DNA of 64,000 nucleotides from Mangrovicoccus ximenensis (GTDB taxonomy: Bacteria > Pseudomonadota > Alphaproteobacteria > Rhodobacterales > Rhodobacteraceae). The stretch covers positions 581,501 through 645,500 of the forward strand of contig NZ_QBKZ01000016.1 in the NCBI RefSeq assembly GCF_003056725.1, in the 5' to 3' direction. The position numbers and the translations under genes were made by a program. The first letter of the stretch is position 1. Each line of letters starts with the position of its first letter. Below are positions 1 through 64,000 of the stretch, one piece after another. The notes below the pieces were generated by a model. That model worked only from the letters and a program-made list of their open reading frames with translations, did no database searches and was not told where the DNA came from.

Positions 1-488
1 ACGGCTGCGCGACCCGGCCTTCTACGTGCATCGCGCCGCCGGGCGCGACCTGTCGGTGATCGTGCTCGACCGCTGTTTCAAGCGCATCTCGGGCGACTGG
101 GCGGAGGGCTGTCATTTCGTCATGGCCGCGACCCTGCCTGCGCACCGCCACGAAGGCATTGCCGGGCGGCTGGCCGGGCTGGTGCGCGCCGATTGCGAGG
201 CGCGGCTGCCGGGGGCGGGGTTCGGCTTTGCCTATGTCGAGGCGGGCACGGTGTTTTCGCTGCATATCTCCGACCGGATCGGCCATGCCTTCGAGGCGGA
301 GTTTCCGGTCACGCTGCTCGGGCGGCTGCTGCCGCGGGATGACCGCCGCGCGGAGGCATTGCGGCCTGCGGAGGCGGCGGAGGTCACCGGGCGGCTCGGG
401 GCGCTCTACGCGGATCACGAGCTGACCGATTTCGGCCGCTCGCTGCGGGTGGCGGAGTATCTGGTGCTGCGCCGGGACGGCGGGATCG
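1..488 (+). CDS. GNAT-like acetyltransferase, internal fragment
   Basis: Reading frame 2 is open from the first base with no start. It has the layout of a GNAT N-acetyltransferase: beta strands, then an acetyl-CoA loop around LPAHRHEGIAGRLAGL (an R/HxxGxA-like pyrophosphate loop), then a helix. The substrate cannot be told. The frame leaves homology near base 488, where a prophage tail sequence begins. Both ends are artificial cuts, so the fragment covers about 160 residues. Confidence 0.55.
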
Positions 489-516
489 CGCGCGCAGGTG
501 CTGCTGGGCATCGGCA
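489..516 (+). repeat. 28-bp exact overlap with 29452-29479 (copy 1)
   Basis: Identical to the end of the segment that stops at 29479. The preceding base differs (g here, c there) and so does the following base. Both copies encode AQVLLGIGT in the same frame. It fits a de Bruijn overlap of k-1 = 28 better than a biological repeat. Confidence 0.85.
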
Positions 517-980
517 CCGGGCCCCGCACGATCAAGGTGCCCGCGCTGCAGGATGCCTCGGTGCAGATCCGCGCGGTCAACGAGATCGGGGCCGGGCCCT
601 GGTCGATCGACAAGACCGCCACCCCGGCCGAGGCGCCGGAAGCGCCAACCGTGCTGAGTGCTCCGGCCATCTCCGGCACGGCAACGCAGGGCCAGACCCT
701 GACGGCGACGGCGGGCAGCTACGACGGAAATCCGGCGCCCACCGTCACCCGGCAATGGCTGCGCGACGGGGCGCCGATCAGCGGCGCGACCGGCCTGAGC
801 TACCAGCTGCAGGCCGCCGATGTCGGCGCGACGGTCACGCTGCGCGAAACGGCAACCAACGGGGTCGGGTCGTCCATTCAGGCGGTGTCGAACGGCATCG
901 GGCCTGTTGTCGCCCCGCTGTCCGCTCCGTCGGTCCTCTCGGCCCCGGCGGTCTCCGGCGAGGCGACCAGCGGCCAGACC
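489..980 (+). CDS. Prophage tail/host-recognition protein, Ig-like repeat part
   Basis: Opens with QVLLGIGTGPRTIKV, then a fibronectin-like strand pattern, then Ig-like units that repeat a core (S-A-P-A-I/V-S-G-x-A-T-x-G-Q-T) near residues 45 and 145 of the fragment. Such tandem beta-sandwich domains are typical of phage tail tip or fibre proteins that touch the host surface. Its first 28 bp are identical to 29452-29479, and the frame continues the protein starting at 29149, so the two segments are one gene. It is cut at the right just after the second GQT. Confidence 0.65.
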
Positions 981-1470
981 CGCGCGACCGGCGCCTTCGC
1001 CGCGGGCGAGACCGGAGCCGTGGCCGAGCTGAGCCTGCCCGCGGAACTGAGGAACCGCGTCACCCGCTTCGAGATCGAGGGGCTGCGCTCCGCCGGGGCG
1101 GTCAGCCTGACCGATGACAGCCTGCGCCGCCGCGAGATCGCGCTCCTCTCGGGGCAGGGCGAGGGCGAGGGCTTCGAGCTCTTGTCGCCGCTGCATTACC
1201 TGCGCCAGGCGCTGGCGCCGAATGCAGACCTGCTGGAGACCGACCTGAACGACATGCTGCTGGCCAATCCCGACGTGCTGATCCTCGCCGATGTCGCGCG
1301 GCTCTCGCCTGCCGAGGAAGGCCGGATCGAGGACTGGGTGGAAAAGGGCGGGCTGCTGCTGCGCTTTGCCGGTCCGCGGATGGCGGCCTCCGATGTCAGC
1401 CGCGCCGCCGAGGACCCGCTGATGCCGGTGCGGCTGCGCGAAGGCGGCCGCTCGGTGGGCGGCGCGATGA
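981..1470 (+). CDS. DUF4159/BatA-like membrane protein, internal fragment
   Basis: Matches the N-terminal half of the large alphaproteobacterial DUF4159 proteins encoded after MoxR and DUF58 genes: a VWA-like region with FEIEGLRSAGAVSLTDDS, then NPDVLILADVARLSP, then DPLMPVRLREGGRSVGGAM. These proteins are thought to act at the cell envelope; their biochemical role is unknown. The true start of such a gene lies at 27203 in this window, directly behind a DUF58 gene, so this is probably a further piece of the same gene. It is open at both ends. Confidence 0.65.
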
Positions 1471-1472
1471 CT

Positions 1473-1966
1473 GGCGCAGCGACAGCGGCAGCGCCAGCAG
1501 CGCCGCGTTCAGCCGGTCCATTGCCTCGGGGGCGAAGATGCCGTCCCACTGCTCGCGCTCCGGGCCGAAGACGGTGCCTTCGGCGCCGGTCTGCACCGCG
1601 CGCAGCCGCGCCGTGGCCTCGGCATCGAGCCGGCCGTCAATGAGCGCCACGCCATAGGCGGATTTCGCATGCTCGGGGGTGACGAAGCCTGCCTCGATAT
1701 CGGCCAGGACGGCGTCGATATCGCGGTCGAGCGGGTTGCCCCAGCCGCCTGCGCCGGGCGTGCGGAAGGTGACGATGTCGCCCGCTTCGACCTCGAGCAC
1801 GTCGATCTTGCCGAGGCGGCGTTCGCGCGGGCATCCCTCGTTCACGGTCAGCGAGCCGGGCAGGCCGGGCTGGCCGCCCGCCTGGCCCCAGGGCCGGAAC
1901 AGCAGCCGTTCCATGCCGCGGCCGAGCACGTGGGAGCCTGGGGTGAGGATGCGGAAGCTCATGAAC
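1473..1966 (-). CDS. Hydantoinase B/oxoprolinase-type protein, C-terminal region
   Basis: Contains VTFRTPGAGGWGNPLDRD and an adjacent glycine-rich turn typical of the HyuB/OplAH beta chain near its C-terminus, followed by a helical tail. HyuB subunits work with HyuA in ATP-dependent opening of hydantoins or 5-oxoproline. No natural stop is reached before the homology ends in ALLALPLSLRQ. The upstream edge touches an IS3 end, but that contact lies on a seam and need not be real. Confidence 0.65.
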
Positions 1967-2938
<972 letters not shown>

Positions 2939-3370
2939 CTGCGCCAGGAGGTCGCGGCGATCGCCGATGCCATCGCGCGGCTGCTCGGGGGCACATGGCA
3001 GGACCGCGACGGCAGCCGCCGCGCGATGGCGGCGGGGGACATCATCGTGGTCGCGCCCTACAATGCCCAGGTCAACGCGCTGCGCGACGCGCTGCCCGCG
3101 GCGGTCCGGGTCGGCACGGTGGACAAGTTCCAGGGCCAGGAGGCGCCGGTCTGCCTGGTGTCGATGACCGCCTCCTCGGCGGAGGAGACCGCGCGCGGCA
3201 TGGAATTCCTGTTCTCGCGCAACCGGATGAATGTCGCGGTCTCGCGCGCCAAGGCGCTGGCGCTGGTCTTCGGCGCGCCGCGGCTGCGCGATGCGGGCTG
3301 CGCCACGCTCGAGCAGATGCGGCTGGTGAACACCCTCTGCGCCCTGCCGGACCTGCCGTCGTCCGGCTGA
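2939..3370 (+). CDS. Superfamily 1 helicase (AAA_12), C-terminus
   Basis: Motif IV-like IIVVAPYNAQVNALRDALP, motif V GTVDKFQGQEAPVCLVSM and motif VI RNRMNVAVSRAKALALVFG are all present. A natural stop follows 50 residues later. This is the C-terminal half of a UPF1-like helicase as found fused to TM0106/RecB-like nuclease domains. The segment at 38871-39418 looks like an earlier part of the same protein. Bases 3371-3436 downstream hold nothing recognisable. Confidence 0.75.
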   Translation: MRQEVAAIADAIARLLGGTWQDRDGSRRAMAAGDIIVVAPYNAQVNALRDALPAAVRVGTVDKFQGQEAPVCLVSMTASSAEETARGMEFLFSRNRMNVAVSRAKALALVFGAPRLRDAGCATLEQMRLVNTLCALPDLPSSG

Positions 3371-3436
3371 CGGCACGTCCGGTTCGCCGAAGGATGGCGC
3401 GGTCCGCCTGCCGGGGCTGGATGCCATTGCGTCTCT

Positions 3437-3945
3437 CCGAGCTCGGTCAGCCGCGCAATGGCCGCGCCTGTGCGCCCCTTGGCGCGCGCCTCCAGCCAGC
3501 GGCCGAGCAGGATCAGCGTGACGATCACCGCTGCGGCCTCGAAATAGACCTCGCGCGACCCTTCGGGCAGCAGCCCCGGCAGAAGCAGCGCAACCGTCGA
3601 ATAGGCCCAGGCCGCGGTGGTGCCGAGCGCGACCAGCGCATTCATGTCCGGCGCCCCCTTCAGGAGCCCGGGCCAGCCGCGCCGGTGGAAGCGCCGTCCC
3701 GGTCCGACCAGCACCGCGGTGGTCAGGACAAACTGGATGCCCCAGCTGGCCGGGATGCCGATCGTGTCCGCGATCCAGCGATGGACCGCCGGGACCATGT
3801 GCCCGCCCATCGCCAGCAGGAAGACCGGCAGGGTCAGCGCGCCGGCGAGGATAAGGTCGCGCCGCAGACCGGCCGCCTCGCCGTCCTGCTTCGGCGCGGG
3901 CGCGTCGAAACTGGCGGGGCGCGCAGGGAAGCCCGCATCAGCCAC
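3437..3945 (-). CDS. copA: Copper-transporting P-type ATPase, N-terminal membrane region
   Basis: Shows the first transmembrane hairpins of a P1B ATPase: LILAGALTLPVFLLAMGGHM, the GIQFVLTTAVLVGPGRRF helix, then PDMNALVALGTTAAWAYS and YFEAAAVIVTLILLGRWLE ahead of the actuator domain. It would export Cu(I) across the inner membrane. Heavy-metal-binding and phosphorylation domains lie outside the fragment. The gene is distinct from the CcoI-type ATPase at 14079-14608. Confidence 0.75.
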
Positions 3946-3983
3946 TTACGCGTCTAGCTGTCGAACTAGGGCTGCCCGGGGCG

Positions 3984-4212
3984 TCATGGACGTTGAAGGG
4001 CGCGAGTTCGGTGCAGGTCTCCAAGCCGGAGCCCGGTCTCGGCCACCGCGATAATGATTCGCGCGACGTGCTCCGGCGTTCTCTCGATGAACTTACCGAT
4101 CTCGTTGTCTAGCCAGATGATTTCCGCCTGGCCGGAGTGGTGAAGGCTTTTGATGCCGCGAAGCCGATGCTCGGTCAGGTCGCTGCGGTCGAAAGCCCAT
4201 GTCACGATTTCG
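3984..4212 (-). pseudogene. Tyrosine recombinase (phage integrase) fragment
   Basis: Encodes TWAFDRSDLTEHRLRGIKSLHH followed by IWLDNEIGKFIERTPEHVARIIIAVAETGLRLGDL, the core-binding to catalytic domain transition of phage-type integrases (ETGLRxGDL around the first catalytic Arg). The frame then degenerates and stops at 3984. Neither the N-terminus nor the H-x-x-R...Y box is present. It probably derives from a relic element. Confidence 0.5.
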
Positions 4213-4378
4213 GGCCTTTCTGCGCAACTGCGGCTGGGAGCCACGGGCGGCTCCGGAAGGGTGGCCGGCGGCCATGAGCAGACCGGCGAAGACCGCGTGC
4301 ACGGCCGCCAGCTGGCACAGCTGGCGCAGCGTTGCGCGACACCGGTCCGAGCGCAACGGCGAGCGAGGCTCGGACGCA

Positions 4379-4437
4379 TGTCAACGCCGAGTCAAAATGC
4401 CCCAGAAGTGCCGAAGTAAAATTCCCCACTTCGGACG
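4379..4437. mobile_element. Terminal sequence of an IS21-type element
   Basis: Begins TGTCAACGCC and carries two imperfect direct repeats of the form AAAATxCCCCA (around 4394 and 4419), like the multiple-terminal-repeat ends of IS21-family elements such as those ending TGTCAACG. No istA or istB coding sequence is present. The similarity fades at about 4437, which is also an expected seam. Identification is from memory of the family pattern. Confidence 0.45.
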
Positions 4438-4439
4438 CC

Positions 4440-4934
4440 GCCGCTGAAAGGTCCGCTGCCGGGCCGCCCGCGAGGCGCCATCGGCCCGTCGGCGTTGCGG
4501 GACCGCCATCCTTGCGGGGCAACGGCCGGGGCTCTGCGAAAGCCGAGCCACCCGGTGCAAGGCGCGGACCTGGACTGCAACATGGGAGCGGTCTGCGCAG
4601 GGCACGATCCCGGCTGGCGACGGCGGGCATGCCGCAAACCCCGGAGGCTGGTCTTCCATCCTTGGTCCCGCCGAGATCAGCTGGGGCGCGGCAGGGAGGT
4701 GCGCGCTGCATCGAACCCCTGAGCTTGCGCCTGCTCCGGGACGGGGCGTTGCGCATGTCCGTTCCGAGGTCGGGCATGGCCGGCGCGCCGCGCCGGAAAG
4801 GCGCTGCCGCGGTTAAGGAACAGGCCGTTCCCGCCCGCTCCGCAGGCTGTCGTGGCGGCGGGTTCGCGCGGGTGGCCGCCGGGATGGGGTCAGCGGCAGC
4901 ATCGGTCGGAGCAATCCGCCTGCAGCAGGCGCCC
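4440..4934. other. Segment without recognisable genes
   Basis: GC-rich stretch with open but protein-unlike frames (Arg/Pro/Gly-rich, no conserved motif). Starts next to an IS21-like end. I see no RNA gene, promoter or repeat. It may be intergenic or decayed DNA. Confidence 0.5.
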
Positions 4935-5436
4935 CCGGACCAGGTCGCGGCGGCGGCAGAAGCGCTGCAGCAGCCCAGGGCTGTGCTTTTCGTGAACGGT
5001 CCCGCGCTTCACGGCGCGCTGGCGGAACTGGCCGGGCAGATTGCGGCGCGGACCGGCTGCCGGCTGATGACCGACCTCTTTGTGCCGCGGATCGAGCGCG
5101 GCGCCGGCGCGGTGGAAATCGAGTGCCTGCACTACCCTGTGCTGGAGAACGCAGCGATCCTGGCAGAAGCCCGCAACATGGTGCTGGTCGGGTCAGGGGA
5201 GCCCGTCGCCTTCTTCGCCTATCCGGACAAGCCGTCGACCCCCGCTCCGGCAGGGTGCCGCCTTCTCGCGCTCTGCGATCCGGGAATGGACATTGCCTGG
5301 ACGCTCGCCGCGCTGGCGGAGGCAACCGGGGCAGCCGGGGCAATCCCGGCGCGCGTGCCGCACGGACTGCCGGACCTGCCCTGTGGTCCGCTGACGCCTG
5401 CCGCGATCGGGCAGGCCCTGGCGGCGCTGATGCCAC
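4935..5436 (+). CDS. TPP-dependent (acetolactate synthase-like) enzyme, central domain
   Basis: Reads as the middle FAD/nucleotide-fold domain of a thiamine-diphosphate enzyme: AVLFVNGPALHGALAELAGQIAARTGCRL, then LPxxHYPVLEN-like and AILAEARNMVLVGSGEPVAFFAYPDKPS. This is the layout of benzoylformate decarboxylase or acetolactate-synthase-like proteins. The TPP-binding C-terminus is missing. An N-terminal piece of a similar enzyme sits at 62596-63118. They could be one gene, but no shared end joins them. Confidence 0.65.
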
Positions 5437-5805
5437 CGGCGGGTCGCGCGGCCACAATCCTTCGGGCTCGCCGATGGCGCGGGCCTCGGCGCGGCGGGTC
5501 GGGCCGTCCTTCAGCGTGACGCCGGAGGCCAGCGCGGCGATCGCTGCGGCATCCGGGACGCCTTCCACCTGCACCCAGTAGGTCTTCGGCGTCTTGTGCT
5601 TCGGATCGGCCAGCCGCGCCTGCAGGCGCCCGTCATCGGTCAGCACCATCAGCCCCTCGCTGTCCTTGTCGAGCCGTCCGGCCGGATAGACGCCGGGCAG
5701 GTCGATATAGGCCGAGAGCGTCGGCGAGGGCGAGGCGGCGGTGGAGCTGTCGGTGAATTGCGACAGCACGCCGAAGGGCTTGTTGAACAGGATTGTACGG
5801 GCCAT
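5437..5805 (-). CDS. Pseudouridine synthase, RsuA/RluE group, N-terminal part
   Basis: Starts MARTILFNKPFGVLSQFTD and contains the catalytic-Asp motif PAGRLDKDSEGLMVLTDDG of the RsuA/RluB/E/F family, then KTYWVQVEG and a segment close to the family's EPEGLWPRDPP. It isomerises a uridine in rRNA, most likely 23S as in RluE. Lacking an S4 domain before NKPFG also points to RluE. The C-terminus is cut at about 5437. Confidence 0.8.
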
Positions 5806-5837
5806 GGCGCAGCCGCTAGCAGCTTCGCGTCCGCCGC

Positions 5838-5935
5838 TCAAGCCGGGCCCGCCCGGCCGTCGCCCGGAAACGCCGCTCCGGCGCTGCGCAGGAAGGCTGC
5901 CGCCAGTGCCGCCGGATAGGGCGGGTCGCGGGGAA
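5838..5935 (-). CDS. C-terminal tail of an unidentified gene upstream of the RluE-like gene
   Basis: An open frame reading GLPRDPPYPAALAAAFLRSAG and a short tail ends at a stop 33 bp before the pseudouridine synthase start, on the same strand. About 32 residues remain, too few to name. Short spacing suggests a genuine neighbour because both lie in one segment. Confidence 0.4.
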
Positions 5936-6438
5936 GGCCTCGCTGATGGCCGATATCGGCGAGCGCCGCGGCGTCGAGTTCCCGGCCCTCGGCCCGGCCC
6001 AGTCCGAAGGGCTGCGCGCCGCGCTCGGCCCCAAGGTCGCGCTGGCCAATCCGCTCGACTACAACACCTATATCTGGGGCGACGAGGCGGCGCTGGCGGC
6101 CTGCTTCACGGCGCTCTGCCAGGGCGACATCGCGCTCGGCTGCGTGGTGGTCGACTTCCCGCGCAGCGACCGGTTCGAGGCGCCCGACTACGACATGGTG
6201 ATCCGCGCCGCGAAACTGGCGGGCGAGGTGGCCGGCAAGCCGATGGCACTGGTCTCGCTCCTGGCGGAGGGATTGTCCGAAGACGTGGCTGATCGGGCCA
6301 TTTCGGCAGGGGTCGTCCCGCTTTGCGGCATGGGCGAAGCGCTCGGCGCGATCCGGGCCGCCGCCGATGTGGCCACCGCGCGCAATTCGGGCCCTGCTGC
6401 AGCGCCATCGCGGCCGATCCTGCTGCCCGGCCCGGACG
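5936..6438 (+). CDS. Acyl-CoA synthetase (NDP-forming), central fragment
   Basis: Matches the succinyl-CoA-ligase-like flavodoxin domains of acetate-CoA ligase (ADP-forming)/Pat-like proteins: VALANPLDYNTYIWGDEAAL, a diagnostic N-P-L-D-Y turn, then DIALGCVVVDFPRSDR and ending toward the inter-domain linker with LLPGPDG. Such enzymes couple acyl-CoA hydrolysis to nucleotide phosphorylation. The active-site His and the ATP-grasp domain are outside the fragment. Confidence 0.65.
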
Positions 6439-6945
6439 GGCGGAGTTCGCAGCGGACGCGGCGCGGTTCCGCGCCATCGACTGCGATGTCGGCGATCCGG
6501 ACAGCGTCGCTGCGGCGGCGGCAGAGGTGGCGGATGCCTTCGGCGGGGCGGATATCCTGGTCAACAATGCCGGCATCCTGCGGCCCGGGCCGCTGCGGGA
6601 CCTGCCGCTGGCCGACTGGAAGGCGATGCTGGCGGTGAACCTCGAGGGCGTGCTGCTGGCCAGCCAGGCCTTCGCCCGGCAGATGGAGGCGCGGGGCGGC
6701 GGCGCTCTGGTGCATGTCTCCTCGATCGCGGCCAGCCAGCCGCAGCCCTTCTCCGGCGCCTACAGCCCCGGCAAGGCGGCGGTGTCGATGCTGTCGCGGC
6801 AGCTGGCCTACGAGATGGCGCCGCTGGCGATCCGTTCGAACGTGGTCAGCCCGGGGCTGGTGCTGACGCCGCTGAGCCAGGCTTTCTATGCCGACGCGGC
6901 GGTGCGCGAAGCGCGCGAGCGGCATGTGCCGGCCGGGCGCCAGCC
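6439..6945 (+). CDS. Short-chain dehydrogenase/reductase, central and C-terminal fragment
   Basis: Classical SDR: ILVNNAGILRPG (NNAG), catalytic Ser in VHVSSIAA, and the YxxxK pair in AYSPGKAAVSMLSRQLA, followed by RSNVVSPGLVLTPLS. The N-terminal TGxxxGxG cofactor loop is missing. The substrate is unknown. Homology ends after ERHVPAGR near 6945, just short of the usual C-terminal motif. Confidence 0.8.
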
Positions 6946-7095
6946 TGCCAGCTGCGGCGGCGCAACGCCGCGTCTCCGGGCAAAGCTCGTCTTCGAGGGG
7001 CCCGGCTCGGACAGGCCCGCGACGGCCTGCTCCCTGACCTCGGCAGTGAAGCGGCGGGGGCTGTCTGCTTGTCGTGGTTCCTTTTCCCCGAGAGC
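6946..7095 (-). mobile_element. Transposase OrfA-like helix-turn-helix fragment
   Basis: One frame reads RRFTAEVREQAVAGL and ends VAPPQLAGWR, the N-terminal HTH of IS3/IS66-type OrfA proteins (usual form RRxFTxExRxxAV...LGVxxSxLxxWR). No clear start codon and no downstream zipper are visible, so it is a remnant. Other IS pieces also cluster at segment ends. Confidence 0.45.
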
Positions 7096-7446
7096 AATTG
7101 AACTCCCGGTCCGGGAAGCGGGGGAAAAGTCATCGCGCAAGGTGCCGTTGCAGCCGATCGCATCGGGGCAGCAGGGCTTCCGGGCAATCCCACATCCGCT
7201 CGCGGCGGTGATCGGTGACGCGTCGCGCCGGGGATGCAGACCCGGAGGCCGGAGGCTGATCATCCTGATGCGGAAAACATCTCGGGGCGCCGAGGTCGGC
7301 CGCGCCGCCGGAGCCTCCAGACGGTGCCGTGTTCGTGCCTGTCGCCCGTGACGGCGGAGATCAACTCGGGCTTGCTGCTTCCGGAAGGCCCCTCGCTGGC
7401 GCAGCGCCCGCGGAGCCGGGCATGGGTCCGCGGAGCCGGGCACAAG
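7096..7446. other. No recognisable gene
   Basis: Upstream flank of the OrfA-like remnant on its coding strand. Frames give no family resemblance, and there is no RNA gene or clear promoter. A short direct repeat (cgcggagccgggca, around 7411 and 7430) is the only structure noticed. Confidence 0.4.
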
Positions 7447-7950
7447 TGGTCGGCGAAGCGGCGGCAGGCGGCGGCCATCCCGAGGCGGTGCAGCCCGGCC
7501 AGGCCGTGCGCATCTTCACCGGCGCCCCGGTTCCCGCGGGCGCCGACTGCATCGTCATCCAGGAAGACACCGAGCGCGACGGCGACCGGATCACCCTGAC
7601 CGACCGGCTGGGCGATGGCAGCCATATCCGCCCTGCCGGCGGCGATTTTGCCGAAGGCACCGAGATGCTCGCCGCAGGACAGCGGCTCGGCCCGGCCGAG
7701 ATCGCGCTCCTGGCCGCGATGAACATTCCCGCCGTCCTGGCGGCGAAGAAGCCCGAGGTCGCGCTGATCTGCACCGGCGACGAGCTGGTGATGCCCGGCG
7801 AGACCCCCGGCCCCTCGCAGATCGTCGCCTCGAACGCTTTCGGGCTGGCCGCGATGATCGAGGCGGCGGGCGGCACGGCGCGGATGCTGCCGATCGCCCG
7901 CGACACCGCGGAAAGCCTCGCCCAGTGCCTCGATCTCGCCGCCGGAGCCG
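7447..7950 (+). CDS. moeA: Molybdopterin molybdotransferase MoeA, central fragment
   Basis: Shows the MoeA hallmark VRIFTGAPVPAGADCIVIQED (Mg-binding Asp/Glu patch) followed by HIRPAGGDF, then the GGDE-like turn LICTGDELVMPGE of the MPT-binding domain. The enzyme inserts molybdate into molybdopterin-AMP in the cytoplasm. Start and C-terminal beta-barrel are cut off. A ModC fragment (37771) fits molybdenum use by this organism. Confidence 0.9.
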
Positions 7951-8455
7951 CCTCCGGCGGGATGCCGTGGCTCGCGCGGAAGCGGCGCGCCGCCTCCGGA
8001 CCGGGCTGCTGCTCGGCCGCGACCGGGTGGCCGACGAAATCGCAGCGCATCCCCTCGGCCTCCATGTAGGGCGGCTCGAATGGCAGGAGCGACAGCACCT
8101 GGTCGATCATCTTCGCCATCTTCTTCGCCCGGCCCGGGCGCCAGGCCCAGACCGAGGGGGCGACATAATGGATCGTGCGGATCCCGGGCGCCTTCGCCTT
8201 GACGAGCTTCGCCACGCGCAGCGAGAAATCCGGCGCATCGATCGTGATCAGGGCATCCGGTTTCGAGGCGATCACATGCTCGGCCGTCTGGTGCAGGCGC
8301 CGCCGCAGGTCCATGTAGCGCGGCAGCACCTCGGCAAGGCCCATCACGCTGAGCTCGTCCATCGGGAACAGGCTTGGCACGCCCGCCGCCTGCATCAGCG
8401 GACCGGCGATGCCGTCGAATCCCACGCCCGGCGCCAGATCGCGCAGCCCGGCCGC
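7951..8455 (-). CDS. lpxB: Lipid-A-disaccharide synthase LpxB, central fragment
   Basis: Typical LpxB order: an MAGLR-like strand with DLAPGVGFDGIAGPLM, then LMGLAEVLP region, DALITIDAPDFSLRVAKLVK, the invariant SVWAWRPGRAKKMAKMIDQVL and CDFVGHPV. It makes the beta-1,6 lipid A disaccharide at the inner membrane. It is cut at both ends, with no catalytic C-terminal domain. Confidence 0.92.
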
Positions 8456-8966
8456 CCTGCTGATGCGCGACCCGGACCCTGCCCCGGCAGCCGCCCCCGC
8501 GGCGGCAGAGACCGCGGGACCGGAGCTGCCGCTGGTGCCGGTCACCGTGCTCCTGAGCCTCGCGGTGATCTGCTGCTGCGCGCTGATGTCGGTGCCGCTG
8601 ATGCATCTGGTGCCGCTGGTGCAGGGCTGCGGCATCTCCGGACCCGAGGCCGGGCAGGTGATGCTGCTGATGATGCTCTCGGCGATCGCCGGGCGGATCG
8701 CCTTCGGACGGCTGGCGGACCGGGCCGGGGCCGTCCCCGCCTACCTGATCGCCAGCGCCTGGCAGACGCTCCTGGTCGCGGGGTTCGCGCAGCTCGGCGA
8801 TCTCGGGCAGTTCCGGCTCTTCGCGCCGATCTACGGCTTCGGCTATGCCGGGGTGATGACCGGCGTGCTGACCACGATCCGCGCGCTGGTCCCGGCCCGG
8901 CACCGCGCGGGCGCCAGCGGGGTGATCATCGCCTTCGCCTGGCTCGGCCACGGACTCGGCGGCTCC
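8456..8966 (+). CDS. MFS transporter, C-terminal half fragment
   Basis: Starts in the cytoplasmic middle loop (Pro/Ala-rich) and continues through helices resembling oxalate/formate-type MFS carriers: PVTVLLSLAVICCCALMSVPL, AGRIAFGRLADRAGAVPAYL (a second copy of motif A), then TTIRALVPARHRAGASGVIIAFAWLG. Substrate cannot be assigned. It ends inside TM11. Confidence 0.7.
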
Positions 8967-9138
8967 GGGCAGGACCGCCGCGCCGCCTGCGCACGCCGGA
9001 AGGCCCGGCGCACGGACAGGGTCTCCGGACCAAGCAGCCGCCGTGCTATCATCCGAGCGCCGGTCCGCTGGCCGGGGAAGCGCGGCGCCTGCAGGACGCA
9101 AGCCCCCGGGGCCCCGGGAACCGCAACAGGGAAAGGGA

Positions 9139-9475
9139 TGCGCATCATGGACACTCCTCTTTCGGGCAGCCTCGGACAGCTGCGGCGCGCGGCGGAACAG
9201 ATCGACCGGCTCTCCGGCTGGGCGGGCCATGCCGCGCTCCTGCTGCTGCTGCCCGTCTCGGCCTATTTCGGCAATGTCGCCATCGACCTGAAGCTCCTGT
9301 CGCTGCCGCTGGCGGTGCATCTGGGGCGCCGCTTCGGGCGGCAGGGCGTGATCCTGGCCGCCGCGGGCCTGCTGCCGCTCGCGGTCCCGATCTCGGCCGA
9401 ATTTGGCTGGATCGCCTACGGCACCAGCCCGCCGATCTACCTTGCCGCCCTGCTGGCCGCAGCGGCGGCGGCCCC
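9139..9475 (+). CDS. Membrane protein, N-terminal fragment
   Basis: ATG at 9139 (or 9148) follows a purine-rich AGGGAAAGGG ribosome site. The product has an amphipathic start, then hydrophobic helices HAALLLLLPVSAYFGNV and VILAAAGLLPLAVP. No domain is recognised; it could be the membrane sensor part of a signalling protein. The frame leaves protein-like composition near 9470. The 170 bp before it show no gene. Confidence 0.5.
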
Positions 9476-9980
9476 TCGCGCCCGTCGCGGAGTCGGCGGT
9501 CGGCTGCCGGTCGATGTGCAGAGCCATGGCCGGACCGACGGCGGATGATCCGGGGGGCTCCGTGCCGCAGCGGCATTTCGCGGGGGCCGCGGCGCCTGCT
9601 CCGGGGATCGGCATCGTGGGCCATGATCCGGTGCTGGTCCCGCCTGGCGATGAGCGAGGATGCGGCTCTGGTCTCTGCGGGCGCCCGGGGCAGGTCAGCG
9701 GGCGTTTCGGACCGGGCTGGCAGCTGCGGCAAGATCGTGCATCGGCCTGCACCGCATCGTGACATCAGGTTCTTCACGGGTTTCCGCAGTTGCCGCCCGG
9801 TCTGCCGGATGGTGCCGACGCGCCGATCGCGGCACAGGCCCGGCAGTCCCTTCCCCGGCGGTGGAGACGGCGCATCGGCATGGCGGGTCGTGGCCTCTGC
9901 CGGGCCGCCCCCTCTCCGGGGAAGAGCTGCCACGGGGCTTGCCCTGCCGCGGGCTGGCCGGAATGGGACGGCTGCAAGCC
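9476..9980. other. Segment without recognisable genes
   Basis: GC-rich, with long open frames on both strands but no conserved motif, RNA or repeat. The composition resembles the other anonymous segments (4440, 47461, 57013, 60656). Confidence 0.5.
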
Positions 9981-10122
9981 GCTCGATCGCGCCGCGGATC
10001 AGCGGATCGCGGTGCGGCTCCACCGCCACGGCAGCGGCCAGGACCGCGGCGGGCGGTGCTGCGACCAGCCGGTCGTGGCGCTCGCGGAATTGGAAGTCCG
10101 GAAGGAAGGTGTCGATCAGCAT
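9981..10122 (-). CDS. START/SRPBCC-like protein, N-terminal fragment
   Basis: ATG at 10122 with an upstream GGAGA. The start reads MLIDTFLPDFQFRERHDRLV then AAPPAAVLAAA, resembling DUF2867/SRPBCC proteins that begin with a short strand and an APPxxV turn. Only about 47 residues precede the seam. It follows the TauE/SafE gene by 42 bp on the same strand, so they may be co-transcribed. Confidence 0.4.
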
Positions 10123-10164
10123 GGCGCGGTCTCCGCAGGGGATCGGCGGCACCGTGGCAGCGGC

Positions 10165-10497
10165 TCAGCCCTTCGGCAAGCCGAGGATCACCGCCGCGGC
10201 AATCAGCACATAGGCGCTGCGCCGGTAGAGCGTCTCGCGCGCCGGATCGAACAGCGCCTGGCCCAGCCGCGAGCCCGCCGCATAGGGCAGCAGCTGCAGC
10301 AGCCCGAGCCCGATCGCAGGCCCCGAGAGCAGCCCCTGAAGCGCCAGCTGCGGCAGCAGGAGCAGCGACAGGAGCGTCAGGAAGACCAGCGTATTGGCAC
10401 GGTTGGCCGCCGCGCTGCCCTGCCCGCCGAGATGGAACAGGATCACCACCGGCCCGGTCAGCCCGGTCGCGCCGCCGACCATGCCGGTGGCCGTGGT
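10165..10497 (-). CDS. TauE/SafE-family sulfite exporter, C-terminus
   Basis: Ends with the family-typical helices: GMVGGATGLTGPVVILFHL (conserved GxxGxTGPxV), a long Leu-rich helix, and RRSAYVLIAAAVILGLP before a natural stop. These inner-membrane proteins export sulfite or sulfo-organic anions. The N-terminal half is missing. Confidence 0.8.
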   Translation of the reverse strand, partial: TTATGMVGGATGLTGPVVILFHLGGQGSAAANRANTLVFLTLLSLLLLPQLALQGLLSGPAIGLGLLQLLPYAAGSRLGQALFDPARETLYRRSAYVLIAAAVILGLPKG

Positions 10498-10780
10498 CGA
10501 GGCCTCGGACCTGACGCCGCGCACCGCCTTCAGCCTGACCGAGCCCGAGGCCGTCATGGCCCGCATCGCCGAGACCCGCAGCCGCGGCTATGCGATCATC
10601 GACCAGGAGGTGGAGACAGGGCTGCGTTCGATCGCGGTGCCGGTGATGAATGCCCGCGGCACGGTGGTCGCGGCGCTGAATACCGGCATGGCCGCGACGC
10701 AGGAGGCCGCATCGGCGCTGGCCGAGACCTACCTGCCCGCGCTCCTCCGGGTCCAGGCCGGGCTGCGCCGGGTGCTCTGA
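10498..10780 (+). CDS. IclR-family regulator, C-terminal effector domain
   Basis: Contains IAETRSRGYAIIDQEVETGLRSIAVPV followed by VVAALNTGM and a terminal helix before the stop at 10780. The D-x-E...G-x-x-x-I-A-x-P-V pattern is characteristic of IclR/PcaR effector domains. The DNA-binding domain is absent. The effector is unknown, though aromatic-acid regulators look most similar. Confidence 0.8.
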
Positions 10781-10847
10781 GCCCCGCATCGTTGCCTGGC
10801 GCGATGTGTTGCGCTATGTGTAGCCCATCCGGCAGAGAGGACCCGCC

Positions 10848-11010
10848 ATGGCCACCGCCCTGAACATCCGCGACATCGGCGAAGCCCGCAAGGCGGCGCT
10901 GGAGCTCGAGGCCCGCTCCCGCGGCATCTCGGTGGCCGAGCTGGTGCGCAGCTTCATCGATGACGGCATCGGCCAGGCCCAGGCCGGCCGCGACCGCGCC
11001 GCCGAGGAGG
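10848..11010 (+). CDS. Ribbon-helix-helix (FitA/VapB-like) protein, N-terminal part
   Basis: ATG at 10848 after AGAGAGGAC. The product begins MATALNIRDIGEARKAALEL, then EARSRGISVAELVRSFIDDG, a ribbon-helix-helix fold seen in plasmid-stabilisation antitoxins. The partner toxin would be expected downstream, but the sequence changes identity near 11010. The 67-bp gap after the IclR gene is real, being inside one segment. Confidence 0.6.
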
Positions 11011-11522
11011 AGACCGATGGCGGGATGGGCGGCACCGGTATCCTCGGCGTGATCACCGCCGCGGGCGAGCTCCGGGTCGACGGGCGCAGCTTCCTCTACC
11101 GGCCCGAGGCGCGGGTCGGCTCGCAGCTGGGCGACTTCCCGGTCTCCGACCTGCGCCGCGGCGACACGGTGATGCTGGCGGCGATCAAATCCGCCTCGGC
11201 CAGCTGCGCTGTCTCGGTGATGCATTACCTGCCGGTGGTCGGCCAGGTCGCCGGGCTCTCCGGCAATGGCCGGGGCTTCACGGTGCTCGGCGCCGAGGTG
11301 GAACTGGCCCGCGGCGGCAGCATCGAGGATGGCGACGGCCGCCCGGTCCCGGTCTCCGCGCTGGAGGAGGGCAGCAAGGTGGCGGTGTCCGGGCTGTGGG
11401 AGGGGACGCGCATCCGCGCCACCCATGTGCGGATCGTCGATGGCCGGCCGCGGCTGCGCGACTCGATCACCGGGCCGCTGCGGGTGGACGGCAACGGCGA
11501 CTCCTATATCGGCGCCTCGCCG
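11011..11522 (+). CDS. DUF5666-domain protein, internal fragment
   Basis: Repeated small beta-barrel units of about 65 residues: GVITAAGELRVDGRSF, then VSALEEGSKVAVSGLWEGTRIRATHVRI and a further unit starting ITGPLRV. This is the OB-like layout of DUF5666 proteins, usually exported. Function is unknown. It is open at both ends. Confidence 0.65.
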
Positions 11523-12037
11523 CGCGCCGCCGCAAGCCCGCCCCCGCCGTCACCCTGCCGCGCCGCCGCGTGCAGCTGGCGATCGGCGTCCTCTTGGTGC
11601 TGCTCTTCTCCAAGCAGGTCTACATGGCCGCGATGTCGAGCTACTACACCTTCTTCCTGATCGACCGCTTCGGGCTCGGCACGACCGGGGCGCAGCGGAT
11701 GCTGTTCCTGTTCCTCGCCGCAGTGGCCCTCGGCACGGTGATCGGCGGGCCGGTCGGCGACCGGATCGGGCGGCGCACGGTGATCTGGATCTCGATCCTC
11801 GGCGCGCTGCCCTTCACGCTGGCGCTGCCCTTCGCCTCGCTGTTCTGGACCGGCGTGCTGTCGGTGATCATCGGCGTGATCATCGCCTCGCCCTGCCCGC
11901 GATCATCGTGCTGGCGCAGGAGCTGGTCCCGGCCCGGGTCGGCACCATGGCGGGACTGTTCTTCGGCGCGGCCTTCGGCGTCGCCGGGATCGCGGCGGCG
12001 GCGCTCGGGGTGCTGGCCGACGCCCGGCCGGGAGCGG
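11523..12037 (+). pseudogene. Fosmidomycin-resistance-like MFS transporter, frameshifted fragment
   Basis: Helices QLAIGVLLVLLFSKQVYMAAMSSYYTFFL, GGPVGDRIGRRTVIW and FWTGVLSVIIGVIIAS match Fsr-type MFS exporters. The frame breaks near 11890: at tcgccctgccc one G seems missing (expected S-A-L-P), and the next frame resumes PAIIVLAQELVPARVGTMAGLFFG. The defect is either a one-base assembly/sequencing error in a GC run or a real mutation. Confidence 0.75.
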
Positions 12038-12541
12038 CCAGAGCTCGGGCAGCGTCACCCGCAGGAGCGCTCCGGCGGCGAGCAGGGCCAGCCCGGTGCC
12101 GAAGGGCGAGCCCGAGAGCCAGCGCCGCATCGGCGCCGGACGGAACAGCAGCACCAGAAGCAGGCAGATCTGCACATAGGCTTCGACGAACCAATAGAGA
12201 TAGGGCAGCATCAGATGGGTCTCGGGCACGGTCACCGCGAAATTGCCGATCAGCGCCACCGAGGCCCAGGGCACCTGCTGCCAGACCAGCGCATAGCCCG
12301 CCAGCACCAGGCCATAGGGCACCAGCACCCGGCCGAGCGGCGCGAGAAAGCCAGCCGCATCGCCTTCGGCGAGGAAGCGCGCGCGGTCCTGCGCGACGCT
12401 CATGCCGAGCAGAACCATCATCGCCGCCGCGCCGCCATAGACCGGCCAGAAGGTCTGGTGCGCAACCACCACGGCGAGGATCGCCAGCGCCCGCGCCAGA
12501 AGCGGCATCGGCACCTGCGGCGACGTCGCCGAGGCCCGCGG
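12038..12541 (-). CDS. Acyltransferase-3-like multi-helix membrane protein, fragment
   Basis: About ten hydrophobic stretches: LARALAILAVVVAHQTFWPVYG, GAAAMMVLLGMSVAQDRARF, LVPYGLVLAGYALVWQQVPW, then HLMLPYLYWFVEAYVQICLLL. The D/H-poor start and the PYLYWFVEAY turn resemble O-acyltransferase-type membrane proteins. Substrate unknown. It is cut at both ends. Confidence 0.6.
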
Positions 12542-13078
12542 CCGTGTGCACCGGCGCGCCGCTGTCGCCGGTGCCGAAGCAGGCCGGATCGGGCGAGAGG
12601 CCGCAGAACCCGAGCAGCGACGCGATCGCAGGTCCCGGCGCCGCGGCGAGTTCCTCGAAAAGACAGTCATGGATGCGCTCCGGGAAAGCGGCCTGCCAGC
12701 GGCGCATCGCGGCTTCGGTGGCGCGGAACTCGGCGGCGATGTCGGCGAGCCGGTAGGACCAGGGCTGCTTCGCGCCGAAATGGGTGCGGAAGCAGGAGAA
12801 GCCGACCGCCATCGGGTGGCGGCGCATCCAGATCACCCGGGCTTCGGGCAGGGCAGCGAGCGCGTGGCCCGCCAGATAGGCATTCGCGGGCATCTTGTCG
12901 GTTGCCGCAGCGGCGCCTTGCGCGGCCGCGGCCATCGCGGCGCGGTAGCGTTCCGCGAAACCGGCGGTTGTCTCTGCCGGCCAGGGCGGCTGGCTGCGCA
13001 TAAGGGGAGCGAAGGCAGCCTCCAGCGCGGTCTTCTCGCCGCCGGCCAGCGCCGCTGGCGCCGCGGCAGCTGGCCCTT
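12542..13078 (-). CDS. Sulfotransferase-family protein, fragment
   Basis: Contains KMPANAYLAGHALAALPEARVIWMRRHP (the DK-P-N and 3'-phosphate-binding R-x-P region of PAPS-dependent sulfotransferases), then FSCFRTHFG, and a terminal ELAAAPGPAIASLLGFCGL. Many relatives carry TPR repeats upstream; that part is absent. It would transfer sulfate from PAPS to an unknown acceptor. Confidence 0.75.
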
Positions 13079-13440
13079 CGCCGCGCGGTGACGCCCGGCG
13101 GGTCGATGCACCCCTATGCCTGGACCATCGGCGGCGCGGTCTGGGACGGGCATGTTCCGGCCGGCGTGACCCGCGGGACGAGATGCGTTCCGCAACATGT
13201 CGATGATGGCCCATCCGATGCATCTGCACGGCCATGCCTTCCAGGTGACTGCGATCGGCGGCCAACCGGTCTCCGGGGCGTTGCGCGACACGGTCCCCGT
13301 TCCGGAGACGGGCTCGGTCACGGTGGCTTTCGAAGCCGGGGAGGTGGTGCGCTGGATGATGCATTGCCGCCGGACGGGGCATCTTGCGAGCGGCATGATG
13401 GCCGAACTCGAGCTCCGCCTGATCGCGTGGCGCCCGGGCG
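13079..13440 (+). pseudogene. Multicopper oxidase, C-terminal cupredoxin domain, frameshifted
   Basis: Starts in GGSMHPYAWTIGGAVWDGHVPAGVTRG; the frame then breaks near 13180 and resumes as MSMMAHPMHLHGHAFQVTAIGG (copper ligand motif HPMHLHGH). Two one-base losses in runs (gggg, ttt) would restore it. The second copper motif reads HCRRTGHLASGMM, where the family has HCHxxxHxxxGM, so one trinuclear-site His is Arg. The stretch 13441-13555 shows nothing. Confidence 0.7.
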
Positions 13441-13556
13441 GCGCCCGCAGGATGGCTTGGCCGGGAGCGGCTTCCCGCGGCAGGCGCCATGCGTTTCCGG
13501 ACATTTGCGGTGCCGCCGTCCGCGGATGGCGGCTGCACGAGGGGGCGGTGCGGTTT

Positions 13557-13893
13557 CGCGCAGCCGCCCGGCCAGATCCGGCGGGATGATCAGCGCGGCG
13601 CGGACCCGGCCCGCGCGGATCGCGCGCTCGGCCTCCTCGGGGGTGGCGTAGGCCGCCGTGAAATCCACGATCTGCGTCGCTTCGACCATCTGCACCAGCG
13701 CGCGGCTGAGCCCGGACTGCGCCTGGTCGACCAGCGCGGCGGGGATGTGGCGCAGGTTGGTCTCGATCGCATAGCCGAACAGCAGCAGCTGGATCACCGG
13801 GATCATCACGATCATGCCGAAGGTCATGCGGTCGCGGTGGAGCTGCAGCAGCTCCTTCCTCAGCACGGCGATCATGCGGAAGGGCGAGATCAT
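13557..13893 (-). CDS. ABC-2 type permease (YhhJ/YadH-like), N-terminal fragment
   Basis: ATG at 13893 overlaps the stop of the preceding ATPase gene (ATGA). Reads MISPFRMIAVLRKELLQLHR, then IVMIPVIQLLLFGYAIETN, then a periplasmic domain with RAALIIPPDLAGRL. This is the start of an ABC-2 efflux permease such as YhhJ, which exports drugs or unknown substrates with its paired ATPase. Confidence 0.8.
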
Positions 13894-14078
13894 GCCGCCT
13901 CGTCCCGGGTGGCGGAGACGAAGACGTCTTCCAGGTTCGGGCGGGCCGGGGCGATCGCCGCTTCGGGCGGCAGATCGGCGGCGGCGCGCAGCCGGGCTTC
14001 TGGATCGGCGATGCTGCCTTCGACCAGCACCCGCAGCCGCGTGCCGATCTGCGCCGCCGACAGGATGCCCGCCCAGCG
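13890..14078 (-). CDS. ABC transporter ATP-binding protein, C-terminal tail
   Basis: Last 60 residues of an ATPase: RLRVLVEGSIADPEARLRAAA, then PARPNLEDVFVSATRD before the stop. The L-E-D-V-F-V-x-A-T ending is typical of ABC ATPases paired with ABC-2 permeases. Walker motifs are outside the fragment. It is translationally coupled to the permease. Confidence 0.75.
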   Translation of the reverse strand, partial: RWAGILSAAQIGTRLRVLVEGSIADPEARLRAAADLPPEAAIAPARPNLEDVFVSATRDEAA

Positions 14079-14608
14079 TGCCGGTCTTGTCGAAAACGGC
14101 CGTGTCGGTCTCGGCGAGCCGCTCCAGCGCGGTCGCGTCCTTGATCAGCAGCCCGCGGCGGAACAGCCGCCCCGACGCCGCCGTCGTCACCGCCGGAACC
14201 GCGAGGCCGAGCGCGCAGGGACAGGTGATGATCAGCACCGCCGCCGCGATGTTGAGCGCGACGCGCAGGTCGCCGGTGCCCGCGAACCAGCCGAGGAAGG
14301 CCAGCCCCGAGAGGATATGCACCCCGGGCGCGTAGAGCTTCGCCGCCTTGTCGGCCAGCGAGGAATATTGCGACCGGCCGCTTTCGGCGATCGCCACCAG
14401 GTCGGTCAGCGCATGCAGCGAGGTGTCCGCCCCCACCGCGGTCGCCCGCAGCACGAGCGGCCCGGTCAGGTTCACCTCGCCGGCCGAGACCTGCATCCCC
14501 GGCCCCGCCTGCACCGGCAGGGTCTCGCCGGTCAGCAGCGCGCGGTCGAGTTCCGACATGCCCTCGGCGATCTCGCCATCGACCGGGACCGCACCGGAAA
14601 TTGAACCG
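14079..14608 (-). CDS. ccoI: Cbb3-oxidase-type copper P-type ATPase (CcoI/FixI), central fragment
   Basis: Has TGE loop (LLTGETLPVQAGPG), the metal-site helix LIITCPCALGLAVPAV and phosphorylation motif FDKTGTL, with LADKAAKLYAPGVHILSGLAF between them. Sequence details (AESGRSQYSSLADKAAKLYAP) match FixI/CcoI, which supplies copper to cbb3 oxidase, better than CopA. It ends one residue after DKTGTL. Confidence 0.8.
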
Positions 14609-14660
14609 CCGCGCTTCTTGGCACGACCGAAGGGCATGAGACCTATGAGGAGATGCCCCG

Positions 14661-15044
14661 ATGGCCTTCCACGACACCCTGTACAGCATCGAGAACATGA
14701 TCGGCTTCACCGGCAAGCTGCATGAATTGCCGACCGTCTATTTCATGGATGGCGAATATGCCGGGCACATCACCCAGCAGCACCCGGTCGCCGAGAATGT
14801 CGGCCGCGAGGAGGTCATCCCGGCCGGCGCCTACCGCTACGCCAACGAGCCCGTGCCCGGGCGCGGCGAGGTACTGCACGAATACCGCAACGACCGCCTC
14901 ATCCATGTCAGCCGCAACAAGCTGATCCTGCTGGCACGGCTGAACATCACGGCCATCGACATCTGCGCCCAGTCGATCTGGCGCCACCCCGACGCCAAGC
15001 CGGTCGCCATGCGCAGGCGGCACCGCGGCGTGCGCTTCGGCTGA
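14661..15044 (+). CDS. Intact hypothetical protein, 127 aa
   Basis: ATG at 14661 is preceded by GAGGAG at 14646-14652 and ends with a stop inside the same segment, so it is a complete gene. Begins [16 protein letters not shown] and contains [24 protein letters not shown]. It has no signal peptide or membrane helix, and a basic C-terminus ([11 protein letters not shown]). I do not recognise the family. Its size and isolation could fit a phage or accessory gene. Function unknown. Confidence 0.75.
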
Positions 15045-15111
15045 CGGGGAGCACAGCGGGCGCGCCATCTCCGGCGCCGCCGCCATCCACCTGACCGGAA
15101 ACGGGCGGTCT

Positions 15112-15635
15112 TCAGCCCGGAGAAGCTCAGGTCGCAGCCGGGCCGGTCAAGCAGCGGCCGCGGGAAGCGGAACCGTGCCGGATCGCCCTTCGCCGCCTCG
15201 CGCTCGACCGCCGGGCCGCCGGGCTGTTCCAGCCCGAGGAGCTTCGCGGTCTTGTCGAAGGCTTCGCCGGGGGCGTCGTCGATCGTGCCGCCGAGCCGGG
15301 TGAAGCTGTCGGGGCCCTCGGCCACCAGGAACTGGCAATGCCCGCCCGAGACCAGCAGCATCAGATAGGGAAAGCCGATCCCGTCGGTCAGCCGCGGGGT
15401 CAGTGCGTGGCCCGCCAGATGGTTGACCCCGACCAGCGGCTTGCCCGCGCCGAGGGCGATGCCCTTGGCGCACATCACGCCCGCCAGCACCCCGCCGATC
15501 AGCCCGGGACCGGAGGTCACCGCCACGACATCCACCGCCGAGAGCGGCAGCCCGGCCTCGGCCAGCGCCTGTTCGACCGCCAGGTCCATCTTCTCGGCAT
15601 GGGCGCGGGCGGCAAGCTCCGGGAGGCGCACCGCG
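15112..15635 (-). CDS. tsaD: tRNA threonylcarbamoyladenosine synthase subunit TsaD, fragment
   Basis: Unmistakable TsaD/Gcp: [20 protein letters not shown], metal-binding [10 protein letters not shown] (two His), then [14 protein letters not shown] and [13 protein letters not shown], ending SFSGLKTA. It forms t6A37 on ANN-decoding tRNAs with TsaB/TsaE. Both ends are missing. Confidence 0.95.
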
Positions 15636-16145
15636 CCCGCATGGCCGACCGCCTGGCGGGCGCGAAGCCGGTCCGGCCCGACACCAACCTGAACCGCTTC
15701 GACCCGTTCGGGCTGCGCTATGTCGCGCTGATGCTCTTTGCCACCGGGCTGCTCTTCGGCTCGATCTGGAAGGCCGACACGATCGCGGGCATGGCGCCGG
15801 GCCGCGCCGATGCGCTGGCTGCCGGGCCGACCTGGGAGGGCTGGGTCGAGCCGCCGCGCTATACCGGCCAGCCGAGCCTCTATCTCGCCGACCTGCCGGA
15901 AGACGGCGTCGCCGTGCCGAAAGGCTCCAAGGTGATGGTCCGGCTCTATGGCGATGTCGGCGCGCTGACCCTGTCCGAGACCGTCTCGGGGCGCACCGGC
16001 GAGATCGGCAGCGCCGCCGACCCGGTGCAGGATTTCGAGGTGGCGCAGTCCGGCACGCTGGCCATCGAGGGGCCGGGCGGCCGCAGCTGGGAGCTGGAGG
16101 TGATGCCCGACAGCGCGCCGCAGGTCTCGGTGCAGGGCGAGCGGA
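15636..16145 (+). CDS. TIGR02302/DUF4175 membrane protein, fragment near N-terminus
   Basis: [26 protein letters not shown] is the second transmembrane helix of the alphaproteobacterial TIGR02302 family, followed by a periplasmic beta-rich part ([34 protein letters not shown]). The family's role is unknown; full proteins exceed 800 residues. Open at both ends. Confidence 0.7.
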
Positions 16146-16566
16146 CGGTGATCTGCTGGCTCTCCCCGGTGGAGCCGGGGATGCGGATGACATGGGCGCC
16201 GGGCTTGATCGCGATGAAGCTCAGCTCCACCGTGCCGGCCTTGTCGAATTCGATCGAGTCGACCGCCATCGGGCGGATCTCGATCTTGTTGATGACGATC
16301 TCGTTCATCCAGATCGCCCGGAAGAAGGACGGCCCCTCGATCGCCAGCTCCGCCGAGCCGTCGGCCGTGATCATCATCTTGTAGTAGGCGCCGGATTGCA
16401 GGACGACATCCTCGCCCAGCGGCTCGCCCGAAGCCAGCGTCAGCTCGATCGGCGCGCCGCGGTTGCACGAGGCCAGCAGGCCCGCGAAGCCCAAGTCGTC
16501 GCAGAGCGGCGCGGCGGCCGCGGGCGCGGCCAGCGCCAGGGCGGCCAGGGTGGTCAGGATACGCAT
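16146..16566 (-). CDS. Periplasmic protein of a PQQ/methylotrophy-type cluster, N-terminal part
   Basis: ATG at 16566, 8 bp after the stop of a YVTN-propeller gene. Signal peptide [18 protein letters not shown], then [17 protein letters not shown] (two Cys) and a beta-rich body with [19 protein letters not shown] recall such a protein next to PQQ-associated propellers in Paracoccus-like genomes. Its role is unknown. It is cut just before the C-terminus. Confidence 0.55.
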
Positions 16567-16573
16567 TTTCGCC

Positions 16574-16655
16574 TCACATGTCCGGTTGCACGACGACGCC
16601 CCAGGGCTGCTCGCCGACCTGGATCGAGCGCAGCGCCTTCTGCTGGGCGACGTCG
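16574..16655 (-). CDS. PQQ-associated YVTN beta-propeller protein, C-terminus
   Basis: Last blade: [17 protein letters not shown] then [12 protein letters not shown] and a stop. The V-I-D-(T/V)...P-x-G-x-x-P-W-G-V pattern is a YVTN repeat as in PQQ-dependent catabolism-associated propellers. It precedes the periplasmic protein and probably shares its transcript. Confidence 0.6.
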
Positions 16656-16821
16656 ATCACGGTGCCGCCACGGCCAGCCCGGCCAGCGGCCAGGCCCAGG
16701 CGGCGGCGGCCCCGCGTGTTAGCGCGAACGCGGTGTTGACCTTCACCGGCAAGCGCGTCAGCAAGCCGAGGGCGGCAGAAATGTCGCGCAGATCGAAAAG
16801 CGGTCCGGGGCGGGCAGGCAT
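16656..16821 (-). CDS. cobS: Cobalamin synthase CobS, N-terminus
   Basis: ATG at 16821, diverging from cobT. Reads [17 protein letters not shown] and then [14 protein letters not shown], the start of adenosylcobinamide-GDP ribazoletransferase, an inner-membrane enzyme of late B12 synthesis. Only about 53 residues remain. Divergence from cobT within one segment is genuine. Confidence 0.75.
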
Positions 16822-16862
16822 GGCACGTCCTTGGCTGGAACAGGCGGAAGGCAGGGCATCCA

Positions 16863-17187
16863 TGTTCAAGACCATCGAGGAATTCAAGGCCGAGTTCGCG
16901 CGCTTTCCCGAGGCGGATGCCGGGATCCGGGCGGCGGCGCAGGCCCGGAATTCCGCCCTGACCAAGCCCGAGGGCGCGCTCGGACGGCTCGAGGCGCTGG
17001 CGCTGTGGTATGCCTCCTGGCGGGGCGATGCGCGGCCCGCGCTCGACAAGGTGCAGATCGCGGTCTTCGCGGGCAATCACGGCGTCGCTGCCAAGGGCGT
17101 CTCGGCCTATCCCGCCGAAGTGACCGCGCAGATGGTCGCCAATTACGAGGCGGGCGGCGCGGCGATCAACCAGCTGGCGCGCGCCGC
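16863..17187 (+). CDS. cobT: Nicotinate-nucleotide:dimethylbenzimidazole phosphoribosyltransferase CobT, N-terminus
   Basis: ATG at 16863. Contains [23 protein letters not shown] and [27 protein letters not shown], the hallmark of CobT/CobU-type enzymes that make alpha-ribazole phosphate for the lower B12 ligand. It diverges from cobS across a 41-bp gap that must hold both promoters or leaderless starts. It is cut after QLARA. Confidence 0.92.
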
Positions 17188-17720
17188 CCGGCAGACGCCG
17201 GTGGTGACCGCGAAGCTGTCGGTCTCGCCGCGCTCGGTCAGCGGCACCATGATCGAGGCCGCGGCGGCGGAGGCGGCGGTGATGCCCGGCACGATCTCCA
17301 CCTCGATCCCGGCGGCGCGGGCGGCGGCGATTTCCTCGGCGGCGCGGCCGAAGATCGACGGATCGCCGGATTTCAGCCGCACCACGCGGCGGCCCTTCAG
17401 CGCCTCGGCGGTGATCACCCGGTCGATCTTCTCCTGCGGCCAGGCATGCTGCCCGACTTCCTTGCCGACATAGATGCGGTCGGCATCGCGGCGGGCGAGT
17501 TCCAGCACCTCGGGCTCGACCAGCCGGTCGTGGAAGATCACGTCCGCCTCCTGCAGCCGCCGCACTGCCCGCAGCGTCAGCAGGTCGCGCGCGCCGGGTC
17601 CGGCGCCCACGAGCGAGATATGGCCCCTGGCCCCGGGCATTTCGCCGGTTTCCAGCGCGGCCTTCAGCATGTCGGCGGCGGCGCTTTCCCGGCCCGCCTC
17701 ATGCGCGCGGAACTCGACGG
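17188..17720 (-). CDS. cysG: Siroheme synthase CysG/uroporphyrinogen-III methyltransferase, fragment
   Basis: Linker [18 protein letters not shown], then [20 protein letters not shown] (SAM-binding start), [34 protein letters not shown] and [18 protein letters not shown]. The residues ahead of the methyltransferase domain point to a CysG-type fusion rather than stand-alone CobA. It makes precorrin-2. Cut shortly after [11 protein letters not shown]. Confidence 0.85.
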
Positions 17721-18238
17721 GCTGGAACCGGTCGGCACCAGATCGCTCGACGCGCATCTGGCGGATCTGCGCGCGCGCGTCGAGCTCTTGGCCCGCGGCG
17801 CCTTCGCCGATAGCGGCGTGCCGCTCTGGGACGGGCGCGACGGCGAGGCCGCCGAGAAGGCGATGAACGCGCTCGCGGAAGATGCCGGCCATGGCGGCGA
17901 GCTGGACGTGGTCACCTTCAATTCGGTGCTGCGCGGCTCGATGTCCGAAGAGGTCCGCGACCCGACCCTGCCGCACCCGGGCGTGATGATCTGGGGCACG
18001 CTCGAGGCCCGCGTCCAGGGCGCCGAGCTGGTGATCCTCGCAGGTCTCAATGACGGCGTCTGGCCCGAGCAGCCCGAGCCCGACCCCTGGCTGAACCGCG
18101 CGATGAGGAAGGCCGCCGGGCTGCTTCTCCCGGAACGGCGGATCGGCCTCGCGGCGCATGACTTCCAGCAGGCAGCGGGGGCGCCGCAGGTGGTTCTGGC
18201 CCGCGCCAAGCGCTCGGCCGAGGCCGATGCCGTGCCGA
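17721..18238 (+). CDS. addB: Double-strand break repair protein AddB, fragment
   Basis: Contains HPGVMIWGTLEARVQGAELVILAGLNDGVWPEQPEPDPWLNRAMRKA-type sequence (given here in parts: WGTLEARVQGAELVILAGLN; DGVWPEQPEPDPWLN), then ERRIGLAAHDFQQAAGA. This is the inactivated-helicase core of alphaproteobacterial AddB. With AddA it processes DNA ends for recombination. Open at both ends. Confidence 0.85.
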
Positions 18239-18760
18239 AATCGCCCTCGAGCCCGTGGCCGACCGCCTCGTGCAGCATCACGCCCGGCCAGCCGGCGCCG
18301 AGCACGACATCCATCTGGCCCGCAGGCGCGGGGACGGCCTCGAGATTCACCAGCGCGATGCGCAGCGCTTCCTTCACCGAGGACTGCCACAGCGCCGGGT
18401 CGAGCAGCCCGGTCAGCGCGGTGCGGCCGCCGCCGCCGGCATTGCCGCTCTCGCGGCGGCCGTCCTGCTCGACGATCACCGAGACCGACAGCCGGGTCAT
18501 CGGGCGGGTGTCCTCGACCATGTGTCCGTCGGCGCGCAGGATCACCACCTGCTGCAGAGAGGCCGCGATGGTCGCCGAGACCTGCACCACGCGCTTGTCG
18601 AGGTCGCGGGCGAAGGCGTCGATCTCGCGCAGCGTCTCGACCTTCACCGGGAAGGCGGCATCCTCGATCGGGTCGAATGCCTTGTAGAGATGCCGGTTGG
18701 TGCCCTGCGGCGCATCCGCCATCACGCCGCCGCCATCGCCGACGGCGAGCCGCGCGGTCG
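18239..18760 (-). CDS. tldD: Metalloprotease TldD, central fragment
   Basis: PQGTNRHLYKAFDPIEDAAF precedes RLSVSVIVEQDGRRESGNAG and the metal site VMLHEAVGHGLEGDF (HExxxH). TldD with TldE/PmbA cleaves peptides such as modified bacteriocin precursors in the cytoplasm. It is cut right after the HExxxH helix. Confidence 0.9.
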
Positions 18761-19280
<520 letters not shown>

Positions 19281-19816
19281 CCGGCGCAGCCGCCGTGCTC
19301 GGCGGCTGGCCCGACCAGGCGATGAGCCGCACCGTCGATCTCTTCATGGCGCTGCCGCCGCTGATCCTGGCGCTGCTGGCGCTCTCGGTCACCGGCACCT
19401 CGTTGGTCACGCTGACCCTGGTCGCCGCCTTCCTCGCCGCGCTGCGGGTGTTCCGGCTGTCGCGCGCGCTGGGGCTCGACCTTGCCACCCGCGATTTCGT
19501 CGACATCGCGCGGCTCCGCGGCGAAGGCACGCTCCGGATCGCCGCCTGCGAGATCCTGCCCAATGCCGCCGGGCCGCTGATTGCCGAGGCCGGGCTGCGC
19601 TTCGTCTTCGCCTTCCTTTTCGTCGCTTCGCTCAGCTTCCTCGGGCTCGGCGTGCAGCCGCCGATGGCCGACTGGGGCGGGATGGTGCGCGAGAATGCCG
19701 GCGCGCTGAACTACGGCGGCATCGCGCCGCTGGTCCCGGCCGCGGCCATCGCGCTCCTGGCCATTTCAGTGAACCTGCTCGGCGACCGGGCGGCAGGCGG
19801 GAGGACGGGCCGATGA
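19281..19816 (+). CDS. Peptide/nickel ABC transporter permease (DppC-like), C-terminal part
   Basis: MSRTVDLFMALPPLILALLALSV, an EAA-like loop around RGEGTLRIAACEILPNAAGPLI, then FVASLSFLGLGVQPPMADWG and a closing helix. A stop at 19814-19816 overlaps an ATG (ATGA) that probably starts the cognate ATPase gene, lost within about 10 codons. It is an inner-membrane importer subunit. Confidence 0.85.
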
Positions 19817-20066
19817 AGGTTCCACGGAGCGCATTGCCACGGCGGCGGCCGGGATCAGCCCCGCGGCGCGATTACCCCGTTCGAACTCGCGGCGATTGCC
19901 CCATCCCCGGAATTGGGCCGGTCACCCTGGCTGATGGCGGCCCTTGGCGCGCCTTCCGGCACGGAGATGCCGCGGCATCAGGTCCGGGACGGCGATGCGC
20001 CTGGGACCTGCCACGGGATTTTTCCTCCACCGCCGATTAGAGACCGGCCCAACTTGAGGACGGACA

Positions 20067-20338
20067 ATGAGGCAAACGCGGTTCACGGACGAGCGGATCA
20101 TCGGCATCCTGGCCGCGCGCGCGGCCGGTGCGACGTGTGCGGATCTGTGCCGCAGACACGGCATGTCGGAAGACCTTTTATGATTGGAATGCCAAGTCCG
20201 GCGGCATGACCGTGTCCGAGGCGAAGCGGCTGAAGACGCTCGAAGACGGGAACGCCAAGCTGGAGAATCTGCTTGCCCCGCAAATGCCAGCTCTCGCCGC
20301 GATGAAGGAGCTTGCTTCAAAAAGTGGTGAAGTGGTGA
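20067..20338 (+). pseudogene. IS3-family OrfA with internal frameshift
   Basis: ATG at 20067: MRQTRFTDERIIGILAARAAG then ADLCRRHGMSE, the HTH of IS3 OrfA. Before the expected TFYDWNAKSGGM two bases are missing (gaagaccttttatgatt), giving an early stop; the zipper part continues in another frame (EAKRLKTLEDGNAKLENLLA). No OrfB follows. The 240 bp upstream (19825-20066) may hold the element's left end but no repeat was recognised. Confidence 0.75.
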
Positions 20339-20340
20339 CG

Positions 20341-20753
20341 CCTGCCGTCCAGCGGGTCTCCAGCCGCACGCCGCGTTCCGCGAGCCGGCCCAGCCAGGCG
20401 CGCAGCAAGGGCGAGGCCTTCATTTCCTTGGGGAACACCCGGCCGGTCGAGCCGGCGAAAACCTCGCGCCCGAGCCCGCGCATCCAGTCCTGCACCTCGG
20501 CGGGCCCGAACTCGGCCAGCATCGGCGTGAGCCGGCCCGCACCCTCGCCATAGGCGGCAAGGAAGCGTTCCGGCGGCTCGTCCTTCGTGATGTTCAGACC
20601 GGATTTCCCGGCCATCAGCAGCTTGCGGGCCGGCGTCGGCATGGCCTCGGCGACCAGCACGGCATGCCCGGCTGCCGACAGCATCTCGGCCGCCATCAGC
20701 CCGGCCGGGCCGGCGCCGATCACCAGCGCGTCTGTGCGCAAGGGCTCTGCCAT
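20341..20753 (-). CDS. HI0933/YhiN-family flavoprotein, N-terminal part
   Basis: Start at 20753: dinucleotide-binding motif ALVIGAGPAGLMAAEMLSAAG, followed by RKLLMAGKSGLNITKDEPPE (family-specific GKSGLN/GRCN motif) and FAGSTGRVFPKEMKASPLLRA. It binds FAD; the physiological reaction is unresolved in this family. It is cut at about residue 137. Confidence 0.85.
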
Positions 20754-20770
20754 GCTGCCTCCTTGATCCT

Positions 20771-20794
20771 CGCCCCCGTCTTACCGCGGGGGCG
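20771..20794. terminator. GC hairpin between two minus-strand genes, possible terminator
   Basis: cgcccccg pairs with cgggggcg across an 8-base loop. It lies 18 bp upstream of the flavoprotein start and downstream of a C-terminal scrap on the same strand. No T-tract follows, so intrinsic termination is doubtful. Confidence 0.3.
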
Positions 20795-20815
20795 GCGGAG
20801 GCTCCAGAGGCCGGC

Positions 20816-20860
20816 TCAGCCGTTGAAGGTCAGCGGGATCCGAAAGCGGTGGCTCGGCGC
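20816..20860 (-). CDS. C-terminal tail, TonB-like
   Basis: Ends RGFEAPSHRFRIPLTFNG and a stop. The P-x-x-F...(I/V)P-(L/V)-x-F ending resembles TonB-type C-terminal domains, but 15 to 18 residues are too few for certainty. Confidence 0.25.
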   Translation of the reverse strand, partial: APSHRFRIPLTFNG

Positions 20861-20861
20861 C

Positions 20862-21440
20862 TCGAAGCCGCGCGGGGCGCGGGCGGGCTGGTGATCAATG
20901 CCGACAGCGCGGTGCCGGGCCGGATCGGCGAGCTGACCGTGCGCGACGCGGCGGCGGAGACGGCCGCTCCGGCCGTGGTCCGCGGGACGCCCTCGATCGA
21001 GGCGGATCAGTTCCGTGCCATCCTGCTGCAGAAAGACAGCGTGATTTCCGCCCGCGACCAGCTGATCAGCACGCGCACGGCGGAACTCGTGCAGGCCAAT
21101 GCCCGCGCCGAGAGCCTCGAGGTGCAGCTCGGCACTGCCACCGAGCGCGCCGAGTCGGCCGAGGACGAGGTCGCCCGGATCAAGGCGGCGCAGTCGGAAC
21201 CGGCCGAGGTCACCAAGGTGATCGGCGGGCTCGGCTCGAAGCTGGCCGAGGCGAACGAGGCGCTGCAGGGCAGCGCGCTGCCCTTCCGGCTGGGTGCGGT
21301 GAAGGTCGATCTGCGCGGACGGATGACCAATGACGGCACCGGCATCGTGCTGGGCGAGGCGGCCCGCGACGGCTCGGGCTTCTCGGCCGAGCTGTTCGTC
21401 GACCGCCCCGGCCTGCTGGCGGGCAGCTCGGCCATGGAGG
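20862..21440 (+). CDS. Coiled-coil protein of unknown function, fragment
   Basis: After VINADSAVPGRIGELTVRD comes a heptad-rich segment (ISARDQLISTRTAELVQANA then LEVQLGTATERAESAEDEVARI) and a beta-rich end FRLGAVKVDLRGRMTNDGTG. No signal peptide is seen because the start is missing. I do not recognise the family; a phage structural or scaffold protein is possible. Confidence 0.5.
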
Positions 21441-21944
21441 CGATGCGCAGGGCGCTGCAGACCCTGCGGTCGGCGCCGCGGCTCATCTGTCATTCTGGCC
21501 GCGGAGGCCAGTGCGCGGCCGATTGCGGACGGCTGCCGGCGCCTTGGAACGCCGCGGCCTCGATGAGCGGAAAGGGGGATTGCCGCGAGTTCGAGCTGGT
21601 TCGCGCGACCATTCGAAGGTGCGGAACGCGCCGATGGAGAGCGCCTTCGGCTCCTCGAAGAGCGGGCCGGTCCGCCGCACCCGGCTAGGGCCGCGCGGCG
21701 ACGCCAAGATGGCCCCGTTCGGGTGCACCGCGATTCGGGCATTTCAGGCCGGATGTCGGAGCAGGCAAGGACCGACATGGCCGCCATGGTGGCCGCATCG
21801 CGAATATCGGCCCGGTCTGGGCGCCGGGGAAATGTCGCAGTGCCCGGGCGGCTTCGGGCCGTGGTCGGCCTTTGGGGCAGGGCAGCGCCCCTGCGGTGCG
21901 GAGGGGTGGCGCCGGTCGCGGTGTCGGGCCTCCTGCGGACGCCG
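21441..21944. other. Segment without recognisable genes
   Basis: GC-rich; frames on both strands are Arg/Pro-rich and motif-free. No RNA, repeat or promoter noticed. Confidence 0.45.
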
Positions 21945-22505
21945 TGGCCTCGGCGCGGGCCGCGACCTCGAGCGGCGCATCGCGGTCCGAGGTGTCGGAC
22001 TTGCCGATCCGCCCGGCGGAAATCTCCACGGCGCCGCCATCGGGCGCGGTCATGCCCGCACTGTCGAGCGCCACCGCCAGCTGATGGTCCTGCAGCGAGA
22101 AGAAGCCCCCGGCATTCTCGACCTCGGGCAGGCCCGGCACCGGCAGCGCCCGGCCATCGGCAAAGCGGAAGGTCAGCCCGATTTCGGGCTTGCCCGTCGC
22201 ATCGAGCCGGAGCGACAGGCGCGCGTCGCGGATATCGCCCTGCAGGACATTCTCCAGCGCCCATTTGCGCGAAGGCGGCGCCACGCCCGGCGGCCAGAGC
22301 GCACGGACATCCTCCACCGCCAGCGCATCGGCGCGCGCGTCGAGCTGCATCCGCCAGCAATCGGGCAGGAACTTCCGGCTGGGCGCCGCAGCAGCGGTGC
22401 AGCGCAGCGGATCGGGAAGCTGCACCCCGCCCGAGACCTCGACCGCTGCCGTGTCCGTGACCAGCCAGCTCTCGCGCAGCGCCCCGACCGCTTGGCCCGA
22501 CGGCA
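21945..22505 (-). CDS. AsmA/YhdP-like protein (DUF3971), fragment
   Basis: Long alternating beta pattern without motifs of catalysis: WRMQLDARADALAVEDVRAL, WPPGVAPPSRKWALENVLQGDI and GDIRDARLSLRLDATGKPEIG match the DUF3971 domain of AsmA-like envelope proteins, which bridge membranes and carry phospholipids. Open at both ends. Confidence 0.7.
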
Positions 22506-22999
22506 GGCCCCTGACCCTCCGGGCACACGGTACCGCAACGCCCGGCGGCCTGCCTCTCGGTGCCCGGGGAGGAATTGCGGGGGCGGATTGGAGAGTTCCC
22601 GCCCCGCTGGCACGGAGGCCCGTCGGGCGGCAGGATCCGTCCGCTCGCCGCGCCGTCCCGTGCAAGCCTCCGGTGCCGTCCCCGCATCGGAAGCCACGAT
22701 GCGACCCGTCGCGCGCAATCTGCGCCGGAGACCTCGGACGATCCGACTGACTGCTGAAGGGAAGCTGCCGCAGAACGCCTGCCGGGACACCCCGCGGCAG
22801 CGCCATGCCGTCTCCCTCAGGCCCGCAGCATGGCATCGCCATCGACAGGGAGAGCGGCCTTGGCGACCTGGCCCGTCTCGTCCGGCGGCGGGACCTTCGC
22901 CGCCACCGGCAAGTCACATGCGCAGCCGAGCTTGCCGGGCGGAATGCCGAGACCTCCGGCGTGCCAACCGCCTGCGGCAGGCAGGCTGGTGCCGGACGC
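22506..22999. other. Segment without recognisable genes
   Basis: High-GC DNA between an AsmA-like fragment and a PhnM fragment. Candidate frames lack family resemblance. No structured RNA was seen. Confidence 0.45.
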
Positions 23000-23534
23000 C
23001 TGCCGAGGTGGCCCTGCCCGGGTGCACCGTGCTGCCGGGGATCATCGACCTGCATGGCGACGGCTTCGAGCGGCATCTGGCGCCGCGGCGCGGGCTGGTC
23101 TCCGATCTGGGGCGCGGCCTGGCGGCGCTTGACGCGGAACTGGCGGCGAGCGGCATCACCACGGCGGTGCTGGCGCAGTTCTGGTCCTGGGAAGGCGGCA
23201 TGCGCAGCCCGGATTTCGCGAAGAAGCTGGCCGTGGCGCTGGAGGAAGCGCGGCCGCATCTGCTGACCGACATGGTGATCCAGCTCCGGCTGGAAACGCA
23301 TCTGACCGACCAGTTCGGCGAGGTGGCGGCGTTCGTCGAACGCCACGGCATCGGCTATGTCGTCTATAACGACCATCTGCCGCACGAGGCGCTGAAGAAG
23401 GGCCGCAATCCGCCGCGGCTGACCGGGCAGGCGCTGAAAAGCGGACGCAGCCCAGAGGCGCATCTCGCGCTCATCCGCGAGCTGGCGGCGCGCGACGCGG
23501 AGGTGCCGGGCGCGCTGGCGGAGCTGTCGCGGCG
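23000..23534 (+). CDS. phnM: Ribose 1-methylphosphonate 5-triphosphate diphosphatase PhnM, fragment
   Basis: Amidohydrolase metal motif in GCTVLPGIIDLHGDGFERHLAPRRG (H-x-D variant typical of PhnM), then ASGITTAVLAQFWSWEGG and YVVYNDHLPHEALKKGRNP. PhnM removes pyrophosphate in the C-P lyase pathway of phosphonate use. C-terminus missing. Confidence 0.88.
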
Positions 23535-23535
23535 C

Positions 23536-23875
23536 TCATGCGGCGCCGCCGCCCGGCTGGAAATCCGACAGCCGGTACCGGCTGCCGCTCGAAGGCGCCG
23601 AAAGCCTGACGGAGGCCGGCGCCCGCGTCGCGGCGCATCTGCGGCAAACCATGGCCGAACAGGGCGCGCCCGGGCAGCTGACCGTCTTCGCCGGCCATGG
23701 TGCGTCCTTCCGCCACGCTGCGCACCATCTCGGGCTGCTTAAATCTGACGAAATCGCTCAGCTATCCATGCACCACGCCAAAGCGTTGCTGTTCTGTTAC
23801 ACGCGCCATGATAGGTGGCATCACCTTGTCGGCGACTGGAAGGTCCGGCCTGCGGCGCAGCAGCCGCGCGACTGA
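23536..23875 (+). CDS. Histidine phosphatase-family protein, C-terminal part
   Basis: Frame 2 reads SDSRYRLPLEGAESLTEAGARVAAH then LTVFAGHGASFRHAAHHLGLL, with the distal catalytic His in FAGHGASFRHA, and ends naturally. The RHG signature at the N-terminus is absent. Substrate unknown. Confidence 0.6.
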
Positions 23876-23904
23876 CCGGCCCGGCCCAACCGAAAGGCCC
23901 GAAC

Positions 23905-24050
23905 GTGGACTCTCTCGCCCGCCCGTCCCGTCCCGCTGCCGGGCTTCTTCCGCCGGTCTTCGACACCGCCGCGGACCTACCGGACCTGCCGAGGGTGACC
24001 GAACCCTGGCCCTGCGCCGCGGATCCGGGCTTGGGCCCCTGCCTCGCAAG
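23905..24050 (+). CDS. N-terminal fragment of unidentified protein (GTG start)
   Basis: GTG at 23905, 29 bp after the phosphatase stop: VDSLARPSRPAAGLLPPVFDT then ADLPDLPRVTEPWPC. It is Pro-rich with no known domain. The downstream genes are lost at the seam near 24060. Confidence 0.3.
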
Positions 24051-24065
24051 GGTCCGCCGCCATGG

Positions 24066-24600
24066 CGGCTGGCCTTGCGCAGTCGGTGGGCGGCGGCGGC
24101 GGCACCGGCGGCGACAACTCCGTGCTGCCCGACGGCTCGACGGCCGACGAGCAGGACCCGGAGAATGACTACACCCCGCCCAGCCTGACGCTCGGCGCGA
24201 ACCTGACCTCGATCAGCGCCAATGGCAGCGCCGGGAATGGCGGGCGCGTCGCGCTGTCCTCGGCCGAGGCTCTGGAGGGGAGACAGATCGTGGCGACGCA
24301 GGGCGGACAGGCCCATGCCGTCGCGCTCCAGTCGGTGGGCGGGGGCGGCGGGCTCTTGGCCCGCGGCGGCTCGGTCGATGTCGCGAATGACGACAGCGAC
24401 ATCTATCCGACCGCAACGGTCCGCCTCGGCAACCAGGGGCTCTCGGCCGGCAATGGCGGCGCCATCGACACGACCGGTCTGACCGCGGAGACGCCGCTGG
24501 CGCTCTCCACGTCCGGGACCGGGTCCTTCGGCCTGCTGGCCCAGTCGGTCGGCGGCGGCGGCGGCCTGCTCTCGGCCTCGAACGGGCATGTCCTGACCTC
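24066..24600 (+). CDS. Autotransporter-like passenger with AQSVGGGGG repeats
   Basis: The motif (A/L)QSVGGGGG occurs three times (about residues 3, 92 and 160 of the fragment), spaced by Asn/Gly-rich beta strands such as GNGGAIDTTGLTAETPLAL. This repeat is typical of large type V autotransporter adhesins of alphaproteobacteria. Signal peptide and beta-barrel are outside. Confidence 0.75.
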
Positions 24601-25098
24601 GCTCCATCCCCGCGGCGATGCCGGCGCCGATCAGCGCGCCCAGCACCGCATGGGTGGTGGAGATCGGCGCGCCGATCCAGGTGGCGAGGTTCAGCCAGAG
24701 CGCGGCGCCCAGCACCGCCGCCATCAGCGCGCGGACATGCATGGCGCGTTCGCTGTAGCCGGGCGGGTCGATGATGCCGGTCGAGACGGTGGTGATCACT
24801 TCCTTGCCGCCGATCAGCGCGCCCGCGCTTTCGAAGATCGCGGCGATCGCGATGGCGCCGCCCATGGTCAGCGCCTTGGCGCCGACCGCCGGGCCCATGT
24901 TGTTGGCCACGTCGTTGGCGCCGATGTTCAGCGCCATGTAGGCGGCGAAGACCGTGGCGGTGATGATCAGCATGTCCTCGGGTGCCGTGCCGACCGCGAT
25001 GGCGGCGGCGATCCCGGCGAGCGCGAGGAACACGAGGCCCAGCCCGGCCGCAGCCAGCGGGCGGACGGCATAGATGCTGGCAGCTTCGAGCGTGGTGA
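24601..25098 (-). CDS. Inorganic phosphate transporter PitA-type, fragment
   Basis: First PiT signature ALNIGANDVANNMGPAVGAKALTMG and later LNLATWIGAPISTTHAVLGALIGAGIA, with the family's symmetric half-repeats between. It imports phosphate with protons or metal at the inner membrane. Cut inside both the N-terminal loop and the second half. Confidence 0.92.
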
Positions 25099-25099
25099 C

Positions 25100-25595
25100 G
25101 CGGCGGAGGTCCGTTCTGGTCGCGCTCGACGCGGAGACCGGCGAACTCGGGCGCATCGAGCAGCACCGCCGCCTCGGGCAGGTTCGGCGTGACATGGGTG
25201 GCGACGGGCAGCAGATGCGTGCGCAGCGCGGCGACCGCTTCGGCGGCCAGCAGCGAGGCGCCGCCCTTGGCCACCATCACCGGGTCGAGCACCACCGGAA
25301 TGCCCGCATGCGGCTTCAGCGCATCGGCCACGGCTTCGGCAATCTCCGCGGTGGCGATCATGCCGATCTTCACGGCATCGACCCGCACATCGGCGAAGAC
25401 GGCCGCGATCTGGGCGGCGACGAATTCGGCGGGCACCATGTGCACGCCGGTGACGCCTTGGGTGTTCTGCGCGGTCAGCGCGGTCAGCGCCGCCATGCCG
25501 TAGCAGCCGCGCGCCGAGATCGCCTTCAGGTCGGCCTGGATGCCGGCGCCGCCCGAGGGGTCGGAGCCGGCGATGCTGAGCACGTTGCGGATCAT
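25100..25595 (-). CDS. thiD: Hydroxymethylpyrimidine/phosphomethylpyrimidine kinase ThiD, N-terminal part
   Basis: Start at 25595 overlapping the thiE stop (ATGA). Reads VLSIAGSDPSGGAGIQADLK, then GMAALTALTAQNTQGVTGVH, VDAVKIGMIATAEI and VVLDPVMVAKGGASLL. It phosphorylates HMP for thiamine. The catalytic Cys/Asp C-terminus is missing. Coupling to thiE is real. Confidence 0.95.
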
Positions 25596-25692
25596 GCGTC
25601 CCTCGCTTTCTTAATGGCATGGGCCAGCACGCGGGCGGCGCGGGCCGGATCGGGGCGGCCGCAGATCGCCGAGACGACGGCCGCCAGCACCT
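25592..25692 (-). CDS. thiE: Thiamine-phosphate synthase ThiE, C-terminus
   Basis: AVVSAICGRPDPARAARVLAHAIKKARDA (given in part: AVVSAICGRPDPARAARVLA) matches the last phosphate-binding strand and helix of ThiE (usual GIAVVSAI...DP...A). It ends in the ATGA overlap with thiD. The identification rests on 30 residues plus context. Confidence 0.6.
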
Positions 25693-25801
25693 CGCCCGGC
25701 CGGAGATCGAGCGTCAGCCCCGAGAGCCGCGTCACCTCCTCGCGGCGCAGCAGTCCGGCATAGCGGCGGAAGCCGACGGAAAGGCCGCGCAGGCTCAGCA
25801 T
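25690..25801 (-). CDS. Peptide/nickel ABC transporter ATPase, N-terminus
   Basis: Start at 25801 overlaps the permease stop: MLSLRGLSVGFRRYAGLLRRE then RLSGLTLDLRPGEVLA, stopping just before the Walker A loop, where ThiE sequence takes over. It was probably the DppD-type partner of the permease at 25795-26225. Confidence 0.65.
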
Positions 25802-26225
25802 TGCGCCTCGCGCGGGCTGGCAAGGCGGCGCGCCGCGCTGCCCAGCATCTCGAAGGCCAGCACCATCGCCATCAGCATCGCGCCCGGAAACAGCCCGAGC
25901 CACCAGCGCCCGGCGCTGAGATGCCGCATCGCCTCGGACAGCATCACCCCGATCGCCGGGCGCGAGGGTTCCAGCCCGAAGCCGAGGAAGGTCAGCCCCG
26001 CCTCGTGCAGGATCGCATGCGGGAACATCAGGAGCCCGCCGACCAGGATCTGCGGCGCCAGATGCGGCAGGATGTGGTGCCTCGCGACATGCAGGCGCGA
26101 GCGGCCGAGCGCCAGCGAGGTCTCGACGAAGGGCGCGGCCTGCACCTGCTTCAGCTCGGCGCGCAGGATGCGGGCGAGGCGCGGCCAGTGGCTCACCGCG
26201 ACCGCGAGGATCACCGCCGCCAGAA
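25795..26225 (-). CDS. Peptide/nickel ABC transporter permease, C-terminal part
   Basis: LAVAVSHWPRLARILRAELKQ, then VETSLALGRSRLHVARHHILPHLAPQILVG (EAA loop), HAILHEAGLTFLGFGLEPSRPAIG and a last helix to the stop at 25795. Coding is translationally coupled to the ATPase. The HEAxLTFLGFGL motif matches nickel/oligopeptide importers. Confidence 0.85.
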
Positions 26226-26730
26226 GCCGCCGCCTGGCGCGACCTGACCGGCCGCGGCGAGCGGCTGGCCCTCGGCGACGAAGGCAGCCAGCGGATCGAC
26301 CTGCCCTTCGCCGTCACCTTCTTCGGCCGCAGCTTCGACACGCTCACCGTCACCGCGAACGGGCTGGCGAGCTTCGGCACGCCGCGCGGCACCTATGACA
26401 TCCGCAGCATGGAGGGCGCCCCCGCCTGGTCGATCGCGCCGCTCTGGGCCGACCTGACCACGGAGTATGGCGGCCAGGTCATCTGGCTGGCCGAGGAGGA
26501 CCGGGTCACGGTGCAATATGCCGGGGTGCGCAGCTTCTCGGGCGAGATCCGCGCGAGCTTTTCGATGGAGCTGCGCCGCGACGGCGACATCGCCTTCTCC
26601 TATGGCGACAGGACCGGCCTGCCCGGCGACTTCGCCATCGGCCTGCGCGGCGGCACCCGCGGCGACAGCCTGTCGCTGGAGGCCCCGCCCGGGGCCGGAA
26701 GCCTGCGGTTCTCGTTCCGGCCGCCCTCCG
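26226..26730 (+). CDS. Beta-rich extracellular-type protein, fragment, unknown
   Basis: Reads IDLPFAVTFFGRSFDTLTVT, NGLASFGTPRGTYD, then IAPLWADLTTEYGGQVIWLAEEDRVTVQ. The F-x-G...N-G-x-x-S-F-G...P-x-W-x-D-L layout is shared by nidogen-like or peptidase-associated exported domains. No catalytic motif is seen. Open both ends. Confidence 0.5.
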
Positions 26731-27203
26731 TGGCCGGGGCAGATGTCGATGCCGGGCCGGGCCAGCTGCTGCGCATCGCCGAAGGCCTGCTGCGCGGGCA
26801 GGGCGGCGATTACGGCGCGCCGGACATCCGCGGCATGATGGCGAAATCCCGCGCGCTCTTCGTCTCCGACTTCCTCGGGCCGATGGACCGGGTGGAGGCG
26901 GCGCTGACCCAGGCCGCGGACCGCGGCGTGCGCGGCGCGCTCCTGCAGGTGCTCGATCCCGAGGAGGAGGCCTTCCCCTTCGACGGCCGCACCGTCTTCG
27001 AGAGCATGGGCGGCGGGATCGCCCATGAGACGCTGCAGGCTGCCAGCCTGCGCGGCCGCTACCTGGAGCGGCTGGCCGAGCGCAAGGCGCGGCTGGCCGA
27101 TCTGGCGCGGTTGACCGGCTGGCAATTCGCCTGCCACCATACCGGCGAGAGCGCGCAATCGGCGCTGCTCTGGCTCTACGGCGCGATGGAGAAGACCCGC
27201 TGA
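26731..27203 (+). CDS. DUF58 protein, C-terminal part
   Basis: ALFVSDFLGPMDRVEAALTQA and GVRGALLQVLDPEEEAFPFDGRTVFES are the vWA-like end of DUF58 proteins, with GWQFACHHTGESAQSALLWLY at the C-terminus. DUF58 proteins act with MoxR AAA ATPases in envelope or metal-cofactor assembly. The stop overlaps the next start (TGATG). Confidence 0.8.
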
Positions 27204-27303
27204 TGCTGACCCTCGGCCCCCTGGGATTCACCGCCCCGGCGCTGCTCGCGGCGCTCCTGGCGCTGCCGGTGCTCTGGGTGATCCTGCGCGCGGTGCCGCC
27301 CGG
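27203..27303 (+). CDS. DUF4159/BatA-like membrane protein, N-terminus
   Basis: MLTLGPLGFTAPALLAALLAL then PVLWVILRAVPP is the first helix of the DUF4159 family, coupled to DUF58 by an overlapping TGATG. Lost at about residue 33; the piece at 981-1470 is likely a later part of this gene. Confidence 0.75.
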
Positions 27304-27304
27304 G

Positions 27305-27503
27305 CATCGTCGCGCAGGACCTCGAGCAGCGCGTCGAGCTCGCTGCCGGCGGCGGCGCCGTCAGCCTGGCTGCCACCGCTGTCCTGCGCGGTTTCCTGCT
27401 GGCTGGCTTGCGGCAGTCCCGGCAGCAGCGACTGCGCCGGGGCCTGGGTGACATGGAGGGCGATCAGAAGGACCGGCAGCAGCCGCAGGAGCATCGGTCT
27501 CAT
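27305..27503 (-). CDS. Exported protein N-terminus, mechanosensitive-channel-like
   Basis: Start at 27503: signal peptide MRPMLLRLLPVLLIALHVTQAPA, then a low-complexity linker and LDALLEVLRDDARA. This resembles the periplasmic start of DUF3772/MscS-type channels (LxxLLxVLRDDxxR). The remainder is missing. Confidence 0.5.
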
Positions 27504-27850
27504 GCGGCGGCTCCCGGACGGCGGCAGGAAAGAGGGACGGGGGGAACGGCTGCTGCCGGAGCTTCCCGGCAGGACATGCCGAACAATGGAATCATCTTCA
27601 GGTCTTCTCTTGCGTCAGGCTCTGGTTCAGGTCTGGCGGATCGTCTGGGCGACGGGCCCGCGGGAAAACGCCGGGCGCGGGAAAAGGTTCCGCAGCGCAG
27701 CGTGCTTTGCCCCTTCTCGGAAGGCCGCGCCGCCAAGTCAACTGCGCGATGCCGGACCGGCAGGCTCCTGCCCATGGTGCCGCGGCAGCAGGCAGGCGCC
27801 CGGCCGGGACCGGCGCGCGGGTGAGGGTCCGGGAGAGGGCGGGCCGTGAC
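27504..27850. other. Upstream region of the exported-protein gene, no gene seen
   Basis: No conserved frame. Moderately lower GC around 27580-27640 (aatggaatcatcttcaggtc) could include the promoter of the minus-strand gene, but no sigma-70 pair is convincing. Confidence 0.4.
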
Positions 27851-28390
27851 GACCGCGGCGGCGGCGGGCCTCGGGGAACCGGGCCGCCCGGTGCTGCAGT
27901 TCGATGCGGCGGATGCGGCGGGCGGGCATGTCGTGGATCCGGGCCTTGCGGCCGCGGCGACGAGCTTCACGCTGGTCTACGATCTGCTGATCCCGGCAGG
28001 CCAGTCGGGCTATGGCGGCCTGGCCCAGTTCGGTACGCAGAACGGCGACGATGCCGAGCTGTTCCTGAACGGCGACGGCAGCTTCGGCATCGGCATCTCG
28101 GGCCAGTATGACGGCGCGGTCGCCGCCGATGCCTGGGTGCGGCTGGCCTTCGCCGTCGAGGACCGGGGCGACGGCAGCTCGGTCCTGTCGAAATACATCG
28201 ACGGCGCCCTTGCCGGCACGCAGGTCGTCGAGACCGGACGGTTCACCGTGGGGCCCGAGGGCTTCCTGATCCTCGCCGACAATGACGGCGAGACCTTCGG
28301 CGGCTACCTCGCCAATTTCGCCTTTGCCGCGACCGCGCTCGACGCGGCGGCGGTGGCCGCGCTCGGCGGCGCGACCGCCGAGGCGATCCC
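27851..28390 (+). CDS. LamG/concanavalin-like domain protein, fragment
   Basis: Jelly-roll strand pattern: TSFTLVYDLLIPAGQSGYGG, DAWVRLAFAVEDRGDGSSVL, KYIDGALAGTQ, FLILADNDGETFGGYLANFAF. This is a LamG-type fold as in secreted adhesins or Ca-binding exoproteins. No signal peptide is visible. Confidence 0.6.
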
Positions 28391-28940
28391 AGGCCGCGGC
28401 GGCCGAGAAACTCGCCGATCGCGGCGGCAATGGCCGCCGCCGCGGCCGGATCGAGATGGAAATGATGGTCTCCGGCGATCTCCAGCCGTTCGAGATCCGG
28501 CACCAGCGCCTGGCCGAGCCGCGCCAGCTCCGCCACGGCGGGCCGGGAGGCCAGAATGCCGCGCTCCGCCCAGATGTTGAGAACCGGGCAGCCGATCGCG
28601 CGCAGGACCGCCTCGATCTGGGGCCGTGTCAGCTTGACCGCCGAACTTGCGAAGAGGCGCCGGTCGCCGCGCATCCGCACGCCCTCCGGGAGCGTCTCGA
28701 GCGCGCGTTCGGCCAGAGCTTCGGCGGTGCGGCGCGAATTTCCCTGTCCGCAGCGCCGCCGGATGTAGTCCTGCGGCCCGGCAAAGGTCCTCGGTGGCCG
28801 GGCGGTTTGCTTGCGGGTGTCCTCGATGAAGGCCCGCAGGGTTGCGGCGACATCCTCGCCCGCAGGCTCCGGCACCAGCGAGTCGAGGGCCACCAAGCCG
28901 CGCACCCGCTCCGGCTGGGCCGCGGCCAGGAGCGGTGACG
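28391..28940 (-). CDS. Alpha/beta hydrolase, C-terminal half
   Basis: RVRGLVALDSLVPEPAGEDV follows where the nucleophile elbow would be; later CPVLNIWAERGILASRP and the His loop AGDHHFHLDPAAAAAIAAAI (catalytic His). Cap domain of RRRCGQGNSRRTAEAL type lies between. Substrate unknown. Confidence 0.75.
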
Positions 28941-29150
28941 GCCGGGCTTTGGCACGAGCGCAGCGGCACGGAATGGCCGCTCGATGTGCGGTCGCTCGGC
29001 GGCGGGCTCTACGAGGTCAGCATGACGGCCGCGGCCACCGCCGCGCTGCCGCTCGGCGTCTTCACTGCCCGCACCACCGCATCGGACGCCGCCAGCGGCG
29101 AGGTCTTCCGCAAGCGGGCCAACTACATCTTCATGGGGGACGACGCATGA
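28941..29150 (+). CDS. Prophage protein, C-terminus
   Basis: LWHERSGTEWPLDVRSLGGG then VFTARTTASDAASGEVFRKRA and NYIFMGDDA before a stop that overlaps the next ATG. Likely the structural gene directly upstream of the tail gene at 29149; function unassigned. Confidence 0.45.
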   Translation, partial: AGLWHERSGTEWPLDVRSLGGGLYEVSMTAAATAALPLGVFTARTTASDAASGEVFRKRANYIFMGDDA

Positions 29151-29479
29151 GCGGCGAACATTTCGGGGGCGGCCCGGCGGGCAAGAGCTTTGCCGAGACC
29201 TGGAACGAGGTCCACGGGACCGATCTGGACGAGGCGGGCGCCATCGCGGCGCTGAAGGACGAGATCCTCGCCGCGCTCGCGGGCGACGGCGTGCTGCCGC
29301 CGACCGTGCCGGAGGCCTTCGGCACCGCCGACTGGACCCTGGCTGGCACGGAATCCGATGCGGGCGACGCGCTGATCCTCGAGATCCTCTATCTGCCCGA
29401 GGACGGCCGGTCGCCGGTCACGCGGCTCGAATGGCGGGTCGGCGGCGGCGCCGCGCAGGTGCTGCTGGGCATCGGCACC
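29149..29479 (+). CDS. Prophage tail/host-recognition protein, N-terminal part
   Basis: ATG at 29149 in the overlap ATGA. Reads MSGEHFGGGPAGKSFAETWN, then LPPTVPEAFGTADWTLAGTE and TRLEWRVGGGAAQVLLGIGT. It continues exactly into the fragment at 489 through a 28-bp identity, giving a protein of at least 270 residues: a Trp-rich N-terminal domain followed by Ig-like repeats. Confidence 0.65.
29452..29479 (+). repeat. 28-bp exact overlap with 489-516 (copy 2)
   Basis: Terminal 28 bases of this segment; identical to the first 28 bases of the segment that begins at 489, in the same reading frame. The following base (c) differs from the genuine continuation (g at 517). Confidence 0.85.
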
Positions 29480-29606
29480 CCGCGCCGTGATGCGGCGAGG
29501 GCTGCGCCAGGCGGCGGAGCTGGCCTATGGCCGCGTCATCGCGCCCCTGGTCTACCGCCGCCACCTGAGGCGCAAGCGGCTGGCCAGCCGCCCTGGCCCG
29601 CGCTAG
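29480..29606 (+). CDS. C-terminal tail of unidentified basic protein
   Basis: One frame reads MRRGLRQAAELAYGRVIAPLV then YRRHLRRKRLASRPGPR and stops. Arg-rich, 30 bp upstream of the intact 79-aa gene. Too short to name. Confidence 0.4.
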
Positions 29607-29636
29607 CCTCAAGGGGACAAACAGGAGGCCAAGCCC

Positions 29637-29876
29637 ATGTTCACCATCGAGCACGAATTCGACGCCACCGTGGTCACCCTGGTCGACGAAGGCCACAAGC
29701 ACCTGCAGGAGGACGTGATCGTCAGCGCGCTCGACGATTGCGTGACCATCGCCCAGTACGACCCGGTGCGGCGGCAGGAGAACCTGATCACCCTGTCGAT
29801 GGAGCAGATCTCGGACCTGCGCGCCGCGCTCGACCTGCCCGAAGGCATGTACCGCGTCGTCGAGAAGAAGGTCTAG
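29637..29876 (+). CDS. Intact hypothetical protein, 79 aa
   Basis: ATG at 29637 behind a strong AGGAGG-like site (acaggaggcc, 29621-29630). Reads MFTIEHEFDATVVTLVDEGH then LDDCVTIAQYDPVRRQENLI and ends VEKKV. Acidic, single small alpha/beta domain, no export signal. I do not recognise the family. Confidence 0.75.
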   Translation: MFTIEHEFDATVVTLVDEGHKHLQEDVIVSALDDCVTIAQYDPVRRQENLITLSMEQISDLRAALDLPEGMYRVVEKKV

Positions 29877-29879
29877 CAA

Positions 29880-30029
29880 GGTGCTGAAATAGTCTGACTG
29901 GAGGAACCGTTTCCGCCTTTCTGGGCGGGTCGGCGATATTTTCCGGCCGCTCCTGGCCTTTTGGCGTGGGTGGCGCGGCTGCCGCCGACCTCAGATGGCC
30001 AGCAACCGCGGCAGCCGGGCAAGGTTGCC
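29880..30029 (-). mobile_element. Possible IS1182-like transposase tail
   Basis: On the minus strand one frame reads NLARLPRLLAI with Arg-rich continuation, reminiscent of IS1182-type C-termini (N-L-x-R-L-x-R-L-L). No upstream catalytic part is present and the match is from memory. Confidence 0.3.
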
Positions 30030-30031
30030 GC

Positions 30032-30605
30032 TCAGTCGCGGCGGAGCCAGCCGCCGGCCTCGGCGGTCTGGGCGCGGACGAACTCCACCACCGCCTGCAC
30101 CCGGCGCAGCGCGCGCTGGCTTTCGTGATAGGCCAGCCAGTAGGAGCGGGTGACCGACATGGCTGGCAGCACCCGCACCAGCGCGGGATCGTCGCCGACG
30201 ATGAAATCATGCAGCACGCCGATCCCGGCGCCGCCGCGCACCGCCTCGAGCTGGCCGAAGGCGGTGGAGATCGCGATGGCCGGGCGGGTCTCGCCGAAGA
30301 ACTCGGTGACGTAGTCGAGCCCGGGCGCGGCGACCAGATCCTCGACATTGCCGACCAGCCGGTGGCCTTTCAGGTCGGCGGCGGAGCCGGGCGTTCCGGC
30401 GGCGGCGAGATAGCGGTGCGAGGCATAGAGGCCGAGGCTGTAATCGGTCAGCTTCGTGGCCACGGCGCGGCCGCGTTCGGGCCGGCCGACCAGGATCGCG
30501 ACATCGGCCTCGCGCTGCGACAGCGAGAAGGCGCGCGGCACCGGCACCAGCTCGACGCGCAGCCCGGGATGCAGCCCGGCATCGCCCGCGCCGGTCAGGC
30601 GGGCG
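30032..30605 (-). CDS. LysR-family regulator, effector domain
   Basis: Substrate-binding fold: PVPRAFSLSQREADVAILVGRPERGR, then LGLYASHRYLAAAGTP, ISTAFGQLEAVRGGAGIGVLHDF and the natural C-terminus at 30032. The ADVAI...GRP and GxGIGxLP patterns are standard for LTTRs. DNA-binding domain absent. Confidence 0.85.
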
Positions 30606-30805
30606 CGGTTCCGGAACGGGTCCGGGGACGGGGCGGGATGGGCCGGGGGCATCGCGGTCTCCTTGCGGTCGCCGGGACCTTGACACAGATTGGCGACAAT
30701 CGGCAATCGACAATCCTGCCGCAACCGGCTAGGCCTGCGGAGGGGCGGCAAGCGCCCGCCCGGACGCGCCGCGGGGACGGCGCCGGTATCGCGGGGAGCG
30801 GGAAG

Positions 30806-31117
30806 ATGGCGCGGAAAGCTTTGCCGAAGATCGAGCGCAAGCCGGTCGAACAGCAGGCGCTTGAGGCGCTGCGCGAGGCGGTGGTCACCGGAGCCATCGC
30901 GCCCGGCGAGCGGATCACCGAGATCAACCTGGCGGCGGAGATGGCCCTGTCGCGGGCGACGCTGCGGGCGGCGCTGCACCAGCTGGCGCAGGAAGGGCTG
31001 GTGACGCTGGTGCCCTATACCGGCTGGCGCGTGCTGAAGCTCCGCCCTGCGGATGTCGACGAGCTCTACACCTTGCGGGCCGCGCTGGAGCGGCTGGCGG
31101 CGCAGCTGGCGGCGGAG
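30806..31117 (+). CDS. GntR-family regulator, DNA-binding domain
   Basis: ATG at 30806: winged helix with VEQQALEALREAVVTGAIAPGERITEIN, then LSRATLRAALHQLAQEGLVTLVPYTGWRV, followed by the FadR/FCD linker LRPADVDELYTLRAALERLAA. Ligand domain missing. The 200 bp upstream (30606-30805) would contain its promoter. Confidence 0.88.
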
Positions 31118-31164
31118 CCCCCCTCCCGCGCCCTCCCCCGCCGCGGGCGGCGGGGGACGGGACG

Positions 31165-31655
31165 TTACTGCGCGGCCGGCTCCAGCGGCGGGGCCGCGTC
31201 GAGCACGAGGTCAATATCGCCCGCGAGCATCAGCCGCCCTTCGACAAGGCCTTCGGCGGCCTGGCGCAGGGCCGCACGGTAGGCTGCCTCGTCCGCATAG
31301 CGGTCGCCAAGCGGCTCGCGGCCGTCTTCCGCCATGGCCCCTGCGGGGAAGGGCACGAAGCTGCCGGTCAGGCTGCAGAGCTCGCCTGCAGCGAAGCCCT
31401 CCGCACGCAGGTTCCAGCCCGCATAGGTTCCGGTCGGCACCGCCACATAGGGCAGCTTCACGCCGACCTCGGCAATGCCGTCGGCATCGAGCGCAGGAAG
31501 CCGGAGATCATAGGCCTCGCCCGCCACCGGCGGCACCGCGGAATGGTCCATCACCGCCAGCGGGTTCGGCTGCGGCGCGGGACGGGTCCCCGCCATCCGC
31601 GGCATCTCCGCATCGGCCCCGGCCACGAGCCCCTCGCCGCCGAGCCCCGGGAAGA
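31165..31655 (-). CDS. Alpha/beta hydrolase-10 type protein, C-terminus
   Basis: YDLRLPALDADGIAEVGVKLPYVAVPTGTYAGWNLR and LCSLTGSFVPFP are landmarks of the Abhydrolase_10 C-terminal region (split here: LPALDADGIAEVGVKLPYVA; VPTGTYAGWNLR). Ends naturally with PLEPAAQ. Catalytic Ser lies outside. Probably exported esterase-like. Confidence 0.6.
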
Positions 31656-31659
31656 CGCT

Positions 31660-32185
31660 GTCGGGCCCGCTGCGCGCCCTGGCCGAGGCCCGTGGCATCC
31701 CCGCCGAACTGGCCAGCGAGACCCCGCCCGGCCTCTGGCGGATGCGCGAGATGCAGGCCTTCCTTGCCGCCATGCGCCGCGAGCCTTCCCGCCTCTGCGG
31801 CATCGCCGCGCTGCTCGGCTTGCTGCAGGAGCAGCAGCCGAACCGCTGGACCGACCTCATCGCCGAGGGCATCACCGCGCTGGCCGACGAGCTGGGAACC
31901 AAGACGATGCCCGTGCCCGACCTGGTGGAATGGTTCGGCGAATGGGCCCGCGACACGCGGGGCGAGCAGCGCGGGCTGCTCCTGCTGACCGCGCATCGCG
32001 CCAAGGGGCTGGAATTCGACCATGTCGTGATCCTGGACGGCGGCTGGCAGCGGCCCTCCGAGGGCGAGGATGCCGATGCGCCACGGCGTCTCGACTACGT
32101 GGCAATGACCCGCGCGCGCCGCAGCCTCGCCCTGATCTCCCAAGGGAGGACCCCGTTCCTCGCGCCGCTCGGCGGCCTGGCGCTG
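31660..32185 (+). CDS. UvrD/Rep-type DNA helicase, C-terminal motor part
   Basis: Motif V as LLLLTAHRAKGLEFDHVVILDG and motif VI as RRLDYVAMTRARRSLALI, preceded by an arginine-rich helical subdomain LWRMREMQAFLAAMRREPSRL. A distinct paralogue from the one at 59456. The tail after ISQGR is about to end when the seam comes. Confidence 0.85.
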
Positions 32186-32755
32186 CGCCGCAAGGTGGCG
32201 CCGGAGCGCCCCTCGGTTTCCCTGTGTCGTTCGGGCCGCAGACGGCGCCGCCGCCTCCGGCCAGGCTGTGGTTCGGGTCCTGCCGGGGACCCCTGGTCCG
32301 GGATGTCCGGCTTGGATGCCGGAGCTTTGTCGTTCTGTTTCAATGGCAAAGCCGTTGCGTTCGCCCCCTTGTCAGGGCGTTTGCCAAGTCTGTGCCGATC
32401 GTTTCCCGAAAAAGAACGCGCCAATTATTGTTTGTACAGAAATAAATTTCTGTTCTGCATCTTTCGCCTGCTGCGAACCGTTTGCGCCAGGATTGTGCGC
32501 ATTTTGAGGGCGACAATTTGGTTGTTAGCCTAAAAATGCTGCATCAATAGCTGGATGAGATGGCTCATCAGGGGGCGGCAGGTCGTCCGGGAAGTCGCGG
32601 TGCCGCTATCGGGACACTCGTTTCCTGCCGGACAAGGGCGTAGCGGCCGACCTGCCGGGACAGGCGCAGTCCGATCCGGGCATGGGATTGGCGCAGCTCC
32701 GCCCCGCCTTCCTGCGCCAGGGCCCCGAGCTGCGCCCGGGCGCGCTCGCCGGGAC
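32186..32755. other. Gene-poor segment with the AT-richest DNA in the window
   Basis: Between about 32320 and 32570 GC drops sharply, with runs such as caattattgtttgtacagaaataaatttc. This would suit an intergenic region with promoters (candidate -10 tacaga or aaataa). On the minus strand 32600-32755 a helical frame (ERARAQLGALAQEGGAELRQ) may be the end of a gene. No RNA fold is recognised. Confidence 0.5.
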
Positions 32756-32756
32756 G

Positions 32757-33004
32757 GGCGTCAGCGGCAGCATGCGGATGCCGCGGCGGCGTGCCGGAAG
32801 CTCGGTGACATCGCGGTCATCGCAGAAAATCCGCCCGCCATCGGGCCGGTAGCGCCCGGCGAGAACCTGCAGCAGCAGTCCGGCGCCGCCGCCTGCCGGA
32901 CCCGCGAGCGCGAGGATTTCGCCCGGGGCCGCCTCCAGCGACACGCCTTCGAGGCGGGTCTCGCCGCGGAACAGGCGCAGGTTTCTGACGGAGAGCTCGG
33001 GCAT
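32757..33004 (-). CDS. ABC-ATPase-like protein with degenerate Walker A, N-terminus
   Basis: Start at 33004: MPELSVRNLRLFRGETRLEG, then SLEAAPGEILALAGPAGGGAGLLLQ. The loop reads GPAGGGAG where GxxGxGK(S/T) is expected, so the catalytic Lys is Ala. DRDVTELPARRRGIRML matches the usual post-Walker stretch. Either an inactive ATPase or a diverged one; cut at residue 82. Confidence 0.65.
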
Positions 33005-33310
33005 GGGCGTTCCTTTCTGGTCCGCCGACCCTGCTTGCCCTGCGTGGCGGGGGAATGTCGGAGGGGCGAAACTTCCGTGACGCGCCGCCGGCATCGGCCC
33101 CATCGTCTTCCCTCGGGCCTGTCACGGTCGCCGCGTATGCCGGCGGCAGCAGGACATGGTCCGGCCGGGCGCGCGCCGGATGGACACGCCTTTGCGCGTG
33201 ACGCGACGCGCTGTTTCCGGCGGGGCCGACCTGCGGGAAGGCTGCCACGGATTTCCGCCCGCGTCTCCGGGCACGGCAACGGCCGGGATGCGGATCCGGC
33301 TGCCCCGCGC
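33005..33310. other. Upstream flank of the ABC-like gene, no gene seen
   Basis: Contains no conserved frame; gacggagagctcgg near 32988 belongs to the ABC-like gene. No terminator or RNA identified. Confidence 0.4.
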
Positions 33311-33319
33311 CTGCGGAGC

Positions 33320-33750
33320 TCGCGGGCCTGCGCGCAGTGCGCGGCGAGATGCTGCTGGTCGAGGCGCCGGATGTGTCGCTGGCCCGGCCGGTGCGGCTCC
33401 TGCATCCGCGCTTTCCCTGCTACATCGTCCCGCGCGACGGCAATGTCTTCATGATCGGCGCCACGATGGTGGAGCGCGACGATCCCGGCCCGGTCACCGC
33501 CCGCGCCGCGATGGAGCTGCTTTCGGCCGCCTACGCGCTGCATCCGGGATTTGCCGAGGCGCGGATCCTCGAGCTGGGCGCCGGGCTGCGCCCCGCCTTT
33601 GCCGACAACCTGCCCGCCGTGATCCGGCGGGACGGGCGGCTGCATGTCAACGGCATGTACCGCCACGGCTTCTTGATGGCGCCCGTTCTGGCGCGGCAGG
33701 CCGCCGATCTCATCCAATCCGACATCCGGGAGGACACCCATGCGCATTGA
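33320..33750 (+). CDS. thiO: Glycine oxidase ThiO, C-terminal part
   Basis: AVRGEMLLVEAPDVSLARPV, YIVPRDGNVFMIGATMVERDD and ELGAGLRPAFADNLPAVIRR, then NGMYRHGFLMAPVLA, the FAD-binding end of ThiO. It makes dehydroglycine for the thiazole of thiamine. The stop at 33750 overlaps thiS by 11 bp. Confidence 0.92.
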
Positions 33751-33865
33751 CCTGAACGGCGAAAGCGTGACGACCGGGGCCGCGACCCTGGCGGCGCTGG
33801 TGGAGGAGCGGGGCCATGACGCCGCCTCGGTGGCGACCGCGCTCGACGGCGCCTTCGTGCCGCGC
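33740..33865 (+). CDS. thiS: Sulfur-carrier protein ThiS, N-terminal part
   Basis: ATG at 33740 inside the end of thiO: MRIDLNGESVTTGAATLAAL, VEERGHDAASVATALDGAFVPR. Ubiquitin-like fold; the terminal GG that carries thiocarboxylate is lost at the seam. Gene order thiO-thiS(-thiG)-thiE-thiD is a known alphaproteobacterial thiamine operon. Confidence 0.9.
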
Positions 33866-34216
33866 CAACCAAAAACCCAAGTCTCAATGCAAGTCTCCCG
33901 CATTTGCTTGCTGCCCGGCGGTCCCGGCCGCCGGCGTGCTGTTTTCCTTGCCGATGACCATGAAGGGGCCGCCCGAAGACGGTGCTTTCCCGCCGGGACG
34001 GAGCCGTCTGCATCGGGCGAACCCTTGGGCCGGAGCCCGCTTCATGGTCAGAACATCCCGGATTGGCTAGTTGGCTTTACCTTTCCCGGCTATAACGAAA
34101 GGCTTTCCGCGACAAAAATTCACAACGTCGCGGAAGCCGCGCGGCAGATGCGCGCGCGGCTTCCGGCGGACGGGACTGTCGGCTAGAGGCAGGGCCGGAA
34201 ACGAACGGAGGCCCAG
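33866..34216. other. Intergenic region before a flavoprotein gene
   Basis: No conserved frame. Around 34068-34120 the sequence is less GC-rich (ttggctttacctttcccggctataacg) and offers TTGGCT...TATAAC as a weak sigma-70-like pair (19 bp apart) upstream of the gene at 34217. Confidence 0.4.
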
Positions 34217-34415
34217 ATGCAGCCAGCCCATCCCCTTGTGCGCGACCTCGTCCTGATCGGCGGCGGCCATGCCCATGCGCTGCTGCTGCGCCGCTGGGGC
34301 ATGGCGCCGGTGCCGGGCGTGCGGCTGACGCTGGTCAATCCCGGTCCGGCGGCGGCCTATTCGGGCATGCTGCCCGGCCATGTCGCGGGCCATTACACGC
34401 AGGAAGAGCTGGAGA
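34217..34415 (+). CDS. FAD-dependent oxidoreductase (SelD/NDH-2-like), N-terminus
   Basis: ATG at 34217 after ACGGAGG. LVRDLVLIGGGHAHALLLRR (GxGxxH-type FAD loop), VRLTLVNPGPAAAYSGMLPG and HVAGHYTQEELEI match NAD(P)H-dehydrogenase-like proteins sometimes fused to SelD. The first 66 residues only. Confidence 0.8.
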
Positions 34416-34572
34416 TCTGCACCGCATCCGCGTCGGCGCGCGCAACGCGGAGTTCGCGCAGCTGCTCGGCGGGCTGGCCGAGGGTGCCGAGGTGGTTCTG
34501 CACCCGCCGGACACGCTGTCGGAGGGCACCCGCGTCGTCGGGCCGGATCAGGCCACCGCGGCCGAGAGATAG
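34416..34572 (+). CDS. Efflux RND/HlyD adaptor, C-terminus
   Basis: IRVGARNAEFAQLLGGLAEGAEVVLHPPDTLSEGTRV is the final membrane-proximal domain of RND or MacA-type adaptors (key part: GLAEGAEVVLHPPDTLSEG). The stop at 34572 lies 25 bp inside the convergent ACP gene; both are in one segment. Confidence 0.65.
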
Positions 34573-34793
34573 GGCAGCGCCGTGGCCAGCGTGGCGATCC
34601 GCGGGTAATCCGCCTCGGGAATGTCGACGCCCAGCCTTTCGTGCAGCGCGGCGGCGAAGTTCAGCACATCCATCGAGTCGAGCTCCAGGTCGTCCTGGAT
34701 ATGGTCCTCGTCACCGAGTTCCTCCGGGTCGATATCCGGCGCCGTCGCCACCAGCGCGTCGATATAGGCGGTGCGGATCTGGTCCTCTGTCAT
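34548..34793 (-). CDS. Acyl carrier protein, intact, 81 aa
   Basis: Start at 34793 overlaps the E2 stop (ATGA). Reads MTEDQIRTAYIDALVATAPD, then EDHIQDDLELDSMDVLNFAAALHERLG; the Ser of LDSMD carries the 4'-phosphopantetheine. Not the housekeeping AcpP (which has GADSLD). Coupling to a 2-oxoacid dehydrogenase E2 suggests a dedicated acyl pathway. Ends SAAVA. Confidence 0.85.
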   Translation of the reverse strand: MTEDQIRTAYIDALVATAPDIDPEELGDEDHIQDDLELDSMDVLNFAAALHERLGVDIPEADYPRIATLATALPYLSAAVA

Positions 34794-34975
34794 GGCGTCT
34801 CCGGCTGTTCGGTGAAGGTTCGGAAGGCGTCGAGAAAGCGCGAGGCCACGCGCCCGTCGGCCGCCCGGTGATCGGCCGACAGCGTGACGGTCACGATCCG
34901 GCGCGGCACCACCTGGCCGTCCGCGATCCAGGGCCGCAGCTGCGGCGCGCCGATCCCGACCAGCGCGACCAGAGC
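34790..34975 (-). CDS. 2-oxoacid dehydrogenase E2 acyltransferase, C-terminus
   Basis: LVALVGIGAPQLRPWIADGQ and RRIVTVTLSADHRAADGRVASRFL end the catalytic domain; the catalytic motif is DHRAADGR, in place of DHRxxDG. Stop coupled to the ACP gene. Lipoyl domain missing. Substrate may be pyruvate, acetoin or a branched-chain acid. Confidence 0.8.
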   Translation of the reverse strand, partial: ALVALVGIGAPQLRPWIADGQVVPRRIVTVTLSADHRAADGRVASRFLDAFRTFTEQPETP

Positions 34976-35524
34976 CCCTGCGCATCCGCCAGCGACCGCG
35001 CCAGCACGCCGTCCTCGACGGTGCCCTCTTCCATGCACCCCCCGAGCCACGCCTCGACCGCATCCGCGTCGCAGCCCCGGCCGAGCTCCAGCTCGACCAG
35101 CGCATAGAAGCCGTGGCGCCCGGCAAGCGGCGGGCGGACATGGCCGGTCTCATGGCAAACGTAGTCCCAGTAATCCGGCCACATGCCCTCGAAGGCCACG
35201 AGCCCGGTGCCGAAGGCCGCGCGCGCCGAGACGAGGCAGTCGAGCGCCGCGTCATGGCTGGGCAGCGCGACCAGCGCCAGCGTGGTTTCGGCCGGGGCGG
35301 GCTGGAGCTGCAGCACCACGCGGGTGATCATGCCCAGCGTTCCCTCGGAGCCGATGAAGAGCTGCTTCAGGTCGAAGCCGGAATTGTCCTTGGCGAGCTT
35401 GCCAAGCCGCGAGATCACCCGCCCGTCGGCCAGCACCGCCTCGAGCCCCAGCACGTTGGCGCGGGTCATGCCGTGGCGCAGCACGCGGATGCCGCCGGCA
35501 TTCGTCGCAACCGTGCCGCCGATC
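34976..35524 (-). CDS. FAD-linked oxidase, GlcD/DLD-type, central fragment
   Basis: Second half of the FAD-binding PCMH domain: GGTVATNAGGIRVLRHGMTRANVLGLEAV and KQLFIGSEGTLGMITRVVLQL, then substrate-domain start FEGMWPDYWDYV. Related to glycolate oxidase GlcD and D-2-hydroxyglutarate/D-lactate dehydrogenases. Both ends cut. Confidence 0.85.
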
Positions 35525-36050
35525 GGCGTCCGCCTGCTGGGGATCGAGGTCGACCGGGCCCGCGAGGGGGTGAACCTGATCGACAGCAGCGATCTGACAA
35601 TTGCCGAATGCCATTTCCACAGCTTTCGCCCTTGGCTTGCCGAGGCATCTCCGCACCGCGACCATCCGGACATGATCCAGTACTGGGCCGGGCGAGCGGA
35701 TCGGGGGATAGACGGACTCGAAATTCGCGGCTGTCTGTTTCACCAAGGTCCGGGAGAGCCGTGGACCCAGACGATCTTTGGCCACATGCAGAATGTGAAA
35801 AACGCCGCAAGCCTGGCAACCCGCATACGCGTTACCGACAACATAATCGTCAATCGCCATGTATGGGGGATCTATTTCGGCGATGCGCGGGACGTGGAGA
35901 TCGTCGGCAATCTGCTGCTGCCGTCACCTGACCTTCCCGATGCCCCGGTCGTCCTGAACACGCCGACCATTTCGCTGGAACGATCCGAAGGCGTGACCGT
36001 CAGTCGTAACGCCCTGCTGCCCTATCAGGGGCTGCAGCGGCCTATCCGGG
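35525..36050 (+). CDS. Right-handed parallel beta-helix protein, fragment
   Basis: Repeating rungs with Asn/Asp turns: VNLIDSSDLTIAECHFHSF, IDGLEIRGCLFHQGPG, TRIRVTDNIIVNRHVWGIYF, DVEIVGNLLLPSPD and SEGVTVSRNALLPY. This is a pectate-lyase-like beta-helix as in polysaccharide lyases or surface proteins. Its GC is visibly lower than the rest, hinting at transfer. Confidence 0.75.
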
Positions 36051-36054
36051 CGGA

Positions 36055-36645
36055 GCCCGAGGCACTCGCAGACGGCCGGGGGCGCCGCCGGGGCGCAGCA
36101 CCATGCCGTTCCCGGCGGCGGCGGCGGCGAAGCCCTCGCTGCGGGCGGCGGCCAGGATGCCCTCGGAGAGCTTCGCCTTGACCTCGTCCGGCATGCCCTT
36201 CGGGCCGACGATCATCACGAAATCGCCGACCACGACGTCATGGCCCTGCTCCCTGAAGGTCGGCACGTCGGGCAGCTGCGGGTGGCGCTGCTCGGCGGCG
36301 ATGCCGAGGATCTTCACCGTGCCCGCCCTGGCATGTTCCAGCACCGGCGGCACCGGCAGCGTGGCGGTCTGCACCTCGCCGGTCAGCAGCGCGGTGACGG
36401 TCGGGCCGTGGCCGGGATAGGGCAGCTTCATCATGTCGATGCCCAGCCCCTTCGGGATCACGTTGGCGAAGACGAAGGAATTGCCGCCCTGCGGATCGTT
36501 GCCGTTCAGGAAGGCCATCGGGTCGTCCTTCATCGCCGCGACGTACTCGCCGAGCGTGTCGATCCCGGCATCGGCGGCGATTTCCAGCGCGCCCGGCTCG
36601 TCGGAGATATAGGCCAGCGGCTCGACCTCGCCGGTCGCCAGGGCC
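36055..36645 (-). CDS. Tripartite tricarboxylate transporter solute-binding protein (TctC-like), fragment
   Basis: Bug-family pattern: GIDTLGEYVAAMKDDPMAF, DMMKLPYPGHGPTVTALLTGEV, ILGIAAEQRHPQLPDVPTFREQG and GPKGMPDEVKAKLSEGI. A periplasmic binding protein feeding a TctAB importer of carboxylates. Signal peptide missing. Confidence 0.85.
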
Positions 36646-36857
36646 CCAGCCGCGCCCGCATCGCATCGACGAATCCCGCGATCTCGTCGCCGGTCTCGCC
36701 GCGGTAGCGCATCAGCATCAGCAGCGCGCCCACCGCTTCGGGCGCGGCCGATCCGTCGAGGATCGCGGCCATGGCCTCGCGGGCTTCCTTGCGGTCGAGG
36801 TTGCGGGAACGTCCGGGTCCGCGGCCGAGGGCGCGGACGAGGGGGGCGAGGGTCACT
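36646..36857 (-). CDS. Anthranilate phosphoribosyltransferase-like protein (TrpD2/YbiB type), N-terminus
   Basis: GTG start at 36857 overlapping the nitrate reductase stop. TLAPLVRALGRGPGRSRNLD, then EAREAMAAILDGSAAPEAVGALLMLMRYRGET, the helical domain of TrpD-like glycosyltransferases. Such a gene follows nasA in several Rhodobacteraceae; its role there is unknown. Confidence 0.7.
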
Positions 36858-37205
36858 GGGCAGCCTCCTGCTGGCGTGTGCTTGTCAGGATAGCACGTAG
36901 TTCCGCCTTGCAGGACCCGCAATTGGTCCCGGCCCGGCAGGCCGCGCCGATCGCCTCGACATCTGCCAGGTTGCCCTTTTCGATGGCATCGATGATCGTG
37001 TTCACGCCGACCGAGAAACACGAGCAGATGATCGCGCCCTGGTCGGGCTGGTCCTCGCCCGGCCGCCCGGCAAGCATCAGCGCCGGGCTGTCGATGCCGA
37101 GCTGACCGACGATATGGCTGCGCGCGGCCTGCACCGGCTCCGGCGCCGCGAAGAGCGCGGCGGTGACCCGGCCGTCCTGCATCAGCGCCACCGCCGCCCG
37201 AGGCC
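36853..37205 (-). CDS. nasA: Assimilatory nitrate reductase NasA, C-terminal BFD domain
   Basis: IICSCFSVGVNTIIDAIEKG and ACRAGTNCGSCKAELRAIL supply the four Cys of a BFD-like [2Fe-2S] domain that ends NasA-type molybdoenzymes. Preceded by LMQDGRVTAALFAAPEPVQA. Electron entry domain of a Mo-bisMGD nitrate reductase; fits the MoeA and ModC fragments. Confidence 0.78.
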
Positions 37206-37366
37206 GCGGCCAGCGCGCCGCCGATGGCGAGGCAGAGCTCCGACTTGCCCGCGCCATTGGCGCCGAGCACCGCGGTGGTCTCGCCCGGGCGCACCTCGAG
37301 GGACACGCCGTCGACCACCGGTTTCGCTCCGGACAGAAGGGTCAGATCCGTCACTGTCAGGGTCAT
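37206..37366 (-). CDS. Branched-chain/urea ABC transporter ATPase (LivF-like), N-terminus
   Basis: Start at 37366 overlaps the previous ATPase stop. MTLTVTDLTLLSGAKPVVDG then GETTAVLGANGAGKSELCLAIGG with an intact Walker A (GANGAGKS). The second ATPase of a LivGF pair. Cut at about residue 54. Confidence 0.75.
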
Positions 37367-37770
37367 TCCACGTCTCCGATGCCCAGATAGGCCGCCTTCA
37401 CCTTCGGGTCCTCCAGCACCGCGGCGGTCGGGCCGAAGGCGATCCGGCGGCCGAAATCCAGAACCAGCGTCTCCTCGCAGATATCCCGGATCAGCTCGAC
37501 ATCATGGTCGATGACCAGCGTGACCGCGCCGCCCGACAGCTCCGGCACCTGTGCCAGGAGGAGGCCGAGGCGCCGCGTCTCCTCGCGCGACATGCCGCCG
37601 CCGGGCTCGTCGAACATGATGAGCTTCGGCCGCCCGAGGATGCAGCGCGCGATGTCGAGCACACGGCGGTCATAGGTGGTCAGCCCGCCGGCCAGATCGT
37701 CGGCCCGGGACGCGAGCCCGGTCGCCTCCAGCGCCTCGGCGAGCGCGAACCGGGCGCGGTGCTCGACGGC
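37363..37770 (-). CDS. Branched-chain/urea ABC transporter ATPase (LivG-like), C-terminal part
   Basis: RRVLDIARCILGRPKLIMFDEPGGGM has the Walker B; H-loop in LVIDHDVELIRDICEE; ends VKAAYLGIG, a Liv-type C-terminus. The expected signature LSxGxQR is altered here to GGLTTYDRR. Coupled to the LivF-like gene. Confidence 0.8.
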   Translation of the reverse strand, partial: AVEHRARFALAEALEATGLASRADDLAGGLTTYDRRVLDIARCILGRPKLIMFDEPGGGMSREETRRLGLLLAQVPELSGGAVTLVIDHDVELIRDICEETLVLDFGRRIAFGPTAAVLEDPKVKAAYLGIGDVE

Positions 37771-38151
37771 CAAGTGCGGTGCTACGGGCCGCTCTACGGG
37801 CTGTCGGAGGTCGACGTGCCGGGCGGACGGATGCTGGTGCCGGGCGAACTCGGCCCCGCCGGCACCCGCATGCGGCTGCGGATCGCGGCACGCGATGTCA
37901 GCCTTGGCCGCCTGCCGCCCGACGACACCTCGATCCTCAACGCCCTGCCGGCCCGCATCCTCGGCGGCACGCCCGCCGGAGACACCCAGATGACCGTGCG
38001 GCTGGCTCTGGGCGGGGGCGGAGAGGGCAGCGTGATCTTGTCGCGGATCTCGCGCCTGTCCTGGGACCGTCTGCAGCTGACCCCGGGCGAGACGGTCATC
38101 ACCCGGATCAAGGCGGTCGCGCTGGTCGACCCGCTCGCCCTGCCCCGCTGA
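37771..38151 (+). CDS. modC: Molybdate ABC transporter ATPase ModC, C-terminal domain
   Basis: MLVPGELGPAGTRMRLRIAARDVSLGR (TOBE/MOP start) and SILNALPARILGGTPAGDTQ, then RLALGGGGEGSVILSRISRLSWD, the molybdate-sensing Mop-like domain, ending VDPLALPR. Walker motifs are absent. The 150 bp after it hold nothing seen. Confidence 0.85.
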   Translation, partial: QVRCYGPLYGLSEVDVPGGRMLVPGELGPAGTRMRLRIAARDVSLGRLPPDDTSILNALPARILGGTPAGDTQMTVRLALGGGGEGSVILSRISRLSWDRLQLTPGETVITRIKAVALVDPLALPR

Positions 38152-38300
38152 CGCAGCCGCCCCCGGCCCGCATTCCCGCCAAGGCGCCGGAGGCTCGGAG
38201 CGAGCGCGGACCTGTCCCATGGCGACCTGGCCAATGGCAGCCCGGGTCCTTGCTGCTCCCGCCCGCCTGGAGAAGCAGCGCGCGATGAGAGGCTCGCCAC

Positions 38301-38870
38301 CGGGGATGCCGAGGCCGGGGCCGATCCGGCGGAGGTCCGGGGCCTCGGCTTCGACGCGACCTGCTCGCTGGCGGTGATGGGGCCCGCGGGCGGGCTGCCG
38401 GTCGGCGATCCGGATCATCCCGAGCGCGACATCATCGTCTGGATGGACCACCGCGCGCTCGGCCAGGCGGCGCGGATCAACGCGGGCGGCCATGACGTGC
38501 TGCGCTATGTCGGCGGCCGGATCTCGCCCGAGATGCAGACGCCGAAGCTTTTGTGGCTGAAGGAGAACCGTCCCGGGGTCTATGCCGCGGCCGCGCATTT
38601 CCTCGACCTGACCGATTTCCTGACCTGGAAGGCCAGCGGCGCGACGGCGCGCTCGGCCTGCACGGTCACCTGCAAATGGACCTATCTGGCGCATGAAAGC
38701 CGCTGGGATGCGGATTATTTCCGCGCCATCGGGCTCGGCGACCTGGCCGATGACGGCTTTGCCCGGATCGGCGCGGAGGTCGTGCATCCCGGCACGGCGC
38801 TGGGGCAGGGCCTGACCGCAGAGGCGGCCGCCGCCATGGGGCTGCGCCCCGGCACGGCTGTCGCCCGCGG
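38301..38870 (+). CDS. FGGY-family carbohydrate kinase (ribulokinase-like), fragment
   Basis: VRGLGFDATCSLAVMGPAGG, IIVWMDHRALGQAARIN and GGRISPEMQTPKLLWLKENRP belong to the ribulokinase/YDR109-like FGGY branch, followed by FLDLTDFLTWKASGATARSACT. Phosphorylates a sugar or polyol with ATP. The C-terminal ATPase domain is missing. Confidence 0.88.
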
Positions 38871-39418
38871 CTGGCTGCTGTCGATCCGCCCCGAGATGCC
38901 CTGGCGGGCCGTTGCTGACGTGCCGGCCGCCGAGGAACCGGATCTGGCGCGCGACGCGCTTGACGCGCAGATCGCGGCGGCCGGGCATGCGCCGGAGCAT
39001 GCCGCGCTGCTTCTCAATCTCGGCCTGTTCCACGGGCGCGAGCAGAAGCCCGGGCAATGGGCGGTCTTCGACGCTGCGGCGAAGGAGGGCGAGGACCTTG
39101 CCGGGGATCTCGACGCGCTCGGGCTGCTGTCCGCTGCGGGGCCGGTCGAGCCGGAGAAGCGCTCCTTCCTGCGCAGCTATGCCTTCCCGCCGCAGGAAAC
39201 CAAGCTGCGCAGCGGATCGCGCGTGACGGTCGCGAACCCCGACGGACCGCCGGTCTCGGTGCAGGTCACGTCGCTTGACCGCCGTGCGGGGCGGGTGACG
39301 GTGAAGGCCGGGCCGGGCAAGGCGCATCTGCTGTCCGACCGGCTGGGGCTCGGCCCGGACTGGCCGCTGAACACCGACGGGATCGCCGCGGCGCTGGCGG
39401 AGGTGATTGCCGACCAAT
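38871..39418 (+). CDS. TM0106-type RecB-like nuclease/helicase, central fragment
   Basis: YAFPPQETKLRSGSRVTVAN and DRRAGRVTVKAGPG form the linker barrel seen before the AAA_12 helicase of TM0106-family proteins. The C-terminal helicase of such a protein lies at 2939-3370. Family assignment rests on layout rather than catalytic motifs. Confidence 0.5.
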
Positions 39419-40000
39419 GCGGGCCGGAAGCGCAGGATCAGCCGGCCGTCGCCGATTTCCACCGGACAGCCCCAAAGGCGGGAGAGCCGCTCCTCATGGC
39501 CGCGCGCCGCCGCTGGCAGCGCCACGCTGTCGGGCACCAGCGCGGCGCCCGTGGCCAGGCGGAAATCGGCGATCACCGCCGAGACCGCGAATTCCAGATA
39601 GGCCGGGAGCTGGAGCACCCAAGGATCAAGGCTGCGGATGACCCAGGCCCCGGCATCGCCATCGCGCAGGAACTCCATGTGCAGTCCCGGCCGGGTCAGC
39701 CGCAGGAGCCGCGCAGCCGCCGCCATCGCGTCGCCCAGGCTGCGCGATCCGTGGAAGACATAGCTGACGATGGTGCTGGTCCGCCCCGGCATCTTCAGCC
39801 CCAGCTCGGCCGCGAAACAGGGATTGCCCATCTGCTCGGCAAAGGCATGGATGGCCAGCGCCTCCTGCCTCTGGCCGATCGCGGCATCCGCCCCGGCAAT
39901 CGCCGCCCCGTCGAGCCCCGCCGCCGCGAGCACCCGTGCCGCCAGGTTCTCGCCCGCCCCAGACACCCGGAGCGCATCGCGCACCCAGCGAACGGGCCGA
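39419..40000 (-). CDS. AraC-family regulator, arabinose-binding-like N-terminal domain
   Basis: Matches the PF12625 sensor: IHAFAEQMGNPCFAAELGLK, STIVSYVFHGSRSLGDAMAAAARLLRLTRPG, then PWVLQLPAYLEFAVSAVIADF and LWGCPVEIGDGRLILRF. The C-terminal AraC helix-turn-helix is missing. Confidence 0.8.
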
Positions 40001-40142
40001 CAGAGCCTGACCGTCCGGCCCGCCTGCCAGAATGACAGCGCGGCCAGGCCCCAGCCGGACCTGCAGCAGAACCGTTGCCCCGCCCGCCCGTTCCGCAACC
40101 GGTCCGGCCCTGCGGCCGCGACCGACACTGTCGGCAGGTCAC

Positions 40143-40535
40143 GTGAACACGCATTCTCCGCCTCCGCCCCAAGCCGGCCTGCTCGCCGCACTGGCCGCAG
40201 CCGTCGCACGGCACAGGCCCGAACTCAGGGATCTGGTCCATGACCTGCGCAGCCCGCTGACCGCATTGCAGCTCGGCACCGAAACCTTGCTGGAAAACGC
40301 GGAGGAAGGGTTCGAGAGGATGCTTTTGGAACAAATGCTGTCCGATGTCGGACGTCTTGCCGACATGCTCTCGGCTGCCCGCGCCCCCGCCATCGGCGCC
40401 CTGTATTCGCTGCTGGCCGATGATCTGGAGGCCGCCGCAGGGGCAGCCCGGTCCCGAGGCGTCGACGTCGCGCTGGACGTCGCCTGCCTGGCCAGGCAGC
40501 CTTCGCTGGCCCCGCCCGAAGCCGCTGCCATGTCG
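40143..40535 (+). CDS. Sensor histidine kinase, N-terminal dimerisation part
   Basis: GTG at 40143 chosen as the first start in frame. No membrane helix; HRPELRDLVHDLRSPLTALQLGTETLLE is the H-box (His of HDLRSP) and LLEQMLSDVGRLADMLSAAR follows. Likely a soluble kinase. ATP-binding domain cut off. Confidence 0.75.
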
Positions 40536-41130
40536 CAGACCGCCTGGAGCGCCACCTCCTCTCCGCGCGACAGCGTGGCGACCAGCCGCCCGCGCATCTT
40601 CCGTCCCTCGAAAGCCGAGAACCTGGCCCGCCCGCGGAACCCCGCGCCCGAGACCACCGCCTCGCCCGACGGATCCCAGAGCGTCAGATCGGCATCGGCA
40701 CCGACCCGGATCCCGCCCTTGCGCGGCCAGAGCCCGAAACGCCGTGCAGGCGCCTCCGCCGTCATCCGCGCGAACTGCTCCGGTGCCATGCCGCGGCCCA
40801 GCACCCCCTCGCTCAGCAGCAGCGGCACGTTGGTCTCGACGCCCGTCAGCCCCATTCCGGCCTGCCAGACCGGCAGATCGGCGGCCTTGTCCTCCGGCGG
40901 ATAGGGGCAGTGATCCGAGGCCACCATGTCGATCCCCCCGGCCAGCACGTGCCCCCAGAGCGCCGCCAGCATCGGCGCGGGCCGCAGCGGCGGTCCGCAG
41001 CGCGCGACATTGCCGATCCGCACCAGGTCGTCCTCGTCGAGCAGCAGGTAGTGCAGGCAGGTCTCGGCACTGATATCCGTCCCCGCGGCCCGCGCACGGG
41101 CCAGCACCTCGGCCGCCCGGGCTGCTGCGG
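40536..41130 (-). CDS. Dihydroorotase/allantoinase-type cyclic amidohydrolase, C-terminal part
   Basis: ISAETCLHYLLLDEDDLVRIG (third metal His), VASDHCPYPPEDKA (catalytic Asp in SDHxPx) and RRFGLWPRKGGIRVGADADL, then VSGAGFRGRARFSAFEGRKM. Best fit is an allantoinase/dihydroorotase-like enzyme; the substrate is open. Confidence 0.8.
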
Positions 41131-41225
41131 GACATGCCCGACACCCCGGCACTGGAGGCGCCGGCCAGGCCTTCCGCACGGCGCCGCATCCGCCCCGCGC
41201 GCCGTCCGGGCGTCCGGCGGCAGCG

Positions 41226-41722
41226 CTACTGCATGTAGCCGGCCAGACCCTCGAAATCGATCTCTGCGAGAAGCGGCAGCATGACCTCGACCGGTGCGCC
41301 CTCGGCCTGCACCAGGTAGCGGTTGCCGGCCAGCGCGCTGAGCGACCCGTCCATCTCGAGGACATGGACATCGCCGACGCGGTGGAGCTTGCCGCCATAG
41401 GCCGGCGCCATCTCGGGCTGCGCGAGGAACGGCGCCATGGTCAGCACCATCGGGTTGTCGCCCATCAGCGTGATCCGGAAGGTTTCCTGCGCCGAGGCAT
41501 AGGTCGCCTCGATGCTGCTGCCGCCGCCCAGCATCGGCATCGCCGCCGTCAGCTCGGTGGTCAGCTCGCGGCTCCAGCCCTCGGGCGCCGCCGGCAGGAA
41601 GGCCGACAGCCCCTCGGCCCGCTGCTGCTCCAGGACCCCCTTGGCGATGCCCAGCTCCTTCAGCGCCAGGCCGACATCCCCGGCCTCGTAGGCGAGACAG
41701 CGGGCCAGTGGCGAAGCACCCG
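41226..41722 (-). CDS. Hypothetical protein, C-terminal part
   Basis: Beta-alpha-beta pattern with FRITLMGDNPMVLTMAPFLAQ, LHRVGDVHVLEMDGSLSALAG and final LLAEIDFEGLAGYMQ. It looks exported (M/A/L-rich, no Cys) but the start is absent. Family not recognised. Confidence 0.5.
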
Positions 41723-42265
41723 GGGCGACGATCTTTCGACGGTAGACCGTGTCTTTATCGACGCTAGCCTCGACGCCGAGAAACTGCGCCAGCAGGAATC
41801 CGAAGCGAGGCGAACTGAGCTGGAAGAGGCACGTAGCCGGGCGGATCGTCGCCGCAGGCTCCTTCTGCAGGTCGCGGCGGCCGCTTTCGTGGCGGCCGCG
41901 GGACTTGGGGCGGCAGCGTTCCTCAACTGGCAGGCTGCCCGAATGGCAAACCAAGGCCTGACATCCGCAAACGAGCGACTTAAGATAGCAAACCGACAAT
42001 TGGCCGAAGAGGTGGACCGCGCGGACGCCGCGCTGACGACCGCAGAAACGGAGCTTCGCCGCCGCCAGACTGGCTGGTCCCGGCTGGCAGCGCAAATGGC
42101 ACGCCAGCAGCTTTCCGAAGGCCAGCCGGACCGCGCTCTTGCGGTAGCCGCTAGCGCGTTTTCGGATGAAAGCAGAAGCCTTTGGCACAATCTGAGTGAA
42201 GCTTCGCAGATTGCGCCGGTGTTGCGGGATGCGCTGGCCCGGTCGCAGATCGACTTGACGCTGCG
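41723..42265 (+). CDS. Membrane-anchored coiled-coil part of a STAND/WD40-type protein
   Basis: TVDRVFIDASLDAEKLRQQE, then RRRRLLLQVAAAAFVAAAGLGAAAF (single transmembrane helix), then a long coiled coil SANERLKIANRQLAEEVDRA and MARQQLSEGQPDRALAVAASAF. This TM-coil-(A/L)xxR unit sits between the NTPase and WD40 domains of bacterial STAND proteins, some antiviral. Less GC-rich than neighbours. Confidence 0.55.
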
Positions 42266-42847
42266 CAGCCGCCGAAGACGCGGCAGAGCTTTGCCGGGAT
42301 CTCGGCCACGACGTGGAGACCGCCCGGCCGGACTATGACAACGCCGCGCTGAAGGCCGCCTGGTTCACCGTCTCCGCCGTTTCGGTGGCCCGCGGCGTGG
42401 CCGGTTTCGCCGCCGCGCGCGGCATCGCGGATCCGCTGGCGCTGCTCGAGCCGGTCAATGCCGAATGGGTGCGCCGCGGCGGAGCCATCTCCGGCACGGA
42501 ATACCTCGGCGCGGTCAGCCTGCTGCACCAGACCAGCCGTGCCATGGGCCGGTTTTTCTCCGCCTTCGACATCTACCTGTCGCCGACGACGGCGCAGATC
42601 GCGCCGCCCTTGGGCTGGCTCGCCGGGGACGGGCTGGAGCCTGGCGCCTTCTTCGACCGGTTCTGGGCGCATGCGCCGCTGACCGCGGTGTTCAACGCCT
42701 CGGGCTGTCCGGCGATGAGCGTGCCGCTCTGCTGGACCGAAGGCGGCCTGCCGGTCGGCGTGCAGTTCGGTGCCGCCTATGGCCGCGACGAGCTGCTCTA
42801 TTCCCTCGCCGGCCAGCTCGAGGCGGCGCGGCCCTGGGCGACAGTCC
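42266..42847 (+). CDS. Amidase-signature enzyme, C-terminal part
   Basis: FFSAFDIYLSPTTAQIAPPLGW and PLTAVFNASGCPAMSVPLCWTEGGLPVGVQFGA are the family's conserved C-terminal blocks, then GRDELLYSLAGQLEAARPW. The Ser-Ser-Lys triad lies upstream, outside. Substrate unknown. Confidence 0.88.
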
Positions 42848-42925
42848 CTGCGCCAGATGTCCGGGCCGTCCGCCGTCCTGCACGCTCAGCAGCCCGTCGG
42901 CGCGCAGGATCTCGAGCGCGCTCAT
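42848..42925 (-). CDS. pxpC: 5-oxoprolinase subunit PxpC, N-terminus
   Basis: Start at 42925 overlaps the pxpB stop. MSALEILRADGLLSVQDGGR then PGHLAQGL is the conserved opening of PxpC/KipA biotin-dependent-carboxyltransferase-like proteins. Only 26 residues. Confidence 0.7.
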
Positions 42926-43410
42926 CCCAGGACCTCCAGCGTCGCGCCGCCGAGGCCGTCCTCAGCCGCGGCCAGCGTCTCGTACTCGTCTGCGGAGACC
43001 GGGACATAGCGGATCGCGTCGCCCGCACGGAGCGGAACCGGCGGTTCGCGGCCCGGCAGGAAATTTCGGAAGGCGGCGCGCCCGACCTGGCGCCAGCCGG
43101 TGGGACTGGCGGCGGTGAACATCACGATCTGGCGCACCGCGATGGTCAGCGCGCCTGCGGGCACTTCGGGGTTCAGCGCCGACATGCGCGGGAAGTTCCA
43201 GCGCTCGGGCAGCAGGCCGATATAGGGCTGGCCGGGCGCGAAGCCGATCGCCAGCACCCGGAGCTCGGCGGCGCAGATCTGGCGCACGGCCTCTTCCTCG
43301 CGGGTTCCGGCAAGCTCCGCCACCTCGGCGAGCTGCGGGCCGTGGTTCCCGCCGAAGGCCACCGGGATGTGCCAGCGCCGCTGCGGCGCCGGTGCTGCCA
43401 GAGGGCCGTC
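42922..43410 (-). CDS. pxpB: 5-oxoprolinase subunit PxpB, C-terminal part
   Basis: WHIPVAFGGNHGPQLAEVAE, VLAIGFAPGQPYIGLLPERW, ALTIAVRQIVMFTAASPTGWRQ and a tail to the stop at 42922. With PxpA and PxpC it hydrolyses 5-oxoproline using ATP. Coupled to pxpC. Confidence 0.9.
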   Translation of the reverse strand, partial: DGPLAAPAPQRRWHIPVAFGGNHGPQLAEVAELAGTREEEAVRQICAAELRVLAIGFAPGQPYIGLLPERWNFPRMSALNPEVPAGALTIAVRQIVMFTAASPTGWRQVGRAAFRNFLPGREPPVPLRAGDAIRYVPVSADEYETLAAAEDGLGGATLEVLG

Positions 43411-43970
43411 GACGGTCCGCAGCGCGATTTCCTCCAGCTCGGCGAGCCCCTGCGCGCCCGGGTCATGCAGGTGGATGTCGATGCCCTTGCCGTGGCGCGC
43501 GGCCAGGCCGAAGACGATGTCGAGATGCGCGGCGGGATCGCCGTCGATCCCCGCCGGATCGAGCCCGCCCACGAGATCCGCGCCCTCGCGCAGGGCCGCG
43601 TCCATGAGGGCCGCGGTGCCGGGATCGCGCAGGATGCCGCTTTGCGGAAAGGCGACGATCTCGATGTCCAGGAGGTCCCGCAGCGCCTCGCGCAGGCGCA
43701 GCAGGTCGTGGAGGCCCGAGAGCCCGGATTGCGTGTCGATGTCGACATGGCTGCGGACCCGCGTGGTGCCGAGCGCCGCGATGTGGCGTGCCAGCGCCAT
43801 CCCGCGACCGTAGACCGGAGGCAGCGCCGGACGGCGGGCGCGTTCGAGCGCAATGCGTTCCGCCACTGTTCCGCCGCGGGCATGCGCCTCGAAGGGCAGG
43901 CCCCAGAGCGTCTTGTCGAGATGGATGTGCGAGTCGGCCAGCCCGGGCAGGACGGCCAACCCGGCGCAGG
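43411..43970 (-). CDS. Cytosine deaminase-like amidohydrolase, N-terminal half
   Basis: VLPGLADSHIHLDKTLWGLP (metal HxH, with the Lys of HLDK), TTRVRSHVDIDTQSGLSGLH, DIEIVAFPQSGILRDPG and HGKGIDIHLHDPG (metal His). Typical of CodA/N-isopropylammelide-type hydrolases of ring amines. C-terminus missing. Confidence 0.82.
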
Positions 43971-44568
43971 GCTCGGCCGGGCCTTCCGGCGCGGGCCCGG
44001 CGCTGGCGCTCGGCTCGCATCTCGACACGGTGCCGGATGGCGGCATCTATGACGGCCCGATGGGCATCGTGCTGGCGCTCGGCGCCATCGAGGAGGTCGG
44101 GCCGGAAAACCTGCCTTTCCCGGTCGAGATCCTCTGCTTCGGCGACGAGGAGGGCGTGCGCTTCGGCACCTCGGTCGCGGGCAGCCTGGCGCTGAGCGGC
44201 CAGACCCGTGCCGGCGCGCTCGATGCGGTGGACCACGACGGCATCACCCTGCGCCGGGCGGTGGCGGAGTACGGGCTCGACCCGGACCGGCTGCTCGATG
44301 CCGCGCGCAAGCCCTCGGATTTCCTCGGCTATGTCGAGCTGCATATCGAGCAGGGACCGGTGCTCGACCGCGCCGGGCTTCCCGTCGGCGTGGTCACCGG
44401 AATCGCGGGATCGACCCGCGCCTGGATGAGCTTCACCGGCGAGGCGGGCCATGCCGGCACGGTGCCGATGGCGCTGCGCCGCGATGCCTTCCTGGCGGCG
44501 GCGGAACTGGCGCTCGGGATCGAGGCGATCGCGCTGCGCCACGGGGTCGTTGCCACGACCGTGGCCCG
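43971..44568 (+). CDS. M20 Zn-hydrolase, AllC/HyuC (allantoate or carbamoyl amidohydrolase), central fragment
   Basis: LGSHLDTVPDGGIYDGPMGIV (metal His and Asp), ILCFGDEEGVRFGTSVAG (bridging Glu pair), YVELHIEQGPVLDRAGLPVG and SFTGEAGHAGTVPM (dimerisation His). Hydrolyses N-carbamoyl or ureido compounds. Confidence 0.9.
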
Positions 44569-45150
44569 GCGCCGGGCCGCTGCCGTGGCCGGAGGCAGAA
44601 CGGTCGCTTCCGGACCGGCTCAGGCTGCCGTCCGGCGTCCCCGTCCGGCATCAGCATGGCGCAGATGCCCGCCAGGGTGAAGGCCGCGCTGGCCAGCACC
44701 GCTTCGTGCCAGCCGCGGAAGAAGCCGGCGTCGCCCGCACCTGCCAGGATCAGAGAGATCAGCGCGATGCCGATCGCGGAGCCGAGATAGCGCGCGGTGT
44801 TGTTGGCCGCCGATCCCATGGCGGCGCGTTCGGGCGGAACGCTTTCCACAGCGGCATGGCCGAGCGACGCGTTCAGGATGCCGTTCGACACTCCCGCCAG
44901 GAACAGTCCGGGCAGGACGGCGGCCCAGCCGGTGCCGTTCCCGGCGAGCAGCAGCAGGAGCTGCGCAGCCATGCAGCCGCCGAGCGACAGGACCGTGCGG
45001 CTGCGCGCCGGAAGCCATGCCGGCAGGAACCGCGCGCCGAGCGCCGAGAGGACGGTGACCGCCGACCAGGCCAGGAGAATGAAGGCGGCATCGAGCGGCG
45101 ACAGCCCGGAGCCGCGCACCAGCACGGTCGGCACCCCGCCCGCGCCCGCG
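44569..45150 (-). CDS. MFS transporter (EmrB/QacA-like), C-terminal part
   Basis: Helices DAAFILLAWSAVTVLSALGA, VLPGLFLAGVSNGILNASLGHA and MGSAANNTARYLGSAIGIALISLIL; the G-x-x-N-x-x-R-x-x-G-x-x-x-G motif is typical of DHA drug exporters. Both ends cut. Confidence 0.78.
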
Positions 45151-45710
45151 ACGGCTTCGCCGCCCGCGAAACGGCAGGCTTCGAGATGAAGGGCCCGCAG
45201 GATTTCCTGACCGAGACCGACCTGGCCGTCGAAGCGCTGATCCGCGGCGAGATCGCCCGCGCCTTCCCCGGCGACGCCATCCTGGGCGAGGAGGGCGGCG
45301 GCACGCCCGGCCCGGCCACCTGGGTGATCGACCCGATCGACGGCACCGCGAATTTCGCCCGCGGCGTGCCGCATTTCTGCGTGATCGCCGCCTTCTGCGC
45401 CGAGGGCGACTGCCTGCTCGGCGCCATCCACCAGCCGGTGCTCGACGAGCTCTACCTCGCCCGCAAGGGCGGCGGCGCCACGAAGAACGGGCGGGCGATG
45501 CGCGTCTCCGCGGTGCCGGACATGAGCGCCGCCTGCATCGAGATGGGCTGGTCGCACCGCCATGCCGTTGCGCCCTATCTGGAGGCGCAGCGCCGCGTGC
45601 TGGAACAGGGCGCCAATATCCGCCGCGGCGGCTCGGGCGGGCTGGCGCTGGCGCATGTCGCCGAGGGCTGTTCCGACGGCTATCTCGAGATCGCGATGAA
45701 CAGCTGGGAC
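45151..45710 (+). CDS. Inositol monophosphatase-family phosphatase, fragment
   Basis: QDFLTETDLAVEALIRGEIA, AILGEEGGGTPGPATWVIDPIDGTANFARG (metal sites GEE and DPIDGT) and IRRGGSGGLALAHVAEG. The sequence stops at AMNSWD, the last metal-binding W-D. Acts on inositol-1-phosphate or a similar monoester. Confidence 0.92.
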
Positions 45711-45755
45711 TCCCGGCCGCCGAGGTGGCGCGCGCCCGGTTGGGCGGGGCGGGGA

Positions 45756-46300
45756 TCAGGCCTGCAGAAGCGCCCTTGCGGCCTCCCGCGCGGCTTCGGT
45801 CACGCGGTCGCCGGAGATCATCCGGGCGATTTCGTTGATGCGGGTCTCGGGGGCGAGGGGGGTGACGGTGGAGAGCGTCACGCCATCCTCGACCCGTTTC
45901 TCGACGCGCCAGTGATGGTTGCCGAGCGCGGCGACCTGGGGCGAATGGGTGACGACCAGAACCTGGGCATTGCCCTCGGCCAGCGCCGCCAGCCTGCGGC
46001 CGACCGCATCCGCCGTGGCGCCGCCGACGCCGCGGTCGATTTCGTCAAAGATCAGCGTCAGGCCGTGGCTGTCGGTGGTCAGGCAGACCTTCAGCGCCAA
46101 GAGGAAGCGCGACAGCTCGCCGCCGGAGGCGATCTTCTCCAGCGGTCCCGAGGGCGCGCCCGGGTTGGTGGCGACGCGGAAGGCGACGCTGTCCTGGCCG
46201 TCGGGGCCGGGCGGGGCGGCGGAGATTTCGGTGGCGAAGACGGCGCGCTCCATCTTCAGGGGCGCGAGCTCGGCCATCACCGCGGCATCGAGCCCGCCTG
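45756..46300 (-). CDS. recN: DNA repair ATPase RecN, C-terminal part
   Basis: LEKIASGGELSRFLLALKVCL (ABC-type signature), LTLIFDEIDRGVGGATADAVG (Walker B) and QVLVVTHSPQVAALGNHH, ending naturally ARALLQA. SMC-like protein tethering broken ends. N-terminal Walker A and coiled coil missing. Confidence 0.93.
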
Positions 46301-46356
46301 CAGCGCGCCGCGGGCGGAGCGCCGCCGGAGGCGCAGCCGCAGACGCGGCGCCCCGC

Positions 46357-46689
<333 letters not shown>

Positions 46690-46885
46690 TCAAACTGGCT
46701 CAACTGCGACAGGACCCATTTAGGCGATGGCATCCCGCTTGGCCAGATCCGCGGGCCGCTTGCAATCCCGCCATGATGTTCTGAAAATGTTCTCATGTTG
46801 TCCGAATCGCCTCCCTCCTGGCCGCGCCCGCCCGCGGCGCTGCCCGCCGCCTGGCTCGGACGCCCGCCCGCCGGCGAGCAGCGGC

Positions 46886-47007
46886 TGGCGCCGGGCCAGG
46901 GTACGCCCGGCCAGGCGCTGATGCAGCACCCGGCGGCGGGCACCGCCGCCCCCCATGGCAGCGAGATCCTGGTCGTCTTCGGCGTGGCCGCGCCGAAGGA
47001 CCAATGA
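46886..47007 (+). CDS. C-terminal tail of a probable prophage protein
   Basis: Frame ends with GTAAPHGSEILVVFGVAAPKDQ and a stop 13 bp before the next gene's ATG. No domain can be named from 40 residues. Confidence 0.35.
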
Positions 47008-47020
47008 GGAGGAGGCAGAG

Positions 47021-47460
47021 ATGGCCGATATCAAGTCCCTTGTCGGCGACGTGGTCGCCGCGCCGCTGGGAGAGGTGATCGCCTCGGTCGGGCAGGGCGT
47101 GGCCGACGCGCAGCATGCGCTCGACGAAGGGTCGCTGGCGGCGGTGCTCGACATCTATGCCGAGAGCGACGACGCCAAGCTGAAGCTCCTGCAGGAGATC
47201 GGCTACCGCCCGACCTTCTATGCGCTGCCCGAGACCACCGGCGAAGTGCGGGTGACGCTGCGCCTCGGCCAGGGTGCGGCCGGGCAGGGCACCGGCACGG
47301 CGGTGCGCAAGGCAGCGGTGCCCGCGATCCAGGCCGTGCCACTGCGCACCGGGCTGAATGCGCGGATCGGCAACCGGCTCTACGCGACGCCGGTCGATGC
47401 GGGCTATGCGAACCGCTTCGGCTATGCGGCGGATGTCTCGGCCAAGCTGACTTTCAACTG
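47021..47460 (+). CDS. Probable prophage structural protein, N-terminal part
   Basis: ATG at 47021 after AGGAGGAGG. MADIKSLVGDVVAAPLGEVI, then GVADAQHALDEGSLAAVLDIY and IGYRPTFYALPETTGEVRVTL. I associate this opening with conserved phage tail-region proteins of Rhodobacterales, but cannot name a function. Cut after SAKLTFN. Confidence 0.5.
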
Positions 47461-48050
47461 CGGTCGTCAGCTGATTTGCGCAACAGCGCCCGGCAGAACC
47501 GCCACCGCTTCCGTCCATCCCGCCACGCCAAGCAGCGTCAGCGCAACCCTGGTCGGCCCCGGATCGCGCCGATTGGCCCCAAGGCGCCGCCCCCGCTGGC
47601 TGTGCACCGGATCAACGGCGCATGGAGCCGTTCCCTCCGCAGGCCGCCACGGCAAGCCGGACTCCCGTTGGCTCCGGCCGCACCGCCCTGCATTGCCGAC
47701 AGGCGCAGGCCCGAACGACGCCAGCTCGGCCGTTGCCATGGCTGCACCGGGATTGTGCCGGGCGCTGATCCCGGCCTTCCTTCAAGTGCTTCCGGAAGGC
47801 TCGGCGGACGCCGCGCACCGGACCCTCGGCACGCCCGAATGGCAAGCGGATGCCTGATCCGGTCACGACGTCATCCGTCGCCGACAGGCTCAGGCCGCAA
47901 CGGAGAACCGCCTGGGGACACCGCCGCATCCGCCGCGCGCAGCTGCGGCCGAAACACGCCGCAGGCAAATGGCGACGGGCCCTCTGCACGCGCGCAGTGC
48001 AGGCGGCTGGCGACGCGCTCCGACGGCATAGCCGTCCGCTCCGCCCGCCC
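47461..48050. other. Segment without recognisable genes
   Basis: Only Arg/Pro/Gly-rich frames without motifs. Possibly decayed insertion-sequence DNA; no ends or repeats identified. Confidence 0.45.
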
Positions 48051-48058
48051 CCGCGGGG

Positions 48059-48650
48059 GTGCATGACCGCGATGCCTCGCCGCTGCCGCGGCTCAGCGCG
48101 CTGCCGGTCCGCGACCGCTGGACCACGCTGCTGGGGCCGGTCCGGCGCTTTTCCTTCACCCGCAACCCGTTCACGCGGGTGCTGTCGGGCTATCTCGACA
48201 AGATCGTCGCCAGCGACTGGGAACGCCCGCGCCACCTGCCCCGGCTTGGCTTCGCGCCCGATGCCAGGATCGATTTCGCCACGTTCCTCGAGGCGCTGGC
48301 CGCCCGCCCGGAACGCGCCCGCGACATCCATTTCGCCGGGCAATGCCGGCTGCTGATGATCGGCGACTTCTCCTACGATTTCCTCGGTGCCTTCGAACGC
48401 TTCGACGCGGATTTCGCCGAGGCCAGGCGGCGCTATTACGGCGAGGACGCGGAAGCGCCCCCCGCCTCCGCCGGGCGCCGCCATGCCACCGGGGCGGGGG
48501 CCAAGCTCGCCGAGCATTACGGGCCGGCCGAGATCGCGCTGGTGCGGGACATCTATGCCAGGGATTTCGAGCTCCTGGGCTATTCCGAAGAGCTGGCCGA
48601 TGCCGCCGAGCCGCCGGCGCGCCCGGCCCCGCGGCACAGCCGGGCCGGCC
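48059..48650 (+). CDS. Sulfotransferase family 2-type protein, C-terminal part
   Basis: FSFTRNPFTRVLSGYLDKIV is the PAPS 3'-phosphate site (R-x-P-xx-R-x-x-S). Later DIHFAGQCRLLMIG and YGPAEIALVRDIYARDFELLGYS, the typical end of carbohydrate sulfotransferases. Natural stop not clearly reached before the seam. Confidence 0.75.
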
Positions 48651-48654
48651 TGGG

Positions 48655-49230
48655 TCAGGTCCGGGCGGTGGCGAAGATCGCCCGCACGGCGAAGGACACC
48701 GATCCGTCGGCATTGAGGTAATGCGCCAGCGGTTCGGCGGCGGCCTGCCGCAGCCGCTCCATGATCCCGCCATCGACCATCTCCGCCAGCGTCCAGCCGC
48801 CGATCTCGGTGTCGAGCCAGGCGTCGAGCGACGGGTGGCGCAGGGAGCCGGTGCGCGGCTCGATCTGCGGGTCATGCAGCCCGGCCGCCGCGAAGAGCGA
48901 GGCGATCCGTGTGCGGTCGCCCATGCCGAACGGTGCCTTGAGCGCCTCCGCTCCGGCCTCGCCGACGATCTTGCCGACCAGCGGGATCAGGTCGCAATAG
49001 CCCGGCGATCTCGGCCAGCTGTCGAAGACCGCGACCGCGACATGGCCGCCGGGACGGGTGACGCGGGCCATTTCCCGCAGCGCGGCCGCCGGATCGGCGA
49101 AGAACATCAGCCCGAACTGGCAGGTCACCGCGTCGAAGGCGTCGTCGGGAAAGGGCAGCGCCTCGGCCGGGGCCTGGCGGAAGGCGATGCCGGGCGCCAG
49201 CGGGCGGGCGACCGCCAGCAAATCCCGGAA
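48655..49230 (-). CDS. Class I SAM-dependent methyltransferase, C-terminal part
   Basis: [28 protein letters not shown] (motifs II and III), [20 protein letters not shown] and a C-terminal substrate region ending ATART with stop at 48655. The SAM-binding GxGxG is outside. Ubiquinone/menaquinone-type (UbiE-like) architecture; substrate unknown. Confidence 0.85.
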
Positions 49231-49525
49231 GCCGATGGGTTCTGCAACAACGCCCTTCTGTCGGTCAGTGGTCTCATGCCTAGGTCCTCCCGTTCTTGGG
49301 GCGCTCAAGGGGCGCAATCGCAGTTTTCGCGGTGGAAGCCTGCATTGGCTGGTGCGACCAGATGAGACATGCGGAATAGGGCAGGCAATCGCATAAGTAA
49401 TTGTTACAAATGGTAGAACGCGCCATAGAGTGACGTAGTGTCGGCAGGCGTACGCCAGTGGGAACACTTGCCAAAACCACATTGTGAACGTAGCCCGCGT
49501 TCCGGGCGGAAAAGGGCAATACCTC
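49231..49525. promoter_or_regulatory. AT-richer intergenic region upstream of a gate-domain gene
   Basis: GC falls around 49385-49420 (gcataagtaattgttacaaatggtag). A TTGTTACAAAT-like tract and several A/T runs suggest promoter or operator DNA for the gene at 49526. No exact -35/-10 pair is convincing. Confidence 0.4.
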
Positions 49526-49812
49526 ATGGAAGCACTTGTCGGCGCGGTCCTCACGGCCGGAGAAAACGCGCTCTATACCGCGCTCTACATCTTCATGCCG
49601 CTGATGGTCGTGCTGATGGTCATGCTGCGTTTCCTCGAGGGCTGGGGCTTCCTTTCCTGGCTGGAGCGCGTGCTGGCGCGGCCGATGCGGCTCTTCGGGC
49701 TCGGCGGGCTCGGCACGCTGGCGATCCTGCAGGCGCAGTTCGTCTCGGCGGTCGCGCCGGTGCCGGTGCTGGCGATGATGCAGGCGCGCGGCCATTCCGA
49801 GCGGCGGCTGAT
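49526..49812 (+). CDS. Nucleoside-recognition (Gate) membrane protein, N-terminal part
   Basis: ATG at 49526 (an in-frame alternative lies at 49484). [42 protein letters not shown] and [21 protein letters not shown] match gate-domain proteins related to SpmA/SpmB and YjiG. An inner-membrane channel-like protein; function unclear. Confidence 0.65.
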
Positions 49813-49869
49813 AGACACCGGTGACAACCCCATTGAAAACCACCGCATCCAGCCCGATGAAGATGCCAT
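49813..49869 (-). CDS. N-terminal scrap of an unidentified gene
   Basis: Start at 49869 after GGGAGAGACC: MQHGIFIGLDAVVFNGVVTG. Only 19 residues before the seam. Confidence 0.35.
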
Positions 49870-50404
49870 GCTGCATCCGGTCTCTCCCCATTCCCGAAGC
49901 TCGGCACCGGCTCATCCGGCGGCGCCCGCCTCGAAGGAGAATGCCGCGGCAGAGCTTCCTCGGTGGCGTGCTGACCGGGCTGGATCACTGCACGACGTTC
50001 CGGGCGCGCCTGCGCGCCAGGAAAGCGCCGTTCGACAGCATCGCCATCTCGCGAAACCGGCGCCTGCTCCATGCGGGCACCGGCTGCCGGACGACCGGTT
50101 CGCCGAGCGGATGGCGGAGGGACGGTCGCGCCGGTCCGGAGGCGGCGGGAGCATCGGCGATGTCGAACCCGCTCCGCGGGAATTGGACCCGAGTGATCCG
50201 GGACGGGGGGATCGGGCGGCTTGCCGCCCGGACTTCGGCGCCATCGGGTTGTACCGAGCTGTGCATCGGGGCGCCCGCGCCAAGGTGTCAGGGAAAGGTG
50301 GTGCCGCGGTTCAGGGCGCGGGCTTCGGCTGCGGTGGCGCGCTGGATGCCGAGCTGCAGCGGATCGGCGGCCGGCACCGGCGTGAAATCGGGCGGACCGG
50401 ACTT
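49870..50404. other. No recognisable gene
   Basis: GC-rich; motif-free frames. Lies upstream of the minus-strand gene scrap at 49869. No RNA element recognised. Confidence 0.4.
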
Positions 50405-50464
50405 GACACCCGGTCCGAAATCCCGCGACCACCTCTAGCTGTCCATCTTTCGGCCCGCTGACTA

Positions 50465-50890
50465 GGACAGGTTGCGTTCGGCCGCGCGCTGTGGCCGATC
50501 TCGGGCTCGATGGCCGAGCGCCGCCGCAGGTCCGGCGCCAGCTTCGGCATCACGCCGCGGCGCTGGCTGCTGATCAGGATCTTCGTTGCCGTCACCTTGT
50601 GTCCGCGGCGACCGCGGCCGGCCACGGCGAGCTCGGCTACCGTGCCGGTGAGAGCCTCGACCTGCTCCGGCGCGGCCCCGAGCGCATGGCCGTCACAGGG
50701 ATTGCCGGGAAAGCTTCGCGCACCGGCCGCGAAGCCCTCGTCCAGCGCCGTCGCCAGGCTGGCCTTCAGCCGAACTCGCAGCGCACGCGCGCCTTGCCCT
50801 CGGAGATGCAACCTACCGCGAGCCCGTGCAGCGCGTGGAACTTGCCCTGCCTTCCGGCTTCCGGTGCAAGAACCGCAGCATCAGCGTGAT
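50465..50890 (-). mobile_element. Decayed IS5-family transposase remnant
   Basis: In shifting minus-strand frames: KFHALHGLAVGCISEGKARVRCEFG, then LKASLATALDEGFAAGARSFPGNPCDGH, then VTATKILISSQRRGVMPKLAPDLRRRSAIEPEIGH (in parts). The order matches IS5 transposases (KxYxLH..., GNPYDGHTL, RRRxAIEPxIGH). At least two frameshifts occur, and the DRGYRGH catalytic box reads AGRGRRGH, losing the Asp. A dead copy. Confidence 0.7.
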
Positions 50891-50991
50891 CTTCGCCACC
50901 ACTTTGTCGCGCAGGATGCCCTCGGGGATGGCGCCGAGATGCCGGCGCAGGCCCTTGCCCCGGAGCACCGGGTGGCGGGCAATCAGCGCCC

Positions 50992-51337
50992 CATCGGCGG
51001 CACCCGCACGGTCGTGCTGCACGGCCCGGAGGGCGGGATCGCGGCGACCGCGCATTGCTATTTTCCGCACGGCCCGCACAGCCCGCATGTCCGCGACGCC
51101 TGGGTCGGACTCGTCGCCGTCGCGCCGGAATTCCGCGGCTGCGGGCTCGGCACCCGGGCCAATGCCGAGGGCATCCGGATGGCGCTGGACGATCTTGGCG
51201 CCACGGCGGTGCACGAACTGGTCTCGGAGACCAACATCGCCTCGCGCCGGATGATGGAACGCTGCGGGCTGTCCCGCGACGCGCAGCGGGTCTGCGCCAT
51301 GGCCATTGCCGCAGATTCGGCGAAGTTCACCCGCTAG
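50992..51337 (+). CDS. GNAT acetyltransferase, C-terminal part
   Basis: DAWVGLVAVAPEFRGCGLGTRANAEGI carries the acetyl-CoA loop (FRGCGLGT), and VHELVSETNIASRRMMERCGL is the usual C-terminal N-x-x-S-x-x-x-x-E-x-x-G-F-like stretch. Ends FTR. Unlike the GNAT at 1-488. The 240 bp after it hold no gene seen. Confidence 0.8.
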
Positions 51338-51578
51338 GGGCATGGCGGGATCGCCCCCGCGGCGCCCCCAGTCGCTTGGCCTGTCCCCCCGCGGCCAGGG
51401 ACCGGTCCCGGCAGACGTCCAGGCCCGCGCCTTGGGCATCGGGCCGGGTCCGGCAAGGCGCTTCCCGGCATGACCTCGCATCCCTCCCGGGCGGTCATCC
51501 GCGGTTCCCGGACCGGCACGGCATTTCCCGCGTGGCATGGCGGCAGCCACGGGGCGCTGTTGCAGGGCTCAGCGGCTT

Positions 51579-51875
51579 CCGGGATTCGAACGCCGCCTGC
51601 CATTCGCCGAGATGCACCCAGTGCAGCCGGTTCGGCGCCAGGATCCAGGCCGGGTCGCCCAGGGCCCGCACCGCCTCCGCAAGCCCCGGCTGCAGCGCGA
51701 CCGGCGAGTGCAGCAGCAGCCTGCCGCCGATCCGGATCACCGTCATCCGCGTGGTGAAGGGCAGCCGCCCGGGGCCGTAGCGCATCGCGATCCCGGGGCC
51801 GTCGACGATCCACAATTCCGGCGCCAGAGGTTTCGGCACGCAAAGCGGCGCATAAGGGACAAGCTGGTCCGCCAA
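51579..51875 (-). CDS. DUF4336 (metallo-beta-lactamase-like) protein, N-terminal part
   Basis: Start at 51875: LVPYAPLCVPKPLAPELWIVDGPG, FTTRMTVIRIGGRLLLHSPVAL and DPAWILAPNRLHWVHLGEW. The I-x-x-P...H-x-x-H-L substitute for the first MBL metal motif is typical of DUF4336. Function unknown. Cut after about 99 residues. Confidence 0.75.
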
Positions 51876-52001
51876 AGAGGCAAGCTCCTGTTTGCAAAGC
51901 AGTTACCACGAGCGGAAGAAGTCCCGCCGGGCAACTCCGATTTTACGCTTTGCCAAGCTCCTTGGGCAAGAAGGGACGCATCCCAGCCGCGAGGAGCCGC
52001 C

Positions 52002-52195
52002 ATGATCCGGATGTGCCTGCCCGATGACCGACCGCCCCCGCCCGATGCGGCGGCGCTCTGCCAAGCGCTCGAAGCCGAGCGCATCTGCCTCGAGCGGCGC
52101 CGCTCCGAACAATGGCTGGCCCGCGACCTGGTGGACAGCATCGCCCTGCGCGTCGCCGCGCTGGCAGCCGAGCTGGACGCCATGGCGCTGCGGAA
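52002..52195 (+). CDS. Short helical protein, N-terminal part, unknown
   Basis: ATG at 52002: MIRMCLPDDRPPPPDAAALC then EAERICLERRRSEQWLARDL and VAALAAELDAMALRN. Alpha-helical, possibly coiled coil. Merges in frame with the exporter below only by chance of the seam. Confidence 0.45.
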
Positions 52196-52772
52196 CACCG
52201 CCGGCGTCCATGCCGGGCTCGCCCCCGGCATCGGCTTCGCGCTGAAAAAGCTCCTGCGCCTCGCCATCGTGCTCCTTGGCCTGCAGCTGACCCTGGCGCA
52301 GATCGGCGGGATAGGGCCGGGCGGCATCGCCGCCATCGTGCTGACCCTCGCCGCGACGCTGGCCTTCACCAAGGCGATGGGCCGGGTTCTGGGGGTCGAG
52401 CCGCGGCTGGCCGAGCTGATCGCGGCGGGCACCTCGGTCTGCGGCGCCTCGGCGATCCTCGCCTGCAACACCGTGACCCGCGGGCGCGACGAGGATGTCG
52501 CCTATGCCATCGCCTGCGTCACGGTCTTCGGCTCGCTGTCGATGATCCTCTTTCCGCTGCTGGCCGGGCCGCTGGGACTTGCGCCGCAGGACTTCGGCCT
52601 CTGGGCCGGGGCATCGATCCACGAAGTCGCGCAGGTCGTCGGCACCGCCTTCGCGGGCGGCGAGGCGGCAGGCCAGACCGGCACCATCGCCAAGCTCTCG
52701 CGGGTGATCCTGCTGGCCCCGGTTGTCCTGTCGCTCGGGCTGATGGCCCGCCGCCGGGACCGAAGCGGCCCC
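52196..52772 (+). CDS. YeiH/UPF0324-family putative sulfate exporter, fragment
   Basis: PGIGFALKKLLRLAIVLLGLQLTLAQIG, GTSVCGASAILACNTVTRGR, CVTVFGSLSMILFPLLAGPLG and GLWAGASIHEVAQVVGTAFA are all family landmarks. Ten-helix inner-membrane protein; the proposed substrate (sulfate/sulfonate) comes from relatives. Confidence 0.9.
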
Positions 52773-53385
52773 CGCGCCCGGTGCTGCCGGTCACGCGGGT
52801 CGAGGCCGATCTGGGCGGCGCGCCGGGGCGGCTCTATGCGATGGCGGACGATCCGACCTACCGGCAGGACTGGCCGCTGATCGCGGCCGGACCGCAGGTC
52901 TGGGACCGGCTGGCCGCGGGCGAAGGCGTGCTGGTCAACGAACAATGGGCGATCCGCGCCGGGCTGTCCCCGGGCGATGCCGTGCAGATCGACGGGGCGG
53001 ACCGCGAGGTGCTGGGCATCTATGCCGATTACGGCAATCCGCGCGGCCAGGCGATCCTTGGCCTCGACGCCTTCCGCGCGGCTCATCCGGAGGTGGCGGA
53101 GACCCGCTTCGCGCTGCGCTTCGGCGGCGATCCGGCGGCAGAGGCGGCGCGGCTTGTCGATCAGGGCCTGCGCCCCGATCAGGTGACCGACCAGGCGGCG
53201 GTCAAGGCCGAGTCCCGCGCGGTCTTCGAGCGGACCTTTGCCGCGACCGATGCGCTGAACGTGCTGACCCTGGCGGTGGCGGGCTTCGCGATCTTCACCT
53301 CGCTACTGACGCTGCAATCGCTGCGCCTGCCGCAGGTCGCGCCGCTCTGGGCGCTGGGGCTGACGCGCCGCCGCCTGGCCGCCGC
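52773..53385 (+). CDS. FtsX/LolC-type ABC permease, fragment
   Basis: A periplasmic MacB-like domain (VLVNEQWAIRAGLSPGDAVQ, EVLGIYADYGNPRGQAILG) leads into LNVLTLAVAGFAIFTSLLTLQSL, the first helix of the permease repeat, and LWALGLTRRRLA. Such permeases drive lipoprotein or toxin extrusion from the periplasm. Both ends cut. Confidence 0.8.
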
Positions 53386-53539
53386 GCCCGGCCGCTTCGA
53401 GCGCCGCTGCGCAGCCGGTGAACCCGGCGCCGATCACCAGCAGGTCGGCGGCGGCATCGGTGGCCAGCGGTGCCGTCCGGAGTCTTTCGCGGCGCGAATG
53501 CCGCCAGAGGTTCGGCTCCCCGCCGGGAGAGCCGGTCAT
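53386..53539 (-). CDS. FAD-dependent oxidoreductase (DAO type), N-terminus
   Basis: Start at 53539: MTGSPGGEPNLWRHSRRERL then AADLLVIGAGFTGCAAALEAA, the GxGxxG FAD loop behind an N-terminal W-R motif as in GcvT-linked or gamma-glutamylputrescine-type oxidases. Divergent from the LysR gene at 53709, its probable regulator. Confidence 0.75.
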
Positions 53540-53708
53540 GCCGGAACTCTGACGTTTTGCTCCAGAATGTCCGGGCGGGCGGCGGCAGCGGCAATGCAGG
53601 CAGATGTCATGGAAGCGGGCCTTTGGCAGAAAAACTCCGTGCATTCTTGCGCCGGCGGCCCTAGCCGGAAAAGCGAGAAGATTGCACCATGGTTGGAGGT
53701 TTTCGAAC

Positions 53709-53985
53709 ATGAGCATCCCGCGGAGGTTCCTGCCATCGATCAGCAGCCTCGTGGCCCTGGAGGCGGTGGACCGGCTGGGCTCGGCCGTGGCGGCGGCCCA
53801 GGACCTGTCGCTGACGCATTCGGCGGTCAGCCGCCAGCTGAAGGTTCTGGAGGAGCAGATCGGCGTGCCGCTGTTCCGGCGCGACGGCAAGGGGCTGGCG
53901 CTGACCCCGGCTGGGGCAGGCTATGCGCGGGCGGTGCGCGGGGTGCTCGAGGATCTCGGCCAGGCCAGCCTGCGGCTGCGCCGGT
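53709..53985 (+). CDS. GcvA-like LysR regulator, DNA-binding domain
   Basis: ATG at 53709. LPSISSLVALEAVDRLGSAVAAAQDLSLTHSAVSRQLKVLEEQIGVPLFRR is a canonical LTTR helix-turn-helix (key: LTHSAVSRQLKVLEE, GVPLFRRDG), with the P-S-I-x-x-L opening of GcvA types. The 170-bp divergent gap likely contains its operator. Confidence 0.9.
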
Positions 53986-54166
53986 CGCGGCGGCCGCAGA
54001 GATTGCCCTCGATGCCGACCGCGCCGACGATGGCGAGGATGCCCGACACCGCCTGCGGCAGGCCGAAGCCCGCCAGCGCGTGCAGCGCGCCGTTGAGGAT
54101 CGCGACCACGATGGTCAGCCCGATCAGGGCCAGCGTGAAGCGGAGGGGCTGGAAGCTGTAGCTCAT
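53986..54166 (-). CDS. Small membrane protein (ABZJ_00895-like), N-terminus
   Basis: Start at 54166, 14 bp after the pdxJ stop: MSYSFQPLRFTLALIGLTIV then GFGLPQAVSGILAIVGAVGIEG. Two hydrophobic helices; assignment to the ABZJ_00895 family is tentative. Confidence 0.5.
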
Positions 54167-54180
54167 GTCCTGGTCCCGGC

Positions 54181-54595
54181 TCAGGCGCGGGCCGCGTCCA
54201 TGCGGCGGCGCATCTCGCCGATCGCGCCCTCGAGCCCGAGGAAGATCGCCTCGCCGATCAGGAAATGGCCGATATTGAGCTCGCGCATCTCCGGGAAGGC
54301 AGCGACCGGCGCCACCGTGTCATAGGTCAGCCCGTGCCCGGCATGGACTTCGAGCCCCAGGGAATGGGCGAAGGCCGACATCTCGCGCAGGCGCTCCAGC
54401 TCGGCATCGCGCTCGGAAAAGCGGCCCTCGGCATGGGCATCGCAATAGCCCCCCGTGTGCAGCTCGACCACCGCCGCGCCGATCCGCGCCGAGGCCTCGA
54501 TCTGCGCGCGGTCGGCGGCGATGAACATCGACACGCGCGATCCGGCGTCGCGCAGCGGCGCGATGTACCCGGCCAGCCGCGCCTCCCTGATCGCC
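54181..54595 (-). CDS. pdxJ: Pyridoxine 5'-phosphate synthase PdxJ, C-terminal part
   Basis: VSMFIAADRAQIEASARIGA, VVELHTGGYCDAHAEGR (active-site loop HTGxYA) and VHAGHGLTYDTVAPVAAFPEMRELNIGHFLIGEAI. Condenses 3-amino-2-oxopropyl phosphate with DXP. Ends MDAARA. Confidence 0.95.
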
Positions 54596-55159
54596 GTGGC
54601 CGGTGCGCCGGGCTCGGGCAAGTCGCGGCTGGCGGAGTTCCTGGCCGAGGGGCTGAACGCCGGCTGCCCGGGACGGGCCGAGGTCGTGCCGATGGACGGC
54701 TTCCACTATGACGATGCCGTGCTCGCGGCGCGCGGGCTGCTGCCGCGCAAGGGATCGCCGGAGACCTTCGACGTTGCGGGCTTCGACCATCTGCTGGCGC
54801 GGCTGAGGGCCAATGACGAGCCCGAGGTCGCGATTCCGGTCTTCGACCGCAGCCTCGAGATTTCCCGCGCCGGGGCGCGGATGATCGGCCGCGGGGTCGA
54901 ACTCCTGGTGGTCGAGGGAAACTACCTGCTGCTCGGCAAGGCGCCTTGGGACCGGCTGGCGCGGCATTTCGACGAGACCGTGTTCCTCGATGTTCCGGCC
55001 GACGAGCTGGAGCGGCGGCTGCGGCGGCGCTGGACGGTGAAGCATGCGCTGCCGCCGGAGGAAGCCGAACGCAAGCTGCGCGGCAACGACCTGCCCAATG
55101 GCGAGACGGTGCGCCGGATGAGCCGTCCGGCCGGCTGGACTGTGGGGCCTGCGCCCTGA
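54596..55159 (+). CDS. Nucleoside/nucleotide kinase-family protein (CoaA/Udk-like), nearly complete C-terminal part
   Basis: Walker A in IAVAGAPGSGKSRLAEFLAE, VVPMDGFHYDDAVLAARGLL (substrate loop MDGFHxD), LLVVEGNYLLLGKAPWDRLA and HALPPEEAERKLRGNDLPNG lid. This is the FrcK/YfhQ-like branch fused to fructose or pantothenate kinases. Only the first 10 to 20 residues seem missing; ends VGPAP. Confidence 0.88.
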   Translation: MAGAPGSGKSRLAEFLAEGLNAGCPGRAEVVPMDGFHYDDAVLAARGLLPRKGSPETFDVAGFDHLLARLRANDEPEVAIPVFDRSLEISRAGARMIGRGVELLVVEGNYLLLGKAPWDRLARHFDETVFLDVPADELERRLRRRWTVKHALPPEEAERKLRGNDLPNGETVRRMSRPAGWTVGPAP

Positions 55160-55195
55160 GGAGCTGCGGGCGCGCTGCAGGCTGCGGTCTCCCCA

Positions 55196-55795
55196 GGTGT
55201 TGGTCCACATGTCCATGCCGCCCAGCGTCAGCGACGCGGCCAGGCCGTATTTCGACCAGAGCGGCTTGACGTTGCGCACCGGCTTCAGGTCCTTGCCGAT
55301 CGCGCCCTCGCGCACCTCGGTCTCGTAGCCCGAAAGCTCGTCGCCCTCGCGGCCCGCCTTGATCGCCGCATGCGCGGCCTCGGCCGCCGCCATGCCCGAG
55401 AGCATCGCGTTGTGGTTGCCCTTGATGCGCGGCACGTTGACCATGCCCGCCGAGCAGCCGAGCAGCGCGCCGCCCGGGAAGGTCAGCTTCGGCAGCGACT
55501 GCCAGCCGCCCTCGGTGATCGCCCGCGCGCCGTAGGCCACGCGCTTGCCGCCCTCGAGCAGCTCAGCGACCATCGGATGGTGCTTGAAGCGCTGGAATTC
55601 CATGTAGGGGAAGAGATGCGGGTTGGCGTAGTTCAGGTGGACGACGAAGCCGACATAGACCTGGTTGTTGTCGAGATGGTAGATGAACGACCCGCCGCCC
55701 GCATTGGAGCCCAGCGGCCAGCCCATCGTGTGGGTGACCGTGCCCTCGCGGTGCTTCGCCGGGTCGATCTCCCAGATTTCCTTCATGCCGATGCC
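55196..55795 (-). CDS. Electron-transfer flavoprotein:ubiquinone oxidoreductase, central fragment
   Basis: KEIWEIDPAKHREGTVTHTMGWPL, FIYHLDNNQVYVGFVVHLNYANPHLFPY and FPGGALLGCSAGMVNVPRIKGNHNAMLSGMAAAE are near-invariant in ETF-QO (quoted in parts: THTMGWPL; YVGFVVHLNYANPHLFPY; GCSAGMVNVPRIKGNHNAM). It passes electrons from ETF to the quinone pool. The 4Fe-4S C-terminus is missing. Confidence 0.95.
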
Positions 55796-56184
55796 GGCGC
55801 CCGTCGATCTTCCCCGAGCCGCTGCGCGACGCCGTGGGCGGCGGCCCCGAGCAGGTGTCCTGGCGGCCGATGGGCATGGGCGTGCGTCAATCGATCCTGG
55901 CGGAAACCGCCGGCGCCTCGGTGCGGCTGCTGAGCATTCCGCCCGGCGCGGCGGTGCCCGATCACGGCCATCGCGGCATGGAGATGACGCTGGTGCTCCA
56001 AGGCGCCTTCGAGGACGAGTTCGGCCAGTACCGCCGCGGCGACATCGAGGTCGCGGACGAGGAGGTCGAGCACATGCCGCGGGTCATCGGCGACGAAACC
56101 TGCATCTGCCTGGCGGCCACTGCGAACCGGCTGCGCTTCCACAGCCTGCTGCCGCGGCTCGCCCAGCCCTTCCTGCGGATCTGA
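55796..56184 (+). CDS. ChrR-type cupin anti-sigma factor, C-terminal part
   Basis: VRLLSIPPGAAVPDHGHRGMEMTLVLQGAFEDEFGQYRRGDIEVADEEVEH is a ChrR cupin (key: PDHGHRGMEMTLVLQG, the metal HxHxxxE). The LRF...QPFLRI end matches ChrR, which holds sigma-E inactive until singlet oxygen damage. The N-terminal zinc domain and rpoE are absent. The 220 bp after it are empty. Confidence 0.8.
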
Positions 56185-56404
56185 CCCGCTCGGGACGCCG
56201 CCCCCGGACATCGTCTTCAGCGTCGGCCCGCCTGCCCCGGGCGCTGCCAACGCGGCCTGCGGCTTCCGGGCAGGGCCGGGCGCGCGGAGCATGCCTCCCG
56301 GCAATCATCTGCGCCTCTTCGGCAGTCCGCTCAGACGCTCGAATCCGGTCTGCGGGCTACGTGCCGGAATGAACTGATGCGGTGGATGCCCCATCCAACG
56401 GCCG

Positions 56405-56673
56405 CGCTTCATCTGGTCCAGCGGCGGCAGCCAGGCGCGCCAATGCGGCGGGGCCAGCCGCTGGACGCGGCCGCCCTCCTGGTCGATCAGGATCGGCGCG
56501 TCATGGCCGACCGTGTCGCGCAGGTCGCCGGTCAGGCGGCGCAGCTGCTCGGGGTCCTGGATATTGCGGGAGAAGAGAATGAAGCCATAGGGACGGGTCT
56601 CGGCGAAGAAGCCCCGCTCCCATGCGGAAAGCTCGGACCCTTCGAGCCCGAGGATCGCTGCGGAAAGCGTCAT
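56405..56673 (-). CDS. nagZ: Beta-N-acetylhexosaminidase NagZ, N-terminal part
   Basis: Start at 56673, 3 bp past the SPOR gene stop: LSAAILGLEGSELSAWERGFF, GFILFSRNIQDPEQLRRLTGDLR and APILIDQEGGRVQRLAPPHW (GH3 substrate motif IDQEGGRVxR). Recycles peptidoglycan in the cytosol. Cut before the KHFPGHG motif. Confidence 0.92.
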
Positions 56674-56676
56674 GGA

Positions 56677-57012
56677 TCAGCGGACCTGCACCGGAATGCA
56701 ATCGGCACCGCCGGCTTCCAGCGACGAGCAGAAGCGGCGGCTGTCGGCCAGGTCATCGAAGCCGTGGACGCGCAGGCGGTAGAACACCTTGCCGTTGCGC
56801 TCGGTGCGCTCGATGACGCGCTGCTTGCCTTCGAAATAGCCCGGGAAGCGGCCGGAGAGACGGCCCCATTCCGATTGCGCGGTGCCCTCGCTGTCATAGG
56901 CGCCGAGCTGCACCAGACGGGTGCCGATCGCCAGCAGGCCCGGGTCGACGTCGAGCGCGCGCTGCGGCGCGGGCGCGGCGGGCGCGGTATAGGAGGCGCG
57001 GCTGACCAAAGC
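56677..57012 (-). CDS. SPOR-domain protein, C-terminus
   Basis: LAIGTRLVQLGAYDSEGTAQ, SEWGRLSGRFPGYFEGKQRV and VFYRLRVHGFDDLADSRRFCSSL show the RNP-like SPOR fold, which binds denuded septal glycan. Next to nagZ it fits a cell-wall gene set, as is common in Rhodobacterales. Confidence 0.88.
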   Translation of the reverse strand, partial: ALVSRASYTAPAAPAPQRALDVDPGLLAIGTRLVQLGAYDSEGTAQSEWGRLSGRFPGYFEGKQRVIERTERNGKVFYRLRVHGFDDLADSRRFCSSLEAGGADCIPVQVR

Positions 57013-57629
57013 GCTGCCGCCATTCCGGGGCGGCCTGGCAACGCGGTCACGGCGGTGCCCGGATTGGTGGCGCGGACTGCGAGCCGAGGCGCCGCTGCAT
57101 TGTTCCGGGCGTCGCCGCGTCTGCCGTTGCGGAGGCGGGGCCGGGCAGGCTGTCGGTCCGATCCCCGGAAGCGGTGCGGCCGCCCAGGGCTTTCCGGCAC
57201 TTGATCACGGCTTCCCCACGACGCCCTGCCGCACCGTCCGGAGCATTCCGACGCCGCACCGGATGTCCGGCAGACCGTTCGGGCACCGCAGGCGCTCTTC
57301 CGTCCGGAGGTGGTTCTTCCCTGCGGTGCGGGGAGCCTGGCGGCTGCCCGGGCTCTTTGCCTGGCCCAGAAAGCAGCAACGGCGGATGCAGAAGCCGCCG
57401 GACAGGGGCACAGGGGCTGGAGGCTTCGCCGGTGACGCTGCCGGTCTGCCGGGCGGGAGCTGGCCGCAATGCGTGCGCAAGGGAGAAGATCGGACGCGCT
57501 CCGGGGGATCGCTCGACCGAGGCCGGAGCTGCCTTGCTTGCGGGCCGGGCGGGCCCCTGCTGCCCGGATGCCGCGTTGAGCCAGCCCTTGGCCGAAGGGG
57601 CCTTGCCGTGCCGGCCGGAACCGGCCGAG
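57013..57629. other. Segment without recognisable genes
   Basis: Whole segment of high-GC DNA with only low-complexity frames. One of several anonymous segments; no RNA, IS end or repeat identified. Confidence 0.45.
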
Positions 57630-57710
57630 CCGAAAGATCCAGAGCCGACGCCCGCCGCCATGACGAAGCCCCCCGAGGCAGGGGCGCCGCCGAAGCAGGG
57701 CGGCAAGTAA
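57630..57710 (+). CDS. Pro/Lys-rich C-terminal tail of a prophage protein
   Basis: Frame ends EPAEPKDPEPTPAAMTKPPE then AGAPPKQGGK and a stop 6 bp before the head-tail connector gene. Probably the capsid-region gene preceding it. Confidence 0.45.
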   Translation, partial: PKDPEPTPAAMTKPPEAGAPPKQGGK

Positions 57711-57716
57711 CCCGCC

Positions 57717-58228
57717 ATGGAGGTGCTCTCCGACATCGACCAGGCGCCGCCCGCGGTCGGCATCGAGGCGTTCCGGCGCGCGACGGGCTTCCTCGAGGCG
57801 GATGCCAGCCAGGATGCCGCGCTCCTCGACAACCTGCGGGCGGCGCAATCGGTCGTCGAGACCGGCACCAACCGTCCGCTCGGTCCGGTGCGGGTGCGGA
57901 TCTCCGAGCGGCTGCCCGCCGGGGCTTCCCGCTGGTTCCTGCCCTGCGCGCCGGTGTCGGAGATCCACTCCGTTGCCCTCGAGGCCGATGGCGTTTCCGC
58001 CTTCGCCGACGGGTGGCGCCTGGAGCGCGGCCGCGACGAGCCGGTGCTCGTCCTGCCATCTCCCCTGGAGCGCGAGGCGCTGATCACCGTCGAGGCCGAG
58101 GCCGGGCATTCGCGGACGGACCTGCCGCGGCAGATGGAACAGGCGATCATCCTGATCGCGCGCGACTGGCAGGAGGCGGAGCTGGCCGTCGACGAGCCGC
58201 GCCCGGCGCGGGTCAGCTTCCGCGGCGC
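57717..58228 (+). CDS. Phage gp6-like head-tail connector, N-terminal and central part
   Basis: ATG at 57717: MEVLSDIDQAPPAVGIEAFR, LDNLRAAQSVVETGTNRPLG and LPRQMEQAIILIARDWQEAE, plus the beta-hairpin WFLPCAPVSEIHSVALEADG, match the HK97 gp6-like connector family. Joins portal and tail in siphovirus-like or GTA particles. Cut near the C-terminus. Confidence 0.75.
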
Positions 58229-58229
58229 G

Positions 58230-58845
58230 GCCCGTTCCGGCGCGCAGCTTGTCCCAGGCCGCGGCATCGAAGCTGGCGAGGTCCTCGAAGGCGAAGCGGC
58301 GCGACCGGCCCGGGGCGAGCCCGGCAGCGATCTCGGCGGACTCGATCGGGAAAGTGCCCGATCCGCACATCGGATCGACCACCGCCTGGCTGCCGTCGAA
58401 ATCCATCCGCCCGAGGAAGGCCGCGGCGAAGGTCTCGCGCAGCGGCGCCTTGCCGACCTGCTCCTTGTGGCCGCGCCGGTGCAGCGGCTCGCCGGAGGTG
58501 TCGAGGCTGATGGTGCAAAGGTCGTCCTCGATCCGCGCCTTGACCACGATCGCCGCTTCCGCCGAGATGGTGACGCCCGCGGTTTCGCTGATCGCCCGGC
58601 CGATCCGCTCGGCCGCCGCGCCCTGGTGGTAGATGCGCGACCGCTTGCAGGCGACCTCCACCCGGACCGCCAGGTCCGGGCGCAGGATGCGGTCCCAGCC
58701 GACCTTGCGGGCACGCTTGTCGAGCTGCGCCAGATGAGGCGCCCGGAAGGACGCCACCCGGATCAGCACCCGCGAGGCGGTGCGCAGATGCAGGTTCGCC
58801 GTCCAGACCTCGGGCCAGCCGCCGCTGGCCCGGCGCTTTTGGGGA
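58230..58845 (-). CDS. THUMP-domain rRNA methyltransferase (RlmL/YcbY-like), N-terminal and SAM part
   Basis: WTANLHLRTASRVLIRVASFRA (THUMP), KVGWDRILRPDLAVRVEVACKRSRIYHQGA, then VDPMCGSGTFPIESAEIAAGLAPGR, the SAM-binding motif of RlmL-type m2G methyltransferases (read as parts). The NPPY catalytic motif falls beyond the cut. Confidence 0.88.
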
Positions 58846-59080
58846 CATTACGGGCGGCGGTTGCAGCATGCTGGAGGTACAGCAGCCCAGCAACCAGCCG
58901 CGGCGGCGCGGCCGGACGGCCGGTCTTCGACGGGAAGACCTGGACCACTCGCGTTCGAAGACCTCCCAGTCGATCAGCCCGGCGAGCTTCGCCAGGTCGT
59001 GGCGCGGATCGATCATCTCGGCCAGACGCGTCCGGAGAAGGTCAGTCCACCGGCTTGCGCCGTGCCGCTGGCACGGCGCT
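58846..59080 (-). mobile_element. IS5-family transposase N-terminus, frameshifted
   Basis: LAEMIDPRHDLAKLAGLIDWEVFEREW then, after a one-base slip, VFPSKTGRPAAPPRLVAGLLYLQHA. This is the DUF772 N-terminal domain of IS5 transposases. The next conserved ALSDExV is missing, the sequence changing at the seam. The 120 bp upstream may be the element's left end. Confidence 0.75.
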
Positions 59081-59240
59081 CCCCCGAATTGTCCGGGCGG
59101 GCGCCAGCGGTGTTTCATCGGCGGCCGGAGATTGCAGGGTTTTGGCCTGAGTCGTGCTCTTCCTCGCAGGGCATGGCAAAGGAAACAGGACGAAATCCGC
59201 AGGATATCAATGCAATGAGACTTGTCCGGGGCAAACGCAC

Positions 59241-59455
59241 TCAGCTGCGGGAGCAAACCTCCGCGACGAGGTCGGCCGACGCTTCGGTGCCGTCGACACG
59301 GGTCCAGGACACCTCGCCGGTGCCGCGCGCCAGCTGCGCTTCCAGAACCTCCGCCGTGGCATCCGAGACCCCGCCCCTGCGCGCCGCGACGCGGGCACGC
59401 AGGGTGCCGGGCGGAACGTCCAGCCAGACCCCCGCGAAGCCGCCCGCCCGTGCCG
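59241..59455 (-). CDS. P-loop kinase (AAA_33-like) of an aminoglycoside-phosphotransferase fusion, C-terminus
   Basis: GGFAGVWLDVPPGTLRARVAARRGGVSDATAEVLEAQL and GTGEVSWTRVDGTE end a gluconate-kinase-like P-loop domain (key: WLDVPPGTLRARVAARR). Stop at 59241. Often fused behind an APH domain. Walker A is outside. Confidence 0.6.
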
Positions 59456-60050
59456 CCGCCGGCTGGCCGGATTTCGCCGCTGCGATGGCAACCAAGGCGG
59501 ACTGGCCTGCCGCTCTGGGATTGGCCCGGAGCTGGTACGAGCCGCATTTGGACCGCCTGCACGAGGACGCCGAGACGCGCCGCGCCGACCTGATGCAGAT
59601 CGAGCAGATCGCCGCCGGCTATCCCTCGGCCGAGGCCTTCCTGACCGAGCTGGTGCTCGACCCGCCGGAGGCCTCGGGCGGCCGGGCGGGCGTGCCGCTG
59701 AAGGACGAGGACTACCTGATCCTCTCGACCATCCATTCCGCCAAGGGGCAGGAATGGAAATCGGTGCATCTGCTGAACGCGGTGGACGGCTGCTTGCCCT
59801 CGGATCTGGGCACCGGCAGCGAGGCCGAGATCGAGGAGGAACGGCGGCTCCTCTATGTCGCGATGACCCGCGCCAAGGACCGGCTGGCGCTCGGCCTGCC
59901 GCTGCGGTTCTACGTCACCCAGCAGGGCCGCAACGGCGACCGCTACGTGCATGCGATGCGCACCCGCTTCCTGCCGCGCGAGATCCTCGGCCAGTTCCGC
60001 GCGGAGACCTGGTCGCCCGACCAGGGCGGCGGCGCGGCCCCGCGCCCGAA
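59456..60050 (+). CDS. UvrD/PcrA-type DNA helicase, C-terminal motor part
   Basis: YLILSTIHSAKGQEWKSVHLL (motif V) and EEERRLLYVAMTRAKDRLAL (motif VI), preceded by DLMQIEQIAAGYPSAEAFLTEL. Ends toward the basic tail (RTRFLPREI). A second paralogue next to that at 31660. Confidence 0.88.
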
Positions 60051-60655
60051 GCCCGGCGGAGCGGATCGAGGCGCGGATTCCCGTCGCCGCCGATCCGGCC
60101 GGGCTGGGCCTCGGCGCCGAGGATGTCATCCTGCTTGCGGTCAAGACCCAGGACAGCACCGCCGCGCTGGAGCGCCTGGCCGCGGCCGGGCTGCGGGACC
60201 AGCCGGTCTACTGCACGCAGAACGGGCTGGCCAACGAGCCGCTCGCGGCGCGCTATTTTCCGAACATCCACGGCGTCAACGTGATGATGCCCTGCGCGAT
60301 CGCCGGTCCCGGCCATGTCCGCACCTTCGTCGGGCCGCGCTTCGGCATGTTCGACATCGGCTGCTGGCCGGGCGGCACGGATGCGTCCGACAAGGCGCTG
60401 GCCGGGGCGCTGAGGGCCGGCAATGTCGCCTGCGAGACTTGGGACGATGTCATGGTCTGGAAGCGCGGCAAGCTGCTTCTGAACCTGTCGAACGTCATCG
60501 ACGCGGCGGTCGGGCCGGAGGCGGAGGATGCCGCCATCCGCAAGGCGGCGCGCGACGAGGCCGAAGCGGTCTACCGCGCGCTCGGGCTCGGCTGGCGGAC
60601 CATCGACGCGGATGATCCCCGGCGGGAGCAGATCCGTCCGGGCGAGATCGCCGGG
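60051..60655 (+). CDS. Ketopantoate reductase-family oxidoreductase, central and C-terminal fragment
   Basis: VILLAVKTQDSTAALERLAA, QPVYCTQNGLANEPLAARYF, and MVWKRGKLLLNLSNVIDAAVG (catalytic Lys of the WxKLxxN helix) match PanE/ApbA-fold enzymes. The NADPH loop is missing. It may act on another 2-oxo acid rather than ketopantoate. Confidence 0.8.
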
Positions 60656-61274
60656 GCGCGTGCTCTGCCTCACGCCGGGCGCACCCCGGAAAGGAGCTGC
60701 GGTCCTGCACTGCGCCCGGGGACGCGCTGTCGCAGGGAAGTCCGTGGGCCCTGCCATGCGCCGGACACGGCGCGTCCCCGGGGCGCGGCAGCCACGGGGA
60801 CGTCCCGCGGCCATGCCGTCGCAACCCCGTGAGTGCAAGCTTGCCCGGCCGCCGTCTCCCGTTCCGTTCTCCGCCCTGCGCATTTGCACTGCCTTGCGCC
60901 CGGTGCCGACGGAACAGAGGCTTGAGGGAAATCATGAGAGCAAGACAGCTCAGGCGGGTCCACGGTGCCCCCGCAGGCGGAACCCGTCCCGAGTTGGCCA
61001 GAACGTTGCCGGACACGGCCAATCTCAGTCGATGCACGGCTGCCCTTGCCGTGCTGGTTCCGGCCAGTCCTGCCGGGCAGGCTACATCGGCAGCCTCCCG
61101 GCAGTCCCACGACGGAAGTCCGCCTCCGGCTTGGCCGGAGCGATTGGGGCGCCCGCTGCCATCGGATGCAACCCTACCGGTCAAGACCGCGGAACCGGCG
61201 CGGCAGGCGGCGCGGCCCGCCGCGTCCCGGGCATCGGCCAGCCCGATCGGCGCATGCCGACGCTGGACGCCAGC
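60656..61274. other. Segment without recognisable genes
   Basis: Long GC-rich stretch; frames are Arg/Pro-rich. A short region around 60880-60970 (gaggcttgagggaaatcatgagagcaagacag) looks like a ribosome site and start but the product is not protein-like. Confidence 0.4.
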
Positions 61275-61639
61275 ACTGCCGGGGTTCCCGCGGGCAGCAG
61301 CCGCGCCCAGAGGCCGTCGGACCAGCCCGCCGCGAAGAGCGCGGAAAGCAGGAAAATCGCCGCGACATGCAGCGCCTGGTCGGCGAGATAGCTCCAGAGC
61401 CGCCCGGGTTCGAGCCGGGTCTTGGCGGCATCGGTGGCCATGTGCAGCAGCGTCAGAACCGCCACCAGCGGCAGGGCCGCGGGGGCCAGCCCAAGCGCCA
61501 GCCAGCTGGCGGCGAAGACGATCGCCCCGTGCAGCGCCAGCACCGAGAAGCGGCGCTTGTTCTCGACGATCCAGTCGGTCTGGAAGGCGTAATCGGCCAG
61601 GACATGTGCCAGGAGCAGGGCAGCGGCAGTCTCAAGCAT
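61275..61639 (-). CDS. DUF3307 membrane protein, N-terminal part
   Basis: Start at 61639: MLETAAALLLAHVLADYAFQ then TDWIVENKRRFSVLALHGAIVF, LHMATDAAKTRL and LADQALHVAAIFLLSALFAA. The H-x-x-x-D...H...H...D-Q-x-x-H pattern is the family's putative metal site. Encoded next to SatD-type regulators; function unknown. Confidence 0.88.
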
Positions 61640-61659
61640 GATGGCGTGCAGGCGTCAAA

Positions 61660-61705
61660 ACAAGCCTCAGGGTTTGTATTTTGAAAAACAAGCCCTGTAA
61701 CTTGT
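61660..61705. promoter_or_regulatory. Two ACAAG-N8-TTGT palindromes, likely SatD operator
   Basis: acaagcctcagggtttgt (61660-61677) and acaagccctgtaacttgt (61688-61705) share the form ACAAG(N8)TTGT with centres 28 bp apart. They sit between the SatD-like stop and the DUF3307 start, in the only AT-rich DNA of the segment. Autoregulation by the SatD-like HTH protein is inferred. Confidence 0.6.
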
Positions 61706-61727
61706 AATTTGCACTGCAGGGCGGGTG

Positions 61728-61902
61728 TCAGCCGGACGGCGTTTCGGCCCAGGCCAAGGCCTGTTCTAGCGCCCAGAACCCCGCGAGGTCCAGCCGGTCC
61801 TGGACCGCCTGCTGGGTCAGGCCGAGCCCTGCGCCGATTTCCGCCTGCGTCGGCGCGCCGGGCGGCAGGGCGCGGGCCACCCAGTCCCGGAGCCAGGGGA
61901 AT
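61728..61902 (-). CDS. SatD-like regulator, C-terminal helix-turn-helix
   Basis: LRDWVARALPPGAPTQAEIG then LGLTQQAVQDRLDLAGFWALEQAL is a winged-helix-type HTH (QAEIG...LGLTQQAVxDRL) ending WAETPSG, 88 bp before the DUF3307 gene on the same strand. SatD/DUF3307 pairs are known neighbours; the pairing supports the name. Confidence 0.65.
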
Positions 61903-61904
61903 GG

Positions 61905-62180
61905 TCACTGGAGGCCGGTTGCAGAAGTCGTTCATCACGCGCAGCGTCATGTTCGGGGCCACGAAGTCTTCGACCGTGAAGCCATGCTCGGCAGCGAAGA
62001 CCATGAAGTCGTTTGCGGCGGCGTCGGGCAGCCCCGAGGTGCTGTTGCACCCGATCGATGCTGTTCGCGATCTCGCCTTGGGCGTCCTGCATGCCCTGCC
62101 GCGAGGCGTACGTGATGATGCTGTCGCAACGTTACCGTGGAAAAACGGCAGTCTCAGCAAATCCGGCCCTTGACGCTGTC
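61905..62180 (-). CDS. Doubtful small gene near the tRNA
   Basis: One minus-strand frame reads AANDFMVFAAEHGFTVEDFV then APNMTLRVMNDFCNRPP, protein-like for about 45 residues with no known family. The upstream part is not convincing and a start was not found. Confidence 0.25.
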
Positions 62181-62211
62181 CGCCGTGCACAATAATCACG
62201 CTTCACTCCTT

Positions 62212-62288
62212 GGCGGAGTAGCTCAGTTGGTTAGAGCAGCGGAATCATAATCCGCGTGTCGGGGGTTCAAGTCCCTCCTCCGCTACCA
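62212..62288 (+). tRNA. tRNA-Met(CAU), elongator type
   Basis: 77 nt including encoded CCA. Acceptor ggcggag/ctccgct (first pair G-U), D-loop agctcagttggttagagc, anticodon stem gcgga/tccgc with loop atcataa (anticodon CAT), T-loop gttcaag. Identity follows alphaproteobacterial elongator tRNA-Met, whose sequence is nearly the same; the first G-U pair argues against initiator, which has a C-A mismatch. tRNA-Ile2 (CAU) is less likely. Confidence 0.93.
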
Positions 62289-62319
62289 AATACCCAGTCT
62301 CCTTAGAGATCAATGACAT

Positions 62320-62345
62320 GGCGGCCCGCGGGCCGCCTTTCGTTT
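62320..62345 (+). terminator. Rho-independent terminator of the tRNA
   Basis: ggcggcccgcgggccgcc is a perfect palindrome (62320-62337) followed by tttcgttt, 31 bp after the tRNA. The best terminator in the window. Confidence 0.85.
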
Positions 62346-62595
62346 ATGCAAATCACGCTCGAACGGTGTCATGTGATTGGGTGTTATTTGGGGCGCTTTA
62401 GGTGTATCCGTGGGCGGATGTCCCCGATTTCTTCCCAGCTTTGGGCAAATTTGCCCATCGGGTGGAGTGCGCCCCTGCGGGTGGACCAGGTTGGCCGCCT
62501 GCCGGGCGGCGCCTGACACAACTCTCGCCGTGGCGTGATCCGGCGCGCGCGCTTCGCGCTGGCCAAGGCCGGATCCCCGCCTTACTCCTTGGAGC

Positions 62596-63118
62596 ATGAC
62601 CCAGGACATTGCCGCCGCGCCGCCCTCCGCCGCCGACCTCCTTGCCCGCGAGCTTTACGATGCGGGGGTGCGCCACGCGTTCGGCATGCCCGGCGGCGAG
62701 GTGCTGAGCTTCGTCGCGGCCCTCGAACGCGCGGGCATCGAATTCGTGCTGGTCAAGCACGAGAATTCCGGCGGCTTCATCGCCGAGGCGGTGCATCACC
62801 GCACCGGCGCACCCGCGCTTCTGGTCGCGACGCTGGGGCCGGGCGCGCTGAACGCGGTGAACGTGGTCGAGAATGCCCGCCAGGACCGGGTGCCGATGAT
62901 CGTGGTGACCGGCGCGGTCGATGCCGCGGAGGCGCAGAGCTACACCCATCAGGTGCTGGATCAGCAGGCAGTGTTCCGGACCGTCGCCAAGGGCAGCTTC
63001 TGCATGGTCCCCGAAGCCGCCGGAACGATTGCCGCCAAGGCCGTCGCGCTGGCCATGGCGCCGCGGCCCGGGCCGGTGCATGTCGACCTGCCGATCCGCG
63101 CGGCCGATGCGCCGGCCC
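62596..63118 (+). CDS. TPP-dependent (acetolactate synthase-like) enzyme, N-terminal domain
   Basis: ATG at 62596: AADLLARELYDAGVRHAFGMPGGEVLSF, VLVKHENSGGFIAEAVHHRT (catalytic Glu of KHE) and VATLGPGALNAVNVVENARQDRVPMIVVTG, then AMAPRPGPVHVDLPI. This is the pyrimidine-binding domain. The central domain at 4935-5436 may belong to the same gene. Confidence 0.88.
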
Positions 63119-63209
63119 GCTCGATGCGGTGGCGGCAGGCAGCGGCTCCAAGCCTGCGGGCAAGTCGGCCCCACGCAAGCCGCCGCAGGCCTCGCTCTTC
63201 GACGACTGA
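63119..63209 (+). CDS. C-terminal tail ending PQASLFDD
   Basis: Frame reads DAVAAGSGSKPAGKSAPRKP then PQASLFDD and stops. The Q-x-S-L-F end resembles beta-clamp-binding tails (QxxLF) of DNA-metabolism proteins such as polymerases or MutS. Too short to name. Confidence 0.45.
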
Positions 63210-63272
63210 CGTGGCGTCTCACGCCGGGCCGTTCCGCGCGAGGGAGACGCGTACGGTCCGGACGGCCGCCGC

Positions 63273-63683
63273 TCAGGTGCCCAGATAGGGCGCCGGGCAA
63301 TGCATCGGTTCGGTGGAGCGCTGCACCTCGTAGAGCCAGCTGCCCGCCGGATCGCTGTCGGCGCGGGCGCCGAGCCGTCCGCCGTCATGGACGAATTGCC
63401 AGCATTGAAGCGGAATGCCCTCGCCGTAATCGAAGCAGATCTGCCCGCCCGCTTCGAACCAGACGCCTTCCTGGCAATCGCCGCCGAACTGGCGCCAGAT
63501 CACCTTGCGGCCCGGCAGGTACTGTTCCATGCCGTAGACCCGGCCGTCATGGGCATAGGTGACCGTATGGCCGTCGACATAGGCGCCGAATTCCTCGCCA
63601 GACATGGCGGAGGGCTCCGCCGCCGCGGCCGGCGCTGCCAGCAGCGCCAGCACCGCCGCCATTCCGTGCATCCGTCGCGTCAT
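63273..63683 (-). CDS. Intact exported hypothetical protein, 136 aa
   Basis: Start at 63683, complete. Signal peptide [18 protein letters not shown] (an inner ATG may be the start), mature part AMSGEEFGAYVDGHTVTYAHDGRVYGMEQYL, then VIWRQFGGDCQEGVWFEAGG and ICFDYGEGIPLQCWQF with paired Cys. Small periplasmic protein conserved in Rhodobacteraceae as far as I recall; function unknown. Confidence 0.8.
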   Translation of the reverse strand: MTRRMHGMAAVLALLAAPAAAAEPSAMSGEEFGAYVDGHTVTYAHDGRVYGMEQYLPGRKVIWRQFGGDCQEGVWFEAGGQICFDYGEGIPLQCWQFVHDGGRLGARADSDPAGSWLYEVQRSTEPMHCPAPYLGT

Positions 63684-63734
63684 CGCAGCCTCCGTCTCCG
63701 CGCCCGGCCGAGGCTAGCCCGGATCGCCGCCCCC

Positions 63735-64000
63735 CAAGCCGCCGAGCCTGACCGCGCTCTTCAAGGGGCCCTCGGGCACCGGCAAGACCATGGCAGCGGG
63801 CGCGGTGGCGCGCGCGCTCGGCCTGCCGCTCTTCCGGGTCGATCTGGCGGGGATGGTGTCGAAATACATCGGCGAGACCGAAAAGAACCTCGACCGGCTC
63901 TTCGCGGCGGCCGACCATGCCGATGTGGTGCTGTTCTTCGACGAGGCCGACGCGATCTTCGGCCAGCGCTCCGAGGTGCAGGACAGCCACGACCGCTATG
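63735..64000 (+). CDS. AAA+ ATPase, N-terminal side of the AAA module, runs off the window
   Basis: ALFKGPSGTGKTMAAGAVARALGL (Walker A), FRVDLAGMVSKYIGETEKNL and ADVVLFFDEADAIFGQRSEV (Walker B) form a classic AAA module of the Cdc48/FtsH-like clade, often following a winged helix. It reads through the right window edge without stop. Function unknown. Confidence 0.85.

Follow-up and report, generated by a model that had tools for sequence, protein, structure and literature searches.

An exact repeat of 28 nucleotides in the genome assembly of Mangrovicoccus ximenensis is very probably an artefact of assembly, in which short contigs were put in order of length and appended to a scaffold, and the two pieces that carry the repeat are true neighbours within one gene. 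The stretch analysed here, referred to as the window, is 64,000 nucleotides long and corresponds to C8:581501-645500 of an assembly of 5,971,869 bases in 34 contigs; positions without a contig label are those of the window, and its features are given on the forward strand. What was observed is a chain of pieces, their sort order, the 28-mer at the ends of two of them, the continuity of the protein across those ends, and a commonest overlap near 35 nucleotides.

The repeat, CGCGCAGGTGCTGCTGGGCATCGGCACC, occurs as an exact direct repeat at 491-518 and 29452-29479, the starts of the two copies lying 28,961 bases apart. The outer bases are unlike on both sides (before the repeat, G at 490 and C at 29451; after it, G at 519 and C at 29480), and in the whole assembly of 34 contigs there are only these two copies, both forward. 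An earlier note on this DNA had described an exact 28-bp repeat with differing outer bases, which is what we found; it had placed the left copy at 489-516, two bases too low, and the right end at 29479, which is correct. The repeat is not a product of chance. By base composition, 2.2e-6 repeats of this length are expected in the window, and the longest exact repeat per simulated window was 17-23 nucleotides in 40 order-3 Markov simulations. Among the window's exact direct repeats only a 6-bp microsatellite, at 31 nucleotides, is longer.

There is no N in the window and the limits of its pieces carry no marks, so the segments had to be demonstrated separately, which was done through matches to relatives. 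Three genomes of the same genus (G001, G002 and G003) were compared with positions 1-40,000 and 44,001-64,000 of the window. Four further stretches of C8, namely the 20 kb before the window, the first 20 kb of the contig, 461,501-481,500 and 541,501-561,118, were compared with G001 and G003 only. The matches break at regular places, such as 489/490, 978/979 and 1961/1962, giving blocks at 2-489, 979-1477, 1962-2457, 3440-3936, 7949-8456, 14074-14588, 16143-16663, 17713-18236, 18237-18763 and 19286-19818, and further ones likewise, and adjacent pieces map to separate places in all three relatives. The same pattern of breaks was found in 20,001-40,000 (among the matches listed), in 44,001-64,000 and in the 20 kb before the window. 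In the first 20 kb of C8 and in C8:461,501-481,500, collinear matches among those listed extended over as much as about 10 kb, and C8:541,501-561,118 gave blocks of about 0.9-3.5 kb that match five or six different places in G001 and G003. Because the blocks are longer upstream on C8, the start of the chain is placed near C8:561,119-562,140; from about there it runs to the contig end at 645,861, that is, over the last ~84 kb of C8.

The pieces of this chain become longer along the contig. Among the longer matches to relatives, distances between adjacent boundaries below 700 bases, with both neighbours matched, were, in order along the contig, 472, 467, 477, 484, 484, 523, 522, 524, 524, 524, 529, 557 and 548. 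Segmentations were computed from the longer matches to relatives rather than from all matches, with lengths limited to 400-660 and the contig end imposed as the last boundary. The best score was 210.1 with ascending lengths and -68.2 with descending lengths, and 276.5 when no order was required. The ascending segmentation has about 158 pieces of about 450 to 627 bases, a count that excludes its first piece (400 bases, at the limit and unsupported), and 100 of its 160 boundaries are directly supported; boundaries are accurate to a few bases. On the match breaks and the segmentation together, the whole window (1-64000) is part of an ascending-length chain. Spacers are absent from it, a single N (C8:581500) having been seen in the part of the remaining chain that was read. 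The G+C content is 0.714-0.727 in the chain (the window and the 20 kb before it) and 0.673-0.685 in the preceding 100 kb (C8:461,501-561,500), a difference that would be expected if GC-rich stretches had broken the assembly. Pieces 979-1477 and 26762-27305 belong to one locus in the three relatives (G003:C35, G001:C101 and G002:C80), where they lie about 0.7 kb apart, as against about 25 kb here.

The two copies of the 28-mer lie exactly at the limits of such pieces. The left copy forms the 5' end of one piece (piece B, 491-978), and the right copy forms the 3' end of another (piece A, 28935-29479, whose start is uncertain by several bases and follows a match that ends at 28934). Around the left copy, the preceding piece (1-490) derives from an unrelated locus, 78% identical to G001:C13:47663-48150 over 2-489, where the match ends; the piece that follows piece B (979-1477), also from an unrelated locus, is 87% identical to G003:C35:38938-38439. 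After the right copy, the matched start of the next piece (29480-29870), again from an unrelated locus, is 88% identical to G003:C272:6002-6391, and this G003 contig continues after 7 bases into sequence that is found here on C9. The relatives' matches therefore stop at 489 and begin at 29480, and the segmentation boundaries at 490 and 29477 fall within 1 and 3 bases of the piece ends given by the 28-mer. With the ends of the chain's pieces compared in both orientations, no end-to-end overlap but that of the 28-mer pair reaches 15 nucleotides. Seven other end overlaps, of 13-14 nucleotides, were found, somewhat more than in 20 control runs with shifted boundaries, which gave 0-3 overlaps of at least 13 nucleotides each and a longest overlap of 16 nucleotides, with slightly fewer boundaries. 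The claim that the window is built of abutted segments, two of which share the 28-mer as an end, is thus borne out by the match breaks and by the segmentation.

When piece A is placed before piece B with the 28 bases counted once, the reading frame is kept. Piece A contains the end of an upstream gene, followed by an ATG at 29147 from which the frame is open to 29479 (the first 111 codons of the split gene, 29147-29479) and continues at 519. Piece B, which has an open frame from 492 that extends past its end into the following piece, encodes the second half of a domain that we take to be Fn3-like and then repeats that we take to be Ig-like; its limits follow from the relatives and its content from translation and matches to five PHROG families. 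A start at 29149 had been proposed and is 2 bases off, but the single continuous frame across the join stands.

Homologues support one protein that crosses the join and runs into the Ig-like repeats, as the earlier note had it. With a query of 99 amino acids spanning the join, which falls after residue 56, unbroken matches were obtained to a protein of another genome, G079 (residues 2-96, E 2.8e-10), to Paracoccus phage vB_PmaP_KLEP18-1 (3-88, E 1e-7), to a Desulfofustis phage (23-88, E 2e-4) and, at residues 1-88, to proteins on two plasmids of Rhodovulum (E 4e-5 and 2e-4). Of 149 genomes of the family, two gave a match to the joined domain, namely G079 and the window's own genome, where the halves lie apart. 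When the halves are aligned separately they adjoin in the homologues: in KLEP18-1 the first extends to residue 149 and the second starts from 150, in G079 the first ends at 149 and the second starts at 158, and in Rhodovulum sp. MB263 the first ends at 290 and the second starts at 294. The matches across the join and the adjoining halves show that the proposed join is correct.

The findings on the kind of protein point in more than one direction. The Ig part in piece B matches five PHROG families (E 1.7e-11 to 1.6e-5), three of them tail/head and two of unknown function. Neither PHROG nor Pfam gave a match to the first half alone at E 0.1, and piece A alone had no match among phages at 1e-5; a scan of genome contigs with piece A in its correct frame found no relative. 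Pfam gave no match for either half or for piece 2-490 at E 0.1, or for the joined domain at E 1, and PHROGs gave none for the upstream gene fragment or the joined domain. The KLEP18-1 homologue is annotated as structural and lies after putative tail fibre genes. The Rhodovulum plasmid homologue has a CpsD/CapB kinase and a chain length-determining protein in its vicinity, which is not a phage context. The description as a prophage tail gene therefore agrees with the structural homologue in a phage and with the tail/head families on the Ig part, but sits less well with the plasmid homologue beside capsule-type genes and with an unmatched first half. Elsewhere on C8, an open frame of more than 1,300 codons on the minus strand (472,871-476,938) contains an Ig-like repeat that resembles piece B (59% in one comparison, 65% over 71 residues in another). 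This frame starts abruptly; its upstream side shares 25 nucleotides with C27:8365, and the sequence there looks to us like a transposon end. It is possible that the split gene continues in this frame.

The length of the overlap was compared with the lengths of exact repeats across the assembly. Exact repeats of at least 22 nucleotides were collected on both strands from 2,342,912 of the 5,971,869 bases (39% of the assembly), leaving out two contigs that consist of N. The counts exclude pairs on one contig separated by less than 3,000 bases, k-mers with about 40 or more occurrences and 2 pairs at the edge of a stretch, and also 550 pairs with similar flanks, in which the commonest lengths were 22-26 (14 pairs at 28, 34 at 29 and 15 at 35). 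The pairs with unlike flanks, here called isolated repeats, number 362. Half of them (182 of 362) are 22-24 nucleotides long, the commonest lengths; from there the counts fall to a minimum at 30 and rise to a second peak at 35, with no peak at 28. By length, the counts are 74 at 22 nucleotides, 70 at 23, 38 at 24, 16 at 25, 16 at 26, 18 at 27, 12 at 28, 8 at 29, 4 at 30, 6 at 31, 9 at 32, 13 at 33, 19 at 34, 33 at 35, 14 at 36, 4 at 37 and 3 at 38, with five longer. When repeats of at least 26 nucleotides are grouped into 81 families by their longest member, 35 is the length in 17 families, 36 in 12, 34 in 9 and 28 in 5. A smaller count over 1,942,912 bases agrees (121 isolated pairs of at least 24 nucleotides: 8 at 28, 13 at 34, 15 at 35 and 3 at 36). 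Some of the repeats in the 34-36 excess look biological, presumably transposon ends and motifs of ATP-binding cassettes.

In the chain, isolated repeats gather at the piece boundaries: 26 of the 38 rows that touch the chain, two of which are the 28-nucleotide pair itself, lie within 4 nucleotides of a boundary, compared with 3.2% of random intervals. These repeats fall at 22 distinct boundaries, and the longest overlap at each measures 34-38 nucleotides in 11 of them, 32 in one, 28 in three and 22-26 in seven. An overlap of exactly 35 occurs at 6 of the 22, and two of the three 28-nucleotide cases are the two copies described here; overlaps of 22-28 nucleotides at 10 of the 22 boundaries mean that 35 is the mode and not a rule. 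For example, the first 35 nucleotides of the piece at 55191-55796 (55191-55225) are an exact match to C7:379306, and on G003:C113 this piece matches from 73889 and C7 up to 73923, an overlap of exactly those 35 bases. Taking the mode and this case together, true neighbours in the assembly usually share about 35 bases, and 35 could be k or k-1 of the assembler. With 39% of the assembly compared, most of the pieces' true neighbours may lie in the rest of it. Two further pieces show recurring starts: the first 34-36 nucleotides of piece 3937-4434 recur at C27:8758 and C8:261393, and those of the piece from 47458 at C27:8495 and C1:62551. Part of the former (about 4210-4378) has matches at many sites of the relatives, and both pieces resemble fragments of transposons.

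It had been inferred from the 28-bp overlap that the assembler used a de Bruijn graph with k=29, whose neighbouring contigs would always share k-1 = 28 bases, with many exact 28-bp matches between segment ends as the proposed test. The two copies of the 28-mer do coincide with ends of pieces, and another boundary, at 61882, also shares 28 nucleotides with C4 (61880-61907 with C4:35980, the only other isolated exact match of this length at a piece boundary of the chain). Yet just one pair of ends among the chain's own pieces shares 15 nucleotides or more, isolated repeats show no excess at 28 in 39% of the assembly (12 of 362, against 33 at 35), and the boundary overlaps are 34-38 nucleotides in 11 of 22 cases against 28 in three. 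The repeat-length histogram and the end-to-end comparison led us to reject k=29, which we regard as improbable. A false join, produced by a chance or paralogous match of 28 nucleotides between unrelated genes, is less probable still: the genome is GC-rich and has 362 isolated repeats of at least 22 nucleotides in 2.34 Mb, but the simulated windows reach no further than 23, the pair is the sole end-to-end overlap above 14 nucleotides among the pieces, and homologues cross the join.

Two exact direct repeats whose inner ends join into one gene are also what a genuine element of about 29 kb would leave on integration, with 28-bp att-like repeats and an excision that restores the tail gene on a circle. 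Such an element calls for an interior that is collinear and flanks that are adjacent in relatives lacking it, and both are absent. The interior consists instead of dozens of unrelated pieces of about 500 bases in ascending order of length, the chain continues on both sides, and the outer flanks lie on different contigs of G001 (C13 and C188). With the interior and the flanks being the same kind of chain, this explanation was rejected and is given practically no weight. A reciprocal exchange between two genes at the 28-mer, in which the outer flanks would form one gene, was rejected on the same placement of the flanks on C13 and C188.

The sequence of events that best accounts for the window would begin with an assembly, probably of short reads, that left many short contigs. 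Those of about 450-627 bases would then have been sorted by length, presumably by a script or tool, and attached, with no spacers between them, behind a larger scaffold. Pieces A and B, about 29 kb apart in the chain, are neighbours in the genome, and the 28 bases that they share belong to one gene, whose product is structural or tail-like and has Fn3-like and Ig-like parts. The observed overlap is shorter than the usual one (28 against a mode of 35), and is best read as too short to be joined, probably an overlap limited by coverage to less than the assembler's joining length.

The fault seems to extend beyond the chain. Two relatives, G003 (on C113) and G001 (on C68), have parts of C20, C19, the window, C7:379-381k and C7:357-359k next to each other in a common order; here the same parts are spread over five places, of which C7 contributes two. 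Since neighbours in the relatives are scattered and C8:541,501-561,118 matches several places, the main scaffolds also seem to be built of abutted contigs without spacers, not ordered by length in the parts examined, and some of the breaks in them could be real rearrangements. Contigs C11 (2,076 bases) and C34 (2,051 bases) are N over their full length. At C5:1297-1355 a run of about 36 G is followed by a C-rich run, with a perfect palindrome of 42 nucleotides at C5:1314; such a sequence is unusual for a true genome and may be one more fault of assembly.

The repeat is an artefact of assembly and not biology: the observation and the rejoining made earlier were right, and the inference on k was wrong. 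With 84% completeness, the genome is presented in 34 contigs, the longest of 1.16 Mb; over the final ~84 kb of C8, at the least, its gene order is meaningless. As the pieces are about 500 bases long, most genes in the chain must be cut, and readings of gene neighbourhood, synteny, fusion proteins or mobile elements in it will mislead. The artefact is useful for quality control, the histogram of repeat lengths being a quick test for such assemblies. It is conceivable, if somewhat doubtful, that the same fault, with short contigs sorted by length and glued without spacers and scaffolds made of abutted contigs, also occurs among the other public genomes that represent species. If so, the affected genomes would look far more contiguous than they are, and an excess of isolated exact repeats at a single length would be a simple fingerprint by which to find them and reorder their pieces.

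Several known systems resemble these findings in part. The Fn3-like domains of KLEP18-1 gp25 (OM654376.2) and of WP_080618364.1 from plasmid pRSMBB of Rhodovulum sp. MB263 match the joined protein straight across the join, differing from it in that identity is about 35-44%; their neighbouring genes differ as well, being putative tail fibre genes in KLEP18-1 and capsule-type genes on pRSMBB. Contig overlaps in de Bruijn graphs share with the present assembly exact common ends of pieces, unrelated flanks and a single-length mode, here 35; at 28, the pair of pieces A and B falls below that mode and is probably not a standard overlap of graph neighbours. A further parallel is the overlap below k at a gap in coverage: contigs overlapping by less than k-1 are described as leading to a coverage gap and a break (PMC5539191). 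Both cases concern true neighbours with a short exact end overlap below the usual length.
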